From: Caldilineaceae bacterium
GTDB lineage: Bacteria > Chloroflexota > Anaerolineae > Caldilineales > Caldilineaceae
Length of the DNA: 64,000 nt
Reading direction: 5' to 3'
Assembly (NCBI GenBank): GCA_022842065.1
Contig: JALHQH010000040.1
Location: 46,624 to 110,623 of the forward strand
The notes below the pieces were generated by a model. The model was not told where the DNA came from, made no database searches, and worked only from the letters and a program-made list of their open reading frames with translations. The position numbers and the translations under genes are program-made. Numbering within the stretch: position 1 is the first letter of the stretch; the number at the start of each line of letters is the position of its first letter. Shown in pieces: positions 1 through 64,000 of this stretch.

Positions 1-2929
1 CATTGCCCTTCTCATTCCACAAGTGCGACGCGTTCGGGCTCAACTGCACGGCCATATTATATTCGCCAATACTGTTGTCCAACATCGCTTGGCGCATGGC
101 GGCATCGACGCTCAGGTCGGACCAGGTACGGTAGAGGCGGGCTAGATTGGCGGTGTGATCAGTATTGAGCGGGTTAATGCGTTGGGCTTCGCGCAGAATA
201 ATCTCGGCGGCCCGTAGCAGATCATAGCGCCCCATCACCCCGACCTGATTGGGATTTAATGCCAACACATCATCAAAGGTTGCCGTTTCGGGCAGCGCAT
301 AACTGCCTGCCGCCTCGACGGTTTTTGCGCGCTCCAGCAGAGCACGTCCCAGGAAAAGCATGTAATGATCTTCGGTTTTACGGGCCGCCAGAGCCCGGCG
401 ATAGAGCTCGATACTGCTTGGCCAGTTGCGTTGGTTGTCGAACTGTTGGCCCTGTTTATAGATAATGTCGGCGCGAACCAAGGCCACGTTGACGGTGTTG
501 ATAATGCTAAAGACCACAATCGCCACGGCCACCCCGGCAACCAAGCTAACGGCTGGGCGTTTGGCGATGGTGAGCGTGCGCTCTTGCAAGGCCGGCCAGG
601 CATAAACGGTCCCCGCGGCGACGAGCCAGAGAATCACCACCCAAGTGTAGATGGCAAAGTGGCCGGCCACGTGGGCCAATTGTTCATCCAGCGTTGTCCC
701 GGCGCTCCCCGGTGTCAACCGGCCGGATTGGAGCAGACCATAGAGCAGCCAGCCCAACCCCATAACGACCCCATGAATGAGATAGCCATAGGCCCACCAG
801 GAACGGCTAGGCGGTCGGCGATGGCTCAAGGCTTCACCGGCCAGCCCAATCGTGGCGCTGAGGAGCCAGGTAAAGAGCATGAGAAAGAAGAGGGCCGGGC
901 TATCGAGCAATTCACCCCGTTCGGGGCGACGCAGAATGCTGTTAAAAAGGACCTCAAGGGCATTGCGGACCTGGGTGCTGTTGGTGGTATAGATAAAGAC
1001 AAAGGTCATGAAGATGAGCAGATCGGTCATAAAGGTGGCGGGCAACCAGGGCGGCGCATCGACCAGTTTGCGCACGCGGCGGGTGATCGTCGGCGGGACT
1101 GCTGTCTTGCTGTGACGCTTCTTGCCTTTAGTCTCTTTGACTTCTTTGACTTCTTCAACGACCTCGACTTCTTCGTCCTCTTCCTCGGTACCCCCAACGG
1201 TGAGCAGTTGGGTGGCAGAGAAGGGCGCGGGCTGCACCCATTTCATCCCCAGTGCCAGCAAAGTCGCTGCTTCAATCCAAAAATAGGTCCGGGTGGCGGC
1301 AATCGCAATCCCAAAGTGGATTTCGATGAAATGGGCGGTCATTGTTGCCAGCAACGTCATGATCAGCAGTTGGCGGGGCACACTCTCCGCCGGTGGTGTC
1401 TCCCCGGAATGGAGGAAGGCCGCGATCGTCACATAGAGAAAGAGCCCGAGCATTAACCCGGCGGGCAGCGCCGCACCAAAAAAGCGCCACTGGCCCCCAT
1501 CCGATGCTGTTAGCCCAATGATCCAGAGTAGGCTAGAGCCGCCTAACAGGCCGGCAAAGAGCAGATTGTCGCGCCGGTTGCTCAGCAGGCCTAGCCAGCG
1601 CAGTGACCAGTAGAAGATTGAAATAAAAAGCGACATATAGGCCACAAAGCCCAATAGTCCCGTGATGACAAGGCTATCCCAGGTCTCATTGTGGGCGCGG
1701 TCCGGGCTGGCATTGCGCTGCTCCCAGTGGGCCAGATCCGGCGGATAGAAGGGATTGTAGGCCACCCACATTGCTTCTGGACCATAGCCGACCAGCGGCC
1801 GCAGAAAGTTGATGGCATCGCGCTCCCCATCGGGGTAGATCAGCGGCTCATGGGGGCGCACCATATTGGAGGCCCCTTCCCAGATCAACAGACGAACCTG
1901 GCCGGTGCGGCTATCCTGGTCGAGCAATTGGGTCAGCCGCCCAATATAGGGGATCGGACTCAAAAAGGAAAAGAGACCAGTGGTATTCATCAAGAGCAGA
2001 ATGGTCGCGCCAAAGAGGCCAAGACCGACCCAGCCGGCGGTGAATTGGCGGTAGTAACGCGGACGCAAACCAGTAATAATCAGTAGGACAAAGAGATAAA
2101 AACCAAAGAAGAGCCCCAACCACGGCCCACGACTTTGCGTCCAGAAGATTGCCAGCGCCTGGACCATTAAAATAAAGAGGTAGGAGCCGCCGGCCAGCGC
2201 GGTGGCCAGTTCATGGCTCGTCTGCGCTTCCTGTGGGTGTTTGCCCAACAGCAAGGCAAAGCTGTTGTAGACCCGTTCCAATGTAAAGAAAAAGGCCATG
2301 ATCAGATAGGCCGCCAGGAAAATCGCATTCCCTGCATTGGCGGCGATACGAATGGTGACATCACCACCCCAGGGCAGCGGGTCGATGTCGTAGTGTTGAA
2401 TCACGCCATAGATTGAAATCGGCAGGCTGGTGAGAATGATCGTATGTTGCAGACGGCGCATTTGGCCCGGTTGACGTAGATGCGCGGCGGTCAGCGTGGC
2501 GATGATCACATAGCTGAGGAAAGAGTAGGTGCCCTGTAACCGCTGGTAGGAACCAAACCAACTGACAAAGCGGGCCAAACTAAAGGTGGTACTGATCAGA
2601 TAGGCGATTACCAGCAGCACCACAGGAATAAAGAATGGATTACGCCAGATTCGCTGCCAGAGTGATTGCACTGGTTGACTTGCTTGATCGGCTGGATTGG
2701 GCGTAGCGGTGCTATAAGCCGGCAACCAGAGATAACCGCCATTGGCTACTTTGATCAGCCAGGCCAGCAACATTACGAGCGCGATGGAACGCACCAGGCT
2801 GATCTTGTCCGGCTCGAAGACACGGCTGGAAAAGACATTAAAAAAGAGCGGTGCGACCACAAGCGCCGCTAACCAACCGGCCTCAATGACCGCTTCACAC
2901 CACGCGTCAAGTTTTGTCCGTGAGATCAT
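1..2929 (-). CDS. O-antigen ligase/polymerase-like (Wzy/WaaL) membrane protein with C-terminal TPRs, partial
   Basis: About 976 codons are visible and the C terminus is cut by the left edge. From the ATG at 2929 the frame stays open to position 1. Many hydrophobic segments are seen. The Wzy_C signature lies near residue 413 (RAHNETWDS, with the conserved His) in a large outer loop, and an SRGPWL-type segment precedes it. A highly charged Glu/Lys-rich cytoplasmic stretch occupies about residues 579-604. More membrane helices follow, then TPR-like helices from about residue 818. This family polymerises or ligates lipid-linked oligosaccharides outside the membrane. As the last visible gene of the polysaccharide operon it is the likely polymerase. 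A polymerase role rather than a ligase role is inferred from the flippase upstream. Confidence 0.8.
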   Translation of the reverse strand, partial: MISRTKLDAWCEAVIEAGWLAALVVAPLFFNVFSSRVFEPDKISLVRSIALVMLLAWLIKVANGGYLWLPAYSTATPNPADQASQPVQSLWQRIWRNPFFIPVVLLVIAYLISTTFSLARFVSWFGSYQRLQGTYSFLSYVIIATLTAAHLRQPGQMRRLQHTIILTSLPISIYGVIQHYDIDPLPWGGDVTIRIAANAGNAIFLAAYLIMAFFFTLERVYNSFALLLGKHPQEAQTSHELATALAGGSYLFILMVQALAIFWTQSRGPWLGLFFGFYLFVLLIITGLRPRYYRQFTAGWVGLGLFGATILLLMNTTGLFSFLSPIPYIGRLTQLLDQDSRTGQVRLLIWEGASNMVRPHEPLIYPDGERDAINFLRPLVGYGPEAMWVAYNPFYPPDLAHWEQRNASPDRAHNETWDSLVITGLLGFVAYMSLFISIFYWSLRWLGLLSNRRDNLLFAGLLGGSSLLWIIGLTASDGGQWRFFGAALPAGLMLGLFLYVTIAAFLHSGETPPAESVPRQLLIMTLLATMTAHFIEIHFGIAIAATRTYFWIEAATLLALGMKWVQPAPFSATQLLTVGGTEEEDEEVEVVEEVKEVKETKGKKRHSKTAVPPTITRRVRKLVDAPPWLPATFMTDLLIFMTFVFIYTTNSTQVRNALEVLFNSILRRPERGELLDSPALFFLMLFTWLLSATIGLAGEALSHRRPPSRSWWAYGYLIHGVVMGLGWLLYGLLQSGRLTPGSAGTTLDEQLAHVAGHFAIYTWVVILWLVAAGTVYAWPALQERTLTIAKRPAVSLVAGVAVAIVVFSIINTVNVALVRADIIYKQGQQFDNQRNWPSSIELYRRALAARKTEDHYMLFLGRALLERAKTVEAAGSYALPETATFDDVLALNPNQVGVMGRYDLLRAAEIILREAQRINPLNTDHTANLARLYRTWSDLSVDAAMRQAMLDNSIGEYNMAVQLSPNASHLWNEKGN

Positions 2930-3064
2930 AATTTATCCATTCAACACAGTGAGCTTCTGGTCTATTTGATGAACCGTTACACGTTGGGTAACGACAGTCG
3001 TCTAATTTTCAAAACCTTACAATCCTACCGCACGCATGGGCAAAAGGCCAAACTTTCACACCCA

Positions 3065-4237
3065 TTACACCCCATCCTGCAGCCCTTTGGCCCTCAGCAA
3101 TTCTTGGTATAAATTGGCAATTGCCCCCACCATACCCTGGTCGCTGAATTCCTGGGCGCGGCGTTGGCCTGCTGCCCCCATCTGTTGTGCCAGCGCCGGA
3201 TCGGCTAACAGTGTGATCACCTGCTGCGCTAACACCTGGGGTTCGCCCGGCGGGACCAAAAAACCATTGACGCCGCTTTCGACCGCTTCGGCGCTGCCAT
3301 CACACGCAGTGGCGATGACTGGCAGGCCGGTGGCCATTGCCTGGGGCAATACCCGTGGCAACCCCTCCCAAAGCGAAGAAAGCACAAAAATATCAAACGC
3401 AGCCATCAATTCCGGCACATCGCGCCGCAAGCCCGTGAGCACCAACCGCTCGGCAATGCCCACGGTGCGTGCCAATGCTTCGACTTCGGCGCGCAGGGGA
3501 CCGTCGCCTACCATCATAAACCAAGCTTGGGGATATTGCCTCGCGACGATGGCCGCCGCGCGCACAAAATCAAGCGGAGCCTTCTGGGGCGAGAGTCGCG
3601 TTACGCTACCCACCAAGGGCACATCATCCGGAATGCCCCACGCACGGCGCGTCTCCGCACGCGCAACTTGCGGGTGACCAAAGCGATCTAACTCGATTCC
3701 GCTGCGAATCACTGTGTAATTTTCAGCGCGGCCAATGCCATCACGCCGCCCTTTGTCAATATCTTTCCCCGTCACTGCGATGAGCTTGTCGGTAATCGGC
3801 AGCGTGATCTTTTCCAGTAGAATGTAGTAGGCACGCACGAGCGGGCGTTGGCGATCATGGTGCCCCCAACCGTGAACGGTGTGGACGATCACCGGTACAC
3901 CGGCAAACTTGGCCGCCCAACGGCCCAGGATGCCCGCCTTGGAGCTGTGGGTGTGGACGATCTGATAGCGACCCTGGCGCATTAACTGGGTCAGCCGGAT
4001 CAATGCTAGGAAGTCCTGCACCGGGTTCACCTCGCGCACCAGGCTCTCTTCCAGGATCAACTCAATGCCCCGCTCGCGTACCGTCTCAATCAGGCTGCCC
4101 TCACTGCCGGTCTGCGGGCCGGAGACCACGACGACATCCCACGCGGTTTTGTCGAGCAACTGCGCCGTCAACATGGTATTCTCTTGCGCCCCGCCAATAA
4201 TCAGGCGGGTAATCGGGTGAAGGACGCGAATGGGCAT
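3065..4237 (-). CDS. Glycosyltransferase family 4 protein
   Basis: This 390-aa protein has the GT-B fold pattern. The N terminus carries a GGAQENT acceptor-side loop. The C-terminal nucleotide-sugar half carries SLWEGLPRVLPQAMATGLP, the position of the GT4 E-x7-E motif. Here the second Glu is Gln, a variant common in one GT4 branch. It probably adds a sugar to the lipid-linked repeat unit on the cytoplasmic face. It lies in the minus-strand polysaccharide operon, 135 bp before the Wzy-like gene and downstream of a long 8-bp repeat array. Donor and linkage cannot be read from the sequence. Confidence 0.9.
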   Translation of the reverse strand: MPIRVLHPITRLIIGGAQENTMLTAQLLDKTAWDVVVVSGPQTGSEGSLIETVRERGIELILEESLVREVNPVQDFLALIRLTQLMRQGRYQIVHTHSSKAGILGRWAAKFAGVPVIVHTVHGWGHHDRQRPLVRAYYILLEKITLPITDKLIAVTGKDIDKGRRDGIGRAENYTVIRSGIELDRFGHPQVARAETRRAWGIPDDVPLVGSVTRLSPQKAPLDFVRAAAIVARQYPQAWFMMVGDGPLRAEVEALARTVGIAERLVLTGLRRDVPELMAAFDIFVLSSLWEGLPRVLPQAMATGLPVIATACDGSAEAVESGVNGFLVPPGEPQVLAQQVITLLADPALAQQMGAAGQRRAQEFSDQGMVGAIANLYQELLRAKGLQDGV

Positions 4238-4262
4238 GGTGTGAATCCTTTGGGAAGGGTGG

Positions 4263-4496
4263 GTAGGTAGATCAGTAAATCAGTAAATCAGTAAATCAGT
4301 AAATCAGTAGATCAGTAGATCAGTATACAGGTATACAAGGAAACGTATGTACCTGTATACTTATTTACCGATTTACCGATTTACCGATTTACCGATTTAC
4401 CGATTTACCGATTTACTGATTTACTGATTTACCGATTTACCGATTTACCGATTTACTGATTTACCGATTTACCGATTTACCGATTTACCTACCTAC
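4263..4496. repeat. Facing inverted arrays of an 8-bp tandem repeat
   Basis: The left arm is about seven copies of aatcagta-type units. The right arm is about sixteen copies of gatttacc/gatttact, which is the reverse complement. Outer ends gtaggtag and ctacctac and a central gtatacaggta / tacctgtatac also pair, so the whole segment could fold as one long hairpin. The right arm includes the TAG stop of the glycosyltransferase gene at 4493-4495. Unequal arm lengths suggest copy-number slippage. Similar structures occur at 44.4 and 54.0 kb. Confidence 0.9.
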
Positions 4497-5584
4497 AAAA
4501 CCGAACGTAAAACCGCTAACAACCGCGGCCCGTTGACCTGGGTTGAATAGTGCGCGGCGACGGTGGCGCGGCCGGCTTGGCCCAAGCGCTGACGTAAAGG
4601 CCGATCCGCAACCAACTGGGTGAGTGCGTGTAGCCATTCGTCGTTGCTGGCGGCGAGACAACCATTGACGCCGTCGTGGATGATCTCGGTGTTAATGCCG
4701 ACCGGCGACGCCACCACCGGTAGCCCGACGCCCATATATTGAATCGCCTTAAAGCCGCCTTTGCCTTGGGTCCACGGGTTGTCGGGCAAGGGCATCAGGC
4801 CAATGTCAAAGCTGTGCAGGTCGCTAATCTCATTCGCCAACTGCCAGGGACGACAGTGTACGTCAACCCCCTCCAGGGCAATCGTGCCGCCGACCACCTC
4901 AACGCGCACGCGGTGTGTCTGGCTAAGTTGGCGCAACGCCGGCGCAATTTGGTGTAGATAGCCCAAGTTGGAACTGCTGCCTACCCAGCCGAGTGTCACT
5001 ACATCAGGGCGGGCCTGCACATCATCACGGGCCGGGTAGCGTGCGGCATCAACCGACGAGGGAATGATCGTGACCTGCTCATTGTATTGGCGCGCATACT
5101 CATAGAGCACCTGGTTGCCGACAATCACCTGCCGACTGTGGCGGACAATCGTGGCGGTCTTGCCCGGCTGCTTGAGCCAACTGACCCAGCGATTTGCCTC
5201 GCTCGAGTGGGGCAGGTAGATCGCGTCGTCAAAGTCAAAGATTAATGGCGTGCCACTGCGGGCGGCCAACACTTCAAAAAACGCCGGCCCGACCGGCAGC
5301 GCTTCGCGCTGGATAAAGATCGCATCAAAGCGCCCCACCCGGGTCAGATCGAGCAGCCGCCGCAAGGTCCGTTGGGCAAAATAGGTGGCTTTCGCCGCCA
5401 CCCCGCCCGGCTGATAAAGCCGCCGAAAGAAGTCACTCGAATCGATAAAGCGACTGACCGTCGCCTCGACGCCATTTGCCGCCAAATAAGGCAGATATTG
5501 ATAGACCCGATAGCGCGTACTTGGCGCTTCGATCGGATAGGGTACAACAAAAAGTACTTTCAACGTTAATTCATCCAAGTTCAT
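4493..5584 (-). CDS. Glycosyltransferase (GT4/GT-B type)
   Basis: This is a 363-aa protein when started at the ATG at 5584 (MNLDELTLKVLFVVPYP). The open frame extends 21 codons further upstream, but that stretch only translates the palindromic repeat at 5591-5642, so the inner start is preferred. The N terminus has a Rossmann-type VLFVVPYP followed by APSTRYRVYQYLPYL. The C-terminal half has LPDNPWTQGKGGFKAIQYM and GLPVVASPVGINTEII, the donor-binding region of GT-B enzymes. It probably adds one sugar of the repeat unit. The stop codon lies inside the 8-bp repeat array. Confidence 0.87.
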   Translation of the reverse strand: MNLDELTLKVLFVVPYPIEAPSTRYRVYQYLPYLAANGVEATVSRFIDSSDFFRRLYQPGGVAAKATYFAQRTLRRLLDLTRVGRFDAIFIQREALPVGPAFFEVLAARSGTPLIFDFDDAIYLPHSSEANRWVSWLKQPGKTATIVRHSRQVIVGNQVLYEYARQYNEQVTIIPSSVDAARYPARDDVQARPDVVTLGWVGSSSNLGYLHQIAPALRQLSQTHRVRVEVVGGTIALEGVDVHCRPWQLANEISDLHSFDIGLMPLPDNPWTQGKGGFKAIQYMGVGLPVVASPVGINTEIIHDGVNGCLAASNDEWLHALTQLVADRPLRQRLGQAGRATVAAHYSTQVNGPRLLAVLRSVL

Positions 5585-5590
5585 ACTCGT

Positions 5591-5642
5591 CACTACGCTC
5601 GGCGTAGTGATGCAGGTAGGACGCTCCGCGTCCTGCCTGCAT
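5591..5642. repeat. Pair of short palindromes with GGACGCTCCGCGTCC core
   Basis: Two adjacent hairpins fill the gap between operon genes. The first is cactacg/cgtagtg at 5591-5609. The second is a 14-bp stem with one mismatch, atgcaggtaggacg at 5610-5623 against cgtcctgcctgcat at 5629-5642. The core GGACGCTCCGCGTCC recurs at 21227-21241 and, with changes, at 21198-21218, so this is a dispersed REP-like element. Confidence 0.75.
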
Positions 5643-5680
5643 TCCATCGAAGACCAGTGGAACGAGAATGCAGTGCTGCT

Positions 5681-6310
5681 TTAGCTGCGTTCGATGCTTT
5701 CAATCCGCCTGAGTTCGTAGCGCAATTCATAACAGGGAAAGAGATAACAGAGATTCTCTTCATAGAACTCGCGCAGATAATTGTTCAGGTTAAAAAGATA
5801 GCCCAGCGCCCGCTTGACCCCATAACGCACATAAAAGGGCGGTGGCGACTTGAAGCCCAGATCGACGCGCACTAGCTCAAAGTGTAGTTCCCGCTGATAG
5901 GTGGGCACCTGGCGCCGGAAGGGCGATTTTGCCGCAAAGTAACAGAAGGTGTAAAGCCCAAAGAACGCCTTATGCGTGGCATCGGAATAGTAATAAGGGT
6001 TGGAAAAGTGCGGCGTCACAATCTCCAACTGTCCACCCACCTTGAGCACGCGCGCCAACGCCAGCAGTACTGCCTCCAGATCGGGCAGATGTTCAAAGAC
6101 GTGGTGTGATGTCGCTTTATCGACCGACGCCACCGGAAAGGCATTGAGCACTTCCAGCAGATCGCCGACCAGATCCACGCTGGGATAGTCGAGCATATCA
6201 ATACCAATCGAACCGGGCACCCGCTTGCGATCACCACAGCCGAGTTCGAGTACGACCTGGTCACGGGCGGCTAGATTCGGTAAAATCGCGTTTTTATCCA
6301 GGATTGTCAT
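5681..6310 (-). CDS. Class I SAM-dependent methyltransferase
   Basis: This 209-aa protein has motif I as VLELGCGDRK (about residues 20-29), then IGIDMLDYPSVDLVGDLLE and the HHVFEHLPDLEAVLLALARVLKVGGQLEIVTP block typical of Methyltransf_11 enzymes. Its start overlaps the preceding GT2 gene by four bases (ATGA), so the two are translationally coupled. It probably methylates a sugar or the lipid-linked glycan. The C-terminal half after residue 110 is aromatic-rich, perhaps for acceptor binding. The acceptor is unknown. Confidence 0.87.
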   Translation of the reverse strand: MTILDKNAILPNLAARDQVVLELGCGDRKRVPGSIGIDMLDYPSVDLVGDLLEVLNAFPVASVDKATSHHVFEHLPDLEAVLLALARVLKVGGQLEIVTPHFSNPYYYSDATHKAFFGLYTFCYFAAKSPFRRQVPTYQRELHFELVRVDLGFKSPPPFYVRYGVKRALGYLFNLNNYLREFYEENLCYLFPCYELRYELRRIESIERS

Positions 6311-7245
6311 GCTCTCTTCCGCTCTAACAAAAAGTGGCTGGTCAACATTCGATAGCCGGCCAGGGTTTCGCTGATTTGGGTGGGGGAAAACTTAAGTACG
6401 GCCAGCAACAAGCGCACTACTGGCTCAACCGTAAAGGTGCAAAGGACGAGAATCGCAAGCGCAATCGGTGTGTAATGTTTCTGGGCATAATAGATCCGGC
6501 TGCGCAACGAATAGAAGAGGCGGTGGGCCTTCACCTGGCTGGAGAGGCCGCCCCCGGCATGAAAGGCGCTCACTTCGGCCAGATAGTAGGAACTGTAGCC
6601 CGCCGCTTGGGCACGCAACGCCAGATCGACCTCTTCAAAGTAGACAAAGAAGCGCTCATCAAAGCCATTGCATTGATCAAAAACTGCTTTCCGGATCAGG
6701 AAGAAGGCCCCGATGATCTGATCAACCGGACGACTTTCGGTCATCTCTTCCGGGCGCATGAGATGGCTGGGAAAGAGCGCGGGCAGCAGCTTGGCCAGCC
6801 CGGTCATCTTGCCGACCATGACGCGCAGGGTCGGAAAACGGGCGGCGGCGGTGGTTGGTCGCCCCGCTTCGTCCACCAGGCGGATGCCGCAGATGCCAAT
6901 CGCGGCCTGGGCCGGCTGCTCCATAAAGCGGATGACATCCATCAGCGAATTGGCAAAAAGACGGGTGTCACAGTTCAGAAAGAGCAGATAGTCGGCCTGG
7001 CTATTGGCCGCGCCCTGGTTGCAACCGGCGGCAAAGCCCCGATTCTCCCCATTGCGGATGATGGTAAGCGGTAGCCCCGCCCGTTCTAATCCCACCAGCG
7101 AGTTATCGGTCGAGGCATTGTCGACCACCACTACTCGTTGTAGGATAAAGTTATCCTGCTGCGCCGCCGCGACCGAGGCCAGACAACTGCGCAATTGGTC
7201 GCCGGCATTCCAGTTGACGAGCATGATGTCGAGTGATGGAATCAT
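6307..7245 (-). CDS. Glycosyltransferase family 2 (rhamnosyltransferase-like)
   Basis: This 312-aa GT-A enzyme has the N-terminal IMLVNWNAGDQLRSCL, the VVVVDNASTDNS nucleotide-binding loop, and a metal-binding acidic cluster in LLFLNCDTRLF (near residue 95). IIGAFFLIRKAVFDQCNGFDE and the ED-type FVYFEEVDLALRAQAAG catalytic region follow. This layout matches WbbL/RfbF-like inverting transferases. A hydrophobic C-terminal segment (YTPIALAILVLCTFTVEP) may associate with the membrane. It sits 2 bp after the next upstream gene. The donor sugar is not determined. Confidence 0.9.
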   Translation of the reverse strand: MIPSLDIMLVNWNAGDQLRSCLASVAAAQQDNFILQRVVVVDNASTDNSLVGLERAGLPLTIIRNGENRGFAAGCNQGAANSQADYLLFLNCDTRLFANSLMDVIRFMEQPAQAAIGICGIRLVDEAGRPTTAAARFPTLRVMVGKMTGLAKLLPALFPSHLMRPEEMTESRPVDQIIGAFFLIRKAVFDQCNGFDERFFVYFEEVDLALRAQAAGYSSYYLAEVSAFHAGGGLSSQVKAHRLFYSLRSRIYYAQKHYTPIALAILVLCTFTVEPVVRLLLAVLKFSPTQISETLAGYRMLTSHFLLERKRA

Positions 7246-7247
7246 GG

Positions 7248-8594
7248 TTATTGCCCTCTCGCACCGTGCGTTGACGCTGCGGCCAGTAACTGTTCGTAAA
7301 GCGCCAGATATTTGCGGGCGTTGCCGGTTGCGCTAAAGTTGGTATGAGCCACGGCCAGCGCTTTGGCCTGGACCGCGGCGTAGTTGGCGTCCAACTGGCG
7401 CAAGGGGACGCGCAGTGCCTCTTCGTTGCCGCCCTGATAAACAGCGCCAACGCCTGCCTGCGCCACCAATTGGGCCGCGGCCCCGGCGGTCGCATTGACA
7501 AGCATCGGCAACCCTAGCCCCAAATATTCGCCACTCTTGGACGCGATGACGGTGCGCCCCACTTGCTGCTCCAACGGACTATCCACATCATAGTAGGCCA
7601 GTGCGGCATAGTCACCCGCTTGCGCGTACTTGCTGGTCTCTGCCGGTGAATGGGCCGCAACAATTCGATAGGCCGCGGGGGGATAGCCGGCGGCTTGTAA
7701 TGCCTCGGCCAGCGGCGCGTGCGGTGACCGGGTGACGATGAGTAATCTGCTCTGGGGGAATGCGGCGTGAAAGACCCGATAGAGCGCGATCAGATTGTCA
7801 ATGTTATGCCACCCCCGTTTCGTGCCCAAGCTGCCCACATAGAGCAGCACTTTGTCCTCGTCCGTCAGGTCGAGGAGCTGCCGTGCGGCCTGGCGCAGCG
7901 CCGGGTTGGGTTGAAAGAGATCGAGGTTGGTGCTGGTCGCAATCGTGTGCAGATTGGGGTTCGTGGTCAGCGTGCTAATGTACTCAGTAAAGGTTGGCGA
8001 AACATTGACCACCGCGTCGGCGGCGCGCAGCAATTCCTGCTCTACACTTTTCCACTGGTGATAGGCCGGACTGGTGGCCGTAAAATAGCCTGCCAACACC
8101 GCCTCTTCGGGAAACATGCCGCGCGTATCAAAGATGACCTTGTAGGGCAGCCGGTAACGGGCGCGCGCCAACAGGGCCAACCGGGTTGCATGGTAGCTGC
8201 GGCAGTGGACCAGATTAATCCCCCGCTGCTGCACCAACTTGGCCAGGTAACCCAATTGCCCCACACTGTAGAAGGGGAATTGATAGGGCTGCGAATGAAA
8301 CCAGCGCGCCACTGCCGGAATCCAGCGGTAGGCAAAGCCGATCCGCGACGCCGTTAATTGGGCTTCGATCTTGGCTAGCTCGGCATAGAATTGGGCGCGC
8401 CCCTTCACCAGATAGCGATTGCCCAATGGCAAGCCAGAGAGCAGCTGCATGGGCAAATTCTCCGCCTGGCTACGGATCTGCTTGAGTTGCTCCAGCACCT
8501 GATTATTAAAGAGTCCGTCATAGACGATCACTTCCCCCCAAGTGAGGTAGAGCAGATTTGGTATGGGTAGCGGCAGGGCAATCGTCGTATTCAT
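7248..8594 (-). CDS. Glycosyltransferase family 4-like protein
   Basis: This 448-aa protein has a GT-B layout. The N-terminal half carries NLVHCRSYHATRLALLARARY and FDTRGMFPEEAVL. The C-terminal half carries VLLYVGSLGTKRGWHN, the usual start of the donor domain, and SGEYLGLGLPMLVNATAG. It follows a methyltransferase gene and precedes the GT2 gene by 2 bp. Its role is one transfer step in repeat-unit assembly. Similar N-terminal motifs occur in several sugar transferases, so specificity is open. Confidence 0.87.
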   Translation of the reverse strand: MNTTIALPLPIPNLLYLTWGEVIVYDGLFNNQVLEQLKQIRSQAENLPMQLLSGLPLGNRYLVKGRAQFYAELAKIEAQLTASRIGFAYRWIPAVARWFHSQPYQFPFYSVGQLGYLAKLVQQRGINLVHCRSYHATRLALLARARYRLPYKVIFDTRGMFPEEAVLAGYFTATSPAYHQWKSVEQELLRAADAVVNVSPTFTEYISTLTTNPNLHTIATSTNLDLFQPNPALRQAARQLLDLTDEDKVLLYVGSLGTKRGWHNIDNLIALYRVFHAAFPQSRLLIVTRSPHAPLAEALQAAGYPPAAYRIVAAHSPAETSKYAQAGDYAALAYYDVDSPLEQQVGRTVIASKSGEYLGLGLPMLVNATAGAAAQLVAQAGVGAVYQGGNEEALRVPLRQLDANYAAVQAKALAVAHTNFSATGNARKYLALYEQLLAAASTHGARGQ

Positions 8595-8604
8595 TGGTCA
8601 AGTA

Positions 8605-8636
8605 TTTTCGTGTGACTTCGTGAGACTTCGTGGATC
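8605..8636. repeat. Short 10-bp tandem direct repeat
   Basis: Three imperfect 10-bp units (tgtgacttcg, tgagacttcg, tggatc...) lie in the 62-bp gap between two operon genes. The same kind of word (acgtga/ttcgtg) is seen at 55.6 kb. No function is evident. Confidence 0.6.
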
Positions 8637-8656
8637 ATTTTGCCATTGCCCTCAGA

Positions 8657-9598
8657 TCAGGCGCTATGGCGAAAAAAAAGATAGGTACCCCGTTGCAACA
8701 GATTGCGTGACAGCGGCATTAGTAAATTTTTTAATAGCGGTTTGGGGAGTCGCCAGTTGGTGGCAAAGGCATATTGCACTGTCAGCGGAAGCTGCACCTC
8801 GCGCAGCCCTGCGCACGCGGCCATTTTTTGCAGGGTCACCCGTTTAAAACAGTTGATATGTTCCAACGGACTAACCGCATTGAGCGAATTTTTGCTCCCC
8901 TTCGGCGCGGCCCAATCCATTACCACTAGTCGGCGTTTGAGATCCTCGCCATTGGGCACGCTGATTTTGAGTAATCCACCTGGTTTTAGGGCACGCTGCA
9001 ACTGTTGCAGCGTCACTAAGGGTGCGGGCAGATGTTCAAAGACCTGCTCTGTGTTAATAAAATCAAATTGCTGTTGGGCCAATTCCGCCTCACTGATCAC
9101 TTTGACGCCATGGGCCTGGGCATAGGCAATGCGCGCCGGCGAAAGCTCGGTGCCATAGGCATCACAACCAAAGGCTTTGGCCATGCGCGCCCACTTGCCC
9201 CAGCCCATGCCAAAATCCAAAAAGGCCAGTTGGTGGGGGCTCTTCCCCAAAAAGGCCATCACCTGCATGATCTCCTGTGCATCGCGGCTATGATAGGCCA
9301 GGGTATCGCTCTGCTGGTGGCGGGCAAAGACGGTCTGCGGGTCGATCCACCGTTCATAGAGCCGTTCCATCAACGCATCATCCGGGATCTGCTGTTGATA
9401 GACCAATTCGCAGTTGGCACACTCGACCAGAATAAAGGTCGCGCCCTGTAGATATTCATACTCAATGCCCTGTCCAACGGCGGCGTAGGCCGCGGTCAAA
9501 TAGGCGCGCAGGGCCGGATCCGCATAGTCACAGCGATAGCGTTCGGTCCCCGCTGGGGCATGGCAACTGGGGCAGCGCGTTCGTTCAATAAAGGGCAT
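8657..9598 (-). CDS. SAM methyltransferase with N-terminal zinc-ribbon-like Cys motifs
   Basis: This 313-aa protein starts with RCPSCHAPAG and later CANCELVYQQ (near residue 61), paired CxxC motifs that suggest a small metal-binding module. The methyltransferase core follows: AFLDFGMGWGKWARMAKAFG as motif I (near residue 125), then FINTEQVFEHLPAPLVTL and LKPGGLLKISVPNGED. Such zinc-ribbon/methyltransferase fusions are frequent in sugar-modification clusters. It lies 12 bp downstream of the AsnB-like gene. A deoxysugar or glycan O/C-methyltransferase is likely, but the substrate is not visible. Confidence 0.85.
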   Translation of the reverse strand: MPFIERTRCPSCHAPAGTERYRCDYADPALRAYLTAAYAAVGQGIEYEYLQGATFILVECANCELVYQQQIPDDALMERLYERWIDPQTVFARHQQSDTLAYHSRDAQEIMQVMAFLGKSPHQLAFLDFGMGWGKWARMAKAFGCDAYGTELSPARIAYAQAHGVKVISEAELAQQQFDFINTEQVFEHLPAPLVTLQQLQRALKPGGLLKISVPNGEDLKRRLVVMDWAAPKGSKNSLNAVSPLEHINCFKRVTLQKMAACAGLREVQLPLTVQYAFATNWRLPKPLLKNLLMPLSRNLLQRGTYLFFRHSA

Positions 9599-9610
9599 CG
9601 GGTTACTCTT

Positions 9611-11602
9611 TCAATTCTGCCAGACTTGCAACCAAGTTTCCAGGTTGATCAACCGCCACAGCAGGCTGCGGTTGGGTTTGTGTTCCTTGCGCAGCGCAGC
9701 TAACTGGTGGCGGACAGCCGCTAAATCAACATACGCACCACTGCGCGCACCATCGGCAAACCAAGGTGCTCCTCCTGCGAGCAGCGTAGTAAACCACTCC
9801 TCTTGTGGAGTCTCAAAGCCGATCTTATCTTTGCGCCAGACAATCTCGTCCGGCAAGCGCTGCTCGGCTGCCTTGCGCAGGATCCACTTGGTCCAGCCCT
9901 GGCGAATGCGCAGCGCGGCCGCGTGTTGAAAGGTAAATTCCATCAGCCGGTAATCGAGAAAAGGGACGCGCGCCTCAATGCTATGGGCCATTGAATTGCG
10001 ATCTTCATAGCGCAACAGCTCGGGCAGTGCCACCAAAATGTTAAAGTGCAGGTGCTCATTCATTGTGGCGGCCCGTTGGTAGGGAAAGTGCTCGTTGAGC
10101 GTATCGCGCCATTGGGCCGCAAAGGCCGGCTGCAAGAGGCGCGGTGCCAGCCCTTGTTGCCAGCCACGCTGCTGGAATTGCCGCATTTGGGCGTCGGGCA
10201 ACTGGGCTAGGAATAACTGTCTGAGTAAACTTTTCTTGGCCAGGCCTGTCGTCGCGCCAATCACCCCCATCTCCGCCCACAAGTGACCGAGCTGGGTAGG
10301 CTTTAACCACTGTTGGAGATAAACGCCAAAGGGGCGATAACCGGCCAGCGCTTCATCCGCGCCCTGCCCATCGAGGAGTACTGTGATCCCAGCTTCATGC
10401 GCCTTTTGCATGACACACCACTGGGCAAAGGGGCTGGGGGAGAGCACCGGCTCATCCTGATGCCAGACAAATTGTTGCAATTCGGTTTGCAACTGCGCCC
10501 CGGTTGGAAAGGTAAAGTGCCCCACGACCTGGGGTAGATGGTCAAGCACTTTTTCAATATAGACCCGCTCATTGTGGCGGCCGGCGGTGGCATAGACTGC
10601 GCTAAAGGTCTGTTGCTGACCAGTGGGAAAGTTGACACGGTTGCTACCCTCACTCGTCAACAGCTGATTGATGGTGGCGGTAATTGCCGATGAATCGAGC
10701 CCACCGCTCAAACAAGTGCCAATTGGTACGTCGGCGCGCAACCGTAACCGCACCGCGTCGGTAAAGTGTGCGCGGTAAGCAGCGATCAACTCCGCTTCGG
10801 TATAAACGGGGTTATCACGCGGCTCGACCGGCAATGCCCAGTAGCGCGCTACCTGGAGCGCGTTGTGGGTAATGGTCAGTTGGTGACCAGGCGGCAGGCT
10901 CGAGACATTGGCAAAGAAGGTTTCAGCCTGTTGCGGGTTGGGCAATAGATTGGCCAGCAGGTAGCGATAGACCATCTTTTCATTAGGCTGAAAGGGTACC
11001 CCATGTGCCCCCACCAGCGCCTTGATCTCAGAGCCAAAGCTAAACTGCCCATTGTAGTCGCTGTAATAGAGCGGTTTAATCCCAAAGCGATCACGCGCCA
11101 GAAAGAGCGTCTGGTTCTGGGTATCCCAAATCGCCAATGCCCACATGCCGTTAAAACGTGCCAATGCGGCCGCCCCCCACGCTTGATAGGCGGCCAGAAT
11201 CACTTCCGTATCACTCCCCGAGCGAAAGGTGTAGCCATTGCCCATCAATTCCTGGCGCAGCTCCAAGTAATTGTAGACCTCGCCATTATAGACGATCCAA
11301 TAGCGCCCATCCTGGCTCTGCATCGGCTGATGGCCGGCGCTGGAGAGATCCAGAATTGCCAGGCGCCGAAAGCCAAAGGCAAAGTCAAATTGTTCACCCG
11401 CAAAGGTCGTGAGCGGGGGCAAGTTCAACCCTGCGTTGCGCTCGCTATCGGCACAAGGTTCGATCCGCCCTTGCGCCGTGTTGATCAGCAGGTAGCCGGC
11501 ATCATCTGGGCCACGATGGCGCAGGCGTTGGGTCGCTGTCTGTAATGAGTGTAAATTAACCGCAGTGCGGTCGCGCTGCCAAAAGCCGACAATGCCACAC
11601 AT
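9611..11602 (-). CDS. asnB: Asparagine synthase (glutamine-hydrolysing)-type amidotransferase
   Basis: This full-length 663-aa AsnB-type protein has Cys2 (MCGIVGFW) as the N-terminal glutaminase nucleophile. RHRGPDD, VYNGEVYNY and GSDTEVILAAY mark the GATase2 domain. The synthetase domain has the PP-loop SGGLDSS near residues 297-303 and GQGADEALAGYRPF further on. The family makes Asn from Asp, Gln and ATP. In O-antigen clusters, relatives instead convert sugar uronic acids to uronamides (WbpS of Pseudomonas is such a case). Its place among the glycosyltransferases of a predicted uronic-acid glycan makes that role plausible, but this is inference. Confidence 0.92.
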   Translation of the reverse strand: MCGIVGFWQRDRTAVNLHSLQTATQRLRHRGPDDAGYLLINTAQGRIEPCADSERNAGLNLPPLTTFAGEQFDFAFGFRRLAILDLSSAGHQPMQSQDGRYWIVYNGEVYNYLELRQELMGNGYTFRSGSDTEVILAAYQAWGAAALARFNGMWALAIWDTQNQTLFLARDRFGIKPLYYSDYNGQFSFGSEIKALVGAHGVPFQPNEKMVYRYLLANLLPNPQQAETFFANVSSLPPGHQLTITHNALQVARYWALPVEPRDNPVYTEAELIAAYRAHFTDAVRLRLRADVPIGTCLSGGLDSSAITATINQLLTSEGSNRVNFPTGQQQTFSAVYATAGRHNERVYIEKVLDHLPQVVGHFTFPTGAQLQTELQQFVWHQDEPVLSPSPFAQWCVMQKAHEAGITVLLDGQGADEALAGYRPFGVYLQQWLKPTQLGHLWAEMGVIGATTGLAKKSLLRQLFLAQLPDAQMRQFQQRGWQQGLAPRLLQPAFAAQWRDTLNEHFPYQRAATMNEHLHFNILVALPELLRYEDRNSMAHSIEARVPFLDYRLMEFTFQHAAALRIRQGWTKWILRKAAEQRLPDEIVWRKDKIGFETPQEEWFTTLLAGGAPWFADGARSGAYVDLAAVRHQLAALRKEHKPNRSLLWRLINLETWLQVWQN

Positions 11603-11608
11603 AAAAAT

Positions 11609-12844
11609 TTAAGCCTTGTTGAGTAAACGGTCATAAAGCTGGACAACTTTGCCCAGTTCGCCGGCTGCATTTAGTGCTGTGGCCGCGACGCGCGCATTAC
11701 GCTGCATTGCGCGCCATGTGGCGGTCGTCGTCTGATTGAGCGTGGCCGCGATCGCTTCCGCCGCAAAAGAAGGGGCAACGACCCCACAGTGATATTGCTC
11801 GATCAGCTTGGCCATCGAGGGCGAAGGGCCGGCACAGATCGCCAACCCGGCCCCGATACTCTCGAAAAATTTATTGGGCAGCGCCATCTGATCATTAAAA
11901 CTCTGGGGCGGCAGCAGCGTAAAGCCGATATCATATTCGGCAATGCGCGGCACAATCGCTTCCGGTGCCACCGGCGGATGAAAGAAAACCCGGCCAGGGG
12001 CAATGCGATCCCCTAAGGCTTTGAGTTCATCCCCATAGGGGGAAGGCATGAGCATAAAGTGAAGCGTATAGCGCTGATCGGCGAGGGCGAGGGCCTCGAG
12101 CATTACCTCTGGTTTGCGAAATTTGGAGGCCGCACCATGATGGCTGATACGCAAATGGTCGTCATTGTGCGCCCGTTCGGGTATCGGCACATATTCTGGT
12201 GCGTTGAGGACAACCAGGGGTTGTATGCCAAATTCCTGGGCGTAGCGTTCGGCAATCGGCCCAGCTACCGTAATCGTTGCATCGGCGCGCGGCGCATATT
12301 TGTGGATAACGTTGCGTAACATTGGTTCGTGAAGCCACCAATCCGCCCGACTCTCGAACTCCAAGGGGGCATACTCGTGCAGATCGATGACCAGGCGCGC
12401 CCCATCCCGTTGCGCCAACTTGGCGGCTAACGACATGGTATGCCAATCATTGGCATGATAGGCATCGTGGCGCAGGGCCGTTAACGCCTGGATCTGCTTC
12501 ATCAAGGGCCAACGCAGTGAGTAGCCGGCATCATAGGCTCCTGGGATAACCCGGCCCAGGTAGAGTGAACTGCGATAGGCCACCTTGGCGGCTTCCAGCG
12601 GCAACCGTTGGAAAAAGAGATCAAACTTTCCTTCATTCATGGCCGTTTTGATGGTCGCAAACGAGGCCATTTCCGGCAACTGAATCCAGCGTACTGTCGG
12701 CTCATTGGCCCAGCGCGGGTGCGGCGGCCCATAGCCGACCACCGTCAGATCGTAATAGGGTTGCAAATATTGAATCTGCCGCAGCACACGACCATCGCGG
12801 GCAATCGGCGAGAGGGAGATAATGCAGATCGACTTCCTAGTCAT
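11609..12844 (-). CDS. Glycosyltransferase (GT4-like)
   Basis: This 411-aa protein begins ICIISLSPIARDGRVLRQIQ, the N-terminal loop of a GT4-like family. DLHEYAPLEFESRADW follows, and the C-terminal half has LPNKFFESIGAGLAICAGPS, the donor-site region with the conserved Glu. It ends 6 bp before the AsnB-like gene and lies 119 bp after the flippase gene. It probably transfers one sugar of the repeat unit. I see no signal peptide or membrane helix. Confidence 0.85.
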   Translation of the reverse strand: MTRKSICIISLSPIARDGRVLRQIQYLQPYYDLTVVGYGPPHPRWANEPTVRWIQLPEMASFATIKTAMNEGKFDLFFQRLPLEAAKVAYRSSLYLGRVIPGAYDAGYSLRWPLMKQIQALTALRHDAYHANDWHTMSLAAKLAQRDGARLVIDLHEYAPLEFESRADWWLHEPMLRNVIHKYAPRADATITVAGPIAERYAQEFGIQPLVVLNAPEYVPIPERAHNDDHLRISHHGAASKFRKPEVMLEALALADQRYTLHFMLMPSPYGDELKALGDRIAPGRVFFHPPVAPEAIVPRIAEYDIGFTLLPPQSFNDQMALPNKFFESIGAGLAICAGPSPSMAKLIEQYHCGVVAPSFAAEAIAATLNQTTTATWRAMQRNARVAATALNAAGELGKVVQLYDRLLNKA

Positions 12845-12963
12845 CTTCAGCTGCTCTCTACATTTCTATCTAATGGGTGGCTCTCCTGTTGTGGCCAGGG
12901 AACAATCCGCCCATCACAGTTAATTTTGCAAAACACGACAATGACCAGGCGTGGTTGGGGCCA

Positions 12964-14262
12964 TTACCCCAAATCCGGCGCGCTTGCGGTCGTCGCGGCG
13001 GCATTGGTGCGCCGACTGACAATCTGATAAAAGATAATGGCTAAGACAAAGGTAATGCTATAGGCAATGCTTGATGCAATCCCCGCCCCTAAGATGCCCA
13101 TGCGCGGAATCAGCAGCAAGTCAAAGATCACCGTGAGTACCAGCGCTGTGCCGGCGTTGATCGAATTGTAGTGTGGATAGCCGCGCCCGGCGATATCGTT
13201 GGTTAAGACGCGGGCTGAGCCCAACAGAATCACCCCTGGTAGGAGTGCCAACAAGGGCCAGTAGGCCGCATCAAACTCAATACTATAGAGCAGGTTAATC
13301 ATTGGCCGGCCGACCACGGCCAGACCAAGAGCCGCCACCGTCGAAAGGGCCAGGGTGAGCCGAAAGACACGCGGGGTAAAACGATTCATCTCGCGGCCCG
13401 ATGTTGCGGCGGCTTTGGGAAAGATGACAAAGCCAACTGCATTGGGAAAGTACCAAACCAGTTCGGCCAATTTCGTGCCGACACCATAGATCCCGACGCT
13501 GCCAACGCCCAAGAAATAGTTGACAATGAAAACATCCAAGCGGTAGTTAAAGAAGTGCATAATATTACCGATATGCCCACGCAGGCCAAACCCTAACGTT
13601 GCCTGCACCACTTCGGTATTCCACTTTGGCATAAAGCTGGCACCTTGACGGTGGAGCAGGATACACATGGCAACCACAATGACCCCATTGGTAATCAACG
13701 CGGCATAGACCGCCCCGGTGACCCCCTGATTGAAGGTCAAGACAAAGAGCAGGGTTAAGCACAAATTGAGCAGGCCATTGCCCAGCGAGATCAGATTAAC
13801 GGTAAAGATTTGTTGAAGTCCCTGTAGCAAGGCGTTCAAGTAGCCTTGAAGTAAATTGATGGGCAATCCCGTCAGCGCAATTAGCACTAGCGGTAGCGAT
13901 ACACCGGGCACAATCAATTCCAGCCAGTGCATCGTCACTGCAAGCCAAACCAGCAACCCCCCCAACACGCTAAAGAGCAAGGTAAAAAGCATGGCATTGG
14001 CCGTGAGCTGTGCCAGGCTAAAACGTTGCGCACCAATGTAGCGCACATTGGCCACACCGATGCCGCTACTCAAAAAGAGACCAAGTAGAGAAGGAACCAA
14101 GGTTACTAGCTGTAAGATTCCTTTGCCTTCTGTGCCCAAGACGCGTGCAATCAGCGCCGCATTGACGATTGATAAAATCAGCAAGACAACTTGAATCAAG
14201 AAGGTGCTGCTGACATTTTGGATGAAGCGGCTTGGATGCCTGAGCCGGGCAATAAGGGTCAT
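12964..14262 (-). CDS. Oligosaccharide flippase (Wzx/RfbX-like)
   Basis: This 432-aa protein is almost entirely hydrophobic, with about twelve predicted transmembrane helices. It opens FLIQVVLLILSIVNAALIAR VLGTEGKG, the typical Wzx/MATE-like N terminus. ANVRYIGAQ, NLLQGYLNALLQGLQQ and NYRLDVFIVNYFLGVGSVGI are family-like segments. It would flip the undecaprenyl-linked repeat unit across the membrane, after which the Wzy-like protein at the left edge would polymerise it. It lies 9 bp after a methyltransferase gene in the same operon. Confidence 0.92.
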   Translation of the reverse strand: MTLIARLRHPSRFIQNVSSTFLIQVVLLILSIVNAALIARVLGTEGKGILQLVTLVPSLLGLFLSSGIGVANVRYIGAQRFSLAQLTANAMLFTLLFSVLGGLLVWLAVTMHWLELIVPGVSLPLVLIALTGLPINLLQGYLNALLQGLQQIFTVNLISLGNGLLNLCLTLLFVLTFNQGVTGAVYAALITNGVIVVAMCILLHRQGASFMPKWNTEVVQATLGFGLRGHIGNIMHFFNYRLDVFIVNYFLGVGSVGIYGVGTKLAELVWYFPNAVGFVIFPKAAATSGREMNRFTPRVFRLTLALSTVAALGLAVVGRPMINLLYSIEFDAAYWPLLALLPGVILLGSARVLTNDIAGRGYPHYNSINAGTALVLTVIFDLLLIPRMGILGAGIASSIAYSITFVLAIIFYQIVSRRTNAAATTASAPDLG

Positions 14263-14271
14263 AATTGCAAG

Positions 14272-15120
14272 CTACACTGTTTCTTTAGATGGGGCCGCTG
14301 CTTTAGATTTGGCCACGACGATGAGTCCGTCACCCCAAAAGGGTGTACGCCCATATAAGAAAGCTGCCAGCAGACGACGCGGCAACGCACGCGCGTAGCT
14401 TGCCAATGTGCCGTGTGTCGGCGACCCAGCCGCACTGTCTAGCGGTACTTCTGCCCCGGTTGCTGCACGCTGCGGCGTAACCGCCGTTGCTGGCGTGGCG
14501 GCTTGCCGCCGAAAGTATTTCTGAAATCGTTGTGGTAAAAGATTAGATTTATGGAACGAATACATGTAGACTTGTTCAATCTCAAAATTGTTTTTCTTAA
14601 AGAGATTGGTAATCGTTAAATAGGAAAACCAGTAGTTGTGATCTGGGTGTACATATTCAATGCCGCGTAAAAGCCACAACAAGGTATCGATCCGAAAGGC
14701 ATTCGGCACGGAAACGACTAGCTTGGTATGGCCTGGAATCATGAGCTGCTGGACTGCTTGAAAAAAGAGCCCGGGATTTTGTAAGTGCTCGACGACTTCG
14801 CCGGCTAAAATGATATCAAATTCGACACCCTTTAATTCCGTACATTGATCGAGATAGCAGGCGTCGCCTTCGACTAGATTTTGAAAACCCTCACCGCGCA
14901 GAAAGTCAAGCCCCGTCCCATCAATATCAAAGCCCCATAGCTCTTTGGTGACTTTTGCCAACTTTTGATGTAAGAGCAATCCTTGGGCAAAGCGTTCATC
15001 GAGAAGACCAGTATCCACACAGCCTAGATGCAAGACTCGTTGATCACGCGAGATATCGATCAAAAAGTCTTGTCTTCCAAAAAGGAGCGGGACTTTGGGC
15101 AAAGTCAGATAAGGGTTCAT
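14272..15120 (-). CDS. Class I SAM-dependent methyltransferase
   Basis: The protein is 282 aa from the ATG at 15120, which makes an ATGA overlap with the previous gene. A GTG three codons upstream is also open. Motif I is degenerate (RVLHLGCVDTGLLDERFA). FDIDGTGLDFL, IILAGEVVEHLQNPGLFF and KLVVSVPNAFR follow. The C-terminal 60 residues are Ala/Thr/Pro-rich and then hydrophobic (LLAAFLYGRTPFWGDGLIVV). It sits between a GT4 gene and the flippase, so it may methylate the growing glycan. The acceptor is unknown. Confidence 0.83.
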   Translation of the reverse strand: MNPYLTLPKVPLLFGRQDFLIDISRDQRVLHLGCVDTGLLDERFAQGLLLHQKLAKVTKELWGFDIDGTGLDFLRGEGFQNLVEGDACYLDQCTELKGVEFDIILAGEVVEHLQNPGLFFQAVQQLMIPGHTKLVVSVPNAFRIDTLLWLLRGIEYVHPDHNYWFSYLTITNLFKKNNFEIEQVYMYSFHKSNLLPQRFQKYFRRQAATPATAVTPQRAATGAEVPLDSAAGSPTHGTLASYARALPRRLLAAFLYGRTPFWGDGLIVVAKSKAAAPSKETV

Positions 15121-16304
15121 GCGATGCACTCCCGATAAATTTCATCCAACTGCCGGCCAACTGCGGCATAGTTATAACGCTGGCGGGCAGTGGTGGTAAG
15201 TTTTGTACGATCATAGGTTGGGTAACGATCAAGCATACGGTTGAGTATTTCTCTCAAACTGTCCGCGTTGGCTGGGATAGCAAGTAGGCCAATCTCATCG
15301 GAGTTGACGATCTCGGGGATCCCACCGGTTTGAGTCGATACAATCGGCAGGCCCGATGCCATTGCTTCCACGAGGACACAGGGCATATTGTCCCAGATGC
15401 TCGGCAAAACAAAGATATGGGCATTGCGCATCTTTTCGGCCACTTCCGCTTTGCTGCGGCTCCCTAAGAAATGGACTTGGCCAGTGAGGCCGAGTGTCTG
15501 CGCCTGTTGCTCATAGGTGACGCGCTCCGGCCCATCGCCAATGATGGAGAGCTGCCAATCCGTGCGCTGTTGCTGCAATTGGGCCAGTGCATCGAGTAGA
15601 TAGTTAATGCCTTTGACATGTGTCGGGGGCATGGTGGCAACACAGAGTAGTTGTTTCTGCCCAGCCGGTGATTGGTTACCCATTGCTGGATAAAAGAGAT
15701 CGCTATCTACCACGTTGGGGACAATCTGAAAGCGCGCCTGCATGCCATACTGTTCAATACCCGCTTGTAAGGCTGCGCTTACCGGCAACACCTTATCGGC
15801 TAAGCGAAAGGCCGTCCTGGCTTCGAACAAGTCCAACTTGCCCAGCATGCGTCGTGGAATGGCGCTGTGTTGTTCGGTCACCACCACGGGGATCTTATAG
15901 ATTTTGCCAAGCAAAACAGCGGGTAATGCCACCCGATGGATGTGGGCATGGATAAGATCCGGTCGAAATCCCTCCTGAGCGAGCCGTTGAAATGCCTTCA
16001 GGAAGGCACTATAGCGAACAAAATAGGATGTTCTGGGCACGCGCGATGGTCGATACTCTAATCTATAGGTTGGGAACTGTGCCGGATCGTCGAGCGTTGG
16101 GATCGGTGCCAATTGCCACCAATGGGGCAACTGTGTGTTGCGGTTATTATAATGAATGACCACTACATCATTATACAGATTGGCTGCCTTGGCATGTTCC
16201 TGGACAAAAATACCCCCATAAGGATTGGCCATTGTCGGATACCAAGCGGTGATGAATAGCACCTTGAGCCGTTGGTTAGTTGAACGATTGGTGTGCATTG
16301 CCAT
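15117..16304 (-). CDS. Glycosyltransferase family 4 protein
   Basis: This 395-aa protein has VLFITAWYPTMANPYGGIFV at the N terminus, typical of GT4 enzymes. DLIHAHIHRVALPAVLLGK and TEQHSAI follow, and IGDGPERVTYEQQAQTLGL opens the donor-domain helices. The E-x7-E region reads DNMPCVLVEAMASGLPIV, with Asp in the first acidic position. It is separated from the WbpI-type epimerase gene by 3 bp and may use the di-acetylated uronic acid donor made by its neighbours. That donor assignment is a guess from position. Confidence 0.9.
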   Translation of the reverse strand: MAMHTNRSTNQRLKVLFITAWYPTMANPYGGIFVQEHAKAANLYNDVVVIHYNNRNTQLPHWWQLAPIPTLDDPAQFPTYRLEYRPSRVPRTSYFVRYSAFLKAFQRLAQEGFRPDLIHAHIHRVALPAVLLGKIYKIPVVVTEQHSAIPRRMLGKLDLFEARTAFRLADKVLPVSAALQAGIEQYGMQARFQIVPNVVDSDLFYPAMGNQSPAGQKQLLCVATMPPTHVKGINYLLDALAQLQQQRTDWQLSIIGDGPERVTYEQQAQTLGLTGQVHFLGSRSKAEVAEKMRNAHIFVLPSIWDNMPCVLVEAMASGLPIVSTQTGGIPEIVNSDEIGLLAIPANADSLREILNRMLDRYPTYDRTKLTTTARQRYNYAAVGRQLDEIYRECIA

Positions 16305-16307
16305 GAA

Positions 16308-17408
16308 TTAATCTCGACGATCCTGATTGACTGCCTTGGCCCCAGTTAAGTGTTGTACAATCTGCGTTGCTGCTTGTCCACTGCCAAAAAGTTTCGGCGG
16401 CGGCGTCTGTGGCCAGCGCCGGCTGTTGACTGCCCACAAAATCGCGGCATAATCGGTGCCTGCTAGCACATTCCAGCCACTTGTCACGGTCTCGACCCAC
16501 TCTGTCTCTGGCCGCAAAGTGATACAGGGCACGGCAAAGAAATAGGCCTCCTTTTGCATCCCCCCAGAATCGGTCAGCAAGAGCCGGGTATTCTGCAGCA
16601 ACATGAGCATATCCAGGTAGCCGACTGGCTCGATCAAGTGGATATTGGCCATTGCCCCCGCTGATTGATCTAGCCCTAATTCGGCAATCTTTTTGCGTGT
16701 GCGTGGGTGAACTGGAAAGATCACCGGTTCATCCACCGCGCGCAAGGCGTCCAGAATGCGCTTTAACTGCGCCGGCTCGTCGGTATTATACGGACGATGG
16801 ACCGTGGCCAGCAGATAACCTTGGGCGGTCAGCGCTAATTGGTCCAGGATCGTTGACTGTTGGTTGGCCAGCGCACTAAAGGCCAATACCGCATCATACA
16901 TCGTATCACCAACCAAGTGGACATGCTTGGTGATCCCTTCCTTTGCCAGCAGATCGACCGCCGTCTGCGTGGGGCAAAAGAGTAGATCGGCACAATGATC
17001 GGTCAAGATCCGGTTATGCTCTTCGGGCATGGTGCGGTTAAAGGAACGCAACCCGGCTTCAACGTGGGCTACCGGGATCTGCAATTTAACCGCCGCCAGC
17101 GCACCAGCCAAGGTCGAATTGGTATCGCCATAGACGAGCACCCAATCCGGCTGCTCGGCTTGCATCACTTCTTCTAGCCGGATTAACATCTGGCCAGTCT
17201 GCTGACCGTGGGTCCCGGATCCGATCGCCAGATTGCAATCCGGCTGGGGAATTTGCAATTCGTCAAAGAAGATCTGCGACATATTGTGATCATAGTGCTG
17301 CCCGGTGTGGACCAGCCATTCGGTATGGCCGGCCGCACGTAGCGCTTTGCTGACCGGGGCTGCCTTAATAAATTGAGGGCGCGCCCCCACGATCGTGAGA
17401 ATCTTCAT
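16308..17408 (-). CDS. wbpI: UDP-GlcNAc 2-epimerase family, WbpI-type (UDP-GlcNAc3NAcA 2-epimerase)
   Basis: The protein is 366 aa from the ATG at 17408 (MKILTIVGARPQFIKAAPVS); the open frame extends 9 codons upstream, into the gene in front. VHTGQHYDHNMSQIFFDEL, VYGDTNSTLAGALAAVKL, HVEAGLRSFNRTMPEEHNR and LLTDSGGMQKEAYF are the non-hydrolysing epimerase signatures. WecB makes UDP-ManNAc, while WbpI inverts C2 of UDP-2,3-diacetamido-glucuronate. Three other Wbp-type genes directly upstream point to the WbpI role. Local wording such as MPEEHNRILTD-CADLLFCPT is also WbpI-like. WecB function cannot be excluded by sequence alone. Confidence 0.88.
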   Translation of the reverse strand: MKILTIVGARPQFIKAAPVSKALRAAGHTEWLVHTGQHYDHNMSQIFFDELQIPQPDCNLAIGSGTHGQQTGQMLIRLEEVMQAEQPDWVLVYGDTNSTLAGALAAVKLQIPVAHVEAGLRSFNRTMPEEHNRILTDHCADLLFCPTQTAVDLLAKEGITKHVHLVGDTMYDAVLAFSALANQQSTILDQLALTAQGYLLATVHRPYNTDEPAQLKRILDALRAVDEPVIFPVHPRTRKKIAELGLDQSAGAMANIHLIEPVGYLDMLMLLQNTRLLLTDSGGMQKEAYFFAVPCITLRPETEWVETVTSGWNVLAGTDYAAILWAVNSRRWPQTPPPKLFGSGQAATQIVQHLTGAKAVNQDRRD

Positions 17409-17412
17409 TGAT

Positions 17413-18570
17413 CTACTTATCGTAAAAACGAGCAATAGTTTCGACGACCGTCCGCAACATGGCTTCGGTCAATTCTGGGTAAATCGGAATTGCCAGCGTT
17501 TCATTCGCCGCTGCCTCACTTGCGGGAAAATCACCCTGGTGATAACCCAGGTCAGTAAAACATTCTTGCAGGTGCATTGGTACAGGATAATAGATCTCAG
17601 TGCCGATCTCATGTTGCTTCAGGTGGGCCATCAATGCATCCCGCGCTTTCGTGCGGATCACGAATTGGTTGTAGATGTGACGCATCTGCGGTAGCTCAAC
17701 CGGTAGCCTGATCACTTCCGTCAAACCCATCTCGGCAAAGAGCTGCCGATAGATCGCTGCGTTGCGTTGGCGGCCGGCGGTCCACTGATCCAAATAGGGC
17801 AACTTAACGCGCAGCACGGCGGCCTGCAGGGCATCAAGGCGGAAGTTACCCCCCACAAATTTATGGTAATATTTGGGCTTGGCCCCATGCCCGCGCAAAA
17901 TGGTGAGTTGCTCGGCCAGGGCGCTGTCGTTGGTGACGACCATCCCGCCATCGCCAAAACCACCCAGATTCTTGGATGGGAAAAAGCTGAAACAGCCCAT
18001 CTGCCCAATCGAGCCGGCCCGCCGCCCCTGGTCTTCCGAGCCAATCGCCTGGGCTGCATCTTCAATCACTGGCAGCCCGTGGCGTGCAGCGACTGCCATA
18101 ATCGGGTCCATCGGTGCCATCTGCCCGTAGAGATGGACCGGCATAATTGCCCGTGTGCGCGGCGTGATCGCCGCTTCAAGCGCGGCCGGATCAATGTTGT
18201 AGGTGGCGGGGTCGATATCGACAAAGACGGCTTTGGCCCCCAAGCGCGCGACACAGCCGGCGGTGGCAAAGAAAGTGTAGGGCGTCGTGAGCACTTCATC
18301 ACCAGGCCCAATATTGAGCGCCATCAAGGCGACCAGCAAGGCGTCGGTGCCGGAAGAGACCCCAATCCCATAACGGCATTGGGAATAGGCCGCCACTTCC
18401 TCTTCCAATGCCTTGACTTCGGGGCCAAGGATAAAATATTGCGATTCGGCCACCCGATCCATGGCCGCACGGGTCTCCTCGCGAATGGTCGCGTATTGGG
18501 CTTTCAGGTCAAGCAGGGGAACGGCCTTACTCTGCTCTTTTGGTGAAGTTACTGTCGCTGTATTTGTCAT
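17413..18570 (-). CDS. wbpE: DegT/DnrJ/EryC1 sugar aminotransferase, WbpE-type
   Basis: The 385-aa PLP enzyme starts at the ATG at 18570; an upstream open stretch of 53 codons overlaps the neighbouring gene and is not used here. The N terminus has [16 protein letters not shown], then [16 protein letters not shown] and [15 protein letters not shown]. The Schiff-base Lys is K200 in [15 protein letters not shown]. It would aminate C3 of the 3-keto sugar made by the WbpB-type dehydrogenase, using glutamate. It is 4 bp from the epimerase gene and follows the acetyltransferase gene. Confidence 0.92.
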
Positions 18571-18616
18571 AATATTTTTCTGATCATTCGTACAAACAAT
18601 GGATAAAATTAATTGT

Positions 18617-19234
18617 CTATGCCGTGGGCAGTGCTGTATCTTCAGGCCAATCCAGGCAGCGCAAAATGCCTGGTTCCACTTCTTGATAGCGCCAACCACT
18701 CTCCGGGCAGACCAATTCACCGGCGCCATTACGGTCCACCAAACGATGACCGTGGCGGCTCATCCAGCCGCGTTGCCGGGCCGGCACGCCAAGCATGAGC
18801 GCATAGTCGGGGACATCACCGCGTACCACGGCGCCTGCGCCAATAAAGGCATAACGACCGAGCGTTGCGCCACAAACAATCGTGGCATTCGCCCCAATCG
18901 TTACCCCGCGGCGGACCACTGTGCGCTGATATTGGCTGTGGCGCACAATCTGCGAGCGGGGGTTGATCACATTGGTAAAGACACAGGATGGGCCACAAAA
19001 GACATCATCTTCCAGCTCCACCCCGGTGTAAACCGAAACATTGTTCTGGATCTTGACATTGTTGCCGATCACTACGCCGGACGAAACCAGCACATTCTGC
19101 CCTAAATTGCAGCCCCGCCCCAACCTGGCCCCACTCATCACATGGCAAAAGTGCCAGATCTTGGTGCCGGCGCCAATCTCGCAGCCATCGTCAATATAAG
19201 CACTCTCATGCGCAAAATAAGCTTGCTGACTCAT
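18617..19234 (-). CDS. wbpD: Left-handed beta-helix acetyltransferase, WbpD/WlbB-type
   Basis: This 205-aa hexapeptide-repeat protein shows [20 protein letters not shown], then repeated [LIV]-G-x4 turns up to residue 150 ([20 protein letters not shown] and [11 protein letters not shown]). It matches UDP-2-acetamido-3-amino-glucuronate N-acetyltransferases, which acetylate the 3-amino group with acetyl-CoA. The C-terminal tail with CPESGWRY is common in this family. A 46-bp perfect palindrome lies just upstream, toward the dehydrogenase gene. Confidence 0.93.
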
Positions 19235-19262
19235 TGGTTTCTCTCATTTATACTTGGCGCTG

Positions 19263-19308
19263 TCATCAATTAATATTTTCTACACGTGTAGAAAATATTA
19301 ATTGATGA
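19263..19308. repeat. 46-bp perfect palindrome inside the wbp operon
   Basis: The sequence is AT-rich and perfectly self-complementary with no loop, centred at 19285/19286 on acacgtgt. It sits between the dehydrogenase stop (19330) and the acetyltransferase start (19234). As RNA it would form a strong hairpin in mid-operon. As DNA it is a candidate operator or cruciform. No T-run follows on the minus strand, so a classical terminator is unlikely. Confidence 0.9.
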
Positions 19309-19329
19309 TAACCGCGGGTATATCGTTTC

Positions 19330-20343
19330 TCAACCAAACATCTCAATCGGCAATGTTACCGGTTCGCCATTCATGACGAGCGAACGCTGTGCCGCCTGCA
19401 ATACTTTGAGGGCACGTAGGCCACTTTCGCCATCGGTAATCGGCGGCTGGCGCGTGACAATGGCGTTGAGAAAAGCCTGACACTCCAGTCGCAGCGGTTC
19501 ATCAGCCCCAAAGGTGACCAATTCGCCTTCTCCCTTGACCGGAATGGGTGCGCCTTCCTTGAGATCAACCCGCTGGTCATAAAGCACCAGTTGTTTGGTG
19601 ACATCATCAAAGCTTGCCATCTTTTTCGAGCCAACGACCACCAACCGCTGCTCCTTAAAGGGATGCAGCCAGGAGACATAAATATGGGCACGCACGCCAT
19701 TGTCAAAGAGCAGATTGGTAATGGTGACATCGGCAATATTGGGTTGTATGTAACTGCCGCCACATGCAATCACCTGGAACGGCATCCCGCCCATCAGGCG
19801 CAGAATCACCGCGATATCGTGGGGTGCAAAGCTCCAGAGGATGTTCTCTTCGCTGCGAATCTTGCCCAGGTTTAGACGATTTGAATAAATGTAGTGGATC
19901 TTGCCCAGTTCCCCATCTGCCAGCAACTGGCGCAGTCGGATGATCGCCGGATGATATTCAAGCACATGGCCCACCATGAGGATGCGCCCAGCCTCACGCG
20001 CCAATTGCACCAATTGCGCGCCCTGTTCAAAGGTGAGCGCCAGCGGCTTTTCGACAAAAACATCCTTGCCGGCGCGCAGCGCCGCGTGGACGACATTAAA
20101 ATGGGTCTCGGCTGGCGTTGCGATGACCACTGCCTGAATGGCCGGATCGGTCAAGACGCTCTCGAGGTTATCAACAATGCGCGCATGGGGGGCAATGGCC
20201 GCAGCGGTAGCACGGCCAGTAGGGGTAAGATCACACACCGTATGGAGGACATTTAACGCGGCAAAGTTGCGCACCAGATTTTTGCCCCAGTAGCCGGAGC
20301 CGATCACTGCTAACGTTACGACCTGTTTGTCTTCAGCGCTCAT
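19330..20343 (-). CDS. wbpB: Gfo/Idh/MocA oxidoreductase, WbpB/WlbA-type UDP-GlcNAcA 3-dehydrogenase
   Basis: The protein is 337 aa from the ATG at 20343, which overlaps the regulator stop as ATGA; an open 19-codon extension is not needed. VTLAVIGSGYWGKNLVRNFA is the NAD-binding loop. FVEKPLALTFEQ carries the catalytic-region Lys, and LWSFAPHDIAVILRL carries the conserved His. WbpB oxidises C3 of UDP-GlcNAc-uronate. With the aminotransferase, acetyltransferase and epimerase next door it completes four of five steps to UDP-ManNAc3NAcA. The WbpA-type 6-dehydrogenase is not in the window. Confidence 0.9.
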   Translation of the reverse strand: MSAEDKQVVTLAVIGSGYWGKNLVRNFAALNVLHTVCDLTPTGRATAAAIAPHARIVDNLESVLTDPAIQAVVIATPAETHFNVVHAALRAGKDVFVEKPLALTFEQGAQLVQLAREAGRILMVGHVLEYHPAIIRLRQLLADGELGKIHYIYSNRLNLGKIRSEENILWSFAPHDIAVILRLMGGMPFQVIACGGSYIQPNIADVTITNLLFDNGVRAHIYVSWLHPFKEQRLVVVGSKKMASFDDVTKQLVLYDQRVDLKEGAPIPVKGEGELVTFGADEPLRLECQAFLNAIVTRQPPITDGESGLRALKVLQAAQRSLVMNGEPVTLPIEMFG

Positions 20344-20957
20344 AGCTGCACTTCCGTCTTTGGCATTGTTTTGCTGTTTTGTACTGGATGGTCGGGCCAA
20401 ATCAAGGTCAATTGAATTCCTTCAACCTGTAAAATGGGTTGATGTGTGGCCACTTTGTGCGGCTGGTTGCGTTGCTCAGTGGCCGGTTGTTGTCGCTGCT
20501 CCTGCACTGTGATCGCTTCTAAATGGAGTTCTAGACAGGTCAACTGGCAGATGTCAACAATCTCGCCTCCGCCCTGGATGACAACTTGTTGATAGCCGGC
20601 ATTTACTACCTCGCGCAGCAGCCGCTGTGCCTCCAGCCGGGTACGGCGGTAAAGCGAGAGGGAAGCTTCCAAGTATTCACCGGCCAACTGGCTCTTGCGC
20701 GCAATGCCTTCGGTGGTGAGCAGATAGCTCCAGTTCCAGCGCCCAATCCGCCGGACCTTGACATAGCCCTTTTTACTCCAGCGTTTGAGATACCAGTTGA
20801 CCGTACCCACAGCCACCCCAACGCGTGCGGCCAAATCCGCTTGCGTCGTTTCGGGGGTGGCCGCGATCGCTTCCAGCAATTGTAATTCATTTTCCACGCT
20901 GGCTGCCCCTTCGGTGGGGGCTTCACGCGTCGTTGTAACAATGCGATCGTCTGCCAT
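20340..20957 (-). CDS. Winged-helix transcriptional regulator (EPS-associated MarR-like)
   Basis: The protein is 205 aa from the ATG at 20957; a TTG four codons upstream is also open. An N-terminal winged helix spans about residues 20-85, with TQADLAARVGVAVGTVNWYL as the helix-turn-helix and GYVKVRRIGRWNWSYLLT as the wing. The following TEGIARKSQLAGEYLEASL and RRTRLEAQRLLREV helices resemble the MarR_EPS family that heads exopolysaccharide operons. The C-terminal part is Gln-rich and not recognised. It is the first gene of the operon, and repeats just upstream are likely its binding sites. Confidence 0.85.
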   Translation of the reverse strand: MADDRIVTTTREAPTEGAASVENELQLLEAIAATPETTQADLAARVGVAVGTVNWYLKRWSKKGYVKVRRIGRWNWSYLLTTEGIARKSQLAGEYLEASLSLYRRTRLEAQRLLREVVNAGYQQVVIQGGGEIVDICQLTCLELHLEAITVQEQRQQPATEQRNQPHKVATHQPILQVEGIQLTLIWPDHPVQNSKTMPKTEVQL

Positions 20958-20973
20958 TTGTCTATACAAGATT

Positions 20974-21034
20974 GATTCAGCCTATGAATTCGGCGGTTGA
21001 ATTCAACAATTGAATTCGATGGCTGAATCTTACA
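20974..21034 (-). promoter_or_regulatory. Four 13-bp direct repeats with GAATTC cores, probable operator array
   Basis: Units start at 20983, 20996, 21009 and 21022, exactly 13 bp apart. Each carries (T)TGAATTC or, in the last, TGAATC. The second unit contains the palindrome ttgaattcaa (20997-21006). The array is framed by gattcagcc (20974-20982) and its reverse complement ggctgaatc (21021-21029). It ends 17 bp before the regulator ATG, so it should control the whole polysaccharide operon, probably through the regulator itself. The binding role is inferred. Confidence 0.65.
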
Positions 21035-21113
21035 TCAGCCATTGGGTTGTCGTCAATAGTACAAAGGTACTAGTGGAAGATATAGCGGAAGGCATAGGGT
21101 GGAGAAGGGGAGA

Positions 21114-21345
21114 TGGGTTAGTTAGGTGGTTAGGTGGTTAGTTGGTGGGTTAGTTGGTTGGTTGGGGAGGGATCAAATGGAACTCGTGTGATGCTCGTTG
21201 CGATGCTCCGCGTCGCAATGCACATTGGACGCTCCGCGTCCTCTGTACCCACAGGATCAGGTTGGGTGGTTGGGCTTGCGCTTGAACCACCTACCCAACT
21301 AACAAACCCACCAACTAACAAACTAACAAACCCACCACCCAACTA
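21114..21345. repeat. Facing low-complexity arms around a palindromic core
   Basis: The left arm (21114-21170) is built of ggtta/gttggt words. The right arm (about 21285-21345) is built of the complementary ccaac/taacaaaccc words. Between them lie two hairpins, 21198-21218 (ttgcga...tcgcaa) and 21227-21241 (GGACGCTCCGCGTCC), the latter shared with 5619-5633. The helicase TAG stop (21343-21345) lies in the right arm, just as the glycosyltransferase stop does at 4493. Confidence 0.75.
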
Positions 21346-23676
21346 ATGATTAAGGAAAGTATGAAGAGCCTGAAAGGCGAGGGCCGGCTGGTTGGGATCG
21401 CGTTCGGGGTTGCGGCCCAGGTTATAGGTGACAATCAACTCGCGGCGGGCACGGGTGATCCCGACGTAAAAGAGGCGCAGCCGTTCGGCGGCTAAATCGA
21501 TCCGCACTTGCTCGGTCGCTTTGCCGATTTCATAATCATCAAGTGAACCCATGTAAACCTGACGTAGTTGCGCCTCGGCCTCGGCGACCAGGTTGAGACT
21601 GTCGCGCACATACCAGCGTTCGCCCCGATACTTGTCGCCGGCACTGCCACTGGGAAAGCCAAAGTTATTGACCGCCACCAGGTAAACGCGATCCCATTCC
21701 AACCCCTTGGCCGCGTGCATCGTTGCCACCGTGACTTGGCCCGGTTTGGGTTCATAGCCCAAATTTTCTTCGGTAAAACCCAGGATGCGCCGGCGGTTCT
21801 GGGCAATATTCTCTAATTCACCGGCCAACTCGGGCAGCCGCCAACTTGGATTTTCCTTGCCCAACTTGGCCAGCAACACGGCCAGGCGATGGGTCAGCGC
21901 CAGGTCGGCTGGCGTACTGAAGAGATCATTGCCAAGGGTCAGCAGCAGTTCATCAATCGGCAAGACCGTGGCCGCGGTCCACCGCTGGAGGGCAAGGCGG
22001 AATGATTCAACAATGGGCCGCAAGGCTTCGACTTCCGCCAGCCAACCAAGTGAATCGACCCAATCGCGTTGGGCAGGGTAAAGAAAGTTTTCCGGCTCGC
22101 GCATTTTGCGCAACGCTGCGCCAAAGGTTGCCACTGGTTCGGGCAAGGTAGTTTTGACCGCGGGCAATGGTGTATCCGCATCTGGCCGCGTTTCCATCTC
22201 TGCCGCTCTTTGGGTGGCGTCGGCCCGCGGCCACCAGACATCAGTCCAAACTCGTTCCAGATGGGTGGCAACTTCGGGCTGGGCAATGTAGCTCAGCACG
22301 ACGGAAAGGGCTTGGGCCGCGGCGCGGGTCGCACTGCTACTCCGGAGCAAGCTGTCATCAAAAGGTAGCCCGGCGCGGCTCAACGCTTCAGTCAGGTTAA
22401 AGCCGCGGCTATTCTCCGGCACCAGCACCGCCACGGTTTGCATGGCATTGTTGGGCAGCCAGCGCCGCAGGCTGGTGATAATGACTTCGAGCTCTTCGTC
22501 GGGAGTCAGCGCGCGGTCAAAAAAGTGGACGACTGGATTGCCCGGTTCGGGGTTTGGTTGCGGATCGCCGGGGGGCGTCGGTTCAATATAGGGGGGAACT
22601 AGCGCAAGCTCACGCGGCAGGATGGGATGCTCCGTGCGCGACCAATCAATCAGTTGGTTCGCCAAGTTGATAATCGGCCGGGCGCTGCGCCCCGAGTTGG
22701 GCAATTCGCGCGCTTCATCGGGATGGCGCGCGATAAATTCCTGCAAGAAGCGAGTGTCGGCGCTGGTAAAGGTGGTGTTGATCGCCTGGTTGGGATCACC
22801 GACGCGGACCCAGTTGCCTTCACTCGCCGTGAGTTTGCGTAACATCTCTTCCTGCAGGGCGCTTGAATCCTGGGCTTCATCCTCCAGCACAAAGGGCCAG
22901 CGGCGTTGTAAGCGGAAGAGATAATCGGGGTCGGCATCGAGCGCACGCAGGGCCAGGACAATCAGGTCGTCAAAATCAACCGCCCCACGAATAAAGAGGC
23001 TACGCTGATAGTCGGTATAAATATGCAACCCAAAGTCGAGCAACGGCCAGGTGCCGGATTGATGGCGCAGGCGCGCCTGCAATTCATGGGGTTCGACCCG
23101 CAGGGCTTTGGCCACCCGAATCACAGTATTGGCAATATCAATCGCGTCGTCAATGACATAGCGCTCAACGCGGCGAAAGTTTTGCAGATAATCGGGGTGA
23201 ATATAGGGGCTGAAGACTTCTGGATGGGTGCGCAGGTAAGCCAGCGTTGCATCGCGCTTCACTTCGCCGGCTGTGCGTTCATCGATGATATCGAAACTCT
23301 CGCTCAGCCCGACCAGGGCCGGGCGTTCGCGCACAATGTCGTGGGCTAGACCGTGTAATGTCCGTACCCGATAGCCAACCCCCGGTAGCAACCCCTGTTG
23401 CTGCCGCAAAAAATTGCCAATCCGGTTGCGGAAATTTTCGACGGCGCTATTGGTGAAGGTAACAATCAACACCTCGCGTTCATCAAAATTGCCGGTACTG
23501 GCCAATTGCTCCACCAGTTGGGTGGCCAATAGACTAAGCGTAAAGGTCTTGCCACTGCCCGGCACGGCGCTGATGCCCATGGGGCCACCAGTGTAGGCGA
23601 GGACCGCTTGCTGCGCGGGGCGGGGGGTGAAGGTTTGCAGGTGCGGCCGTGGTGTGGCTGGGTTGAATTCAGTCAT
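21343..23676 (-). CDS. UvrD/Rep-family (SF1) DNA helicase
   Basis: The protein is 777 aa from the ATG at 23676 (MTEFNPATPRPHLQ); an in-frame start 19 codons upstream is possible. The Q motif is TPRPAQQAVL, Walker A is PGSGKT (residues 39-44), and motif II is VLEDEAQDSS. Motif III is RVGDPNQAIN, motif V region HAAKGLEWDRVYLVAV, and motif VI GITRARREL. The set is complete, so it should be an active 3'-5' translocase in repair or replication restart. No nuclease domain is evident at the C terminus. It stands alone, not in the polysaccharide operon. Confidence 0.93.
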   Translation of the reverse strand: MTEFNPATPRPHLQTFTPRPAQQAVLAYTGGPMGISAVPGSGKTFTLSLLATQLVEQLASTGNFDEREVLIVTFTNSAVENFRNRIGNFLRQQQGLLPGVGYRVRTLHGLAHDIVRERPALVGLSESFDIIDERTAGEVKRDATLAYLRTHPEVFSPYIHPDYLQNFRRVERYVIDDAIDIANTVIRVAKALRVEPHELQARLRHQSGTWPLLDFGLHIYTDYQRSLFIRGAVDFDDLIVLALRALDADPDYLFRLQRRWPFVLEDEAQDSSALQEEMLRKLTASEGNWVRVGDPNQAINTTFTSADTRFLQEFIARHPDEARELPNSGRSARPIINLANQLIDWSRTEHPILPRELALVPPYIEPTPPGDPQPNPEPGNPVVHFFDRALTPDEELEVIITSLRRWLPNNAMQTVAVLVPENSRGFNLTEALSRAGLPFDDSLLRSSSATRAAAQALSVVLSYIAQPEVATHLERVWTDVWWPRADATQRAAEMETRPDADTPLPAVKTTLPEPVATFGAALRKMREPENFLYPAQRDWVDSLGWLAEVEALRPIVESFRLALQRWTAATVLPIDELLLTLGNDLFSTPADLALTHRLAVLLAKLGKENPSWRLPELAGELENIAQNRRRILGFTEENLGYEPKPGQVTVATMHAAKGLEWDRVYLVAVNNFGFPSGSAGDKYRGERWYVRDSLNLVAEAEAQLRQVYMGSLDDYEIGKATEQVRIDLAAERLRLFYVGITRARRELIVTYNLGRNPERDPNQPALAFQALHTFLNH

Positions 23677-23741
23677 GATGAGTGGGTGGGTGCGTATTCT
23701 AATGGGATAAACCCAAGGCTCATCCCCCAACAAGGTTATGG

Positions 23742-23799
23742 CCCGCTGGTCAGGGATCGCCAGATCCCGATCGGGATCTGGCGATCCCTGACCAGCGGG
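23742..23799. repeat. 58-bp perfect loopless palindrome
   Basis: The segment from 23742 to 23799 equals its own reverse complement, centred on gatcgatc-like sequence, and holds five GATC sites. It lies 12 bp beyond the stop of the SH3 protein gene and upstream of the helicase start. It can act as a strong transcript-end hairpin for the SH3 operon, but no clear T-run follows. A protein-binding or cruciform role is equally possible. Confidence 0.92.
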
Positions 23800-23811
23800 T
23801 AAAGGTCAGCG

Positions 23812-24549
23812 CTACTGACCGAGAATCTGCACGCCGCTGGCGGTTGCTTGGGCCACCCAACCTTCAACCGTGCGTCCATCGCTGGTGGTATAGCGTACCT
23901 GCCACCAGGTCAAATTATCGGCCGTGGTTGATGGGCCAACAATGGTGATTTGCTCACCCGACTGAATCTGCCCAATAATGTCACCATCACTCTTGCCGAG
24001 ATGGCCTGGGCTTTGGCGAATGTTGACTCGGCTGCTCGTGACATTACGCAGCACAGTTTCGGGGGCAAAGAGCCCACCGCCACTGACTGCCGCATCAGCG
24101 CTCACCACACTCTGCTGTGGCGTTGCTGTGGCAATAATTTCCGGCGGCGTCCACCCTTGATCATCACCTTGCAGCGTGGCCAGATCAAGGCGACTAAAGC
24201 CGGCACTAAACAGGAAGGTTGCCAGGCTCAAAATGCTGAGCAACAGGAAGCTGCTGGTAAAGCCCAGCCAAAAAGGGACCCGTGAGCCGCTCTGCCCCTT
24301 CGCCGGTGGTTGACCTGGTGCTTGCCCTGGCGGCAATGGCGGCTGCCGGCGACTTGATTGTGGTGTGCTAACAGGCTCGCGTCCCGGCGGTGGCGCGGCC
24401 GGACGAACCGGTGCCCATTCGGCATCCTGCGCCGGCGGTGACGCACGTCGGTCAGGCGGCAGTTGATACGGGGGTTGCGCCGGAGTACGTTCGTCTTGTG
24501 GCGGTCGTCCGTTCCGCTGCGGTCGCACTGGTTGATTGTTAAAAGTCAT
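23812..24549 (-). CDS. Membrane-anchored bacterial SH3-domain protein
   Basis: This 245-aa protein has a Pro/Arg/Gln-rich, presumably cytoplasmic region (residues 1-90), one transmembrane helix (about 91-118, FWLGFTSSFLLLSILSLATF), a short linker, and an SH3b domain (about 165-245). The domain shows SRVNIRQSPGHLGKSDGDII, ITIVGPSTTADNLTWWQVRY and VEGWV. SH3b domains usually bind cell-wall peptides or glycans. It forms an operon with the small upstream gene, with a 16-bp gap. A wall-sensing or anchoring role is an inference. Confidence 0.82.
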   Translation of the reverse strand: MTFNNQPVRPQRNGRPPQDERTPAQPPYQLPPDRRASPPAQDAEWAPVRPAAPPPGREPVSTPQSSRRQPPLPPGQAPGQPPAKGQSGSRVPFWLGFTSSFLLLSILSLATFLFSAGFSRLDLATLQGDDQGWTPPEIIATATPQQSVVSADAAVSGGGLFAPETVLRNVTSSRVNIRQSPGHLGKSDGDIIGQIQSGEQITIVGPSTTADNLTWWQVRYTTSDGRTVEGWVAQATASGVQILGQ

Positions 24550-24565
24550 GAGCTACCGTTTGTCA

Positions 24566-24853
24566 CTACTCGGCCAGATCGCCCACCACACGCAGGACCC
24601 CAACGGCGTTGCCTTTGCTGTCGAGGCTGTTGTGTTGCAATAACACATTCGCCTCGCGCCCATCATCCAACCGCATTTTCAGCTTGCGGTCGCGGTATAA
24701 CTCCAGCATTACTCGTCCGGCATTGAGCTGGCTGGATTTATAGTTGATACGATAGGGACTCTTCAGATGATTATCATTCATCTTGACGATCTGTACTTCG
24801 TCGAGCACCGCAACCGGATCTTTTTTATCGGCCATGTAGAGCGTTGCCTTCAT
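24566..24853 (-). CDS. Conserved-looking small protein of unknown function
   Basis: This 95-aa protein is mixed alpha/beta in character, with no signal peptide or membrane helix and no motif I recognise. An AGGTGAGG ribosome-binding site lies just upstream of the ATG at 24853, which supports expression. The C-terminal half alternates charged and hydrophobic residues (LYRDRKLKMRLDDGREANVL), like a small beta-barrel. It precedes the SH3 membrane protein gene by 16 bp, so the two are probably co-expressed. Confidence 0.7.
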   Translation of the reverse strand: MKATLYMADKKDPVAVLDEVQIVKMNDNHLKSPYRINYKSSQLNAGRVMLELYRDRKLKMRLDDGREANVLLQHNSLDSKGNAVGVLRVVGDLAE

Positions 24854-25123
24854 GATCTAACCTCACCTCTAACTATTACCAGTAGCTATTACCAGCGTAT
24901 TGTCAAAAAGTTGCATTGATTGTAACAAAAGAGCGCTATTCAGCCAAACCCGGCTGGGTGATACGACGCATTCTGGTCTTCTAAGAAATGGAGCTAATCT
25001 ACGGGTAGAGATGAGGTTGCTTGGCGACGACAATCGCGCTATACTCTTTAGAGCGATAGTTGATTGCTAGAGAACTAATTTTGCATAAAACTGATCTTAT
25101 ATAGACTATAAGGAAGGGTCCAC

Positions 25124-25627
25124 GTGATCGATCCACAAACCTTTCGAAGTACCCTGTCACACTGGGCAAGTGGTGTGACCGTCGTGACCACCCAATGGAA
25201 CGACCAGCGTGTCGGGATTACGGCTAGCTCATTTAGCAGTTTAAGCCTGGAGCCGCCGCAGATTCTCATCTGTGTTGCGAAAAAACTGTATACCCATCAG
25301 GTGATTGAGCAGAGCCAAATTTTTGCCGTCAATATTCTGGGCGTCGAACAACTGGAATGGGGGATGCGTTTTGCGGGAATGGTGCCCGAGATCGAGGATC
25401 GCTTCCAGGGGATCGATGTGCAACGCGCGGTGACCGGTGCACCGATTCTGACTGGGGCGCTGGCCTGGTTGGATTGCCGCCTGCGTGATCGCCATGACAG
25501 TGGCGATCACACGATCTTTATCGGTGAGGTGCTGGCTGCCAGTGGGACAGGGCAGGGCAATCCATTACTCTACTACCACCGCAATTGGCGTCAACTTGAT
25601 CAGGCAATCCCGACTGTAGGTAGTTGA
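25124..25627 (+). CDS. Flavin reductase-like FMN-binding split-barrel protein
   Basis: The 167-aa protein starts at a GTG (25124) after a good aaggaaggg ribosome site. WASGVTVVTTQWNDQRVGIT, SFSSLSLEPPQILICVAKKL and FAVNILG match the flavin_reduct family. In this family the N-terminal strand and the SSLS turn hold FMN. Members reduce flavin with NAD(P)H for partner monooxygenases or act alone as FMN oxidoreductases. No partner monooxygenase is next to it. It is a single-gene unit closed by the hairpin at 25668. Confidence 0.88.
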   Translation: MIDPQTFRSTLSHWASGVTVVTTQWNDQRVGITASSFSSLSLEPPQILICVAKKLYTHQVIEQSQIFAVNILGVEQLEWGMRFAGMVPEIEDRFQGIDVQRAVTGAPILTGALAWLDCRLRDRHDSGDHTIFIGEVLAASGTGQGNPLLYYHRNWRQLDQAIPTVGS

Positions 25628-25667
25628 CGACCGTTGGCTGAGTAACAATAGTCGCTATACCAGCGGT

Positions 25668-25716
25668 TGTCACCAGCTAACACTTTCCCCCTTGTAAAAA
25701 ATGTTAGCTGGTGACA
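25668..25716. terminator. Bidirectional hairpin between convergent genes
   Basis: A perfect 15-bp stem (tgtcaccagctaaca at 25668-25682, tgttagctggtgaca at 25702-25716) has a 19-nt loop. It lies between the flavin reductase gene (+) and the Asp-box protein gene (-). There is no strong T-run after the stem, so termination efficiency is uncertain. Confidence 0.65.
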
Positions 25717-25739
25717 GCGCCAAGCCTAATCGTTGCCTG

Positions 25740-27554
25740 TCAGAGGGTCTTTGCCAAATTAGAAAGTGGACTGAGTTGGTCGGTGACTTCGACCAACTCA
25801 ACTGCCGGTCGGCGGTCAGCCGACGTTGACCTGTGGTTGGCGCTTGGTAAGCGGCGCGCAACTGAAAATTTAGCAATGAAATAGTTTGCAATGACATATT
25901 TCGCAATGACGTAGAGGGTGACGATCCCCATAATCCACAACACACTGGTTAATTCACGGGATAGTTGCCCTGACCCGCGCCACGACAAGGGGCTAAGTGC
26001 CGTGGCGACTTGTTCCGGGGCAAGCGTCGTAAGCAACCCCAACTTAAGTCCTGTGCTGCCAAAGAACCCGGCACTGGCTAAGGCGGGTGCCGTGGTAAAA
26101 TGTGTGGGTAGGGTCAAGGTTGCAAAGCGAATCTGCTTGCCTGCTGCCTGATTGGCCAACCAGATGAGGCCCATATCCCCCTGGCCAATGCCGTTGCGGC
26201 GGCCCAGGCTCGCATAGATATCGTGTCCAGCCGCAAGCAGCGTAATACAATCGCTCCACCCGGCGTCTGTTTTAACGCGATATGCAATGGTGCCCGCTTC
26301 TGGCGCATCATTGGGAAAGGCATAAGGCTCTTCGGTCGCCGACCAGGTGATCCAGACGGCATCATGCTGATCAATGCCGATGCTGGGAAAAGTCTGTGCT
26401 CCCTCGGCGGTGGGGGCTACTTGGATCGGCGGACGCCACCATTCGCCATCAAAGTAAGTATAATGAATGCGCGCTTCCCCCTCTCCAAAGAACTGGTCAG
26501 GTGCCTGGCGCCAGACCACGTGCAAATTGCCCTGGCTATCAGCGTCAACTGAGAGATGGCGTTGATCCTGCCACGAGGGTGCCAACCGGCTCCACGGCTG
26601 CCAACGCCTGCCTGCATCGGTTGAATAGGTATATAGAATTTGCTGACTGGCGCCGGCGCGTCCATAGGCAAATAGATAGAGCGCACCTTGTGGCGTTGCA
26701 ACCAGGGCCGGTCGACTGTGGTTGGCCTGGCCAGGCACGACATTAACCCACGTTGACCAGCTATCGCCGCGATCCACCGATTTAATCAACTTTACCTGGC
26801 TGGTATTTGTGTAATAAGTGTCACGTCCCTCCCATGCCACATAAAGGGTGCCCTCCGTGTTAGGATGACTCGTATCAACATAAATGATGGGATGTTCCTG
26901 CCAGAGCGATTGACCACCGTAGCCACTCACTGGGGCAATGTTACGCCAGGCTGACCAACTGTTGCCGCCATCGCTTGAACGCACGTATTTGATCTGATTC
27001 TCTTCACTGCCATTGTGCTGAGCATCTTTGCCATACCAGACCACATGAATCATCTGCTGATCGTCAATGGCAATCGCCGGCACCCGTTGATTATAGTCGC
27101 CCACTTTTTCGATGGGTTGACCATGGTTGAGCACCTGCCACGTTGTCCCGTTGTCGTGCGATTTTGCGACAAAGATATGATAGGCTGTCAGTTGTTCCTG
27201 TTTGAATTTTTTGCGGTAGGCCACATAGAGATCGCCGGCGCGATCACGCACCACTTTCCGGCCATCGGGGTAGCCCATCGCTTTGACATCTTGGGTCGTG
27301 TCAACCACACTGCTGACAAGATGGGCGGTGGCCATGGTGGTCGCATTGTTGGTTGCGGCGGCGTCAACGGCAGGCGCAACTCCGGCTGCATCGTTTGCCA
27401 TCGGCTGGTGCCCTGGTCGTATCACTGTAGTGAGAGTAGTTGCGAAGCGGCGAACGATTTGTGCTGGTTGGTCAGTGATGAAAGTGAGCACTAGCGCCAA
27501 TCCGCAGAAAATTAACGTAATAATAAGTGCTTTGCCCAACGGCCGGAAAGTCAT
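25740..27554 (-). CDS. Membrane protein with sialidase-type Asp-box beta-propeller
   Basis: This 604-aa protein has an N-terminal hydrophobic segment (ALIITLIFCGLALVLTFIT). A secreted propeller follows with at least four Asp boxes: SHDNGTTW, SSDGGNSW, SVDRGDSW and STDAGRRW. After these come a transmembrane helix (VLWIMGIVTLYVIAKYVIANY) and a short basic tail. Asp boxes are found in sialidases and in many other propellers. I did not find the sialidase Arg triad with certainty, so enzymatic activity is open. It is presumably held on the outer face of the membrane near the polysaccharide synthase system. Confidence 0.78.
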   Translation of the reverse strand: MTFRPLGKALIITLIFCGLALVLTFITDQPAQIVRRFATTLTTVIRPGHQPMANDAAGVAPAVDAAATNNATTMATAHLVSSVVDTTQDVKAMGYPDGRKVVRDRAGDLYVAYRKKFKQEQLTAYHIFVAKSHDNGTTWQVLNHGQPIEKVGDYNQRVPAIAIDDQQMIHVVWYGKDAQHNGSEENQIKYVRSSDGGNSWSAWRNIAPVSGYGGQSLWQEHPIIYVDTSHPNTEGTLYVAWEGRDTYYTNTSQVKLIKSVDRGDSWSTWVNVVPGQANHSRPALVATPQGALYLFAYGRAGASQQILYTYSTDAGRRWQPWSRLAPSWQDQRHLSVDADSQGNLHVVWRQAPDQFFGEGEARIHYTYFDGEWWRPPIQVAPTAEGAQTFPSIGIDQHDAVWITWSATEEPYAFPNDAPEAGTIAYRVKTDAGWSDCITLLAAGHDIYASLGRRNGIGQGDMGLIWLANQAAGKQIRFATLTLPTHFTTAPALASAGFFGSTGLKLGLLTTLAPEQVATALSPLSWRGSGQLSRELTSVLWIMGIVTLYVIAKYVIANYFIAKFSVARRLPSANHRSTSADRRPAVELVEVTDQLSPLSNLAKTL

Positions 27555-27628
27555 AAATATTCATTCCATCATCAAATTGCCGCGAAAACCATCGTCCAAA
27601 TTTATCTGCCGGCGCAAACAGCTATTAG

Positions 27629-27686
27629 CAGTAGACCGTAACGTGTAGTGTGCATCCTCAGCTGCGAACTACACTGCGGTCTACTG
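27629..27686. repeat. Imperfect inverted repeat in a 360-bp gap
   Basis: cagtagaccg (27629-27638) pairs with cggtctactg (27677-27686), and an inner gtgtagt pairs with actacac. It is the only structure I see in the 27555-27914 gap between two minus-strand genes. T-rich sequence follows on the plus side only. The rest of the gap is AT-rich and would hold the promoter of the Asp-box protein gene, which I cannot place exactly. Confidence 0.5.
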
Positions 27687-27914
27687 ATTATTTTTAACTA
27701 GGGTACACTTCATGGTCCACGGCAAAGCGCACAGTCCGCTGCGCATGCGGCGACCTGTGCCCTTGTTGCCGTCTGCTACTATAACATAAGTAGGGGACAA
27801 ACTGCCTTACATATTGTACCAATAACTTACAATTTTGTAAATGGATGCCTGCTTTTGTCTAAGTTTACGCCAAAGTTCAAGGGAAACAATCAGTATTATA
27901 GCGGAATTTGTATA

Positions 27915-29390
27915 TTATTCTGCGGAGAGTAAAGGCAGGTAGATCCGGAGCGTGAGCGCTGTAAAGGGTAGTAATGCCGGCGTCGCCCCAATATCGGTGC
28001 CATTTTCACCCATCCCAATCGCTGGGCTGGTGGCCTGTAGACGGAAATCCTCATTACTTAGATTACTAAAGAGCGGTTCTGCGGCCACTGTGCCACTGCA
28101 ATTGCCATTGCGAAAGTCGCCGTTGAGGTGGTAGAAGAGGTTATGTAGACATTGATAGACGTTTGCCGCCTGGGCTTTGTCGGCGAGCGTGGTTGTGTTT
28201 GGTGTATTGTCTTCAATCGTAGTTTGGTAAAAGATGTTGTTCTTGATGACCGTCTGCTCGGGCAAACGGCTCTGTTCGCTGTTGCCCAGTTTGAATTTCC
28301 CGTAAATGAAGGTGTTGTTCAGCAACGTGGTGTTAATGGCGCGCTCTAAGATCAGCACGCTGGCTGCATCTGGACTTTGTAAAAAGATATTGTAGCGGAC
28401 CAACGCGCTGCTGGTGGACGCCGTGTCGCCCGTGCCAAAGCGGATCAGGGTATCTTTGCAGTGGCGGAAAAAGTTATATTCAATCACCTGTTGATCGGCC
28501 ACCTCATCTTCTTCATGAATCACCATGCAGCCCCCTGCGTGATCTTCGCCGGTGCCAGCCAAGTGTAGTTGATCGCCATCAAAGAGATTGTAAGCAATAT
28601 GAAGTGGCTCGGTTGTGCGTTTGATGTCAATACATTGCTCCATATTATAGCCATTGGTGCAGGTATTATGGGTAAACGCGACTCGACCGACATCGCGTAC
28701 TTGTAACATATCTTCGGCTGCTGTTGTGAAATGTGCCTTTGTCAATAGATTTTCGTTGATGACAATCTGGGTCGGCACCGTTGGTACTGCTTCGGCTGTC
28801 ACAAAGATGTTATGGCCATCGCGCCCACCATCAATGTGATTGCCGCTGATTTCTACCTGTTGGACATCCCCGCTGATCCGCACTGCATCCGTAATGCCGC
28901 CTAAAATCAGATTATTGCGCAGGATAATGGTAGTCAATGCGCCTTTGTTTTTGCCGTCAAAGCGGACCGCCCATTGCAGATCGCCAATTCCCTGGGCCTC
29001 GATTTGTAGCCCGGCAATGATGTTGTAGGAATTGGGGCGGATGCTGGTCAGTAGGGTCACTGCTTCACAGTTATACGGTTTAATGGTAATCGGCGCTGCG
29101 GCTGTGCCAGCCCTCAGCCAGAGTTTATCGGTGGCCGCATAGCGGCCACCGTGCAAGAGGAAGGTGTCGCCTGGTTGGGCGCGTTCTTGCAATGTTTGCG
29201 CCCAATCATCTTCTGGCGCAAGGATAATCGCCTGCGCAATTTCGGCTTCGGTCGTACATGGCTCGCGCGCTGGCCCAATGATGGCGGGCGCCCCGTAGAT
29301 GGGGGGTAGCGCCGGTGCATCCCACCATGCGTGCGCGAATAGCGTCAGGATTGATAGCAGACAATGGCTCAGCAAGTAGATTGTCATCAT
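27915..29390 (-). CDS. Secreted right-handed parallel beta-helix protein
   Basis: This 491-aa protein has a signal peptide (MMTIYLLSHCLLSILTLFAHA). AQPGDTFLLHGGRYAATDKL and GTAAAPITIKPYNCEAVTLL are the standard entry to pectate-lyase-like beta-helices. Many N-x-[FL]-type rungs follow up to about residue 440 (IILRNNLILGGITDAVRISG, VEISGNHIDGG, LLNNTFIYG). This fold holds PL6/chondroitinase-B lyases, epimerases and adhesins. I could not identify a catalytic Lys/Arg pair. Its proximity to a polysaccharide synthase-epimerase makes glycan binding or lysis plausible. Confidence 0.8.
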   Translation of the reverse strand: MMTIYLLSHCLLSILTLFAHAWWDAPALPPIYGAPAIIGPAREPCTTEAEIAQAIILAPEDDWAQTLQERAQPGDTFLLHGGRYAATDKLWLRAGTAAAPITIKPYNCEAVTLLTSIRPNSYNIIAGLQIEAQGIGDLQWAVRFDGKNKGALTTIILRNNLILGGITDAVRISGDVQQVEISGNHIDGGRDGHNIFVTAEAVPTVPTQIVINENLLTKAHFTTAAEDMLQVRDVGRVAFTHNTCTNGYNMEQCIDIKRTTEPLHIAYNLFDGDQLHLAGTGEDHAGGCMVIHEEDEVADQQVIEYNFFRHCKDTLIRFGTGDTASTSSALVRYNIFLQSPDAASVLILERAINTTLLNNTFIYGKFKLGNSEQSRLPEQTVIKNNIFYQTTIEDNTPNTTTLADKAQAANVYQCLHNLFYHLNGDFRNGNCSGTVAAEPLFSNLSNEDFRLQATSPAIGMGENGTDIGATPALLPFTALTLRIYLPLLSAE

Positions 29391-30375
29391 TGCTCAAATC
29401 GTAGTGGTCAAGTCTGGTTAGGTAATAAAACATAATATAATGTTTGATGGTACGCGTGACCTAGTCACTATATCAGAGGGATTGTTGCCGTGGTATACGC
29501 AAAAGCGGTGAGATCTTTACGTTAAATAGCGTAGAAGTATAGGAAAATCTTCAGCAGAATAACGTAAGATTACGTAGGCGATTCGTCTGAATCGCGTGTG
29601 ATAAATGTCAAATTTCATGTTAATATACTACTGTACCATTACTCACCTGAAGCGCATCGAATCGTAGCTGAGTACCAAGCGCATTTTTTTTGCTGCCCCT
29701 GATAATGAGATATCGTACCTGTTAACCCTAATACAATTGTTGTAACTGTATGCTTGCATTTGCAAGCATTTTGGCTGAATTGTAAGTGAATTGTAATATT
29801 TGGGGGGTTAACAAAATAGAAAAATATATGTACATTATCAGAAACACTTTTTGCATAGCAACCGCCGATTTGTACGTTTGATCTGCGCATTGTTGCCATG
29901 TGCAGGTCGAAAGTCGTTCTTTATCGTCATTGCAGCTGATTGATGCTGATTAAAATTCTGAAAGATTGCGCTTGCCTCTAACCTTTGCTGGTCAGCTATT
30001 AAGCCCATTTCCCTACCTACAAGCTGGTTATCGTCGGTGCTGCGGCCTGATCGGCTACTCGGTTGCGCATGGTCACTACGGCCAGTTGACATGGTTCTTT
30101 ATGGCCTGCGTTGCTAGGTAATGGCACTACTATCATGGTCAAATCAAACTAATTGCGCGTGGCGCAGATTGGTAGCGACAAAGATAATCTTGCTAAGCCT
30201 GGTCAACTGTCGCCAAGTTGTCCTAACACCACGCCAGGTTTCCCACACCAAAATTACTACCCAGGCGCTAAGCACAATAAGCTGCTGCATAGCGCCCATC
30301 GCGTGACCGACATCAACTGTCGCTGTTGACGCTTTGCTCACCTTATTGTTTACATAGAAGTGGAGTGAGAACTTT
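29391..30375. other. 985-bp AT-rich gene-free divergent intergenic region
   Basis: No credible gene is seen; the short open frames here lack ribosome sites and protein-like composition. The region must hold the divergent promoters of the beta-helix gene (-) and the synthase-epimerase gene (+). One hairpin, atgcttgc/gcaagcat at 29750-29769, is followed by TTTT but ends no known gene. I see no recognised riboswitch. The length is unusual for this otherwise compact window and suggests complex regulation. Confidence 0.6.
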
Positions 30376-33300
30376 ATGCCCTCAAATCAGTTACTGAGCG
30401 AATTTAGAGACTTTTTCGATGTTTTGCTGCAGCTTTTATCACAGTTACAAAACCTTGGTAATCTTGTTCTCTTGCTGATTCCGGTTGGTATTATCGGCTT
30501 TTGGCGCTGGGGGCTTTGGTTGGTCCGCAAGTTGATTGGCTTGCGTTATCATCCGCTACAACCGAGCGGCTATACCACGTCGACGAGTATTGTGACGCCG
30601 GTTTACAACGAAGATCCGCAGACTTTTCGCAATGCGCTGGAGTCATGGCTTGCTAATGGTCCTAATGAAATTATCGCGGTTATTGATTATACCGACGAGA
30701 TTTGTATTCAAGAGTTTCGTAAGTTTGAGGAAGCTTGCGCAGCCACCGGCGCAGTAACCACCCGCTTGATTGTTACCCGCAAATCGGGCAAACGCGCGGC
30801 GTTGGTTGATGGCATGCAAGTGGCCAATGGTGAAATTATCTTCTTGGTCGATAGTGATACACTATGGGAAAAAGATGTCCTGGTGCGTGCGATCGCGCCG
30901 TTCGAAGATCCGGAAGTGGGTGGTGTGACCACGCGCCAAAATGTCTTGGCCCCACAAACAATTTCCCAACGGCTTTTTGATCTCTATCTTGACATTCGCT
31001 ATCTCGAAGAGATCCGCTTTCTAGCGGCAGCCGGCGATGCCCTAACTTGTATCTCTGGGCGTACGGGGGTCTACCGGCGTACGGCGGTTTTACCGCTGCT
31101 TGACGAACTAGCTAACGAGACCTTCTGGGGCCAGAAGGTGATTGCCGGTGACGATAAGCGGCTTACTCATTTGGTCCAGGCGCAAGGCTGGAAAGTGCGC
31201 TACCAGGAAAACGCCCGCGTCTACACCCCGGGTTTTCCGGAATTAGGGCCCTTTATTCGGCAGCGTGTCCGCTGGGCGCGTAACAGTTGGCGCGCCGATT
31301 TGCGCTCAATCTTTAGCAGTTGGCTCTGGAAACGCCCGGTGTTGGCTTTCTATTCGATTGATCGCCTTTTTCAGCCGCTGACATCCCTCGTCGCTCCTAC
31401 CTATTTAGTCCTTTCGATTATCTACCAGGATTGGTTCACCACGATCGTTATTCTCGTTTGGTGGTTGGTCTCGCGGACCATCAAGATCTGGATGCACTTG
31501 CGGCGCCGGCGTTCCAGCATCATTATTTTACCTTTCTACATTTTCTTCATTTACATGAATGCGTTGATTCGCATCTATGCGTTTTTCACCATGAATCATC
31601 AGAGTTGGGTCACGCGTTGGGATCAGACGCGCATGCGCCACCTGGGTTTTGTGCGCTCCTTCCTCAGTTATGCCGCGACCGGCGTCATGGTGATCTTTGT
31701 GGTGCTCGTGATTAATCTGCTCTACAACCAGCGTCTGTTGCTGGCCAATATTACTGATCCGAATCTCGTCACCACCGAACGCGACCTGCCGGCGTATGAT
31801 TATGAAGTTGCCCGTCAACAAAATCAAGTGGCGTTGCCGAGTTTGGACGGAGTTGGGGCCAGCCGGGTGGCCGAATCTGTTACTCGTTATGAAATCGGGG
31901 TCGGTGATACGATTACGCTGATTGCCCAGAAATATGGTGTAGCCGAGAGCGCGATCATCTTAGAATCGGCGGCCTGGAAGATTGGCGAGCAGATTCAGAT
32001 TCAATTGCCCTTCCGCCCCTATGCTGAATACCGCGCCAGCTTGCCGCCGCTGACTAGTGCCGATAACACCACCAACATTCTCTATCGGCCCGAGATCAAT
32101 GCGATTACTGTCTCCGGTAATCTGACGGTGGTCGACATTCCCACGATCCATAAAATTATCAACGATGAAAATGTGCTTGCGCATGAAGGTGATGGCGTTT
32201 ATCTGCTCAAGGTCAATCTGGAACTGAAGCGCCACACGGTTCTGCTGATCGAAGGGCCGGATGTCGCCTGGCTAAAATTGCGCAGCGATGGTGATGGGTT
32301 TGTGCGCATCTTTGGTGACTCGGCCAACATTGGCGTCCACAACACAAAAATTACCTCGTGGAACCCGGCATTGAGCGATGTGGATCAAGATGTCAATGAT
32401 GGGCGTGCCCACATTCGCGTCAATAATGGGCGGATGGATATTGTCAATACAGAGGTCGCCTATCTAGGACAGCCCAAACTGCGCAATAGCGGCGGTGGGG
32501 TCTATGGCCTTTCGTGGCGTGTGGAAAATAGTAGCCGTTTTGGCCACGAATTAACCACCGGCACCTTTGTGGGCAATGATATTCACGACAACTATATGGG
32601 CTTCTATTCCTATGGCGCAACGGGCATGATCTTAAGCGACAATCGGATCTACAATAATCTTGAATATGGCCTTGACCCCCATGATGATTCGAATAATTTT
32701 ATTGTGGAGAATAACGAAGTTTATGGCAACGGCAACCACGGGATCATCTTCTCGCGCCGTTGTGTCAACAACATTATTCGCAACAACCGTTCCTACGACA
32801 ACAAATTGCATGGCATTATGCTCGACCGCGAGAGTAACAACAACTCGATCTACAACAACTATGTCGAAGGCAATGTCGATGGCATTGCCCTCTGGCGCTC
32901 TGATCTCAATGCCATCTATAACAATGAAGTAGTCAACAACAAACGCGGGATGCGCTTCAATCGCCGTTCTGCCGATAATGTGGTCTACGGCAATCAGGTC
33001 ACTGATTCGACCCAATATGGCGTTTATGTCTATGAGGAGTCGCGGGCGAACTGGTTCTACAACAACGAACTAGAAAACAACAGTACCGGCTTTTATCTCC
33101 GCGCCCTCAGTAACTATCTGTTTGAAAATACCATTGCTGGCGGTGACCGGGGCATCTATATGACTGCCGAAGCCATCGGCAACCAGATTGCCAAAAATCA
33201 GCTGGTGAGTAATGAGACGGCGTTTTACCTCAAAACCGCACCAGATGATTTTATCTCTGACAATATCTTCCAAAATAATCAGGTAAATATTCGCTTTACC

Positions 33301-33399
33301 GATGAATGGTTCCCGCTGGAAGATGGCAACGGGCTAGGCGCTTCGTATTTCGACCGGCTGGCCGGCTACTTTGCCTTTGGTCGGCTACGTACGCCCTGA
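30376..33399 (+). CDS. Processive GT2 synthase fused to LysM and AlgG-like C5-epimerase beta-helix
   Basis: This is a 1007-aa protein. TM1 lies near residues 25-50. A GT2 domain follows with D104/D107, DSD at 159-161, GDD at 258-260 and QRVRW at 296-300, the D,D,D,QxxRW set of processive synthases (hyaluronan synthase, NodC and Alg8 types). Four or five helices follow to about residue 460, then a LysM (about 505-548) and a right-handed beta-helix (about 560-970). The helix has MGFYSYG, GLDPHDDS with DPHD at 767-770, NHGIIFSRR and HGIMLDRES, as in mannuronan C5-epimerase AlgG. It probably polymerises a uronan or similar glycan and epimerises it on exit. The substrate is not proven. Confidence 0.87.
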   Translation: MPSNQLLSEFRDFFDVLLQLLSQLQNLGNLVLLLIPVGIIGFWRWGLWLVRKLIGLRYHPLQPSGYTTSTSIVTPVYNEDPQTFRNALESWLANGPNEIIAVIDYTDEICIQEFRKFEEACAATGAVTTRLIVTRKSGKRAALVDGMQVANGEIIFLVDSDTLWEKDVLVRAIAPFEDPEVGGVTTRQNVLAPQTISQRLFDLYLDIRYLEEIRFLAAAGDALTCISGRTGVYRRTAVLPLLDELANETFWGQKVIAGDDKRLTHLVQAQGWKVRYQENARVYTPGFPELGPFIRQRVRWARNSWRADLRSIFSSWLWKRPVLAFYSIDRLFQPLTSLVAPTYLVLSIIYQDWFTTIVILVWWLVSRTIKIWMHLRRRRSSIIILPFYIFFIYMNALIRIYAFFTMNHQSWVTRWDQTRMRHLGFVRSFLSYAATGVMVIFVVLVINLLYNQRLLLANITDPNLVTTERDLPAYDYEVARQQNQVALPSLDGVGASRVAESVTRYEIGVGDTITLIAQKYGVAESAIILESAAWKIGEQIQIQLPFRPYAEYRASLPPLTSADNTTNILYRPEINAITVSGNLTVVDIPTIHKIINDENVLAHEGDGVYLLKVNLELKRHTVLLIEGPDVAWLKLRSDGDGFVRIFGDSANIGVHNTKITSWNPALSDVDQDVNDGRAHIRVNNGRMDIVNTEVAYLGQPKLRNSGGGVYGLSWRVENSSRFGHELTTGTFVGNDIHDNYMGFYSYGATGMILSDNRIYNNLEYGLDPHDDSNNFIVENNEVYGNGNHGIIFSRRCVNNIIRNNRSYDNKLHGIMLDRESNNNSIYNNYVEGNVDGIALWRSDLNAIYNNEVVNNKRGMRFNRRSADNVVYGNQVTDSTQYGVYVYEESRANWFYNNELENNSTGFYLRALSNYLFENTIAGGDRGIYMTAEAIGNQIAKNQLVSNETAFYLKTAPDDFISDNIFQNNQVNIRFTDEWFPLEDGNGLGASYFDRLAGYFAFGRLRTP

Positions 33400-33472
33400 C
33401 TTGCGCTGAGATGCTACTGCACGCTTGCCAAGTGAAATTTTGCTTTTACACACGTAGTGGCATGCCCGTGTA

Positions 33473-33494
33473 CTGCGCATCCCTGGATGCGCAG
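33473..33494. repeat. Short hairpin between synthase and TPR genes
   Basis: ctgcgcatcc and ggatgcgcag form a 10-bp inverted repeat with a 2-bp spacer. It lies 73 bp after the synthase stop and about 100 bp before the next start. There is no T-run, so read-through between the two genes is likely. This is otherwise an empty 198-bp gap. Confidence 0.5.
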
Positions 33495-33597
33495 GCCAAG
33501 TGGTGTCCACGCTATTTGTGGGATCTATTAAGGTAAATACGGAACGCGCCGAACGACTATTTTACCGATGTACCGTGCTACCGTTCTGGAGAATGTT

Positions 33598-36500
33598 ATG
33601 CAGAAATTGCTGAAATCAATGATCGTCGTGGCACGCCTCTGCTTGGTCGTAGCCTTCTTGCTGCCCAATGCCGTGATTGCCGCGCCTACACCCCCTGTAA
33701 TTGTTAAAACCCAAGGCGATGTGATTCTGAATGAAGGGCTTGTCCTCTATGATGCCGGTAAATGGCAAGAGGCCTTGACCAAATTCGAAGCTGCACAACA
33801 GAGCTATGCTGCCATCCGCTGGCTCCAGCGCGAGAGCAGTGCTCTTCAATACATTGGCCACACCAAGCGGGAACTAGGTGATCTGCCTGGTGCCGTGGCC
33901 GCCTATACCCATGCCATGAATCTGGCCGTTGCGATTCGTGACTGGCAACTGCAGACCAAACTCAATGTCTTCTTGGCCCGCGCGTATCAAGATCTGGGGC
34001 AATTAGATGCGGCGTTGGCTGCCCAACAAGCCGCCCTGGAACTAGCCCAAAGTATCAATGATCAGGAATGGATCGGCAAAGCCCTACTCGCTGGTGGTCG
34101 TATCGCCCTGGCCCAAGGCCAAAGTGATGCGGCGCTCGAAACCTACCAGACGGTGCTTGACCTTGCCCGTACATTGGGCGATCAGACCCTGGTCGGCCAG
34201 GCGCTTGGCGGGATCGGTGCCGTCTACGAAACTCTCAACCAATATGAATTGGCGGCGAACCCCTACCAGCAGGCCCTGGCCATTGCCCAGGCGTTTAATG
34301 ATCCGGCGTTGGAGAGTGAAGCGCTTGATAACATTGCCACTATCTACCAGAAGTTAGGCCAGCCACAGCAGGGTCTATTTGTCTATCAGAATGCTCTGCG
34401 TGCCGCCTATAGCGCCGGCAACACCGCGTTGGCAGCCAAGACCCTGCTGAGCATCGGTGACGCTTATGAAGATCTTAACAAAGAGACCGATGCCTTAGAT
34501 GCCTATCAGCAGGCGCTTGAATTGAGCCGGACAATTGCTGATCAGCGGACTGAGTTGAATGCGCTGGCCGCAGTTGGCCGGGCCTATCGGGATCTCGGCC
34601 AATATACCGACGCCGCGACCTACCTGGAAGAGGCTTTTACCCTTGCTGGTCTTTACCAAGATGCGGATCTGCAGGGCGCACTACGCGCTGATCTGGCCAG
34701 CAACCAACGCCAAAGTGGTGACGCACGAGCTGCGGTAGAATTCTACCAAGGCGCGCTGACCCAAGCCCAACTGAGCGGTGATAGTGCCTTAGAAGCAAAA
34801 GTGTTAGCCGGAATGGGTAGCACCTATCGTATGTTGCGCCAATTTGCCGAAGCACGGACCAGCTATGAAGCCGCGTTGGTACTGTTGCAGACTCTCGGTA
34901 ATCAGCAGATGCAAAAGAGCACCCTGGCCGATCTGGCCAAGACCTATGCCAATCTGGGTGAAACTGAATTGGCTTTACAAACCTATGAGCAGGCCTTGAC
35001 CCTGAGTAAAACATTGGCCGATGGGGAACTTCAATCCACGCTGCTCACCGAAATGGGCGAGCTACAAGTCGCTGCCGGCCAGATTCCTCAAGCGCTGGCA
35101 ATCTATCAACAGGCTATGGCCCTGCTGGAAGAGCAGGGCGATGCTGCTGGCCTGGCTCAGTTGCAAGGTCAAGTTGCCACTCTCTATCGTACACTTGGGC
35201 AGACGGATAACGCTTTTTCGGCGTATCAAGCCGCCTTGGTCAGCGCCGAGGTGCGCGGCGACCGCCCACTCCAGAGTGAATTGTTGGGCAATCTCGCTGA
35301 ACTTTACTGGGATCTTGGCCAGTGTACCGAAGCTGGTGATACCTATACGCGGGCATTTGAACTGGCGCGTTTGGCCGGCAACAGCCGCCAGATGGTGCTC
35401 TACTTGCTGGCGCGAGGGCGCATCAACGATGCCGAAGGGGAATTTAACGACGCCCTGGCTGCCTATGATGATGCCTTGCAACTGGTCCGCCGGCTCAACG
35501 ATGCTGCCCTGGAAGCCCAAGTCCTGACCAATCAGGGCGATGCCCTGCGCAGTGCCGGGCGCTTTGAGCCGGCAATGACTGCCTATGAACAGGCTTTACG
35601 CATTGCCGAACGACTCTACCTGCTCAGCTTGCAAAGCGAGATTCTCTCCGGCATTGGTGGGGTCCAGCGCGAATCTGGCCAATATGAACTTTCGCTGGAA
35701 CCTTACCGGCGGGCCTTGGCCCTGGCGCAGCGGGTCGGTGATGTCCGCTTGCAAGGGGAGATTCTCCTGGGATTGGGCCGTTCTTACCGTGACCTTGGTC
35801 AATATGCCACTGCCCTGGAACGCTACGACCAGGTTGAAACTTTAGGCCAACAACTGCCCGATTTGGAGCTGGAGAGCCTGGCCAACAGTGGCATGGGCGA
35901 AGTCATGCGTATTGAAACTGCATTTGGCGAGGCCCGTGATAAATATCAACGGGCCTTAGATCTGGCCGAACGCCATCTGCGCACTTTGGCCTCACAAAGC
36001 TCTACCTGTCGAACGTTGGATGATTTTCAACTGCGCGGCCGCATTTTGGCCGACACCGCGCGCGTCTATCGTGATGAACTGCTTTATGAACGTTCCATCG
36101 ACTACTACAATAAAGCGATTGATGCCACCAAAGAAATTCCCGATGCTGAACTAGCCGGCCGCATCTTTGTGGATCTGGGCAAAGTCTATCGTGATTTGCG
36201 TAACTTTACCCAGTCCGTTGCCTCCTATCAAGAAGCGGTTGAACTGGCCAAGGCCGTTGAAAATCTGGAAGTCTTAGGTAATACCTACCTGGATCTTGGA
36301 CATGTCCATCGCGAACTTGGCGAAAGTGCCAAAGCCTTAGATTTTTACCGGCAGGCCTTTGCGGTGGCGCAGGAACGCAAAGATCGCGAGTTGGCGGGGG
36401 CGGCGCAATTAGCTATTGGTAGTGCCTATAGCGCAATGGCCCAATATCAACAGGCTATTGATACTTATAAAGAAGCGTTGGTCACCGCTGATGCGGCCGG

Positions 36501-39500
36501 CCAGCCCATTCTGACGTTGCGTGCCTACAGCGGTCTCGGTGATGTCTATCGGGCCAGCGGCGACAACGAGCAGGCGTTGACCGCCTTTACCACTGCGCGC
36601 GATCTGGCGCGTGCGCAGAATCTGGCCGACAATGAAGCCGAGCTGACTGCGCAGATCGCCAAAGTTTACCGCGATCTTGGCCGTTATGACGAGGCCCTGG
36701 TCTTGGCGAATGAGTTGAGCAACCTGACCCTCAAGATCGATATTCTGGCCGATATTGCCAAACTTTATCGCGGTGCCGGCGAATATGAAAAGGCCCTAGC
36801 CCTTTTTGAAGAGGCGCTTGGTGGGGCTAAAACCCTCAATGATCCTGCCCTGCAGGGGGCCACGTTGACGGAGATCGGCAAAGTCTACCGCGCATTGGCA
36901 CAGTTGGACCAGGCGTTGAACTCCTATACGGCCGCGTTGACCTTTGAAAAAGCTGCCAACAATGAGCGGATGCAGGCGACCATCCTAGTCGAGATCAGCA
37001 AGATTTATCGCCAACAGGAGCAATTTAGCCAAGCGCTGATTCGTTTGGAAGAAGCGCGTGGCTTTGCCCGCCAATTGAGCGATCCTAGCCTGGATAGTGA
37101 AATTCTGGTCGAAACGGCGGCCATTTATCGCGATCAGGACGACGCTGGGCGTGCCCTCTCGCTCTATCAAGAAGCATTAACGCGCGTGCAACAGTTGGGT
37201 GACGCTGATCGGACGCGCATGGTGCTTGCCGAGATTGCTGGTCTCTACCTGGAGACCGGCCAACCCGAACAAGCACTGCGCACCTACCAAGAAGTGTTGG
37301 CACTGGCGCGTACCTCTGGTGATCGGGCCTTGGAAGGGAAAACGCTGGTCGCCATTGGGCAGGCCTATCGTAATGTCGGCGAAGACGAACGTGCCCTGAT
37401 CTTCTATGAAGATGCGCTGACGGTCGCCCAGCTCGCTGGTGATCTTGCCCTGCGCAGCGAGGCGCTGGAAGGTGCCGCCAACCTGTACGAAATGTTGGGC
37501 CAAAGTGACCGCGCGCTGCGGGCCTATGACGAGGCGCGTTTAGTTGCGCAACAGTCACAAGATGGGCCGGCCGAGGGTGAAGCCCTCCTTGGTAAGGGCC
37601 GCATTTATCTAACCCTGAATCAATGTACAGATGCATTACAAGCCTATCAAGCTGCCCTGGCGCTGGCCCAAGCGGGCAACCTTAGTCTGCTCCAAGGGGA
37701 AGCACAGGCCGCGATTGGTCGTTACTACCGCGACACTGGGGCGGCGCAGGCCGCACTGGAGGCGGCACAGCAGACCTTGCTCCTTGCCCAAAGTAACAAC
37801 GACAGCCTCTTGCAACGCTGGGCGTTGACCGAGATCGGTCGGGCACAGCGCGATCTGGGGCAACACGCCGCTGCGTTGGAAAATTATGAGCAGGCTTTAC
37901 AACTGACCGGTACGGATGTCGCCACCCGGAGTCTGCTGCTGACGGATATTGGTAAAGTGCTGCGTGCGGCCGGACAAACGGATGCCGCCCTGGCCCGCCT
38001 CCAAGAGGCTGACGGCTTGGTCAACGCCATCGCGCCTTCGGCTGCGCGTGTCGACGTCCTGGTCGAGTTAGCCCGGGCCTATGTCGATTTAGCTCAGTTC
38101 AGTATGGCGCAACAACAATACGACGCTGCGCTGGTATTAGTACGGGCGCAGGCAACGGATGGGCGGATTGCCCCGCAAGAAGGTGAGATCTTAATCGGGA
38201 TTGGTCAACTGCAGGCCCGACAAACCCAAATCGAGCCGGCCCGCCAATCGTTTGAGGCGGCACTGACCTTGGCCTTAGCTAAGCCGGATCAGATCCTCCA
38301 AGGGCGGGCGCTTGATGAACTAGGTAAACTCTACCGTGATAGCCAACAATATGGCCCCGCCTTGATCCATTTCCAGCGGGCCTTGCCGGTTGTCCAGCAG
38401 CTGTCCCGCACGGGTGTGCGTTGCGCCCAGGCCATCGAGCCGGGTTGGGAAATCAACATTCACAAAAATATCGGTAAGGTTTACCAGGCTTTGGGGCAAT
38501 TGGATCAAAGCTTGGTGGCCTACGAACAGGCGCGCACACTGGCGACGCAACTGGAAAATGTCGAACTTGGCCGTACGCTAGCCCAAGAATTAGCGGCGGC
38601 GGTTGGCAATATCTATCGCCTACAGGGTAAATACGACGCCGCGTTAGCACTGGCCCAAGAACTGGGTGACTTTGCCCTGGAAGATAAGATCCTAAGCGAA
38701 ATGGGCCGCGTCATGCGCGACGCGGGGCAACTCGATCAGGCATTGGAACCCTATGAACAGGCCCTGGCCCGTGCGCGTGAGGTGCAGGATCGGGCCGCAG
38801 AAGGTCGTGCCCTGGCCAATCTGGGGCGCGTCTTCCGCGCACTGGAGCAATATGAAGCAGCTGAGGAAAATTACAGCGCGGCGCTAGTCATTGTGCAGGA
38901 GTTTGGTGACCAAGAATTGGCCAGCCGTGTCCTGACCGATTTGGGTAAAGTTTACCGCACATTGGGGAAAAACGAGGATGCCCTGAAGCTCTTTACTCAG
39001 GTGCTTCCCCTGGCCCAAGCCCGGAGCGACAAGGTGACCGAGCGTGCGACGTTAGAGAGTATGGGCAGCATCTACCTGGCGCAACAGCAATATGAGATGG
39101 CGCTTGAGACCTATCAGGCGGCCCAGGTGCTGGCAGAGGCGGCCCAGGACCTGGAAGGGAAGGCCAAGATTCTCTCGAGCATTGGGCGGATCTACACGGC
39201 GCTTGGTCGCGATGAAGAGGCCATGACGACGCTGCAGCAGATCGGTACCTTGGAAATCAGCGATAGCGTGCTTGTCGATCTGGGCCGGCTCTACCGCGAT
39301 CTAGGTCAATACGAGCAGGCGTTGACGCCTTATAACCAGGCCTTAAGCGCCGCGCGTGCCCAGGGCAATCAAGCCGCCGAGGTGCAAACGTTGATCGACA
39401 TGGGCAAGGTCTATCGGGCCATGACCCAGGCCGAGCAAGCCGAGACTTCCTTCAAGGACGCGTTCGCCATTGCCGAAACCCTGGGGGACAGCGCGTTGCA

Positions 39501-42500
39501 AAGTACCGCGCTGGATGGACTAGCCAAAGTCTATCAAGAATCAGGTCGCTATGCCGAGGCACTGGCTTCTTACAACACGGTGCTGGAACTGGCCAAGGGG
39601 GCTAACCTTTTGCGGCTGGAGACCCAGGCGACCATCCAGATCGGTAAAGTCTACCGTGACCAGGGCGACCATGCCAAAGCGCTCAAATCCTATGCCCAGG
39701 CGCTAACCATGGCCCAGTCGCTCAATGATATGGCCTTGCTCAGCACGGTGACGATGGAGCTAGGAGCGGCCTACCTGGCCACTGGGGCGAATCAAGAGGC
39801 CTTAGCCGCCTATAAACGTGCCCGCACCATGGCGCAAGAGCAGGGTGATCCGGCGCTGTTGGGCAGTGCGCTTAGTGGCCTTGGTACGGCGGCCCATGCG
39901 CTTGGTCAGTATGAGGATGCGCTAGAGCCTTTCCAAGCATTGCTGACGCTGGCCCAGGAACAAGATAATCAATCCATGCAGAGTGATGCCTTGGTGAAGA
40001 TTGGGCGGGTCTATCGCGACTTGGGCCGCACGGCGGATGCCCTGCAATTCTATGGGCAGGCACGCGATCTGGCGGAGACATTGGCTGATCAAGCCTTGCA
40101 GGCGCAAGCGCTGGAGAACATTGCCCGCTTGCAACGTGATGGTGGTGATGTGGCCGGGGCACAGCAAACCTATGAAGCTGCATTGGCATTGGCGCGGGCC
40201 AGTGGCAATCTCCAACTAGAAGCGGGCGCACTGGAAAATATTGGTCGCTTCTATCGCGATACCAACCAGACAGAACAGGCATTAAGCTTTTATCAAGAGT
40301 TGTTAATCAGTGCGCGTACCCTGGATGATCGCCGCGCCGAAGCGAATGCGCTCGACAACCTGGCCCGCTTGCAACGTGATGGCGGCGACCTGGCGACTGC
40401 ACTGGAAAGTTACACCACGGTCTTGACGCTGGCAGCAGCATTAGACGATGCCGCGCTGGTTCAGGCAACCCAAATCAACCTGGCCAAGACCAATGCGCGC
40501 CTGGGTAATTACAATGAAGCAACGGCCGGCTACGAAGCGCTCTTGGCGCTGGCACGCGCTGCTGATGATCAACTGCTCGAAACGACCGTTACTATGGAAT
40601 TGGGCCACTTATATCGGACACGGGCAAGCTATGACGAGGTGTTCCGACTCTATGGGGAAGCGTTGGCCATCCTGCAGGCTGCCGGTGATGAGAGCGCCGC
40701 TGCCACTGTAAATGTGGCGATTGGCGATGCCTATCGCGAACTGGGGCAATATGATCAGGCGTTGGTCAGCTATACCCCGGCCCTGATGACCTATCAGGCA
40801 CAAAATAATCTGCCGGCCCTTGTGGCGATGCTCAATGATATTGGTGCAACCTATTACAGTATGGGCGCGTATGAACAAGCTGTCGCCCGTTTTGATGAAG
40901 CGCGCACACTGCTGCGCGCGGATGCCGACCCGGCGTTGCTGGTGGAAACCGCCACGAATTTGGGTAAAGTGCAGCGCTCACTAGGTAACTATGATCTTGC
41001 TATCACTGAATACCAGCAAGCGTTAGAACAGGTGCGTCTGGGCAGCGATCAAGAAGGTGAAATCAAAGGGCTGCTCAATCTAGGCGTAGTTTATCTGGAT
41101 CTTGGCCAGGTGGAAGAAGCAAAGGCCAACTACGAAGCCGCGTTGGCCGCGGCCCAAGCCGCCAATCACGAGCCATTACAGGCGCGCACCCTATATAGCT
41201 TGGGTAAAGTCTATCGCGATACCGCCCAATATGAGCTGGCCCTGGCGGTTTTAGAAGAGGCGCTTGCCTTGCAGCAAAAGTTGGGTGATCAGGTCGGAGA
41301 AGCGGCCACCCTCAATGATCTCGGGACAATCTACATTAATCTGTTCCAGCCTGAACGTGCCATTGAGCCGCTAGAACGCGCCCGGACAACCAGCCAAAGT
41401 ATTCGAGATCAAGCCCTGGAAGCTGAAGTGCTGACTGGCTTAGCCCTCGCCTATGAAAATCAGGGCGACAACGAGTTGGCAATTGAAACCTATAAGGCCG
41501 CCATTGCGACTGCCGGCAATCGCCCAGTTGATCTGGAAACCTACCAACGGCTGATCAAGCTACTCTGGGATGTGGAGCGACTCGGTGAAGCCTTCACCTA
41601 TATGGAGAAGGCGCTGGCGCAAACTTTCCTTGATAAAAATGGTAATCCGTGGATCGACCTCAAGTCTACGTCGGCACCGGAATTGGCAGAGAAAGAACAA
41701 GCCCTACGGCAGACGGTTGTGGGGCTGCAACAGGCGCTCGCAACCGAATTGGAAAAAGCGCTGGCACAACGCAACCAGGGGTTGATCGATGAACTGTTGG
41801 CACGGCTAGATAGCATACAGGCCGAATATGCTGATGTTATGGCGCGGCTACGCACGCAGGATCCGGCTTATAGTGCCTTTTACGGCATTAATACCATCAA
41901 CCTCGACGATCTGCGCAGCAAGGTGTTGGATGATCAAACAACCCTCATCGAATACTTTGTCCTGCGCAAGCAGGCAGTGGCATGGGTGGTTGATAAAGAG
42001 CGTGCTGTCCTGGTGCCATTGGATATTACAAACACTGAGTTACTCAATCAGATCGGTGACTTCTATGAGAAGTTAGGGGTCGGCGAAGCGGAGATTACCG
42101 AGGCCTCAAGCCTTTTCGCACGGCTCTTTACCCCAGTACGCGCCTTCGTGCGCCACCAAAACTTGGTTATTGTCCCGCATGGTGTCCTGCAATATGCACC
42201 CTTTGCTGCTTTCTATGATGCCCAGAACGGCAGCTATCTGGTCGAAAACTACGCTGTAACCTATGCCCCGAGTGCGACCCTTTATGGGCACATCTTGCAG
42301 CAGCGTAACAACAATGAGGGGGCAGTGCTAGTCATGGGCAGCGGTGATGAACTGTTGCCCTTTGCCCACCAGTCTGCACGCGCTGTCGGCGAAAGTCTGG
42401 GCAGTACACCACTTTTAGGCCAAACGGCAACGGAAAGTGAACTCTATACACAGGCCCCGCAGATCGATATTCTACATTTGGGCACGGCCGGTTTTTATCA

Positions 42501-43275
42501 ACCGCAAGAGCCACTCTTCAGCCATATCACCTTGTCGCCAGATGATGAAAATGATGGCCGCCTGGAAACGCACGAGATCTTTAGTAAACTGGATTTGCAT
42601 AAGGCCAATTTGGTTGTCCTTGCCGGCAACCAACAACCAGAGGGGACAACCAAATTTGCCGATGGGGCAGAAGTCAAAGAATTGGCTTGGGCCTTTGCCT
42701 ATGCTGGTGCACCAGCCGTTTTGAGCACCAACTGGCGCGTCGATGATGCCAGTGTGGCCACCTTCTTTGCGACTTTCTATCGCCACTTGACGGAAAAGAC
42801 GACCACCGCCGAGGCGTTGCGCCTGGCACAGTTAGAGCTGTTGGCCAATGAAGAGACCGCCGCCCCTTATAATTGGGCTGCTTTCAGCCTGAGTGGCGAC
42901 GCGCTGGGTGAGGGTGCAATCCAACCTCGCGCACTCATCACGGGAAGTGTGGCGGCCACCGAGGTCACAGCCAGCCAAGGCGCAACGGATACCGCCGCGT
43001 TGACGGCTTCGGTTGACACGTTAACGCAGTCGGGCGATATGACCAATGTCTTCCAGGTCCGCGATGGCTCGGAAATTGCGGGGGTCGGTGCTAGTGCGTC
43101 GGTGACAGAAACTGTCCCGATCACAACTACCCCCGGCGCGTTCCAGATTCCTGTCGGTGACTTGACTGATGGCCTCTGTAACAATGTGACGCTGCCATTG
43201 GGCCTGGTCCTACTAGCCGACCTGTTCCGGCGCAAATTGCGCAAGAAGCGTGCAGATGGCGATGAAGAAGCTTAA
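33598..43275 (+). CDS. Giant exported TPR-array protein with C-terminal inactive-looking CHAT domain
   Basis: The protein is 3225 aa from the ATG at 33598, which follows a ctggag ribosome site; an ATG ten codons upstream is open. A signal peptide covers about residues 1-30. TPRs fill about residues 40-2660, roughly 65 units by length, each with a Y-R-x-L-G-x-Y-x-x-A-L-x-x-Y core. A helical linker (about 2690-2760) leads to a CHAT peptidase fold (about 2780-3110) with VPHGVLQYAPFAAFYD. The catalytic His site reads LHLGTAG (A2964) and the Cys site LVVLAGN (N3011), so both residues are lost. A Thr/Ala-rich stretch and a hydrophobic, basic tail end it. It is probably a surface scaffold, perhaps for the polysaccharide machinery. 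Confidence 0.9.
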   Translation: MQKLLKSMIVVARLCLVVAFLLPNAVIAAPTPPVIVKTQGDVILNEGLVLYDAGKWQEALTKFEAAQQSYAAIRWLQRESSALQYIGHTKRELGDLPGAVAAYTHAMNLAVAIRDWQLQTKLNVFLARAYQDLGQLDAALAAQQAALELAQSINDQEWIGKALLAGGRIALAQGQSDAALETYQTVLDLARTLGDQTLVGQALGGIGAVYETLNQYELAANPYQQALAIAQAFNDPALESEALDNIATIYQKLGQPQQGLFVYQNALRAAYSAGNTALAAKTLLSIGDAYEDLNKETDALDAYQQALELSRTIADQRTELNALAAVGRAYRDLGQYTDAATYLEEAFTLAGLYQDADLQGALRADLASNQRQSGDARAAVEFYQGALTQAQLSGDSALEAKVLAGMGSTYRMLRQFAEARTSYEAALVLLQTLGNQQMQKSTLADLAKTYANLGETELALQTYEQALTLSKTLADGELQSTLLTEMGELQVAAGQIPQALAIYQQAMALLEEQGDAAGLAQLQGQVATLYRTLGQTDNAFSAYQAALVSAEVRGDRPLQSELLGNLAELYWDLGQCTEAGDTYTRAFELARLAGNSRQMVLYLLARGRINDAEGEFNDALAAYDDALQLVRRLNDAALEAQVLTNQGDALRSAGRFEPAMTAYEQALRIAERLYLLSLQSEILSGIGGVQRESGQYELSLEPYRRALALAQRVGDVRLQGEILLGLGRSYRDLGQYATALERYDQVETLGQQLPDLELESLANSGMGEVMRIETAFGEARDKYQRALDLAERHLRTLASQSSTCRTLDDFQLRGRILADTARVYRDELLYERSIDYYNKAIDATKEIPDAELAGRIFVDLGKVYRDLRNFTQSVASYQEAVELAKAVENLEVLGNTYLDLGHVHRELGESAKALDFYRQAFAVAQERKDRELAGAAQLAIGSAYSAMAQYQQAIDTYKEALVTADAAGQPILTLRAYSGLGDVYRASGDNEQALTAFTTARDLARAQNLADNEAELTAQIAKVYRDLGRYDEALVLANELSNLTLKIDILADIAKLYRGAGEYEKALALFEEALGGAKTLNDPALQGATLTEIGKVYRALAQLDQALNSYTAALTFEKAANNERMQATILVEISKIYRQQEQFSQALIRLEEARGFARQLSDPSLDSEILVETAAIYRDQDDAGRALSLYQEALTRVQQLGDADRTRMVLAEIAGLYLETGQPEQALRTYQEVLALARTSGDRALEGKTLVAIGQAYRNVGEDERALIFYEDALTVAQLAGDLALRSEALEGAANLYEMLGQSDRALRAYDEARLVAQQSQDGPAEGEALLGKGRIYLTLNQCTDALQAYQAALALAQAGNLSLLQGEAQAAIGRYYRDTGAAQAALEAAQQTLLLAQSNNDSLLQRWALTEIGRAQRDLGQHAAALENYEQALQLTGTDVATRSLLLTDIGKVLRAAGQTDAALARLQEADGLVNAIAPSAARVDVLVELARAYVDLAQFSMAQQQYDAALVLVRAQATDGRIAPQEGEILIGIGQLQARQTQIEPARQSFEAALTLALAKPDQILQGRALDELGKLYRDSQQYGPALIHFQRALPVVQQLSRTGVRCAQAIEPGWEINIHKNIGKVYQALGQLDQSLVAYEQARTLATQLENVELGRTLAQELAAAVGNIYRLQGKYDAALALAQELGDFALEDKILSEMGRVMRDAGQLDQALEPYEQALARAREVQDRAAEGRALANLGRVFRALEQYEAAEENYSAALVIVQEFGDQELASRVLTDLGKVYRTLGKNEDALKLFTQVLPLAQARSDKVTERATLESMGSIYLAQQQYEMALETYQAAQVLAEAAQDLEGKAKILSSIGRIYTALGRDEEAMTTLQQIGTLEISDSVLVDLGRLYRDLGQYEQALTPYNQALSAARAQGNQAAEVQTLIDMGKVYRAMTQAEQAETSFKDAFAIAETLGDSALQSTALDGLAKVYQESGRYAEALASYNTVLELAKGANLLRLETQATIQIGKVYRDQGDHAKALKSYAQALTMAQSLNDMALLSTVTMELGAAYLATGANQEALAAYKRARTMAQEQGDPALLGSALSGLGTAAHALGQYEDALEPFQALLTLAQEQDNQSMQSDALVKIGRVYRDLGRTADALQFYGQARDLAETLADQALQAQALENIARLQRDGGDVAGAQQTYEAALALARASGNLQLEAGALENIGRFYRDTNQTEQALSFYQELLISARTLDDRRAEANALDNLARLQRDGGDLATALESYTTVLTLAAALDDAALVQATQINLAKTNARLGNYNEATAGYEALLALARAADDQLLETTVTMELGHLYRTRASYDEVFRLYGEALAILQAAGDESAAATVNVAIGDAYRELGQYDQALVSYTPALMTYQAQNNLPALVAMLNDIGATYYSMGAYEQAVARFDEARTLLRADADPALLVETATNLGKVQRSLGNYDLAITEYQQALEQVRLGSDQEGEIKGLLNLGVVYLDLGQVEEAKANYEAALAAAQAANHEPLQARTLYSLGKVYRDTAQYELALAVLEEALALQQKLGDQVGEAATLNDLGTIYINLFQPERAIEPLERARTTSQSIRDQALEAEVLTGLALAYENQGDNELAIETYKAAIATAGNRPVDLETYQRLIKLLWDVERLGEAFTYMEKALAQTFLDKNGNPWIDLKSTSAPELAEKEQALRQTVVGLQQALATELEKALAQRNQGLIDELLARLDSIQAEYADVMARLRTQDPAYSAFYGINTINLDDLRSKVLDDQTTLIEYFVLRKQAVAWVVDKERAVLVPLDITNTELLNQIGDFYEKLGVGEAEITEASSLFARLFTPVRAFVRHQNLVIVPHGVLQYAPFAAFYDAQNGSYLVENYAVTYAPSATLYGHILQQRNNNEGAVLVMGSGDELLPFAHQSARAVGESLGSTPLLGQTATESELYTQAPQIDILHLGTAGFYQPQEPLFSHITLSPDDENDGRLETHEIFSKLDLHKANLVVLAGNQQPEGTTKFADGAEVKELAWAFAYAGAPAVLSTNWRVDDASVATFFATFYRHLTEKTTTAEALRLAQLELLANEETAAPYNWAAFSLSGDALGEGAIQPRALITGSVAATEVTASQGATDTAALTASVDTLTQSGDMTNVFQVRDGSEIAGVGASASVTETVPITTTPGAFQIPVGDLTDGLCNNVTLPLGLVLLADLFRRKLRKKRADGDEEA

Positions 43276-43295
43276 AACGTAAACTGTTCGGATGT

Positions 43296-43340
43296 AAAAT
43301 AAAGGAGGGTGAGCTGGCCGGCCCACCCTCCTTTATTTTT
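43296..43340 (+). terminator. Rho-independent terminator after the giant TPR gene
   Basis: A 16-bp perfect stem (43296-43311 with 43324-43339, aaaataaaggagggtg) has a 12-nt GC-rich loop and ends in ATTTTT. It lies 21 bp after the stop codon and closes the synthase/TPR transcription unit. Confidence 0.9.
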
Positions 43341-43436
43341 ACCATTAACACTTTTCGCTTTCTCACAGATCGTGTATGATTAGCTCCGCTTGCCCGACAA
43401 AATGAATCGTTCATACTTTGGCTGAAAGATCGACCT

Positions 43437-43790
43437 ATGGCGACGACTGACAAACCCACTGTCTTTTCTACCGACCCGGAACCGGCGGCTGCCCCAAAAA
43501 AAGAAGCGGCACCGCCCAATCTGGCCGCGCCCTTTCCGACGCGCCAACAGCACAACCCCGTGCGCGTCTACATCGAACGTAAAGGGCGCGGTGGCAAAAC
43601 GGTTTCGGTGATTAAAGGGGTGCTGAGCCCACCGCACGGCAAAGAAGCGCTGGTTAAATTGCTTAAAAATAAGCTGGGCACCGGTGGCGCGGTCAAAGAC
43701 GAGGATCTCGAGATCCAGGGCGACCATCGCGATAAGCTGGTCGAGCTATTAAACGAATTGGGCTACAAAGCGAAGAAGGCCGGGGGCTAA
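43437..43790 (+). CDS. yciH: SUI1/YciH-family translation factor
   Basis: The 117-aa protein has a Pro/Ala-rich N terminus (residues 1-38). The eIF1-like core follows: [60 protein letters not shown]. These are the hallmark SUI1 motifs, including the GTGG basic loop and IQGDHR. Bacterial YciH homologues affect start-codon fidelity, probably by contacting the 30S subunit. It is a single-gene unit; its stop codon is inside the left arm of the hairpin at 43778. Confidence 0.95.
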
Positions 43791-43832
43791 GCGGACCCTG
43801 AGCTTGTCGAAGGGTCCGCTTAGCCCCCGGCC
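43778..43832. terminator. 22-bp perfect stem between convergent stop codons
   Basis: Arms 43778-43799 and 43811-43832 pair perfectly, with the loop gagcttgtcga. The centre reads ccctgagcttgtcgaaggg, a motif repeated in many bacterial genomes. It spans the stop of yciH (43788-43790) and ends one base before the stop of the DUF4126 gene (43834), so it can close both transcripts. Confidence 0.85.
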
Positions 43833-43833
43833 G

Positions 43834-44412
43834 TTAGGACATGGTTGGCATGTAGAGGGTGGTGGTGTTGGCGCGGCTGCGGCGGCGCACAATCACAATC
43901 AGCATGATGGCGACGAAAAGCAGGACCAGGAAGGGAAAGAGCACGGAGAGCGTGGCAATCGTCAGCGAACCCATCCATTCACCGGTGGCGACGACAAAGT
44001 TGCCCAGCCCACCGGTGCTGACACTAGATACGCCGCGCATCCAGGTCGTGCCCATTTGGATAATCCCCGCCGTGCCACCGCCGGCAATGATCGCCAGCGT
44101 CCAGCGCATCAGCGGCGACATATCGGTGACCACTGACGCAGTCGCAATTGCCCCAGCCAGAATGGCCGCAGGCGTGGCAATGGTATCGAGTAGATTATCG
44201 ACCCAGGGAATGTAGTACGAGAGCACTTCAATCAGTGTCGCCACACTAAAAAGCACCAACGCCTGATACGTGCCAATCCAACCAAAACTGTCCGACAGCC
44301 CCAGTTGCCCCGTGAGGGCTGCCGCACTCATCACCGCAAACGGAGCAAAGACGCGCATCCCACACGCCGCACTCAACCCGATACCCAGGGCAACACTTAG
44401 CAATAGTTCCAT
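43834..44412 (-). CDS. DUF4126 membrane protein
   Basis: This 192-aa protein has about five transmembrane segments. It opens LLLSVALGIGLSAACGMRVF and AALTGQLGLS, followed by ATLIEVLSYYIPWVDNLLDT and ATASVVTDMSPLMRWTLAII, matching DUF4126. The C-terminal helix is LFPFLVLLFVAIMLIVIVRR with a basic stop-transfer. No function is established for the family. Its start abuts an 8-bp repeat array (44436) shared with the divergent enolase-superfamily gene. Confidence 0.85.
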   Translation of the reverse strand: MELLLSVALGIGLSAACGMRVFAPFAVMSAAALTGQLGLSDSFGWIGTYQALVLFSVATLIEVLSYYIPWVDNLLDTIATPAAILAGAIATASVVTDMSPLMRWTLAIIAGGGTAGIIQMGTTWMRGVSSVSTGGLGNFVVATGEWMGSLTIATLSVLFPFLVLLFVAIMLIVIVRRRSRANTTTLYMPTMS

Positions 44413-44435
44413 TGTTCCTCCGGAGAAGTGGAAAA

Positions 44436-44580
44436 GTAAATCGGTAAATCAGTAAATCGGTAGATAGGTACATCAGTAAATCGGTAAATAAGGAATTGAT
44501 ACCTATTACACTGTCACCGATGTACCGATGTACCGATGTACCGATGTACTGATGTACTGATGTACTGATGTACTGATTTC
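44436..44580. repeat. Facing inverted 8-bp tandem repeats
   Basis: The left arm is gtaaatcg/gtaaatca units and the right arm is about nine cgatgtac/tgatgtac units. A short central segment (ggaattgatacctattacactgt) separates them. It fills the divergent space between the DUF4126 gene (-) and the enolase-family gene (+), so it overlaps both promoter regions. It has the same architecture as the 4263 and 54017 loci. Confidence 0.88.
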
Positions 44581-44616
44581 CCAACCAATCACCAACCACC
44601 AAACCCACAGCCTACC

Positions 44617-45912
44617 ATGAAAATTACTGAAGCCGAATTTTTCTACCTTGACGTACCCTTTACCCCGCATACCAACCAACATTTGCAATATTGGTTGCCC
44701 CACTGGCGCATTACTCAGCTCTGTAAACTCACGCTCGATAATGGCGTCGTCGGTTGGGGCGAGACAATTCCCAACTACACCTGGGCCAAAGTGCCGGAGG
44801 ATATCCGTGAGCGGCTGATTGGGCGTAATGCCGCCGATCTGCTCTGGCAAGACGAATTGGGTGCCGGTGTGCAGATGGCCCTCTTTGACGCCGTCGGCAA
44901 GACGTTGGACACCCCAATTTATCGCCTGCTGGGCAACAAAATCCGCGACTGGTGCCCAATCTCCTGGTGGTCGATGGATATGGGGCCAGACGACTGGGCG
45001 CAACAGTGTCAGGCTGCCGTAGCCCAGGGTTACATGTCCGCCAAACTTAAGGCGCGCACCTGGCATGATCTGCACGCTGCGCTGCAGGGCGTTTTTGCGG
45101 TCACCCCGCCCCAGTTTATTCTCGACCTTGATTTCAATGGTACGCTCGATAATGCCGCCAATGCGATCAAGTTCCTCAGCACGCTGGAGGGCTACGAACA
45201 GGTAACCATGATCGAGAGCCCGATCCCTCAACACGATGTGGCCGGCAACAAGCAGATCCGGGCGCGCATCGATCGGCCGGTCGCCATGCACTATGGCAGT
45301 CCACCGATTACAACTACACTACGTGAAGATGTGGCCGATGGTTTCGTCCTTTGTGCCGGGGCCGCTGCTTTGCAGAAGCAGGCGCACATCTGCGAAGAGC
45401 ACAACAAGCCTTTTTGGCTACAATTGGTCGGCACGGGTATCACTACCGCCTGGGCGGCCCATTGGGGGGCAGTGCTCAAACAAGCACGTTGGCCGGCGAT
45501 TACCTGTATGAATATTTGGGAATCACAACTAGTCACCCCCACACTGGCGGTGGAGAGCGGCTTTTTGCGCGTGCCGGAAGGGGCCGGGCTAGGGGTGACG
45601 ATTGATGAGGAAGCCCTGGCCCGTTATCGGGTTGACTATCGCTTTATTGATCCGCCGCGTCACCTTTACTGCTATACCCGCGCTAACGGGGCCGTGCGTT
45701 ACTATGCCTGTAGTAAAGAGACCTTGCAATGGGCCTTTCCTAGCGACGCCAACCCCATCTGCGAAGCCGGTTCCAGCCTCACTGTGCAGGAAGATGACGG
45801 CAGCCCCGCCTTCGCCGAGTTCTATCAAGCCGTCAAAGATGGCCAGACCTACGGCCCCGGCAACATCACCACCTTTGGGCAGTTCCACAACGTGTTGACC
45901 GCAAAACAATAG
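44617..45912 (+). CDS. Mandelate racemase/muconate lactonizing (enolase) superfamily enzyme
   Basis: This 431-aa protein has the capping N-terminal domain (KLTLDNGVVGWGETIPNY) and a TIM barrel. K143/K145 (AKLKA) fit the catalytic KxK motif. D170/D172 (ILDLDFNG) and E200 (MIESPIP) fit the first two metal ligands. Where a third Asp/Glu ligand is expected the sequence reads AMHYG (residues 223-227), so that ligand is not obvious. Such enzymes abstract a proton alpha to a carboxylate from sugar acids or similar. The substrate is unknown; a sugar or acid transporter-like MFS gene follows on the other strand. Confidence 0.85.
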   Translation: MKITEAEFFYLDVPFTPHTNQHLQYWLPHWRITQLCKLTLDNGVVGWGETIPNYTWAKVPEDIRERLIGRNAADLLWQDELGAGVQMALFDAVGKTLDTPIYRLLGNKIRDWCPISWWSMDMGPDDWAQQCQAAVAQGYMSAKLKARTWHDLHAALQGVFAVTPPQFILDLDFNGTLDNAANAIKFLSTLEGYEQVTMIESPIPQHDVAGNKQIRARIDRPVAMHYGSPPITTTLREDVADGFVLCAGAAALQKQAHICEEHNKPFWLQLVGTGITTAWAAHWGAVLKQARWPAITCMNIWESQLVTPTLAVESGFLRVPEGAGLGVTIDEEALARYRVDYRFIDPPRHLYCYTRANGAVRYYACSKETLQWAFPSDANPICEAGSSLTVQEDDGSPAFAEFYQAVKDGQTYGPGNITTFGQFHNVLTAKQ

Positions 45913-45919
45913 CCAACTG

Positions 45920-45983
45920 CGTAGGTCAGCGCCTTCGGCGTGACAATGAGCTGTCACGCCGGAGGCGCTGACCTACGATTTTT
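45920..45983 (+). terminator. Terminator hairpin after the enolase-family gene
   Basis: A 26-bp stem with one G.U pair (45920-45945 against 45952-45977) closes on the loop atgagc and is followed by attttt. It lies between convergent genes. The MFS stop codon is only a few bases beyond the T-run, so it may serve both strands. Confidence 0.88.
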
Positions 45984-45985
45984 GT

Positions 45986-47170
45986 TTAGATTACCCCGTC
46001 CTTGACCGGTTGGACCATCGCACTTTCTTGCCGTCCCAGATAGAGCGCCAGAAAGATGAGCGGCACCACCATGATATAGTTCACGCCCAGCGCGATCTGA
46101 AAACTCCAACGCTCGGCGATGATGCCGGTCCAGAGCGGTGGAATCATCGAGCCTAGCGTCATCGCCACGCTGAGGATGCCACTCACCGTGCCCGTCTGTT
46201 CAGGATAGCGCTGTGCCCCTAGCGCCAGCGCAGTGGGAAAGAGGCCGGAGAGACTGAGCCCAGTGAGAAAGACCCCCACCGCCACGACCAATGGGGTGCC
46301 GAAGACGACCAGGCCATAGGTTAAGGTAATGCCAATGCCAAGGATGAGTAGGGTAAAGGTGTAACCGATGCGCTCGGCATAGGCGGCACAGAGAAAGCGC
46401 CCAATGGTTAGCGCCACATAAAAGACGGCGATCATCGAAATCGAAAGGAAGGTGGAAAGGCCGGCTGATTGTTCCATAAAGACCGCAATCCAGCCGAGCA
46501 GACTCCAGGCAATGCCATTGTAGGCAAAGGCGATCAGAAAGAGGGCGAGAAATGGACCCTCACGCAACATCTGCCATTCTGTCCGTTGAGTTTGCGCGCG
46601 ATCCTGTTTGTGGTTTTCGCCCCGATAGAGCAGATAGACCACGACCCCGTAGATCAGCCAGATCAGCCCACTCCCGCCCAGTGCCCAGCGCCAGGGCAAA
46701 CCACCCCCCAGCAGATAGCCGATCAACAACGGTGAGATCGCCGCCCCCACCCCATAGACGCCATGCAACGTATTGAGCGCCTGCGCCCGCCGTTCCCGAT
46801 TGGCATCGGCGATCATGGCGTTGATCCCCGTCGAAAGTGCCGATTGCGCGCCGCTGATGACGAGCAACCCGACGACAAAGAGCAGCCATTGTCCACTTGC
46901 TGCGGCGACAACCAATGCAAGCCCCAGCAGCAGCGCCGCCAGCCAGACCAGCCGACCCCGCCCCAACAGATCAGAGCCGACGCCGGCGAGCAAGTTGCCC
47001 AGCAGCCCGCCCACCGCTCGCGCCGGAAAGATCAGCCCAATCGCTGCCAGTGTCAGCCCGGTTGCCATGAATTCAGTGGTAATCGATGTCATCACCGAAG
47101 AGATCAGCACGGCCGCGGTGCCAATCAACAAGTAGCCGGTAAGGCCCAGGGTGGTCTGGTAACGGTTCAC
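45986..47170 (-). CDS. Major facilitator superfamily transporter
   Basis: This 394-aa protein has twelve hydrophobic segments. The start is a GTG at 47170, which overlaps the stop of the acetyltransferase gene (GTGA). LIFPARAVGGLLGNLLAGVG and DLLGRGRLVWLAALLLG form the loop 2-3 MFS signature, and ALNTLHGVYGVGAAISPLLI is typical of FucP/YfkF-like members. It probably exports or imports a small metabolite. The acetyltransferase coupling gives no clear substrate. Confidence 0.9.
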   Translation of the reverse strand: MNRYQTTLGLTGYLLIGTAAVLISSVMTSITTEFMATGLTLAAIGLIFPARAVGGLLGNLLAGVGSDLLGRGRLVWLAALLLGLALVVAAASGQWLLFVVGLLVISGAQSALSTGINAMIADANRERRAQALNTLHGVYGVGAAISPLLIGYLLGGGLPWRWALGGSGLIWLIYGVVVYLLYRGENHKQDRAQTQRTEWQMLREGPFLALFLIAFAYNGIAWSLLGWIAVFMEQSAGLSTFLSISMIAVFYVALTIGRFLCAAYAERIGYTFTLLILGIGITLTYGLVVFGTPLVVAVGVFLTGLSLSGLFPTALALGAQRYPEQTGTVSGILSVAMTLGSMIPPLWTGIIAERWSFQIALGVNYIMVVPLIFLALYLGRQESAMVQPVKDGVI

Positions 47171-47727
47171 GAGTTTTCTTTCTGCGTCTTGATTGGATAG
47201 CGACCCTCTTCGCGGAGGAGCGCATATTCAAAGGTGTCCTGCCAACAGGGCAAGCCGGCCTCATCGCGGTGAAAAAAGATATTCTTGTGCAGATGGGCTT
47301 CTCTGCGCAAACCGATCCTTTCGAGCAGTTGCCACGATGCGCTATTCTCCGGATTACAGCGCGCCATCACCCTGTGGATCGGATAAGCATTCAGGGCAAA
47401 GTTCAATAGCCCTTTGGCTGCCTCCGTGGCATAACCCTGATGTTGATAGCCCGGATGAAAAATATAACCAATCTCCCAGGTGAACAATTCCGGCGGCTCG
47501 ATCTGCTTGAAGTAGATGTGGCCGATCAGGGTGGCACTTGCCTGCAGCACGACTGCCCAGAAATCGTTGCCCTGGGCGCGTTGCGCGGCGAGGGTGCGTG
47601 CTTCCGCAATCGTGATCGGCGCGCCCGGCTCGAAACGATAAGTTTCGGGCAGCGAAAGATAGGCAAAAAGATCGGTGAAATCGGTGGCAAGAAAAGGCCT
47701 AACCACCAAGCGTTCCGTATAGATCAT
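47167..47727 (-). CDS. GNAT acetyltransferase (RimJ/RimL-like)
   Basis: This 186-aa protein has TERLVVRPFLATDFTDLFAY at the N terminus, WEIGYIFHPGYQHQGYATEA as the acetyl-CoA loop, and HRVMARCNPENSASWQLLER, a hallmark of the RimJ/RimL branch. It acetylates an amine on a protein N terminus or a small molecule. The gene is translationally coupled to the MFS gene. I see nothing in the 167 bp before its start. Confidence 0.9.
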   Translation of the reverse strand: MIYTERLVVRPFLATDFTDLFAYLSLPETYRFEPGAPITIAEARTLAAQRAQGNDFWAVVLQASATLIGHIYFKQIEPPELFTWEIGYIFHPGYQHQGYATEAAKGLLNFALNAYPIHRVMARCNPENSASWQLLERIGLRREAHLHKNIFFHRDEAGLPCWQDTFEYALLREEGRYPIKTQKENS

Positions 47728-47894
47728 GCTGTTTTACCTTGTTTTTGTGCGCCCAATGCATATGCGTTCAGCGCCGCGCCTGTCTATAGAAGTCTGCCAT
47801 CGCGCACCATCATTGGCCGCTGACTGGTCAGGACTCTATTTTAGCACAGCGCCGTTGCGCATGCATCTCATGGGTAGCCGCGAGGTGCCCCTGT

Positions 47895-50390
47895 TTAGGG
47901 CCCTGCCTCGCCCCGCGCGATCACCTCAACCTCGGCGAGCGCAGCGACATCATTGCCTTCAAAGGTGCCGGTAACCTCATTTACGATCACCCGGACGGCG
48001 CGGGCGTAGACATCGGCAAAGGCTACATCGGTGCCACTCACCGCCAGCGCGCCGACACTTTGGCGCGCCACCTCCTGCGTCGCCCCCCGGTCGCTGTAAA
48101 GAATCACCGTGGCCGCTTCGACCTGGGTGGTTGAGCGTGCTTCGTCCCCAAAACGTGGGTTGTAGAGGCGCACCGTCCGCACCGTCACCGGTACGGGGAA
48201 GGCCAATTGTACCCACTGATCTTTGGGGTCCGCTTGGGGATGGCTGCGCCAATATTTGATGATGCGCCCTTTCATCACCTCGCGGTCGATCAGCCCCTCG
48301 CCGCTCTGGTTGATCAGCGGGTGGATCGACGAGTAGGAGATCGTTGCGCCCGGTGCCAGATTGGTGAATTGGGCCGCTGCTGGATCCGCCGGGAACGCAA
48401 TCAGCGTGTGGCCGGTGTGACAACCGACGCAACGTTGGACTTCGCCCGGCCGCCCAAAGTTGAGGCCGGCGACATGGGCTGCCCCTCCATTTTCAGTGGT
48501 CGTGCGGCCGGTGAGCGGCACTTTGTAATCGGGGGCGGGGGTACGAATCTGTTCAAAAAGGGGTACATTCGCCGGTGATTGGGCGATCACCGAACCATCT
48601 GGATTCACTGGCAACTCTTGCAGCAGAATCGGCCAATCGAGCGGTTCCAATGAGCCATTTTGCTCGCTGCGTTGGTGATCGATAAAGAAGCGAATGGTCC
48701 CGGCGGAACCAACCGGAATCGCGCTGACGATATTGCTGTCAACCGGACCATTGAAGTAGACATTGAGCGCATGGAAGGTAAAGTCGCCATCCGTATTGTA
48801 GGGGCCGGCTGCAGTGGGGGGCAGCAGACTGGCGCGCTGGGTAATCTGATCGGCGATGACTGGGGGCCGTGGCCGCGGCTCGACGACTCTGGCCCGCACT
48901 TCGGTCGTGCCGGGTAGATCATAAAGGAGGGTTTTCTCTGTGCCGTCGCTGTTGATCACATAGAGGCCATAGTCCTGATTAATGTCAGCCGCCCAGGAGA
49001 TCACCAGCCGCGTATCGTTGATCAGCGTCGGCTCGGCGGCATAGTTGCCTAGATTGACGCCATACGAGACCGGATTTTTGCTCACCGGCTCATAGCCAAT
49101 CTCCGAGGTGATGCCGATCAACGAACGATAGCTACCCGCCGGCCCAGGCTGGAAGTGGCGAATGCCGCCAAAACCTGCCGCCTCGGTCCCATTTTTCATG
49201 GGGAAAAAGTTGCCATAAAAAGAGCCATCAGGGGCAAAGGCCCCGCCATAGGCAAAGTTGGCATCTTCGCCCAATAGAAAGTTGCTCGAGCCAATGCCCC
49301 ATAATTTAAGACCAGTGCCATCAGGATTGATGCTGGCCAGATGCCAGGCATTGCGACTCAGATTGGTTGCCCGGCCAGGTACATCCCCCAGGTGGCCGGA
49401 CTCATTGGCGGAGACCAAGCCATCTTTGAGGAGGAAACCACCACGGGGCGCGGCACGCGTGGACATATCATTGGCCGCCAGGCGAAAGTTGCGCCACCAG
49501 CGCGAATAGACAATCTGCCCCGTCAAGGGATCAATTACCGGCCGATCCCCCCCGTTGCGCTCGGCGGTAATGCGATGCAGGTCGCTGCCATCGGCGTTGA
49601 CCACGTACAGGTTGGAGGTGCGTGCCCCACCATACATGGACAACCCAGGCCAGCGCGTGGAGACCAGGACGATCCGTCCATCGGGCAGCCAAACGGGGTC
49701 GGTATCATCATAGGGGCGGAATTGGGGGCCATTGCCGCCAAATTGGCTCAAGTCGAGATCATCCTGGCTGGAGGTGGTCAGTTGCCGGAGATTGCTGCCA
49801 TCGACATTGATTGCATAGATGCGCCAAGCCCCAGGATTGGTCATCGTGCTGCGGCTATAAGTGCCGGCGGTGATGCCGGCAAAGACAATCTGCCCACCGT
49901 CGTAAGCAACATCGGGGGCATTGACATCGATCAGGTGCAGCGAAGCCGCGGTTGGGTTGCTGCCGTCGATCAGCGTGCGGATGTGGCCATCGCCTTCGCG
50001 GATGAGTAGTTTGCCCGGTGCCGCCACTTGATAGCGACTGTATGGGCCTATACCGGGCAAGCCTTTCGGTACATTCCAATAGACGGTGCCCGTGGCGGGG
50101 ATCTGGCGTGAGACAAAGACCACGGCTTTGCCATTCGTCAGCGCTGGTGGTACGCTAATGAGGGGTAAAAAGACCTCGCCGTTGCGCTCTGGTGCGCTTT
50201 GCAACGTGTTGCGCGCGGCCGGCGCAGGGATGGTTGGGTCACCCGCCACGGCACGACTCGCGGCCTGTTGCAACAGCATGAAAACAAAGCTGCACAGGAT
50301 CAGCATCAATGTTATAATGCGCCGCAGTTGGTGTTTTCCCCCCCACGGGCACCATTGCGACCATAAGTCTGTCAAAAAATTTTGGTTCAT
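47895..50390 (-). CDS. Exported propeller protein with CxxCH motif and discoidin-like C terminus
   Basis: This 831-aa protein has an N-terminal signal or anchor near residues 22-48 (LRRIITLMLILCSFVFMLL). PD40/TolB-like blades follow: WLPDGRIVLVSTRWPG, NLYVVNADGSDLHRITAERN, LYVINSDGTEKTLLY. A single CVGCH (C654, C657, H658) could bind one c-type heme. The last 150 residues (VRTVRLYNPRFG, VRVIVNEVTG) resemble a galactose-binding/discoidin sandwich. The propeller plus CxxCH layout is reminiscent of hydrazine synthase alpha-like proteins, but no partner genes occur. It may be an extracellular redox or binding protein. Confidence 0.75.
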   Translation of the reverse strand: MNQNFLTDLWSQWCPWGGKHQLRRIITLMLILCSFVFMLLQQAASRAVAGDPTIPAPAARNTLQSAPERNGEVFLPLISVPPALTNGKAVVFVSRQIPATGTVYWNVPKGLPGIGPYSRYQVAAPGKLLIREGDGHIRTLIDGSNPTAASLHLIDVNAPDVAYDGGQIVFAGITAGTYSRSTMTNPGAWRIYAINVDGSNLRQLTTSSQDDLDLSQFGGNGPQFRPYDDTDPVWLPDGRIVLVSTRWPGLSMYGGARTSNLYVVNADGSDLHRITAERNGGDRPVIDPLTGQIVYSRWWRNFRLAANDMSTRAAPRGGFLLKDGLVSANESGHLGDVPGRATNLSRNAWHLASINPDGTGLKLWGIGSSNFLLGEDANFAYGGAFAPDGSFYGNFFPMKNGTEAAGFGGIRHFQPGPAGSYRSLIGITSEIGYEPVSKNPVSYGVNLGNYAAEPTLINDTRLVISWAADINQDYGLYVINSDGTEKTLLYDLPGTTEVRARVVEPRPRPPVIADQITQRASLLPPTAAGPYNTDGDFTFHALNVYFNGPVDSNIVSAIPVGSAGTIRFFIDHQRSEQNGSLEPLDWPILLQELPVNPDGSVIAQSPANVPLFEQIRTPAPDYKVPLTGRTTTENGGAAHVAGLNFGRPGEVQRCVGCHTGHTLIAFPADPAAAQFTNLAPGATISYSSIHPLINQSGEGLIDREVMKGRIIKYWRSHPQADPKDQWVQLAFPVPVTVRTVRLYNPRFGDEARSTTQVEAATVILYSDRGATQEVARQSVGALAVSGTDVAFADVYARAVRVIVNEVTGTFEGNDVAALAEVEVIARGEAGP

Positions 50391-50656
50391 CTTTTATCCC
50401 AGTGCTAAGTAAACTAACCCGTACCATCTCCGGCCACTCACTTCATGGCAATGACCTTGATGGTAACAAAGTTTGCGGTGCCGGTGCCACAACGGCAGCC
50501 CTACGCAATTAGTGCGGTATGATCAATGATCGGAGTGCGATGGATGACTAATGTTGGCGCATTAGCGCTACGCGTAGAGAACCCCATGTTCTTCATTTTC
50601 GCATAAAAGTGCAGAAAAAAAAGCAACAAATTGCTGACAGAATTAAGGACAGAACG

Positions 50657-51172
50657 ATGACCGTTTCGCGCGAGAATTCTAAGCTCGTTTACCAGGGCAT
50701 CAAAGCGGCCGGCATCCGCTTTATCACGGCGCTGCCCGAGACGTGGCTGGTCTATCTGCTACAGATGGCCGAGCATGATCCAGAGATGTGTTTGATCGAG
50801 GTGGCGAAGGAGGAAGAGGCGATTGGGATTGCCGCGGGTGCCCATTTTGCCGGCACCCCCAACCTGGTGCTGATCCAAAATCATGGCTTTCTGGGGGCAA
50901 TGAATGGCATTGTCTCGTTGTCAATGCTCTACCAACTGCCGCTCTGTATGCTGGTCGCGCATCGCGGCCACATGGGTGAACCTTACCCTTGGCATACGCG
51001 CGGCGGCATTGTCACCGAAGCAGTGATCCGCGGGCTGGGGATTCCCTTCGACTATGCGCGCGATCCCAAACGGATTGCCCAGCAGATTAAAGAGGCCCAT
51101 ACCCTCTCGCTGAGCGCGCTTTCGCCGGTGGCGCTGCTCTTGACCCGCGACTTGATGGAAGGTGACGTATAG
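50657..51172 (+). CDS. TPP enzyme N-terminal subunit, sulfopyruvate/phosphonopyruvate decarboxylase alpha-like
   Basis: The protein is 171 aa from the ATG at 50657, after aaggacag; an open frame reaches 16 codons upstream. GIRFITALPETWLVYLLQM and KEEEAIGIAAGAHFAG carry the conserved Glu that activates thiamine diphosphate. NLVLIQNHGFLGAMNGIVSL matches the ComD-type PYR domain. Alone it lacks the cofactor-binding half. That half is encoded at 54147, three genes downstream. The family decarboxylates 3-sulfopyruvate or related 2-oxo acids; the true substrate here is unknown. Confidence 0.85.
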   Translation: MTVSRENSKLVYQGIKAAGIRFITALPETWLVYLLQMAEHDPEMCLIEVAKEEEAIGIAAGAHFAGTPNLVLIQNHGFLGAMNGIVSLSMLYQLPLCMLVAHRGHMGEPYPWHTRGGIVTEAVIRGLGIPFDYARDPKRIAQQIKEAHTLSLSALSPVALLLTRDLMEGDV

Positions 51173-51175
51173 CCT

Positions 51176-51985
51176 ATGCGTATTGCCCTCTTTTCTGATA
51201 TTCACGGCAACGCCATCGCGCTTGATGCCGTCTTAGCTGACATCGCGCAGCAAGGGGGTGTTGATGAATATTGGGTACTGGGTGATCTAATCGCCTTTGG
51301 CCCGCAGCCGATCGCTGTGCTGGAGCGGTTGACTGCACTGCCTAATGTGCGCTTTGTGCGAGGCAATACCGATCGCTATATTGCCAGCACGGATCGGCCG
51401 CCACCGCATCGCCATCAAGTTGAGGCTGACTTGCGCCATCTGCCAATTTATGAGGAAGTTGCCTTGGCGGTTGGCTGGACCCGTGGCGCGGTCGCGGTCA
51501 CCGGATGGTTGCCCTTTCTGGATGCGCTACCAATTGAACAACGGTTGACCTTACCCAATGGCACACGCTTGCTTGGCGTCCACGCATCGCCGGGGACGGA
51601 TGAAAGTCCTGGGATTCGCCCCGATTATAGTGAAGAAGAAATAGGCAGTCGTATGACTGACTGTGACGCTGATCTGGTTTGTGTTGGGCATACTCACTGG
51701 CCGATGAATCGGTGGCTTAATGATGTACACATCGTTAACCTGGGCAGCGTTGGCAATCCACAGGTCCCCGATCTGTGTGCTTGGTATGTCATGCTCATGG
51801 TTGACCAAGCTGGCTATACCATTCAACACCACCAAGCCGCTTATGATCGCTATGCAGTGATGCAACAGCTCGAAGTGTTGCGTCACCCAAGCCGTAGGTA
51901 TATCAACGGCTTTTTGCTTGGCGAAGAAGTTCGGCCGTGGCCGTTACCAAAAAACGCTGTAAATCCTAGCCTGTCTTTGCCTTGA
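51176..51985 (+). CDS. Calcineurin-like metallophosphoesterase
   Basis: This 269-aa protein has all the family motifs: FSDIHGNAIALDAVL (D-x-H), LGDLIAFGPQP (GD..GP), RGNTDRYIA (GNTD in place of GNHD), and CVGHTHWP (GHxH). Two metal ions would be bound. Members hydrolyse phosphodiesters or phosphomonoesters such as cyclic nucleotides. The start is 3 bp after the TPP-subunit stop, so the two form an operon. The C-terminal 60 residues are outside the core. Confidence 0.92.
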   Translation: MRIALFSDIHGNAIALDAVLADIAQQGGVDEYWVLGDLIAFGPQPIAVLERLTALPNVRFVRGNTDRYIASTDRPPPHRHQVEADLRHLPIYEEVALAVGWTRGAVAVTGWLPFLDALPIEQRLTLPNGTRLLGVHASPGTDESPGIRPDYSEEEIGSRMTDCDADLVCVGHTHWPMNRWLNDVHIVNLGSVGNPQVPDLCAWYVMLMVDQAGYTIQHHQAAYDRYAVMQQLEVLRHPSRRYINGFLLGEEVRPWPLPKNAVNPSLSLP

Positions 51986-52028
51986 ACATTGCTGCCGGCA
52001 AGCAGCGCAAAAAATCAATAGGGAAATC

Positions 52029-53174
52029 ATGCCGAACTATCAGCAACGTCTCACCGCCGTTCAATCACAAATGGCTCAACAGGGCATTGATCTGCTCTTT
52101 CTCAACCCCTCCGCCAACCTGCACTATGTCACCGGCATCGGGCGCGAGGAGCCCAACTTTGGCAACACGATCTATCCCGGTGAATGGCTCACCGGCGCAT
52201 GGATTCCCCAGTCCGGCGCGCCGATTCTCACCTTGCCGCGCATGTTGGCCGACTTTCACATGGGGGGGGTCGAGGGCTACGATGTGCGCGTGCTGCCCGA
52301 TGCCGGTGATCCAGCCCAACTGGTGAAGGATGTCCTGAACAGCTTTAAGGTCGCCGATGGCGCGCAGATTGCGGTGAATGATCGGGCCTGGGCGGAATTG
52401 GTCCTTAATGTGCAGCAGCTACGCCCCGCCGCCACGCTGAGCAAAGCGTCAGCGCTGTTAATGCCCTTGCGCCGCATCAAGGATGCCGATGAGATCGCCA
52501 TCATGCGTAAGGCCGGCGCGATCACCGAGGCGGCCTATCAGGCGACGCTGCCCAACCTGCGCCACGGCATGACCAACCTTGATCTGATCACCGAAGTGCA
52601 ATACCAGCTCAAAAAGCATGGGGCCAAGACCGAGTCATTTGTCACCAGCTTCTATAACATGGGGCGCAATTACCCCTTTGCTTTTCACAATAAAGACGAA
52701 GTGCTGCTCGTGCCCCTGGACGCGCCGGTAAGCATCTCCTATGATTTTGGTGCCCTCTATGATGGCTACTGTTATGACTATGGCCGCTCGGTCTACTTTG
52801 GCGAGCCGGACGCCGAGTATCGCAAAGTCTATGAGTTGGTGATCGGTGCCCAGACCGCCGGGATCGCTGCGCTCAAGGCCGGCAACAGTTGCGCCCAGGC
52901 CGATGCAGCCGCCCGGCAGGTGATCGTTGATGGTGGTTATGGCCACGCCTTTCGCCACCGCTTGGGGCATGGGATTGGGATGGATGTGCATGAGCCGCCC
53001 TTTCTGACGGTTAGCGATAGTACGATCTTACAGCCGGGGATGTGTTTTACCGCAGAGCCAAGTATCTTTTTACCCCTTCACCTGGGCTGTCGCGTCGAGG
53101 ATGTGGTTGTGGTGGGTGAAAACGGGGGTGAGGCGTTGACTACTGGCTTTAAAACGTTGCATGTCGTTGCCTAA
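52029..53174 (+). CDS. M24 metallopeptidase (Xaa-Pro peptidase/creatinase-like)
   Basis: This 381-aa protein has an N-terminal creatinase domain (residues 1-135, GIDLLFLNPSANLHYVTGIG) and a pita-bread catalytic domain. The metal ligands fit: two Asp in SYDFGALYDGYCYDYG, His in RLGHGIGMDVHEPP, Glu in CFTAEPSIF, and Glu in RVEDVVVVGENG. It probably cleaves Xaa-Pro dipeptides, though creatinase-type hydrolases share this outline. It follows the phosphoesterase gene and precedes the APH-like gene, all on the plus strand. Confidence 0.92.
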   Translation: MPNYQQRLTAVQSQMAQQGIDLLFLNPSANLHYVTGIGREEPNFGNTIYPGEWLTGAWIPQSGAPILTLPRMLADFHMGGVEGYDVRVLPDAGDPAQLVKDVLNSFKVADGAQIAVNDRAWAELVLNVQQLRPAATLSKASALLMPLRRIKDADEIAIMRKAGAITEAAYQATLPNLRHGMTNLDLITEVQYQLKKHGAKTESFVTSFYNMGRNYPFAFHNKDEVLLVPLDAPVSISYDFGALYDGYCYDYGRSVYFGEPDAEYRKVYELVIGAQTAGIAALKAGNSCAQADAAARQVIVDGGYGHAFRHRLGHGIGMDVHEPPFLTVSDSTILQPGMCFTAEPSIFLPLHLGCRVEDVVVVGENGGEALTTGFKTLHVVA

Positions 53175-53209
53175 GCGCGCATGATTGCAGAGAAGAGGAT
53201 GGTGGTCTG

Positions 53210-54013
53210 ATGCATGAAGTGTTGCCGCCCGAATTGCTGGACGGCCCACTGGGGCCCTACCTACAACAGATCCAACATGCCAAAGCGATTGTAATTGGCG
53301 CATCGCGCGCCCAAGTCTATCGGCTTTCGGACGCGGCTGGACCAGTTAGTTTTCTCAAGGTCAGCCCACGTGACGAGCTGGTGACCCTGGCCGATGACGC
53401 GGCCCGTTTGCGCTGGCTGGCCGACCGGTTGCCGGTGGCGCGTGTACTCTCCTATCATGAAGATGCCACCCATTCTTATCTGCTGACTTCGGCGGTACTA
53501 GGGGTTGACGCTGCCACCCTTTCCGAGCAGTTGGAGACCGACACCCGTCAGTTGGTCCGGCTGTTGGCGCAGGGGCTACGTCAGATTCATGCGGTTAACC
53601 CGACTGACTGTCCGTTTGACCATTGCCTGGCGCGTGAAGTGGAGCATGCGCGGCAGCAAGCCATGCGCGGCCTGGTCAATGAAGCTGATTTCGACCCAGA
53701 ACGACAGACGCGTTCGGCCCTGGATCTCTTTGATGAATTGCTGGCGACCATGCCCAAAGACGAGGATCTCGTCCTCACCCACGGCGACTACTGCCTGCCC
53801 AACATTATGATCGAGGGTAACCGGGTCAGCGGCTTTATCGACCTGGGGCGCGCTGGGGTGAGCGACCGTTATCGCGATCTAGCGCTGGCGCGGCGTAGCC
53901 TGATTCGCAACTGTGGTGAAAGGTGGGTTGATCTCTTTTTCAGTGAATATGGTCTGCCGCAACCAGATGAAGACAAGTTGGCCTTTTATCAGTTATTAGA
54001 TGAGTTTTATTGA
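53210..54013 (+). CDS. Aminoglycoside 3'-phosphotransferase-like kinase (APH(3') family)
   Basis: This 267-aa protein is full length for the family. FLKVSPRDELVTLADDAARL matches the ATP-site Lys strand. LTHGDYCLPNIM gives H191, D193 and N198, and FIDLGRAGVSDRYRDLALA gives the metal-binding D211. These line up with the catalytic loop of APH(3')-II, including LPNIM and the C-terminal FYQLLDEFY. CPFDH in the middle is also shared. Resistance function is not shown; many chromosomal homologues phosphorylate other substrates. It lies between an M24 gene and an 8-bp repeat array. Confidence 0.9.
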   Translation: MHEVLPPELLDGPLGPYLQQIQHAKAIVIGASRAQVYRLSDAAGPVSFLKVSPRDELVTLADDAARLRWLADRLPVARVLSYHEDATHSYLLTSAVLGVDAATLSEQLETDTRQLVRLLAQGLRQIHAVNPTDCPFDHCLAREVEHARQQAMRGLVNEADFDPERQTRSALDLFDELLATMPKDEDLVLTHGDYCLPNIMIEGNRVSGFIDLGRAGVSDRYRDLALARRSLIRNCGERWVDLFFSEYGLPQPDEDKLAFYQLLDEFY

Positions 54014-54016
54014 ATG

Positions 54017-54123
54017 GATGGGTATCAGTAAATCGGTACATCAGTAAATCAGTACATCAGTACATCAGTACGGTCTGCTGAACTACCGATTTACCGATTT
54101 ACTGATGTACCGATGTACCCATC
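54017..54123. repeat. Facing inverted 8-bp tandem repeats
   Basis: The left arm holds gtaaatcg/gtacatca units and the right arm holds cgatttac/cgatgtac units. The ends gatgggta and tacccatc are exact complements. The central segment is cggtctgctgaacta. It lies between the APH-like stop and the TPP beta-subunit start, just before its aaggag ribosome site. Confidence 0.88.
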
Positions 54124-54146
54124 TACCCGCCTTACAAGGAGAACCC

Positions 54147-54722
54147 ATGAAACGCGCCGACTGTATCAAAGCGCTCTACCCTGAATTTGAAAATTGCCTG
54201 GTGGTGACGATCATGGGGGCCTGCGCCCAAGAATTATATGACCTGGGCCACTGTGACAACTTTTTCTATCTGCAACATGCCATGGGCCTGGCCTCATCGA
54301 TTGGGCTGGGGTTGGCCCTGAACCGGCCACAAGAACGAGTTGTCGTGCTGGATGGCGACGGTTCGGTGCTGATGAACCTGGGTACGCTGGCCACCTTGGC
54401 GCGCTACCGCCCGGCCAATCTGATTCACCTGATCTTTGACAACGGCAGCCTGCTCTCGACCGGCGGTTTTGAAACTCACACCACCCACGGCATTACCGAT
54501 CTGGCTGCGGTGGCGCGGGGCGCTGGCTGTCCCCATGTCGCGGCGGTCAGCAACATGTATGACTTTATGAATGCCGCGGCCGAAGCCTTTGATCGCAATG
54601 ATCTCAGCGTCATCGTTGCCAAGGTTGAAGCCGTTGGCCCGGATCACTTTGGCATGGATCTAAAATTGCCCGAAAATGCCTTCCGCTTTGAGCGCTATAT
54701 CCGCGACAAACAAGCTAATTAA
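54147..54722 (+). CDS. TPP-binding subunit, sulfopyruvate decarboxylase beta-like
   Basis: The protein is 191 aa from the ATG at 54147, preceded by aaggag; the frame is open 14 codons further into the repeat. LQHAMGLASSIGLGLAL leads to VLDGDGSVLMNLGTLATLAR, the GDG of the TPP-Mg motif, and the distal Asn lies in IFDNGSLLSTGGFET. This is the C-terminal (PP) half of a two-subunit decarboxylase, as in ComE. Its partner half is at 50657. The cyclase gene follows at 54811. Confidence 0.87.
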   Translation: MKRADCIKALYPEFENCLVVTIMGACAQELYDLGHCDNFFYLQHAMGLASSIGLGLALNRPQERVVVLDGDGSVLMNLGTLATLARYRPANLIHLIFDNGSLLSTGGFETHTTHGITDLAAVARGAGCPHVAAVSNMYDFMNAAAEAFDRNDLSVIVAKVEAVGPDHFGMDLKLPENAFRFERYIRDKQAN

Positions 54723-54810
54723 CAATTAATGAAAAACAATTGACAATTAATTGTATAAACGCCTGTGGAGCCCATCCCATCTAATTGATGAACAACTCAA
54801 GGAGCTAACC

Positions 54811-55599
54811 ATGAGTGTACCTGTGACTGTCCTCTCCCTGCTAGTTGAAGAATTGCGTACCGGCCGTGTCAAAGTGGTTGATCTGACCCAACCACTCGGC
54901 CCTGATACCCCGGTGATTGATCTGCCGTCGATCTTTGCCCCATCACCTGGGTTAACGATAGAGGTGATCTCGAACTATGACGACAAAGGGCCGGCCTGGT
55001 ATTGGAATACCCTGCATCTCGGCGAACATACTGGTACGCACTTCGACGCCCCGGTCCATTGGATCACGGGCAAGGATCGTGCCAACAATACCACCGACAC
55101 CCTACCCGTGCGCCAATTTGTCGGTCCTGCCTGTGTGGTGGATGTGAGCAAAGAGGTGGCCCAGTATGAAGATTTCCTGCTCACGCGCGAATATGTGCAG
55201 GCGTGGGAAGGTGAACATGGCAAGATTGCGCCCGGCTCCTGGTTGTTGCTGCGCTCTGATTGGTCCAAACGCCAGGGGCGTGAAGCCTTTTTGAATGTGC
55301 GCGAAGATGGCGCGCACTCCCCTGGTTTTCACCCCGATTGTCTGCGCTTTCTTGCCCACGAGCGTGATGTGCTCGGCGTCGGCGTCGAAACGGTGGGGAC
55401 TGATGCTGGTCAGGCTGGTGCCTTTGATCCCCCTTTCCCCGCCCACAACATCATGCATGGCTCGGGGCGCCTGGGCTTAGCCAGCCTCTGCAACCTGGAT
55501 CAACTGCCGCCCACCGGCGCGATTCTGATTGCCGCGCCCCTCAAAATCGTCAACGGCTCGGGTAGCCCTGTACGCGTGATCGCGCTGACTACGGCATGA
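54811..55599 (+). CDS. Cyclase family protein (kynurenine formamidase-like hydrolase)
   Basis: The protein is 262 aa from the ATG at 54811, after caaggagc. VKVVDLTQPLGPDTPVIDL is the usual N terminus, and GEHTGTHFDAPVHW is the HxGTHxDxPxH metal motif. WLLLRSDWSKRQ and HPDCLRFLAHERDVLGVGVE are also family-typical. It would hydrolyse an amide or lactone using a divalent metal. Following the TPP subunit gene, it may act in the same breakdown route. The substrate is unknown. Confidence 0.92.
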   Translation: MSVPVTVLSLLVEELRTGRVKVVDLTQPLGPDTPVIDLPSIFAPSPGLTIEVISNYDDKGPAWYWNTLHLGEHTGTHFDAPVHWITGKDRANNTTDTLPVRQFVGPACVVDVSKEVAQYEDFLLTREYVQAWEGEHGKIAPGSWLLLRSDWSKRQGREAFLNVREDGAHSPGFHPDCLRFLAHERDVLGVGVETVGTDAGQAGAFDPPFPAHNIMHGSGRLGLASLCNLDQLPPTGAILIAAPLKIVNGSGSPVRVIALTTA

Positions 55600-55686
55600 G
55601 ACGTGAAACGTGATTCGTGCTACGTGAACGAGCAGAGGGTACGCCATCACGCCATCACGAATTACGCAGCACGTTTTCACGTTTTA
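55600..55686. repeat. Low-complexity inverted arms of acgtga-type words
   Basis: The left arm (about 55600-55630) has acgtgaaacgtg followed by attcgtgctacgtga. The right arm (about 55656-55686) has the reverse-complement-like words tcacgaattacgcagcacg and ttttcacgtttt. Pairing is imperfect. It fills the gap between the cyclase and SCO1 genes and resembles in style the 8-bp arrays elsewhere. Confidence 0.6.
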
Positions 55687-55711
55687 ACTCGTTTGTGGTA
55701 AAATTCACAGT

Positions 55712-56317
55712 ATGATGAAACGCACAACAAACCAACTTCTACTCGTTATCTTCGTGCTCGTGCTATTGGTCGGCTGTAGCAAACCGCACACCTTCAACGG
55801 CACAACCTTTGATGAAACCGGGCCGGCCTTTGACTTCGTCGGCACCAACTATGACGGTTCGCCCTTTAAGCTGAGCGACCAGCGTGGGAAGGTCGTGTTG
55901 ATCTTCTTTGGCTATACTTTCTGCCCCGATGTTTGCCCCTTTACGCTGGCCGATATGAATACCATGGCCACCCAATTGGGTGATGCGGCTGATGATGTTG
56001 CCTTCGTCTTTGTGACGGTTGACCCAGAACGCGATACGCTGGAAAAGTTGGCGACCTACATTCCTTCCTTTAACGCTGATTTTTACGGGGTGCGGCTGGA
56101 AGGTGAGATGTATGAAGCAACCAAGACTGCGTATGGGGTCTATGTCGCGCAAAATCCGGTGGAAGGTAGTGAAGTCCCTGGTAGCTACTTTGTCGATCAC
56201 ACCGGCATCATCTATGTGATTGACAAACAGGGTAATCTTGCCGAAGTCTTCAGCCCCGGCAGTGATGCCGCAACGATGCTGCCCGATGTTGAATACTGGC
56301 TCAGCCGACGAGGATAA
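55712..56317 (+). CDS. SCO1/SenC/PrrC-family lipoprotein
   Basis: This 201-aa protein has a lipoprotein signal (LVLLVGC, lipidated Cys at 22). The thioredoxin fold has FFGYTFCPDVCPF, giving the copper-binding CxxxC pair C71/C75, and H163 in FVDHTGIIYVID as the third ligand. These proteins deliver copper to the CuA site of cytochrome oxidase or act as redox chaperones on the outer membrane face. The M23 gene starts 6 bp later, so the two are co-transcribed. No oxidase genes are in the window. Confidence 0.94.
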   Translation: MMKRTTNQLLLVIFVLVLLVGCSKPHTFNGTTFDETGPAFDFVGTNYDGSPFKLSDQRGKVVLIFFGYTFCPDVCPFTLADMNTMATQLGDAADDVAFVFVTVDPERDTLEKLATYIPSFNADFYGVRLEGEMYEATKTAYGVYVAQNPVEGSEVPGSYFVDHTGIIYVIDKQGNLAEVFSPGSDAATMLPDVEYWLSRRG

Positions 56318-56323
56318 AGTTTG

Positions 56324-57052
56324 ATGGTACGATGGCTTCTGCTCGGGGGCGGCTTGCTGTTGGGGTTACTGCTGCTGTTTCTCGTTATCTTGCGCCTGTG
56401 GCAGCCGGCGGCCTCAGGCCAAATTATCCGCTTGCGCCAATGGCTGGACAATCCTCAAGGGTACCCAACGTGGTCTATCACGGCGGGGAGCCGTTGTGGC
56501 AATGCCCCAATGTTGCTGCCCACGAATGGCTATGTCGGTTTTGGCTGGGATGACAGTTTTCGTCCCGGCCATCGTCATTCTGGGCTGGATATCTTTGGCC
56601 CGGACCCCGAAAACAATTTGACCCCGATTGTTGCTGCCTATGATGGTTACCTCACGCGCGAAGACGACTGGAAGAGCACTGTCATTATTCGCCACCCTGC
56701 CTTCCCCGCGGTGCCGGCGGCCGGGATTGCAGCTGGGACTGAGATCTGGACTTATTACACCCACATGGCTGCGCGCGATGGTACTGCCTCCTATATCGCG
56801 CCTGGTTTTCCCCCCGGTACCCACGAACAATTTGTCAAAGCCGGCACCTTATTAGGACGACAAGGCAACTGGGGCGGTAGCCGCTGGCAGTTTACTGGTC
56901 GCCACCTGCACTTCTCCGTGGTCAAAGCCGACGCCACTGGTAGTTACGCCGATGAGCGCGAAATTGCCAACACCTATGACCCCTTGCCCCTGCTTGGCTT
57001 GGCCGCAGATGCGGATGGCTTCATTCGCTGTGCCGGCGCAGCAACACCTTGA
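56324..57052 (+). CDS. Membrane-anchored M23/LytM-type peptidase
   Basis: The protein is 242 aa from the ATG at 56324; a TTG one codon earlier is in frame. An N-terminal transmembrane helix (LLLGGGLLLGLLLLFLVILR) is followed by an extracellular M23 domain. H85 and D89 are in HRHSGLDI, and H194/H196 are in GRHLHFSV, the zinc ligands of the LytM fold. TYYTHMAA adds a further His. A role in cell-wall cleavage or a related peptide bond is likely. It is coupled to the SCO1 gene. Confidence 0.85.
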   Translation: MVRWLLLGGGLLLGLLLLFLVILRLWQPAASGQIIRLRQWLDNPQGYPTWSITAGSRCGNAPMLLPTNGYVGFGWDDSFRPGHRHSGLDIFGPDPENNLTPIVAAYDGYLTREDDWKSTVIIRHPAFPAVPAAGIAAGTEIWTYYTHMAARDGTASYIAPGFPPGTHEQFVKAGTLLGRQGNWGGSRWQFTGRHLHFSVVKADATGSYADEREIANTYDPLPLLGLAADADGFIRCAGAATP

Positions 57053-57169
57053 TCTGCCTATCCAGCCGACCAGGATCGAGTTCCCCCAAGTGGCTGATGC
57101 TGATGGCACCGCGCGCGCCTATACTGAAGGGTGAATTATCGCTGCTGTTATGTCATAAGGAGTACGACC

Positions 57170-57577
57170 ATGACAATGCCCACGACAAAAATCGAAATGC
57201 CCCCGACCAACGAAGACGGTCTCCCTGTTGAAACCATGGTGACAATTGAAACTGTGCCCGTCGCGCCCCCGCCAGCCGCCGAAAGCAACGGTGTTGCACC
57301 GGACGCCAAACAAGGCTGGATCGAGGAAATTGAGATTGCCGGTAGCCAATTGGTTGAGCGCGTCAAAGAGTTGGTCAGCGAAGGCAATGTGCGCCGTTTG
57401 GTTGTTCGTACTGCCGAGGATCGGGTGTTGCTGGAGATTCCACTGACCGCCGGGGTGGCTGTTGGTGGGGTGGTCACGATCTTTGCGCCGGTCTTGGCCG
57501 CGCTGGGTGCCTTGGCTGCGCTAATCGCCCACGTCAAAGTGCAAATCATCCGCAACGCTGATACGCCGGACGCTTAA
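57170..57577 (+). CDS. DUF4342 protein
   Basis: The protein is 135 aa from the ATG at 57170, after aaggag. The N-terminal 50 residues are Pro/Thr/Glu-rich. IEEIEIAGSQLVERVKELVS and EGNVRRLVVRTAEDRVLLEI are the DUF4342 core, followed by a hydrophobic hairpin (GVAVGGVVTIFAPVLAALGA) and a short tail. The layout suggests a cytoplasmic part with a membrane-dipping segment. No function is known. A terminator follows at 57607. Confidence 0.83.
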   Translation: MTMPTTKIEMPPTNEDGLPVETMVTIETVPVAPPPAAESNGVAPDAKQGWIEEIEIAGSQLVERVKELVSEGNVRRLVVRTAEDRVLLEIPLTAGVAVGGVVTIFAPVLAALGALAALIAHVKVQIIRNADTPDA

Positions 57578-57606
57578 GCACTCTTACCAGATGGGCTGTG
57601 CACGCT

Positions 57607-57632
57607 GGCTCCCTAGCCCCAGGGAGCCTTTT
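57607..57632 (+). terminator. Rho-independent terminator after DUF4342
   Basis: ggctccct (57607-57614) pairs with agggagcc (57621-57628) over a 6-nt loop and is followed by TTTT. It lies 30 bp after the DUF4342 stop. Confidence 0.85.
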
Positions 57633-57690
57633 GTCTGCAAAATGCTGTGCACACATCACCGGACGCGCCAACCACAAAGAAGCCCGCACC

Positions 57691-58470
57691 ATGCGTGCAT
57701 TTTACGAAGCGTTTTATCGTGCGTTGCCGATAAGCCAAAGTTATGGCCGGTTTTGCGCTGCTGCTTTTGGCTGCAACCTCGCACAACATGGCTTTGCCGA
57801 TCTACACCAACTCCAGGCCCTGCTGGAGACGCTCCAACTTGCGCACACGGCCCATCTGCTCGACCTGGGCTGTGGTAATGGTCTGATTGCCGAATATCTG
57901 GCCGCCGCAACCGGTGCTGAAGTCACCGGGCTGGATTATATCCCCCAGGCCATTGCCCAAGCGCAGGCGCGCGTGGGCGCGAACGTGCCGCGCCGCCACT
58001 TTGTGGTTGGCGACATCAACGCACTTGAGCTGCCGAGCGCGACATTCGATGCCATTGTCGCCATTGATACCATTTACTTTAGCAACGACTATGCTGCGAC
58101 CGTCTGCCAGCTTAAAGCGGCGCTGCGCCCGCGTGGTCAGTTGGCCTTCTTTTATAGCTATGGCTGGGGACCATGGCTGGACCGCGCTGATTTTGCGGTA
58201 GCAAGCCTCGCCCCGGACCAGACCCCATTGGCCTACGCCTTGCAAAGTAATGGTTTGACCTTTACAGCCCAAGATTTTACAGGGCAAGATTATCAATTGG
58301 CACTCCAGCGTAAAGCACTTTTAGTCGCCCAAGCGTCCGACTTTGCCGCGGAAGCGCTGCTTTTTCTCTACAACAATCGTCTGGCCGAGTGTAATGGGAT
58401 TATCCAAGCCTATGAATTGGGCTTGCACCGGCGCTATCTTTACCACGCAACTACTGGAGCACGAAGATGA
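57691..58470 (+). CDS. Class I SAM-dependent methyltransferase
   Basis: The protein is 259 aa from the ATG at 57691; an open frame from 57598 crosses the terminator and is rejected. HLLDLGCGNGLIAEYLAAAT is motif I, GLDYIPQAIAQAQAR motif II, and FVVGDINALELPSATFDAIV and LKAALRPRGQLAFFY follow. Its last codons overlap the next gene (ATGA at 58467). The substrate is unknown, probably a small molecule. The N-terminal 60 residues are helical and likely cap the active site. Confidence 0.88.
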   Translation: MRAFYEAFYRALPISQSYGRFCAAAFGCNLAQHGFADLHQLQALLETLQLAHTAHLLDLGCGNGLIAEYLAAATGAEVTGLDYIPQAIAQAQARVGANVPRRHFVVGDINALELPSATFDAIVAIDTIYFSNDYAATVCQLKAALRPRGQLAFFYSYGWGPWLDRADFAVASLAPDQTPLAYALQSNGLTFTAQDFTGQDYQLALQRKALLVAQASDFAAEALLFLYNNRLAECNGIIQAYELGLHRRYLYHATTGARR

Positions 58471-59423
58471 CTGCAACCATCGACGCCCCCTCGCCGGGCA
58501 CATTGCGTGTAACCACGCGTCCCCTTGTCAACGAGGCCGACTTTTGGCAGGTGCGTAACCTTTTGCAGACCAGCTATCGGCTGACCCCGCTCGGTTTTAA
58601 CTGGGAGGTCAGGCGCTGGGATGGACAGCGTTTTTACACCGCCCACCCTGAATGGCCAGCGCACCGCCTTGGACGGGTCCAATTGTGGGAAAATGCCACG
58701 GGCGAATTGGTTGGCGTCGTCAATGCCGAAGGCGACGGCGAAGCGCATCTACAACTTCATCCGGCCTACCGCCACCTGGAAGAAGCAATGATCGACTGGG
58801 CGGAAGCGGCGCTACCCACCTTGCGGCCCGATAGCACAAGGCCGCAACTTGAGCTCTTTGTTTATGAGTATGACCTGGCGCGGCAGGCATTGCTGCGGGC
58901 GCGGGGTTATACCAAGTTGACGGGTGGTGGTGTGACACGTCGTCTATCATTGGCAACCCCGCACCTGGAAGTGCCGGCCATTGCGCCGGGCTATACCCTG
59001 CGTACCACTGACCCAACCGACCTGGCCGACTGTCAGCAGATCGCGGATCTGTTAAACGCCGCTTTCAACCGTGATTTTCACACCGCCTTGGAGTATCAAA
59101 ATTTTACACGGTTTGCCCCTTCCTTCCGGCCCCATCTCGATCTGGTTGCCGTTGCCCCGGATGGCACCTTTGCGGCCTATGTGGGCATTCCTTATGACGA
59201 AGCTAACCGTCTGGGCATCTTTGAACCAGTCTGCACCCATCCTGATCATCGCCGGCATGGTCTAGCTCGTTCGCTGATGGTCGAGGGGTTGCAGCGGTTA
59301 AGGGTGCTGGGAGCAGCCGACGTCATGGTCGGTACCGGTGACATGATCCCAGCCAATCGGCTCTATGACAGCCTTGGCTTTACGGAAACCTGCAAAGGTT
59401 ACACCTGGCGCAAAGTCTTTTGA
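58467..59423 (+). CDS. Tandem GNAT-domain acetyltransferase
   Basis: This 318-aa protein has an N-terminal half (residues 1-165) that looks like a degenerate GNAT domain. The C-terminal half (170-318) carries the acetyl-CoA motif VCTHPDHRRHGLARSLMVEG and the closing NRLYDSLGFTETCKGYTW. The start overlaps the methyltransferase stop by four bases. Such two-domain GNATs acetylate amino groups of small molecules; the acceptor here is not known. Confidence 0.87.
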   Translation: MTATIDAPSPGTLRVTTRPLVNEADFWQVRNLLQTSYRLTPLGFNWEVRRWDGQRFYTAHPEWPAHRLGRVQLWENATGELVGVVNAEGDGEAHLQLHPAYRHLEEAMIDWAEAALPTLRPDSTRPQLELFVYEYDLARQALLRARGYTKLTGGGVTRRLSLATPHLEVPAIAPGYTLRTTDPTDLADCQQIADLLNAAFNRDFHTALEYQNFTRFAPSFRPHLDLVAVAPDGTFAAYVGIPYDEANRLGIFEPVCTHPDHRRHGLARSLMVEGLQRLRVLGAADVMVGTGDMIPANRLYDSLGFTETCKGYTWRKVF

Positions 59424-59507
59424 GTGCTTTGGGCCAGATGCCGTCACCGATCGCATTTGCGCGTTACTGGGTAGCCGTTACCCATTGCGTAGCACCAAGG
59501 AGCCAAT

Positions 59508-59999
59508 ATGGCCACGATTACGCGCCTTTCGCCCTTGCCCGCGTTGACTGTCACCTTAGCGCCTGCTAGTCTGCCGGACGCGGAAGGTTTGACGGAGATT
59601 TCTACGCGCGCCTTTCACAGCGACATTACCTGCGGCGCTCCGACAAAAAGTGGTCCCCCTGGTTATGATTCCCCCGCTTGGCAACGGGCCATGATGGGGC
59701 AAGCGACCGCCTATCTCAAGATCTTGGTCAATGACGAAATGGTGGGTGGGGCAATTATCTTTAACCAAGGTCATGGTAACTTCTACCTGGGCCGCATTTT
59801 TGTCGATCCGGCCTACCATGGTCAGGGGGTGGGTACACAGGCAATGGTGCTGCTACAGGCCTATTTTCCTGCGGCGCGCAAGTGGAAGTTGGAGACGCCA
59901 ACCTGGAACAGCCGTACCACTAATTTCTATCAAAAGCTGGGCTTTCGACTGATCAGAGCCAGCGACGAGGATCTTTTCTTTGAGAAAAAACTGGGCTAA
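59508..59999 (+). CDS. GNAT acetyltransferase
   Basis: This 163-aa protein has ITRLSPLPALTVTLAPASLP before the core. GGAIIFNQGHGNFYLGRIFV and DPAYHGQGVGTQAMVLLQAY form the beta4-alpha3 acetyl-CoA loop, and NFYQKLGFRLIRASDEDLFF closes the fold. An aaggag site precedes the ATG at 59508. It follows the tandem GNAT gene by 84 bp, and the unit ends at the hairpin at 60020. Confidence 0.9.
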   Translation: MATITRLSPLPALTVTLAPASLPDAEGLTEISTRAFHSDITCGAPTKSGPPGYDSPAWQRAMMGQATAYLKILVNDEMVGGAIIFNQGHGNFYLGRIFVDPAYHGQGVGTQAMVLLQAYFPAARKWKLETPTWNSRTTNFYQKLGFRLIRASDEDLFFEKKLG

Positions 60000-60019
60000 T
60001 GGCTGAAGCGCATGCTGGT

Positions 60020-60057
60020 CGTTGGGGAATGGCTCGTTTTCGAGCCATTCCCCAACG
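60020..60057. terminator. 17-bp perfect hairpin between convergent genes
   Basis: cgttggggaatggctcg (60020-60036) pairs perfectly with 60041-60057 over the loop tttt. A further copy of the right-arm word (gagccattcccc) follows at once. It lies between the GNAT stop (59999) and the ggt stop (60083) and can serve both transcripts, although no clear T-run follows. Confidence 0.75.
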
Positions 60058-60082
60058 AGCCATTCCCCCACGCCCACCATAT

Positions 60083-61783
60083 TTACCAACCCACGGCCGC
60101 GCCATCCATACGTGGTTCGCTGCCGCCGGTCAACATGCCGGTGACTGGATCGCGCAGGATCACCTGGCCACCGCCAAAAGCGACCTCGCTGAAGCCGGTC
60201 ATTGGTGCGAGCTGATGGCCGCGTCGCGCCAATTCGGCCAGCGTCGCAAAGTCCCAGCCCTCTTCGACTTGCACAAGCCCACCTGCTTGGGTTGCCCCCA
60301 TGAGTTGCACGCCCATGCCTGCGGCCAAAGAGGAGAGCCGCCAACGGGGGCGGTCGAGCGCAGCCTGCGGCGTGAGGCCCAGGTCGATCAGATTGACCAA
60401 GACTTGGAAGTGCCCCTGGGGCTGCATGGCTCCCCCCATTACCCCATAACTGGCATGTAATTCGCCGGCATAGGGGCCTTGATGATAGACCGTCATCGCT
60501 GGGATGATCGTCTGATAAGAGCGTTTGTTGGGTGCCAAGGTGTTCGGATGGTCAGGAATCAGCGTAAAGTTGGCCCCCCGATTTTGCAACACCACGCCTG
60601 TTCCTGGCACGACCAAGCCAGAGCCAAAGAGCGCGGAAACACTGTTAATAAAGCTACAGGCATTGCCCTCGCCATCAATCACACTCAGGTAAGTTGTGTC
60701 ATTGCCCGTGGGGAGTTCGCCAAACGCGCAGGTCGCCATGGCGCGATCCGGCTGGATCGCTTGGCGGCGGCTGTTGGTATAGGCTGCGCTAGTCAGTTGG
60801 GCCAGCGGGAGGCGCGTCCACGCTGGATCAGCCACCCACTGTTGGGCATCGGCAAAGCCAAGGCGCATACATTCGATCATCGTGTGGACACGTTGGGCCT
60901 CGCTCATGGTCGCCAGTGGGAAACCGGCGGCTAACTGGACCGCCAGAATCGCCGCTAACCCTTGCCCATTGGGGGGACATTCATAGAGCGTTACATCGCC
61001 ATACCGGGCGGTTAATGGCTCTTCCCAATTACTCTGGTGGACGGCCAGATCCTCAGGGGTCAGCCAGCCACCATACCGCTGTACATGTTCGCTCAGCTTG
61101 CGCGCAAAGTCACCCCGATAAAAGTAATCCGGTCCATCGGCTGCGATCCCGCGCAAGGTCTTGGCCAAGGTGGGCAGGCGCATGATTTCACCGGCACGGG
61201 GGGCACGGCCATCCAACAACAGCTCCTCGGCGCTGGGTTGGGCCGGCCCGTTATCGCGATTGCCGCCCTGCCACTGTGGATCGCGCCGCAACTTGGGGAT
61301 ACCCCCGGCCCAGAGGGTGGCGACGAGTTCGGTCACGCCATACCCTTCACTGGCGGTGCGAATAGCTGGTTGAAGCAGATCATGCAGTTCCATCCGGCCA
61401 TGACGTATGACCAGATCGTGCCAGCCGGCGACTGTGCCTGGCACTGTAACCGTGTGCCCTGTACTGCCCGGCATGGCGTCGTAGCCAAGCGCCGTCAGTG
61501 TCGCCGGGTCAGCCGCACTGGCGGCGCGCCCGGAACCATTGAGCGCGGTCACCCTTTTGGTTTTGGCGTCCCAGTAGAGGGCGAAACAGTCACCGCCGAC
61601 CCCGGTCATCATGGGTTCGACGACATTGAGCATGGCGGCGGTGGCGACGGCCGCATCTGCGGCAGTCCCCCCCTTTTTGAGGATGTCGAGCCCAACCTGC
61701 GCCGCGAGGGGTTGGCTGGTGGCAACCATGCCATGGCGAGCATAGACATTAGGGCGCCGTGAGTGAAAGAAAGTGTGGGTCAT
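60083..61783 (-). CDS. ggt: Gamma-glutamyltransferase
   Basis: The protein is 566 aa from the ATG at 61783, after gggag; a start 14 codons upstream is open. GGTAADAAVATAAMLNVVEP, GVGGDCFALYW and NGSGRAASAADP match the family. The autocleavage nucleophile is T363 in GNDTTYLSVIDGEG. DHPNTLAPNKRSYQTIIPAM and ASYGVMGGAMQPQGHFQVL are also conserved. No signal peptide is evident, so this is likely a cytoplasmic YwrD-like member that transfers or hydrolyses gamma-glutamyl groups from glutathione-like thiols. It is a single-gene unit. Confidence 0.94.
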   Translation of the reverse strand: MTHTFFHSRRPNVYARHGMVATSQPLAAQVGLDILKKGGTAADAAVATAAMLNVVEPMMTGVGGDCFALYWDAKTKRVTALNGSGRAASAADPATLTALGYDAMPGSTGHTVTVPGTVAGWHDLVIRHGRMELHDLLQPAIRTASEGYGVTELVATLWAGGIPKLRRDPQWQGGNRDNGPAQPSAEELLLDGRAPRAGEIMRLPTLAKTLRGIAADGPDYFYRGDFARKLSEHVQRYGGWLTPEDLAVHQSNWEEPLTARYGDVTLYECPPNGQGLAAILAVQLAAGFPLATMSEAQRVHTMIECMRLGFADAQQWVADPAWTRLPLAQLTSAAYTNSRRQAIQPDRAMATCAFGELPTGNDTTYLSVIDGEGNACSFINSVSALFGSGLVVPGTGVVLQNRGANFTLIPDHPNTLAPNKRSYQTIIPAMTVYHQGPYAGELHASYGVMGGAMQPQGHFQVLVNLIDLGLTPQAALDRPRWRLSSLAAGMGVQLMGATQAGGLVQVEEGWDFATLAELARRGHQLAPMTGFSEVAFGGGQVILRDPVTGMLTGGSEPRMDGAAVGW

Positions 61784-61882
61784 CTGATTACTCCCTTTGG
61801 ATAGTGTCTGCTGTAGGGTGTTCACTGATTGTGGTTGAGACCAAATTTAAGCTGATAGGAATGGCGCATTTCCCAGCGGACA

Positions 61883-62005
61883 CATTTCACTTTGCGGGCG
61901 CGTTGCTGCTCCCACGCATGTGCGTCGCACTGGTCAAGCGTGGTTTCGCCGCCGCGATCGCGTACGACCAATGCGACGCACCCACCTTGCTCCCAAAGTG
62001 AAATG
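61883..62005. repeat. Nested inverted repeats, about 123 bp, in a 408-bp divergent gap
   Basis: An outer 12-bp stem (catttcactttg at 61883-61894, caaagtgaaatg at 61994-62005) encloses an inner 15-bp stem with one mismatch (61921-61935 with 61966-61980). The gap lies between ggt (-) and the LysM lipoprotein gene (+). Nothing else recognisable is seen in 61784-62191. It could be a structured RNA, a small non-autonomous element or a regulatory hairpin. Confidence 0.65.
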
Positions 62006-62191
62006 CCCTTTCCCAGGAAGCTTGCGTCCACTGTTAGCTTGTGCTATGATGATGCAACTGTTCGACTATCTTGTCTACTTTAAAGTGCGCTCAATTGTAA
62101 AAATGGTCATCAAGATTGTTCGATAATAATTTGAATAACTATTTTTGCAATGAACGTCCTTTAACTCTGTAAAAGAACCTAAAAATTGCCT

Positions 62192-63166
62192 ATGCCGCGC
62201 TGCCTGAGCCTACCCGTAATCTTGCTAATGAGTTTGCTCGTTGCCTGTAGCCGTGATCGGACACCGACGACGACGGCGGTGTCAACAGAACCAACACTCG
62301 TGGTTGTAACCAATACAGTGAGCAATGTTAATGCTGAACCATTGGTGACGATTAATACGCTAACACAAACCACTGGTGTCGAAACGCCTACGCCTGCCGT
62401 CACATTAACGCCGTCGACCATTGACTATTATGTTAAAGAGGGCGATACGCTTTCCTCCGTCGCCGTTGATTTTGGGGTTGATACCGAAACGGTGCGCCGG
62501 CTAAATTATTTGCTCGACGACAATATTTTTGTTGGGCAGATTTTGCAGATGCCTTATAGCGAAGGCATGACGGCCGAAGGCGTGCCCACGCCGACCCCCG
62601 AGCCTTACCGCTATCGGGTTGTGACTGGCGATAGTTTAACCAGTATTGCCCTGCAATTTAATGTCAGCACAGTGGCGATTATGGAAGCCAACAGTATGTC
62701 GGATGCCAATAGCCTCTTTGTCGGGCAAGAGTTGGAGATTCCCGGCTATGTGGAAACGGTTGGGGCTGATACGGCGACCACTGGTGCTAACACCACGACC
62801 GTTGGGCAGCCCGCTGGGCAGAGTAATGCGGGCAGTGGAGAAGGCGTTACCCATGTTGTGCAACCGGGCGAGACTTTACTGGGAATTGCGCAGACGTATG
62901 GGATTGATCCCAATGTGCTAGCCCAGGGTAACAATATTAGTAATCGCAACCAACTGCGTGTAGGCCAGCAGCTTATCATCCCAGGGATTTCCCCGCGTGA
63001 TGCTGCTGTTGCCCGTGGCGCGATCCATGTGATCCAATCGGGGGAGAGTCTTTCCAGCATTGCAGCGCAATATGGCGTGACCGCGCAGGCGATTATCGAA
63101 TTAAACGGGATTACCAATCCGGATGCGATTTATGTTGGGCAGCAGTTGATTATTCCAGAATCATAG
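62192..63166 (+). CDS. Lipoprotein with four LysM domains
   Basis: The protein is 324 aa from the ATG at 62192; a TTG two codons upstream is in frame. The lipobox is LVAC (Cys19). A Thr-rich linker leads to four LysM repeats: YYVKEGDTLSSVAVDFGVD, YRVVTGDSLTSIALQFNVS, HVVQPGETLLGIAQTYGID and HVIQSGESLSSIAAQYGVT. Each ends in VGQ-L-IP. LysM binds peptidoglycan or chitin-like GlcNAc chains, so this is a membrane-anchored wall-binding protein. No enzymatic domain is present. Confidence 0.92.
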   Translation: MPRCLSLPVILLMSLLVACSRDRTPTTTAVSTEPTLVVVTNTVSNVNAEPLVTINTLTQTTGVETPTPAVTLTPSTIDYYVKEGDTLSSVAVDFGVDTETVRRLNYLLDDNIFVGQILQMPYSEGMTAEGVPTPTPEPYRYRVVTGDSLTSIALQFNVSTVAIMEANSMSDANSLFVGQELEIPGYVETVGADTATTGANTTTVGQPAGQSNAGSGEGVTHVVQPGETLLGIAQTYGIDPNVLAQGNNISNRNQLRVGQQLIIPGISPRDAAVARGAIHVIQSGESLSSIAAQYGVTAQAIIELNGITNPDAIYVGQQLIIPES

Positions 63167-63225
63167 GGAATAACTGTGCGGCGGGGTAGGCTAAGCATTT
63201 CATTGTCAAACTTACACCCACCAAT

Positions 63226-63253
63226 TTGACCATATGCAACGATGTGATATAAT
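63226..63253 (+). promoter_or_regulatory. Sigma70-type promoter for the tRNA-tuf unit
   Basis: TTGACC at 63226-63231 and TATAAT at 63248-63253 are 16 bp apart. Start of transcription would be near 63260, about 125 bp before the first tRNA. The match to consensus is the best in the window. Confidence 0.75.
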
Positions 63254-63386
63254 ACACCATCGTTCGTCATGAAGCGTCTTCGGCTGCATAATAGCCGGGT
63301 AGCAGCCAAACCAGAAGCCATTTTTTGCGGTTGTTCTGGCCCATATAGTCTGCAAAGATTATTTGGTGAAAGGGCATGATGAATTT

Positions 63387-63460
63387 GCCGACGTAGCTCA
63401 ATCCGGCAGAGCACCTGTCTTGTAAACAGGATGTTACCGGTTCAAGTCCGGTCGTCGGCT
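63387..63460 (+). tRNA. tRNA-Thr (TGT anticodon)
   Basis: The acceptor gccgacg/cgtcggc, D stem gctc/gagc, anticodon stem cctgt/acagg with loop cttgtaa, and T stem accgg/ccggt form a full cloverleaf. CCA is not encoded. Confidence 0.95.
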
Positions 63461-63501
63461 CTTGCTGATGCAGTCGGCAAATCAGCAGCTATCATCAATA
63501 T

Positions 63502-63583
63502 GGGCAGGTACCCGAGTGGACAAAGGGGGCTGACTGTAAATCAGCTGGCGACGCCTACGGTGGTTCGAATCCGCCCCTGCCCA
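63502..63583 (+). tRNA. tRNA-Tyr (GTA anticodon)
   Basis: The acceptor gggcagg/cctgccc, anticodon stem gctga/tcagc with loop ctgtaaa, and a long variable arm mark a class II tRNA. CCA is not encoded. Confidence 0.94.
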
Positions 63584-63651
63584 CTTTGCTAATGGTTACA
63601 TTAAATCGTTAATAAATTTTGTTAGCTATTTTGTGTTAATCATTAGATTGG

Positions 63652-63724
<73 letters not shown>

Positions 63725-63797
63725 CCTAATTTTTGGTTCGCTTCGGTTAGGGCGATACCAAAGGTAGATGGCTGTTTTTAGGAAGTTCTGTGGATGA

Positions 63798-63839
63798 GTA
63801 GCTATTCGCAACGTCGGGAGTGGGGTTGCGAATAGCTAC
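63798..63839 (+). promoter_or_regulatory. Leader hairpin between tRNA-Thr and tuf
   Basis: gtagctattcgcaac (63798-63812) pairs perfectly with gttgcgaatagctac (63825-63839) over a 12-nt loop. It is followed by aaaaagt rather than a T-run, so it is not a standard terminator. It may protect or mark the 5' end of tuf mRNA after tRNA processing. Confidence 0.6.
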
Positions 63840-63881
63840 AAAAAGTACCTGCCAAAATCGAAATCAAGGAGGCATTTTCTA

Positions 63882-64000
63882 ATGTCCAAAGCAGTATTTG
63901 AGCGGACGAAGCCCCATGTGAATGTGGGAACCATCGGACACATCGACCACGGAAAGACAACCCTGACCGCAGCGATTACCAAGACGCTGTCGCTGAAGGG
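63882..64000 (+). CDS. tuf: Elongation factor Tu, partial (N terminus)
   Basis: Forty codons are visible before the right edge. [20 protein letters not shown] is followed by [13 protein letters not shown], the P-loop GHIDHGKT of EF-Tu. The ATG at 63882 follows a strong aaggagg site. EF-Tu carries aminoacyl-tRNA to the ribosome. It is the last gene of the tRNA-tuf unit in this window. Confidence 0.97.

Follow-up and report, generated by a model that had tools for sequence, protein, structure and literature searches.

This locus raises the question of whether a single bacterial protein can both build a uronic acid polysaccharide and epimerize it, and if so, which polymer it would make. The window, a 64,000-nucleotide stretch of a Caldilineaceae contig, carries on its forward strand an ORF that runs in a single frame from the ATG at position 30376 to the end of the stop codon at 33399 and encodes 1007 aa. 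A preliminary description read this ORF as a GT2 polysaccharide synthase with transmembrane helices, a LysM domain, and an AlgG-like C5-epimerase in one chain, and the joining of a synthase to an AlgG-type epimerase is supported by the sequence. The first hydrophobic segment (residues 24 to 42; 30445 to 30501) overlaps an IGxWR[WY] motif common with Alg8 and is followed by the GT2 catalytic domain (residues 70 to 303; 30583 to 31284), which matches PF13641 (E = 7.1e-26) and ends near QRVRW (Q296xxR299W300; 31261 to 31275). Four further hydrophobic segments (residues 331 to 349, 354 to 372, 382 to 400, and 428 to 446; 31366 to 31713) bring the computed total to five, in agreement with the transmembrane helices described. 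The LysM-like stretch (residues 505 to 528; 31888 to 31959) is weak in this copy: the profile of the fusion family matches the LysM chain 4b8v among solved structures (E = 4.1e-8), but the protein's own sequence stays below the PF01476 cut-off (E = 0.053). An AlgG-like right-handed β-helix (residues 598 to 886; 32167 to 33033) follows, as recognized by NF038177 and PDB 4nk6; the features of the ORF all lie on the forward strand.

The evidence for an epimerase comes from both profiles and residues. The AlgG model NF038177 matches residues 598 to 884 (E = 1.4e-36, 126.2 bits), and among solved structures the C-terminal half is best matched by AlgG of Pseudomonas syringae (4nk6, residues 599 to 886, E = 3.9e-28; E = 7e-47 for the AlgG structure with the family profile). 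AlgE-type 2pyg and a solved NosD are matched by the family profile at E = 1.9e-11 and 2.3e-8, respectively. The equivalog cut-off of NF038177, 700 bits, is missed by the fusion at 126.2 bits and also by two rhizobial AlgG proteins (257.6 and 284.9 bits). The Pfam NosD model scores 152 bits on the fusion, above the 126 bits of the AlgG model, and 40 to 52 bits on the rhizobial AlgG proteins; the NCBIfam NosD model reaches 58.9 bits on the fusion, below the AlgG model. Three control β-helix proteins, one from the window and two from related loci, are not matched by the AlgG model at E ≤ 0.01. The profile comparison with the AlgG and NosD families proposed in the preliminary description returned an AlgG model and AlgG structures over about 290 residues, and the similarity is not confined to generic NosD or pectate-lyase repeats, though the Pfam NosD model also scores strongly.

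The NHGIIFSRR and HGIMLDRES rungs are present in the β-helix, and the DPHD motif occupies residues 767 to 770. It forms part of YGLDPHD (residues 764 to 770; 32665 to 32685), aligned to YGIDPHD of AlgG, which would supply the Tyr, the Asp, and the proton-abstracting His. The heptapeptide fits the epimerase motif YG(F/I)DPH(D/E) given in PMC8824271 except for the Leu at the third place, and PMC4444821 assigns roles in AlgG to the DPHD His, to a Tyr, and to an Arg. In the alignment with 4nk6, R794 of S793-R794-R795 (32752 to 32760) falls on the arginine of the AlgG SRE, which is chain residue 300 by our count, 26 after the His. The placement of H769 in the catalytic groove is predicted from the AlgG alignment alone. 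With the catalytic residues aligned in this way, the AlgG-like reading of the DPHD-bearing β-helix is upheld. Among 66 relatives picked for alignment from the best 120 of 412 matches, the Tyr, the His, and Asp770 are kept in 61 and Asp767 in 62, the window copy being among the keepers; the position of R794 is Lys in 44, Arg in 21, and His in 1. A pattern search of the epimerase ORFs in the loci found the motif in 43 of the 48 that are fused and in 17 of the 27 that are separate; some of those without it are cut off or are only one of several copies, and the four from Pseudonocardia read YG(I/V)DPHT. The loss of the catalytic motif, with its His, in 5 of the 66 relatives would suit a β-helix that guides or cleaves the polymer made by the synthase half instead of epimerizing it, as would a 2003 paper by whose title polymer formation depends on the AlgG protein and not on its activity, and the mention in PMC8824271 that related enzymes such as AlgE7 can be lyases. 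We regard this as improbable given the retention of Tyr, His, and Asp770 in the other 61, the window copy included.

An ORF fused by a frameshift or an assembly error was also considered. Full-length copies of the fusion occur in Caldilineaceae, in other Chloroflexota, and in many Patescibacteria, the relatives being about 900 to 1,000 aa long, from many contigs, and 40 to 91% identical among the matches listed. Five relatives at 74 to 79% are named Caldilineaceae, consistent with the placement in Chloroflexota that had been suggested from the letters alone. Of the 70 synthase ORFs of a separate set of genomes, 48 are fused. No point in favor of an artefact was found, and because both the full-length relatives and the separate genome set show the fusion, the artefact is refuted, with a residual chance that we take to be negligible. 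The fusion architecture is widespread, not unique. In a search of 396 genomes of the class around one relative, L001, both halves were found only in the L001 genome among the matches listed, the remaining matches being weaker GT2 proteins. In Streptomyces, one locus carries the synthase and the epimerase as individual genes. Six of eight Streptomyces loci combine a dehydrogenase and a GT2 with a PL14 lyase and a YGLDPHD-bearing AlgG-like protein, and an epimerase match is absent from the other two.

The synthase half gives signals in two directions. D104, D159, D161, D260, K261, Q296, R299, and W300 are invariant in all 66 aligned relatives, which together with the PF13641 match confirms the D,D,D,QxxRW signature noted at the outset. 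The Alg8 motifs GKR, [ST]GR, GDDK, and QxW..TR are present in the fusion, the TR lying one residue further on; a QSWVTR motif stands between the hydrophobic segments at 382 to 400 and 428 to 446. Of 22 fusion or split GT2s, 18 are listed by a profile built from 28 Alg8 proteins, at 40 to 78 bits (the other four are not listed), as are two NodC proteins at 18 to 19 bits; rows for HAS-like proteins, PgaC, and BcsA are absent. An hhalign comparison of Alg8 with the fusion and split GT2s gives 99.7% over 376 columns, and in a GT2 tree with long branches these proteins stand beside Alg8 (support, 90/74). Conversely, with the fusion GT2 profile a HAS-like protein reaches 201 bits and NodC 157 and 150 bits, versus 75 to 112 bits for Alg8, and the closest solved relatives of this half are hyaluronan synthases. 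These two results, with the JGI names "hyaluronan synthase" and "UDPglucose 6-dehydrogenase," would fit a different uronan, namely, a glucuronan or hyaluronan-like chain built from UDP-sugars whose GlcA is turned into IdoA by the β-helix. We consider such a product unlikely; the described enzymes with the same motif act on mannuronan (PMC4444821 and PMC8824271), and the neighboring genes of the relatives bear further on the choice.

A nucleotide-sugar dehydrogenase homolog is present in 72 of 78 genome loci by tblastn, mostly in a short form (L074 has the full-length enzyme), and for 47 of the 66 synthase ORFs having more than 1 kb upstream it is the adjacent gene in the same orientation, no more than 250 bp away. 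As called, 35 of 36 short dehydrogenases are 284 to 340 aa long and one is 402 aa; the two that were scanned contain PF03721 and PF00984 and lack the C-terminal domain of full-length enzymes. The profile of the 36 finds 1mfz, a GDP-mannose dehydrogenase, as its best match (231 bits versus 208 bits for the best UDP-glucose dehydrogenase), and in a tree the short forms group with rhizobial AlgD (99/94). Brown-algal GDP-mannose dehydrogenases are described in PMC4782291 as enzymes of 315 to 320 aa that oxidize GDP-mannose and have two hallmarks, a Val in GxGxVG and a Pro two residues before GGxCLPKD. The Val is found in 27 of 36 short forms versus 0 of 14 readable comparison enzymes and the Pro in 34 of 36 versus 1 of 16. 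The partner is accordingly best described as a putative brown-algal-type short GDP-mannose dehydrogenase, closest to AlgD, and its profile, tree, and hallmarks argue against a UDP-sugar route. Many of these dehydrogenases are called "UDPglucose 6-dehydrogenase," and several fusion relatives "hyaluronan synthase," in the JGI annotation. Caldilineaceae copies were found with the L001 dehydrogenase piece as the query: P0269 (BroJett011_46880) has the locus tag next to that of the fusion P0045 (BroJett011_46870), and P0272 and the fusion P0018 lie on contigs that are both 14,277,107 bases long. A tblastn search of the 64-kb window found no dehydrogenase homolog.

Lyases of the carrier loci also speak against a non-alginate uronan. 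By tblastn, PL7 homologs occur in 14, PL14 homologs in 11, and either one in 24 of the 78 loci, six of the 24 being checked with Pfam; neither was found in the 64-kb window. PL7 is present in 20 of 45 carrier genomes, which stand behind 46 of the 78 loci, versus 2 of 145 fusion-less genomes of the class sample, and in 13 of the 20 PL7 genomes a copy lies inside the locus itself, versus about 0.4 copies expected overall. GDP-mannose pyrophosphorylase (TIGR01479) was matched in 34 of the 45 carrier genomes, 11 over the cut-off, and was unmatched in two Streptomyces and two Pseudonocardia genomes, a point in favor of UDP-sugar precursors. It was dropped as a marker on account of these four genomes and because it does not discriminate, being widespread in the class in any case (117 of 147 genomes at E ≤ 1e-40).

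Taken with the conserved gene linkage, the motifs and homologies make it likely that mannuronan synthase and mannuronan C5-epimerase are joined in this protein as part of a compact alginate pathway. Weighing against this reading are the failure to find dehydrogenase, PL7, or PL14 homologs in the window, the preference of the fusion GT2 profile for HAS-like and NodC proteins, the low AlgG and high Pfam NosD scores, the Lys at the position of R794 in most relatives, the relatives and loci without the epimerase motif or an epimerase match, and the missing C-terminal domain of the short dehydrogenase. The preliminary description had raised the possibility of an undescribed uronan-type polymer; the relatives' context, a GDP-mannose-dehydrogenase-like gene and PL7 or PL14, points to alginate instead, and the polymer is probably alginate itself. 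The predicted substrate, GDP-mannuronic acid, would be supplied by the short dehydrogenase of brown-algal type in the relatives' loci, and the cytoplasmic GT2 domain would add its units to the growing chain. The chain would pass outward through the synthase's own membrane channel. By the predicted topology, the protein would continue outside past the last transmembrane helix as the LysM-like stretch and the AlgG-type β-helix. There, some mannuronate residues of the emerging chain would be converted into guluronate, and the product would be alginate. A third of the loci also carry a PL7 or PL14 lyase, by which the polymer could be trimmed or recycled.

Two neighbors of the ORF, both on the reverse strand, were also compared. 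Relatives of a BNR-propeller protein (25740 to 27554) occur in 11 of the 78 synthase loci, at 36 to 41% identity for the eight best matches shown. The β-helix protein at 27915 to 29390 has weak chondroitinase-B (PL6-type) similarity (PF14592, E = 1.4e-4, below the cut-off), and its membership in the synthase system is uncertain; no informative solved relative was found for either protein. A polysaccharide cluster at 3 to 20 kb of the window encodes WecB, a PseC-like aminotransferase, an acetyltransferase, and Gfo/Idh. Amino-sugar uronates from this cluster were set aside as a substrate source because no 6-dehydrogenase homolog was found in the window and because such genes were not seen, by eye, among the listed neighbor families found in at least 3 of the 78 loci.

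PMC4444821 attributes bacterial alginate to Pseudomonas and Azotobacter and its synthesis to a multiprotein complex, and a survey of 1733 genomes reports 64 alginate operons, largely from Pseudomonas (PMC7112194). The fusion shares with the Alg8 and AlgG proteins of these genera and of rhizobia the motifs IGxWR[WY], GKR, GDDK, and QxW..TR and the AlgG-type β-helix with YGxDPHD, and rhizobial clusters, like most fusion relatives, have a GDP-mannose-dehydrogenase-like gene beside the synthase. Unlike Alg8 and AlgG, it joins synthase and epimerase in one chain, with a short dehydrogenase in its relatives, and has no PilZ domain by Pfam. The clusters of rhizobia, in contrast, include an Alg44-like PilZ or HlyD gene and encode a different protein of 1246 to 1255 aa whose C-terminal part is AlgG. 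AlgE4 and other AlgE epimerases have the catalytic motif in common with the fusion but are secreted, Ca-dependent, and without an attached synthase (PMC4444821). Hyaluronan synthase and NodC share the GT2 fold and D,D,D,QxxRW, and W-x-S-R of NodC comes near W-x-T-R of the fusion, but NodC has GEDRH in place of GDDK, and the NodC and HAS-like rows compared lack a β-helix epimerase. A description of a synthase-epimerase fusion was not found among the open-licence papers listed, judged by titles and the beginnings of abstracts.

Brown algae, by published description, resemble the fusion loci in a dehydrogenase of about 315 to 320 aa with GxGVVG and P-x-GGxCLPKD and in DPHD epimerases, but their epimerases are separate and numerous. 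That an actinobacterium might have a set of alginate genes had already been suspected: a review derives the GDP-mannose dehydrogenase, mannuronan synthase, and epimerase of brown algae from an actinobacterium (PMC8307928), and for the dehydrogenase this source is questioned in a later paper (PMC11468063). According to the latter, the brown-algal dehydrogenase is 40% identical to a Woesebacteriota protein, algal GT2s are not homologous to Alg8, and the algal mannuronan synthase gene is still being sought. We tentatively suggest, as a possibility rated somewhat below even, that the alginate synthesis of brown algae has its bacterial archetype in these operons. Brown algae may then have acquired the short dehydrogenase from a lineage of this kind, perhaps together with the epimerase, the missing mannuronan synthase should be sought in the fusion GT2 family, and Patescibacteria and Chloroflexota would hold a two-gene core of dehydrogenase and self-epimerizing synthase. 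The short-enzyme clusters are a lead to the source of the seaweed alginate pathway. If the protein is indeed a one-chain synthase-epimerase, alginate synthesis would move far outside Pseudomonas and Azotobacter, into Chloroflexota and the small genomes of Patescibacteria, the question of the brown-algal mannuronan synthase would become directly testable, and a simple enzyme for alginate of a set epimer pattern would be at hand. The split version occurs in named strains, such as Streptomyces niger NRRL B-3857, so that a search for the polymer could begin immediately. Caldilineaceae are frequent in activated sludge, a setting in which the origin of alginate-like gel polymers is under debate.

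An intact ORF at 30376-33399 (+) encodes a protein of 1007 aa with a GT2 domain at residues 70-303 (Pfam) and a match to the NCBIfam AlgG epimerase model at residues 598-884 (E 1.4e-36, 126 bits), the top of the 15 NCBIfam families listed for it, and this bears out the preliminary description of a GT2 synthase and an AlgG-like epimerase in one chain. The NCBIfam NodC model also matches residues 63-414 (E 2.6e-31). Among solved structures, the N-terminal half matches hyaluronan synthase (E 1.2e-18) and the C-terminal half matches AlgG (4nk6; E 3.9e-28), while a profile of 66 aligned relatives matches hyaluronan synthase (E 2.3e-26), a LysM chain (E 4.1e-8), AlgG (E 7e-47), AlgE4 (E 1.9e-11), and NosD (E 2.3e-8). 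The proposed assignment of the beta-helix to AlgG rather than to generic NosD repeats is favored by this profile but not by Pfam, in which the NosD/beta-helix region (best stretch, residues 731-878) scores 152 bits, above the AlgG model. Three rhizobial AlgG-bearing proteins also match Pfam NosD, at 40 to 52 bits, so such a match does not count against AlgG; its strength in the fusion is unusual.

In the alignment to 4nk6, YGLDPHD of the fusion falls on YGIDPHD of AlgG, and R794 falls on the Arg located 26 residues past the AlgG His. In full-length AlgG these two residues are Arg345 and His319, respectively. By hand count from the alignment, this His is residue 274 in the 4nk6 chain numbering, and His274 and Asp275 of 4NK6, which comes from Pseudomonas syringae, are described as catalytic in a paper from 2024 (PMC11468063). 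The Tyr, the His, and Asp770 are each retained in 61 of the 66 relatives and Asp767 in 62. At position 794, Lys is the most frequent residue (44 relatives), followed by Arg (21) and His (1). Five of the 66 have lost the catalytic His; P0051, P0052, P0055, P0056, and P0057 are full-length relatives without the catalytic motif in the epimerase half, natural synthases whose second half is probably a dead epimerase. In the genome loci, a pattern search found the motif in 43 of the 48 fused epimerase ORFs and in 17 of the 27 separate ones, some of those scored without it being cut off. All six Streptomyces epimerase stretches have YGLDPHD, and all four from Pseudonocardia (L065, L070, L077, and L078) have YG(I/V)DPHT, with DPHT instead of DPHD. 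In the GT2 domain, none of the 66 relatives differs at D104, D159, D161, G258, D260, K261, Q296, R299, or W300; at position 259, 62 have Asp and 4 have Glu.

A profile built from 28 Alg8 proteins detected 18 of the 22 fused or split GT2s, at 40 to 78 bits, and NodC at 18 to 19 bits; HAS-like, PgaC, and BcsA proteins and the remaining 4 of the 22 were absent from the output of this search. The reverse profile, built from the fusion GT2, gave 201 for a HAS-like protein, 157 and 150 for NodC, and 75 to 112 for Alg8. In the GT2 tree, which has long branches, the clade of fused and split forms (95/96) adjoins Alg8 (90/74), with HAS-like proteins and NodC outside. Alg8 shares IGxWR[WY], [ST]GR, and GDDK with the fusion but not with NodC and, by eye, like the fusion and unlike NodC, has one hydrophobic helix past the W..TR motif. 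We therefore read the fusion GT2 as a synthase lineage intermediate between HAS/NodC and Alg8, and identity with Alg8 is not proven. Positive charge is located at residues 372-384 and 406-431, not at 1-27. A straightforward count of five transmembrane segments would place the LysM-epimerase part inside; if segment 382-400 is an interface helix, as in solved relatives, the N terminus is outside, the GT2 domain is inside, and the LysM-epimerase part is outside.

A search of 5.8 billion proteins yielded 412 relatives among 7996 candidates scored. Among the 120 matches listed, five at 74-79% bear the name Caldilineaceae, and others are named as Chloroflexota, Ardenticatenaceae, Daviesbacteria, and Levybacteria. 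A set of one genome per species gave 327 candidate stretches that encode a relative; the 78 distinct loci retained come from many Patescibacteria groups, Chloroflexota, and Actinomycetota, including Streptomyces and Pseudonocardia. An epimerase match is present in 68 of the 78 loci and lies on the same ORF in 48 of 70 GT2 genes, and many GT2 genes without a fused epimerase have a separate one in the same locus. The two halves occur in fused form and also as neighbors, an argument that both serve one polymer. The fusion was found in 1 of 396 genomes of the class sampled around the Chloroflexota locus L001 (among the matches listed) and in 2 of 147 of the class sampled around genome G404 (E <= 1e-60), and its distribution is widespread but patchy. 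L003 and L008 each carry a tandem pair of fusion genes with one short dehydrogenase in between. In several Patescibacteria, including L003, L008, L011, L012, L023, and L048, the fusion is preceded by a member of a fibronectin-III-domain family (one member scanned), which counts 15 ORFs in 13 of the 78 loci. The rhizobial alginate clusters L119 (10193-13933, +), L120 (8871-12620, -), and L121 (8246-12013, -) encode proteins of 1246-1255 aa with an AlgG-like C-terminal part, and two tested against NF038177 gave E values of 2.2e-76 and 1.1e-84; this protein is a further AlgG fusion.

A nucleotide-sugar dehydrogenase homolog was found by tblastn in 72 of the 78 loci, and the six loci without one are five contigs of 3.0-13.4 kb and one of 19 kb. 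The L074 enzyme, one of the 72, is full-length; 36 short forms were aligned, and the two scanned have NAD-binding and central domains without the C-terminal domain. The short-form profile scores 231 bits with GDP-mannose dehydrogenase (1mfz) versus at most 208 with UDP-glucose dehydrogenases. In a tree of 53 sequences, the short forms are a single clade (100/100) that joins rhizobial AlgD and the L074 enzyme (99/94) through a short inner branch, and full-length enzymes of the carrier genomes and Escherichia coli Ugd and WecC stand apart. Brown-algal GDP-mannose dehydrogenases are reported to have 315-320 aa, to produce GDP-mannuronic acid in vitro, and to differ from bacterial ones by several residues (PMC4782291). 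Of these, two were placed here by motif, the Val of GxGxVG and a Pro two positions ahead of GGxCLPKD; two more are named in that paper. In the 36 short bacterial forms, the former position is Val in 27, Phe in 6, and Ile in 3, and the latter is Pro in 34, Ala in 1, and unparsed in 1; comparison enzymes have Tyr at the former in 14 of 14 read and Pro at the latter in 1 of 16 read. A brown-algal dehydrogenase is reported as 40% identical to a Woesebacteriota protein (PMC11468063), and in the Woesebacteria locus L023 the short dehydrogenase lies immediately behind the fusion. The boldest reading is that the fusion/short-dehydrogenase system may be linked to brown algae. In L001, a short dehydrogenase (1446-2135, +) ahead of a 62% identical fusion has one in-frame stop, reflecting either assembly error or decay.

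Alginate lyase homologs were also found by tblastn, PL7 in 14 and PL14 in 11 of the 78 loci, with at least one of them in 24. Three proteins tested matched PF08787 (PL7; E 1.4e-43, 3.3e-40, and 2.1e-37) and three matched PF21294 (PL14; E 2.3e-58, 3.9e-59, and 5.5e-60), and PL14 matched the solved alginate lyase 5gmt (E 2.9e-26). PL7 occurs in 20 of 45 carrier genomes (those behind 46 of the 78 loci) and in 4 of the 147 class-sample genomes, two of the four being the two with the fusion; the comparison of carriers with the fusion-free genomes (2 of 145; Fisher p 1e-12) sets carriers from several classes against a sample from one. In 13 of the 20 PL7-bearing carriers, a copy lies inside the fetched locus, with about 0.4 copies expected by chance. 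The reading with the best support, which we consider quite probable, is a compact alginate pathway in which a single chain carries both synthase and epimerase.

Within the 64 kb of the window, tblastn found no dehydrogenase, PL7, or PL14 homolog, and the 986 bp ahead of the fusion gene contain no convincing remnant, the best match having E 0.003 and spanning 34 aa. What the window lacks is supplied by relatives: fusion P0018, from a Caldilineaceae, and short dehydrogenase P0272 each come from a contig with a length of 14,277,107 bases, and in BroJett011 the fusion (P0045) and dehydrogenase (P0269) have adjacent locus tags, 46870 and 46880. A BNR protein upstream of the fusion (25740-27554) has relatives in 11 of the 78 loci, so the window retains part of the neighborhood. 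Directly downstream, a giant protein of 3235 aa (33568-43275, +) combines 36 TPR_12 stretches with a CHAT domain at its C terminus (PF12770, E 1.2e-51). By eye, it has LAGN where CHAT domains usually have their cysteine motif, so this domain may be inactive. A polysaccharide cluster at 3065-20400 (-) encodes several glycosyltransferases, a weakly MATE-like protein, WecB, a PseC-like aminotransferase, an acetyltransferase, and a Gfo/Idh dehydrogenase, a gene content pointing to amino-sugar uronates.
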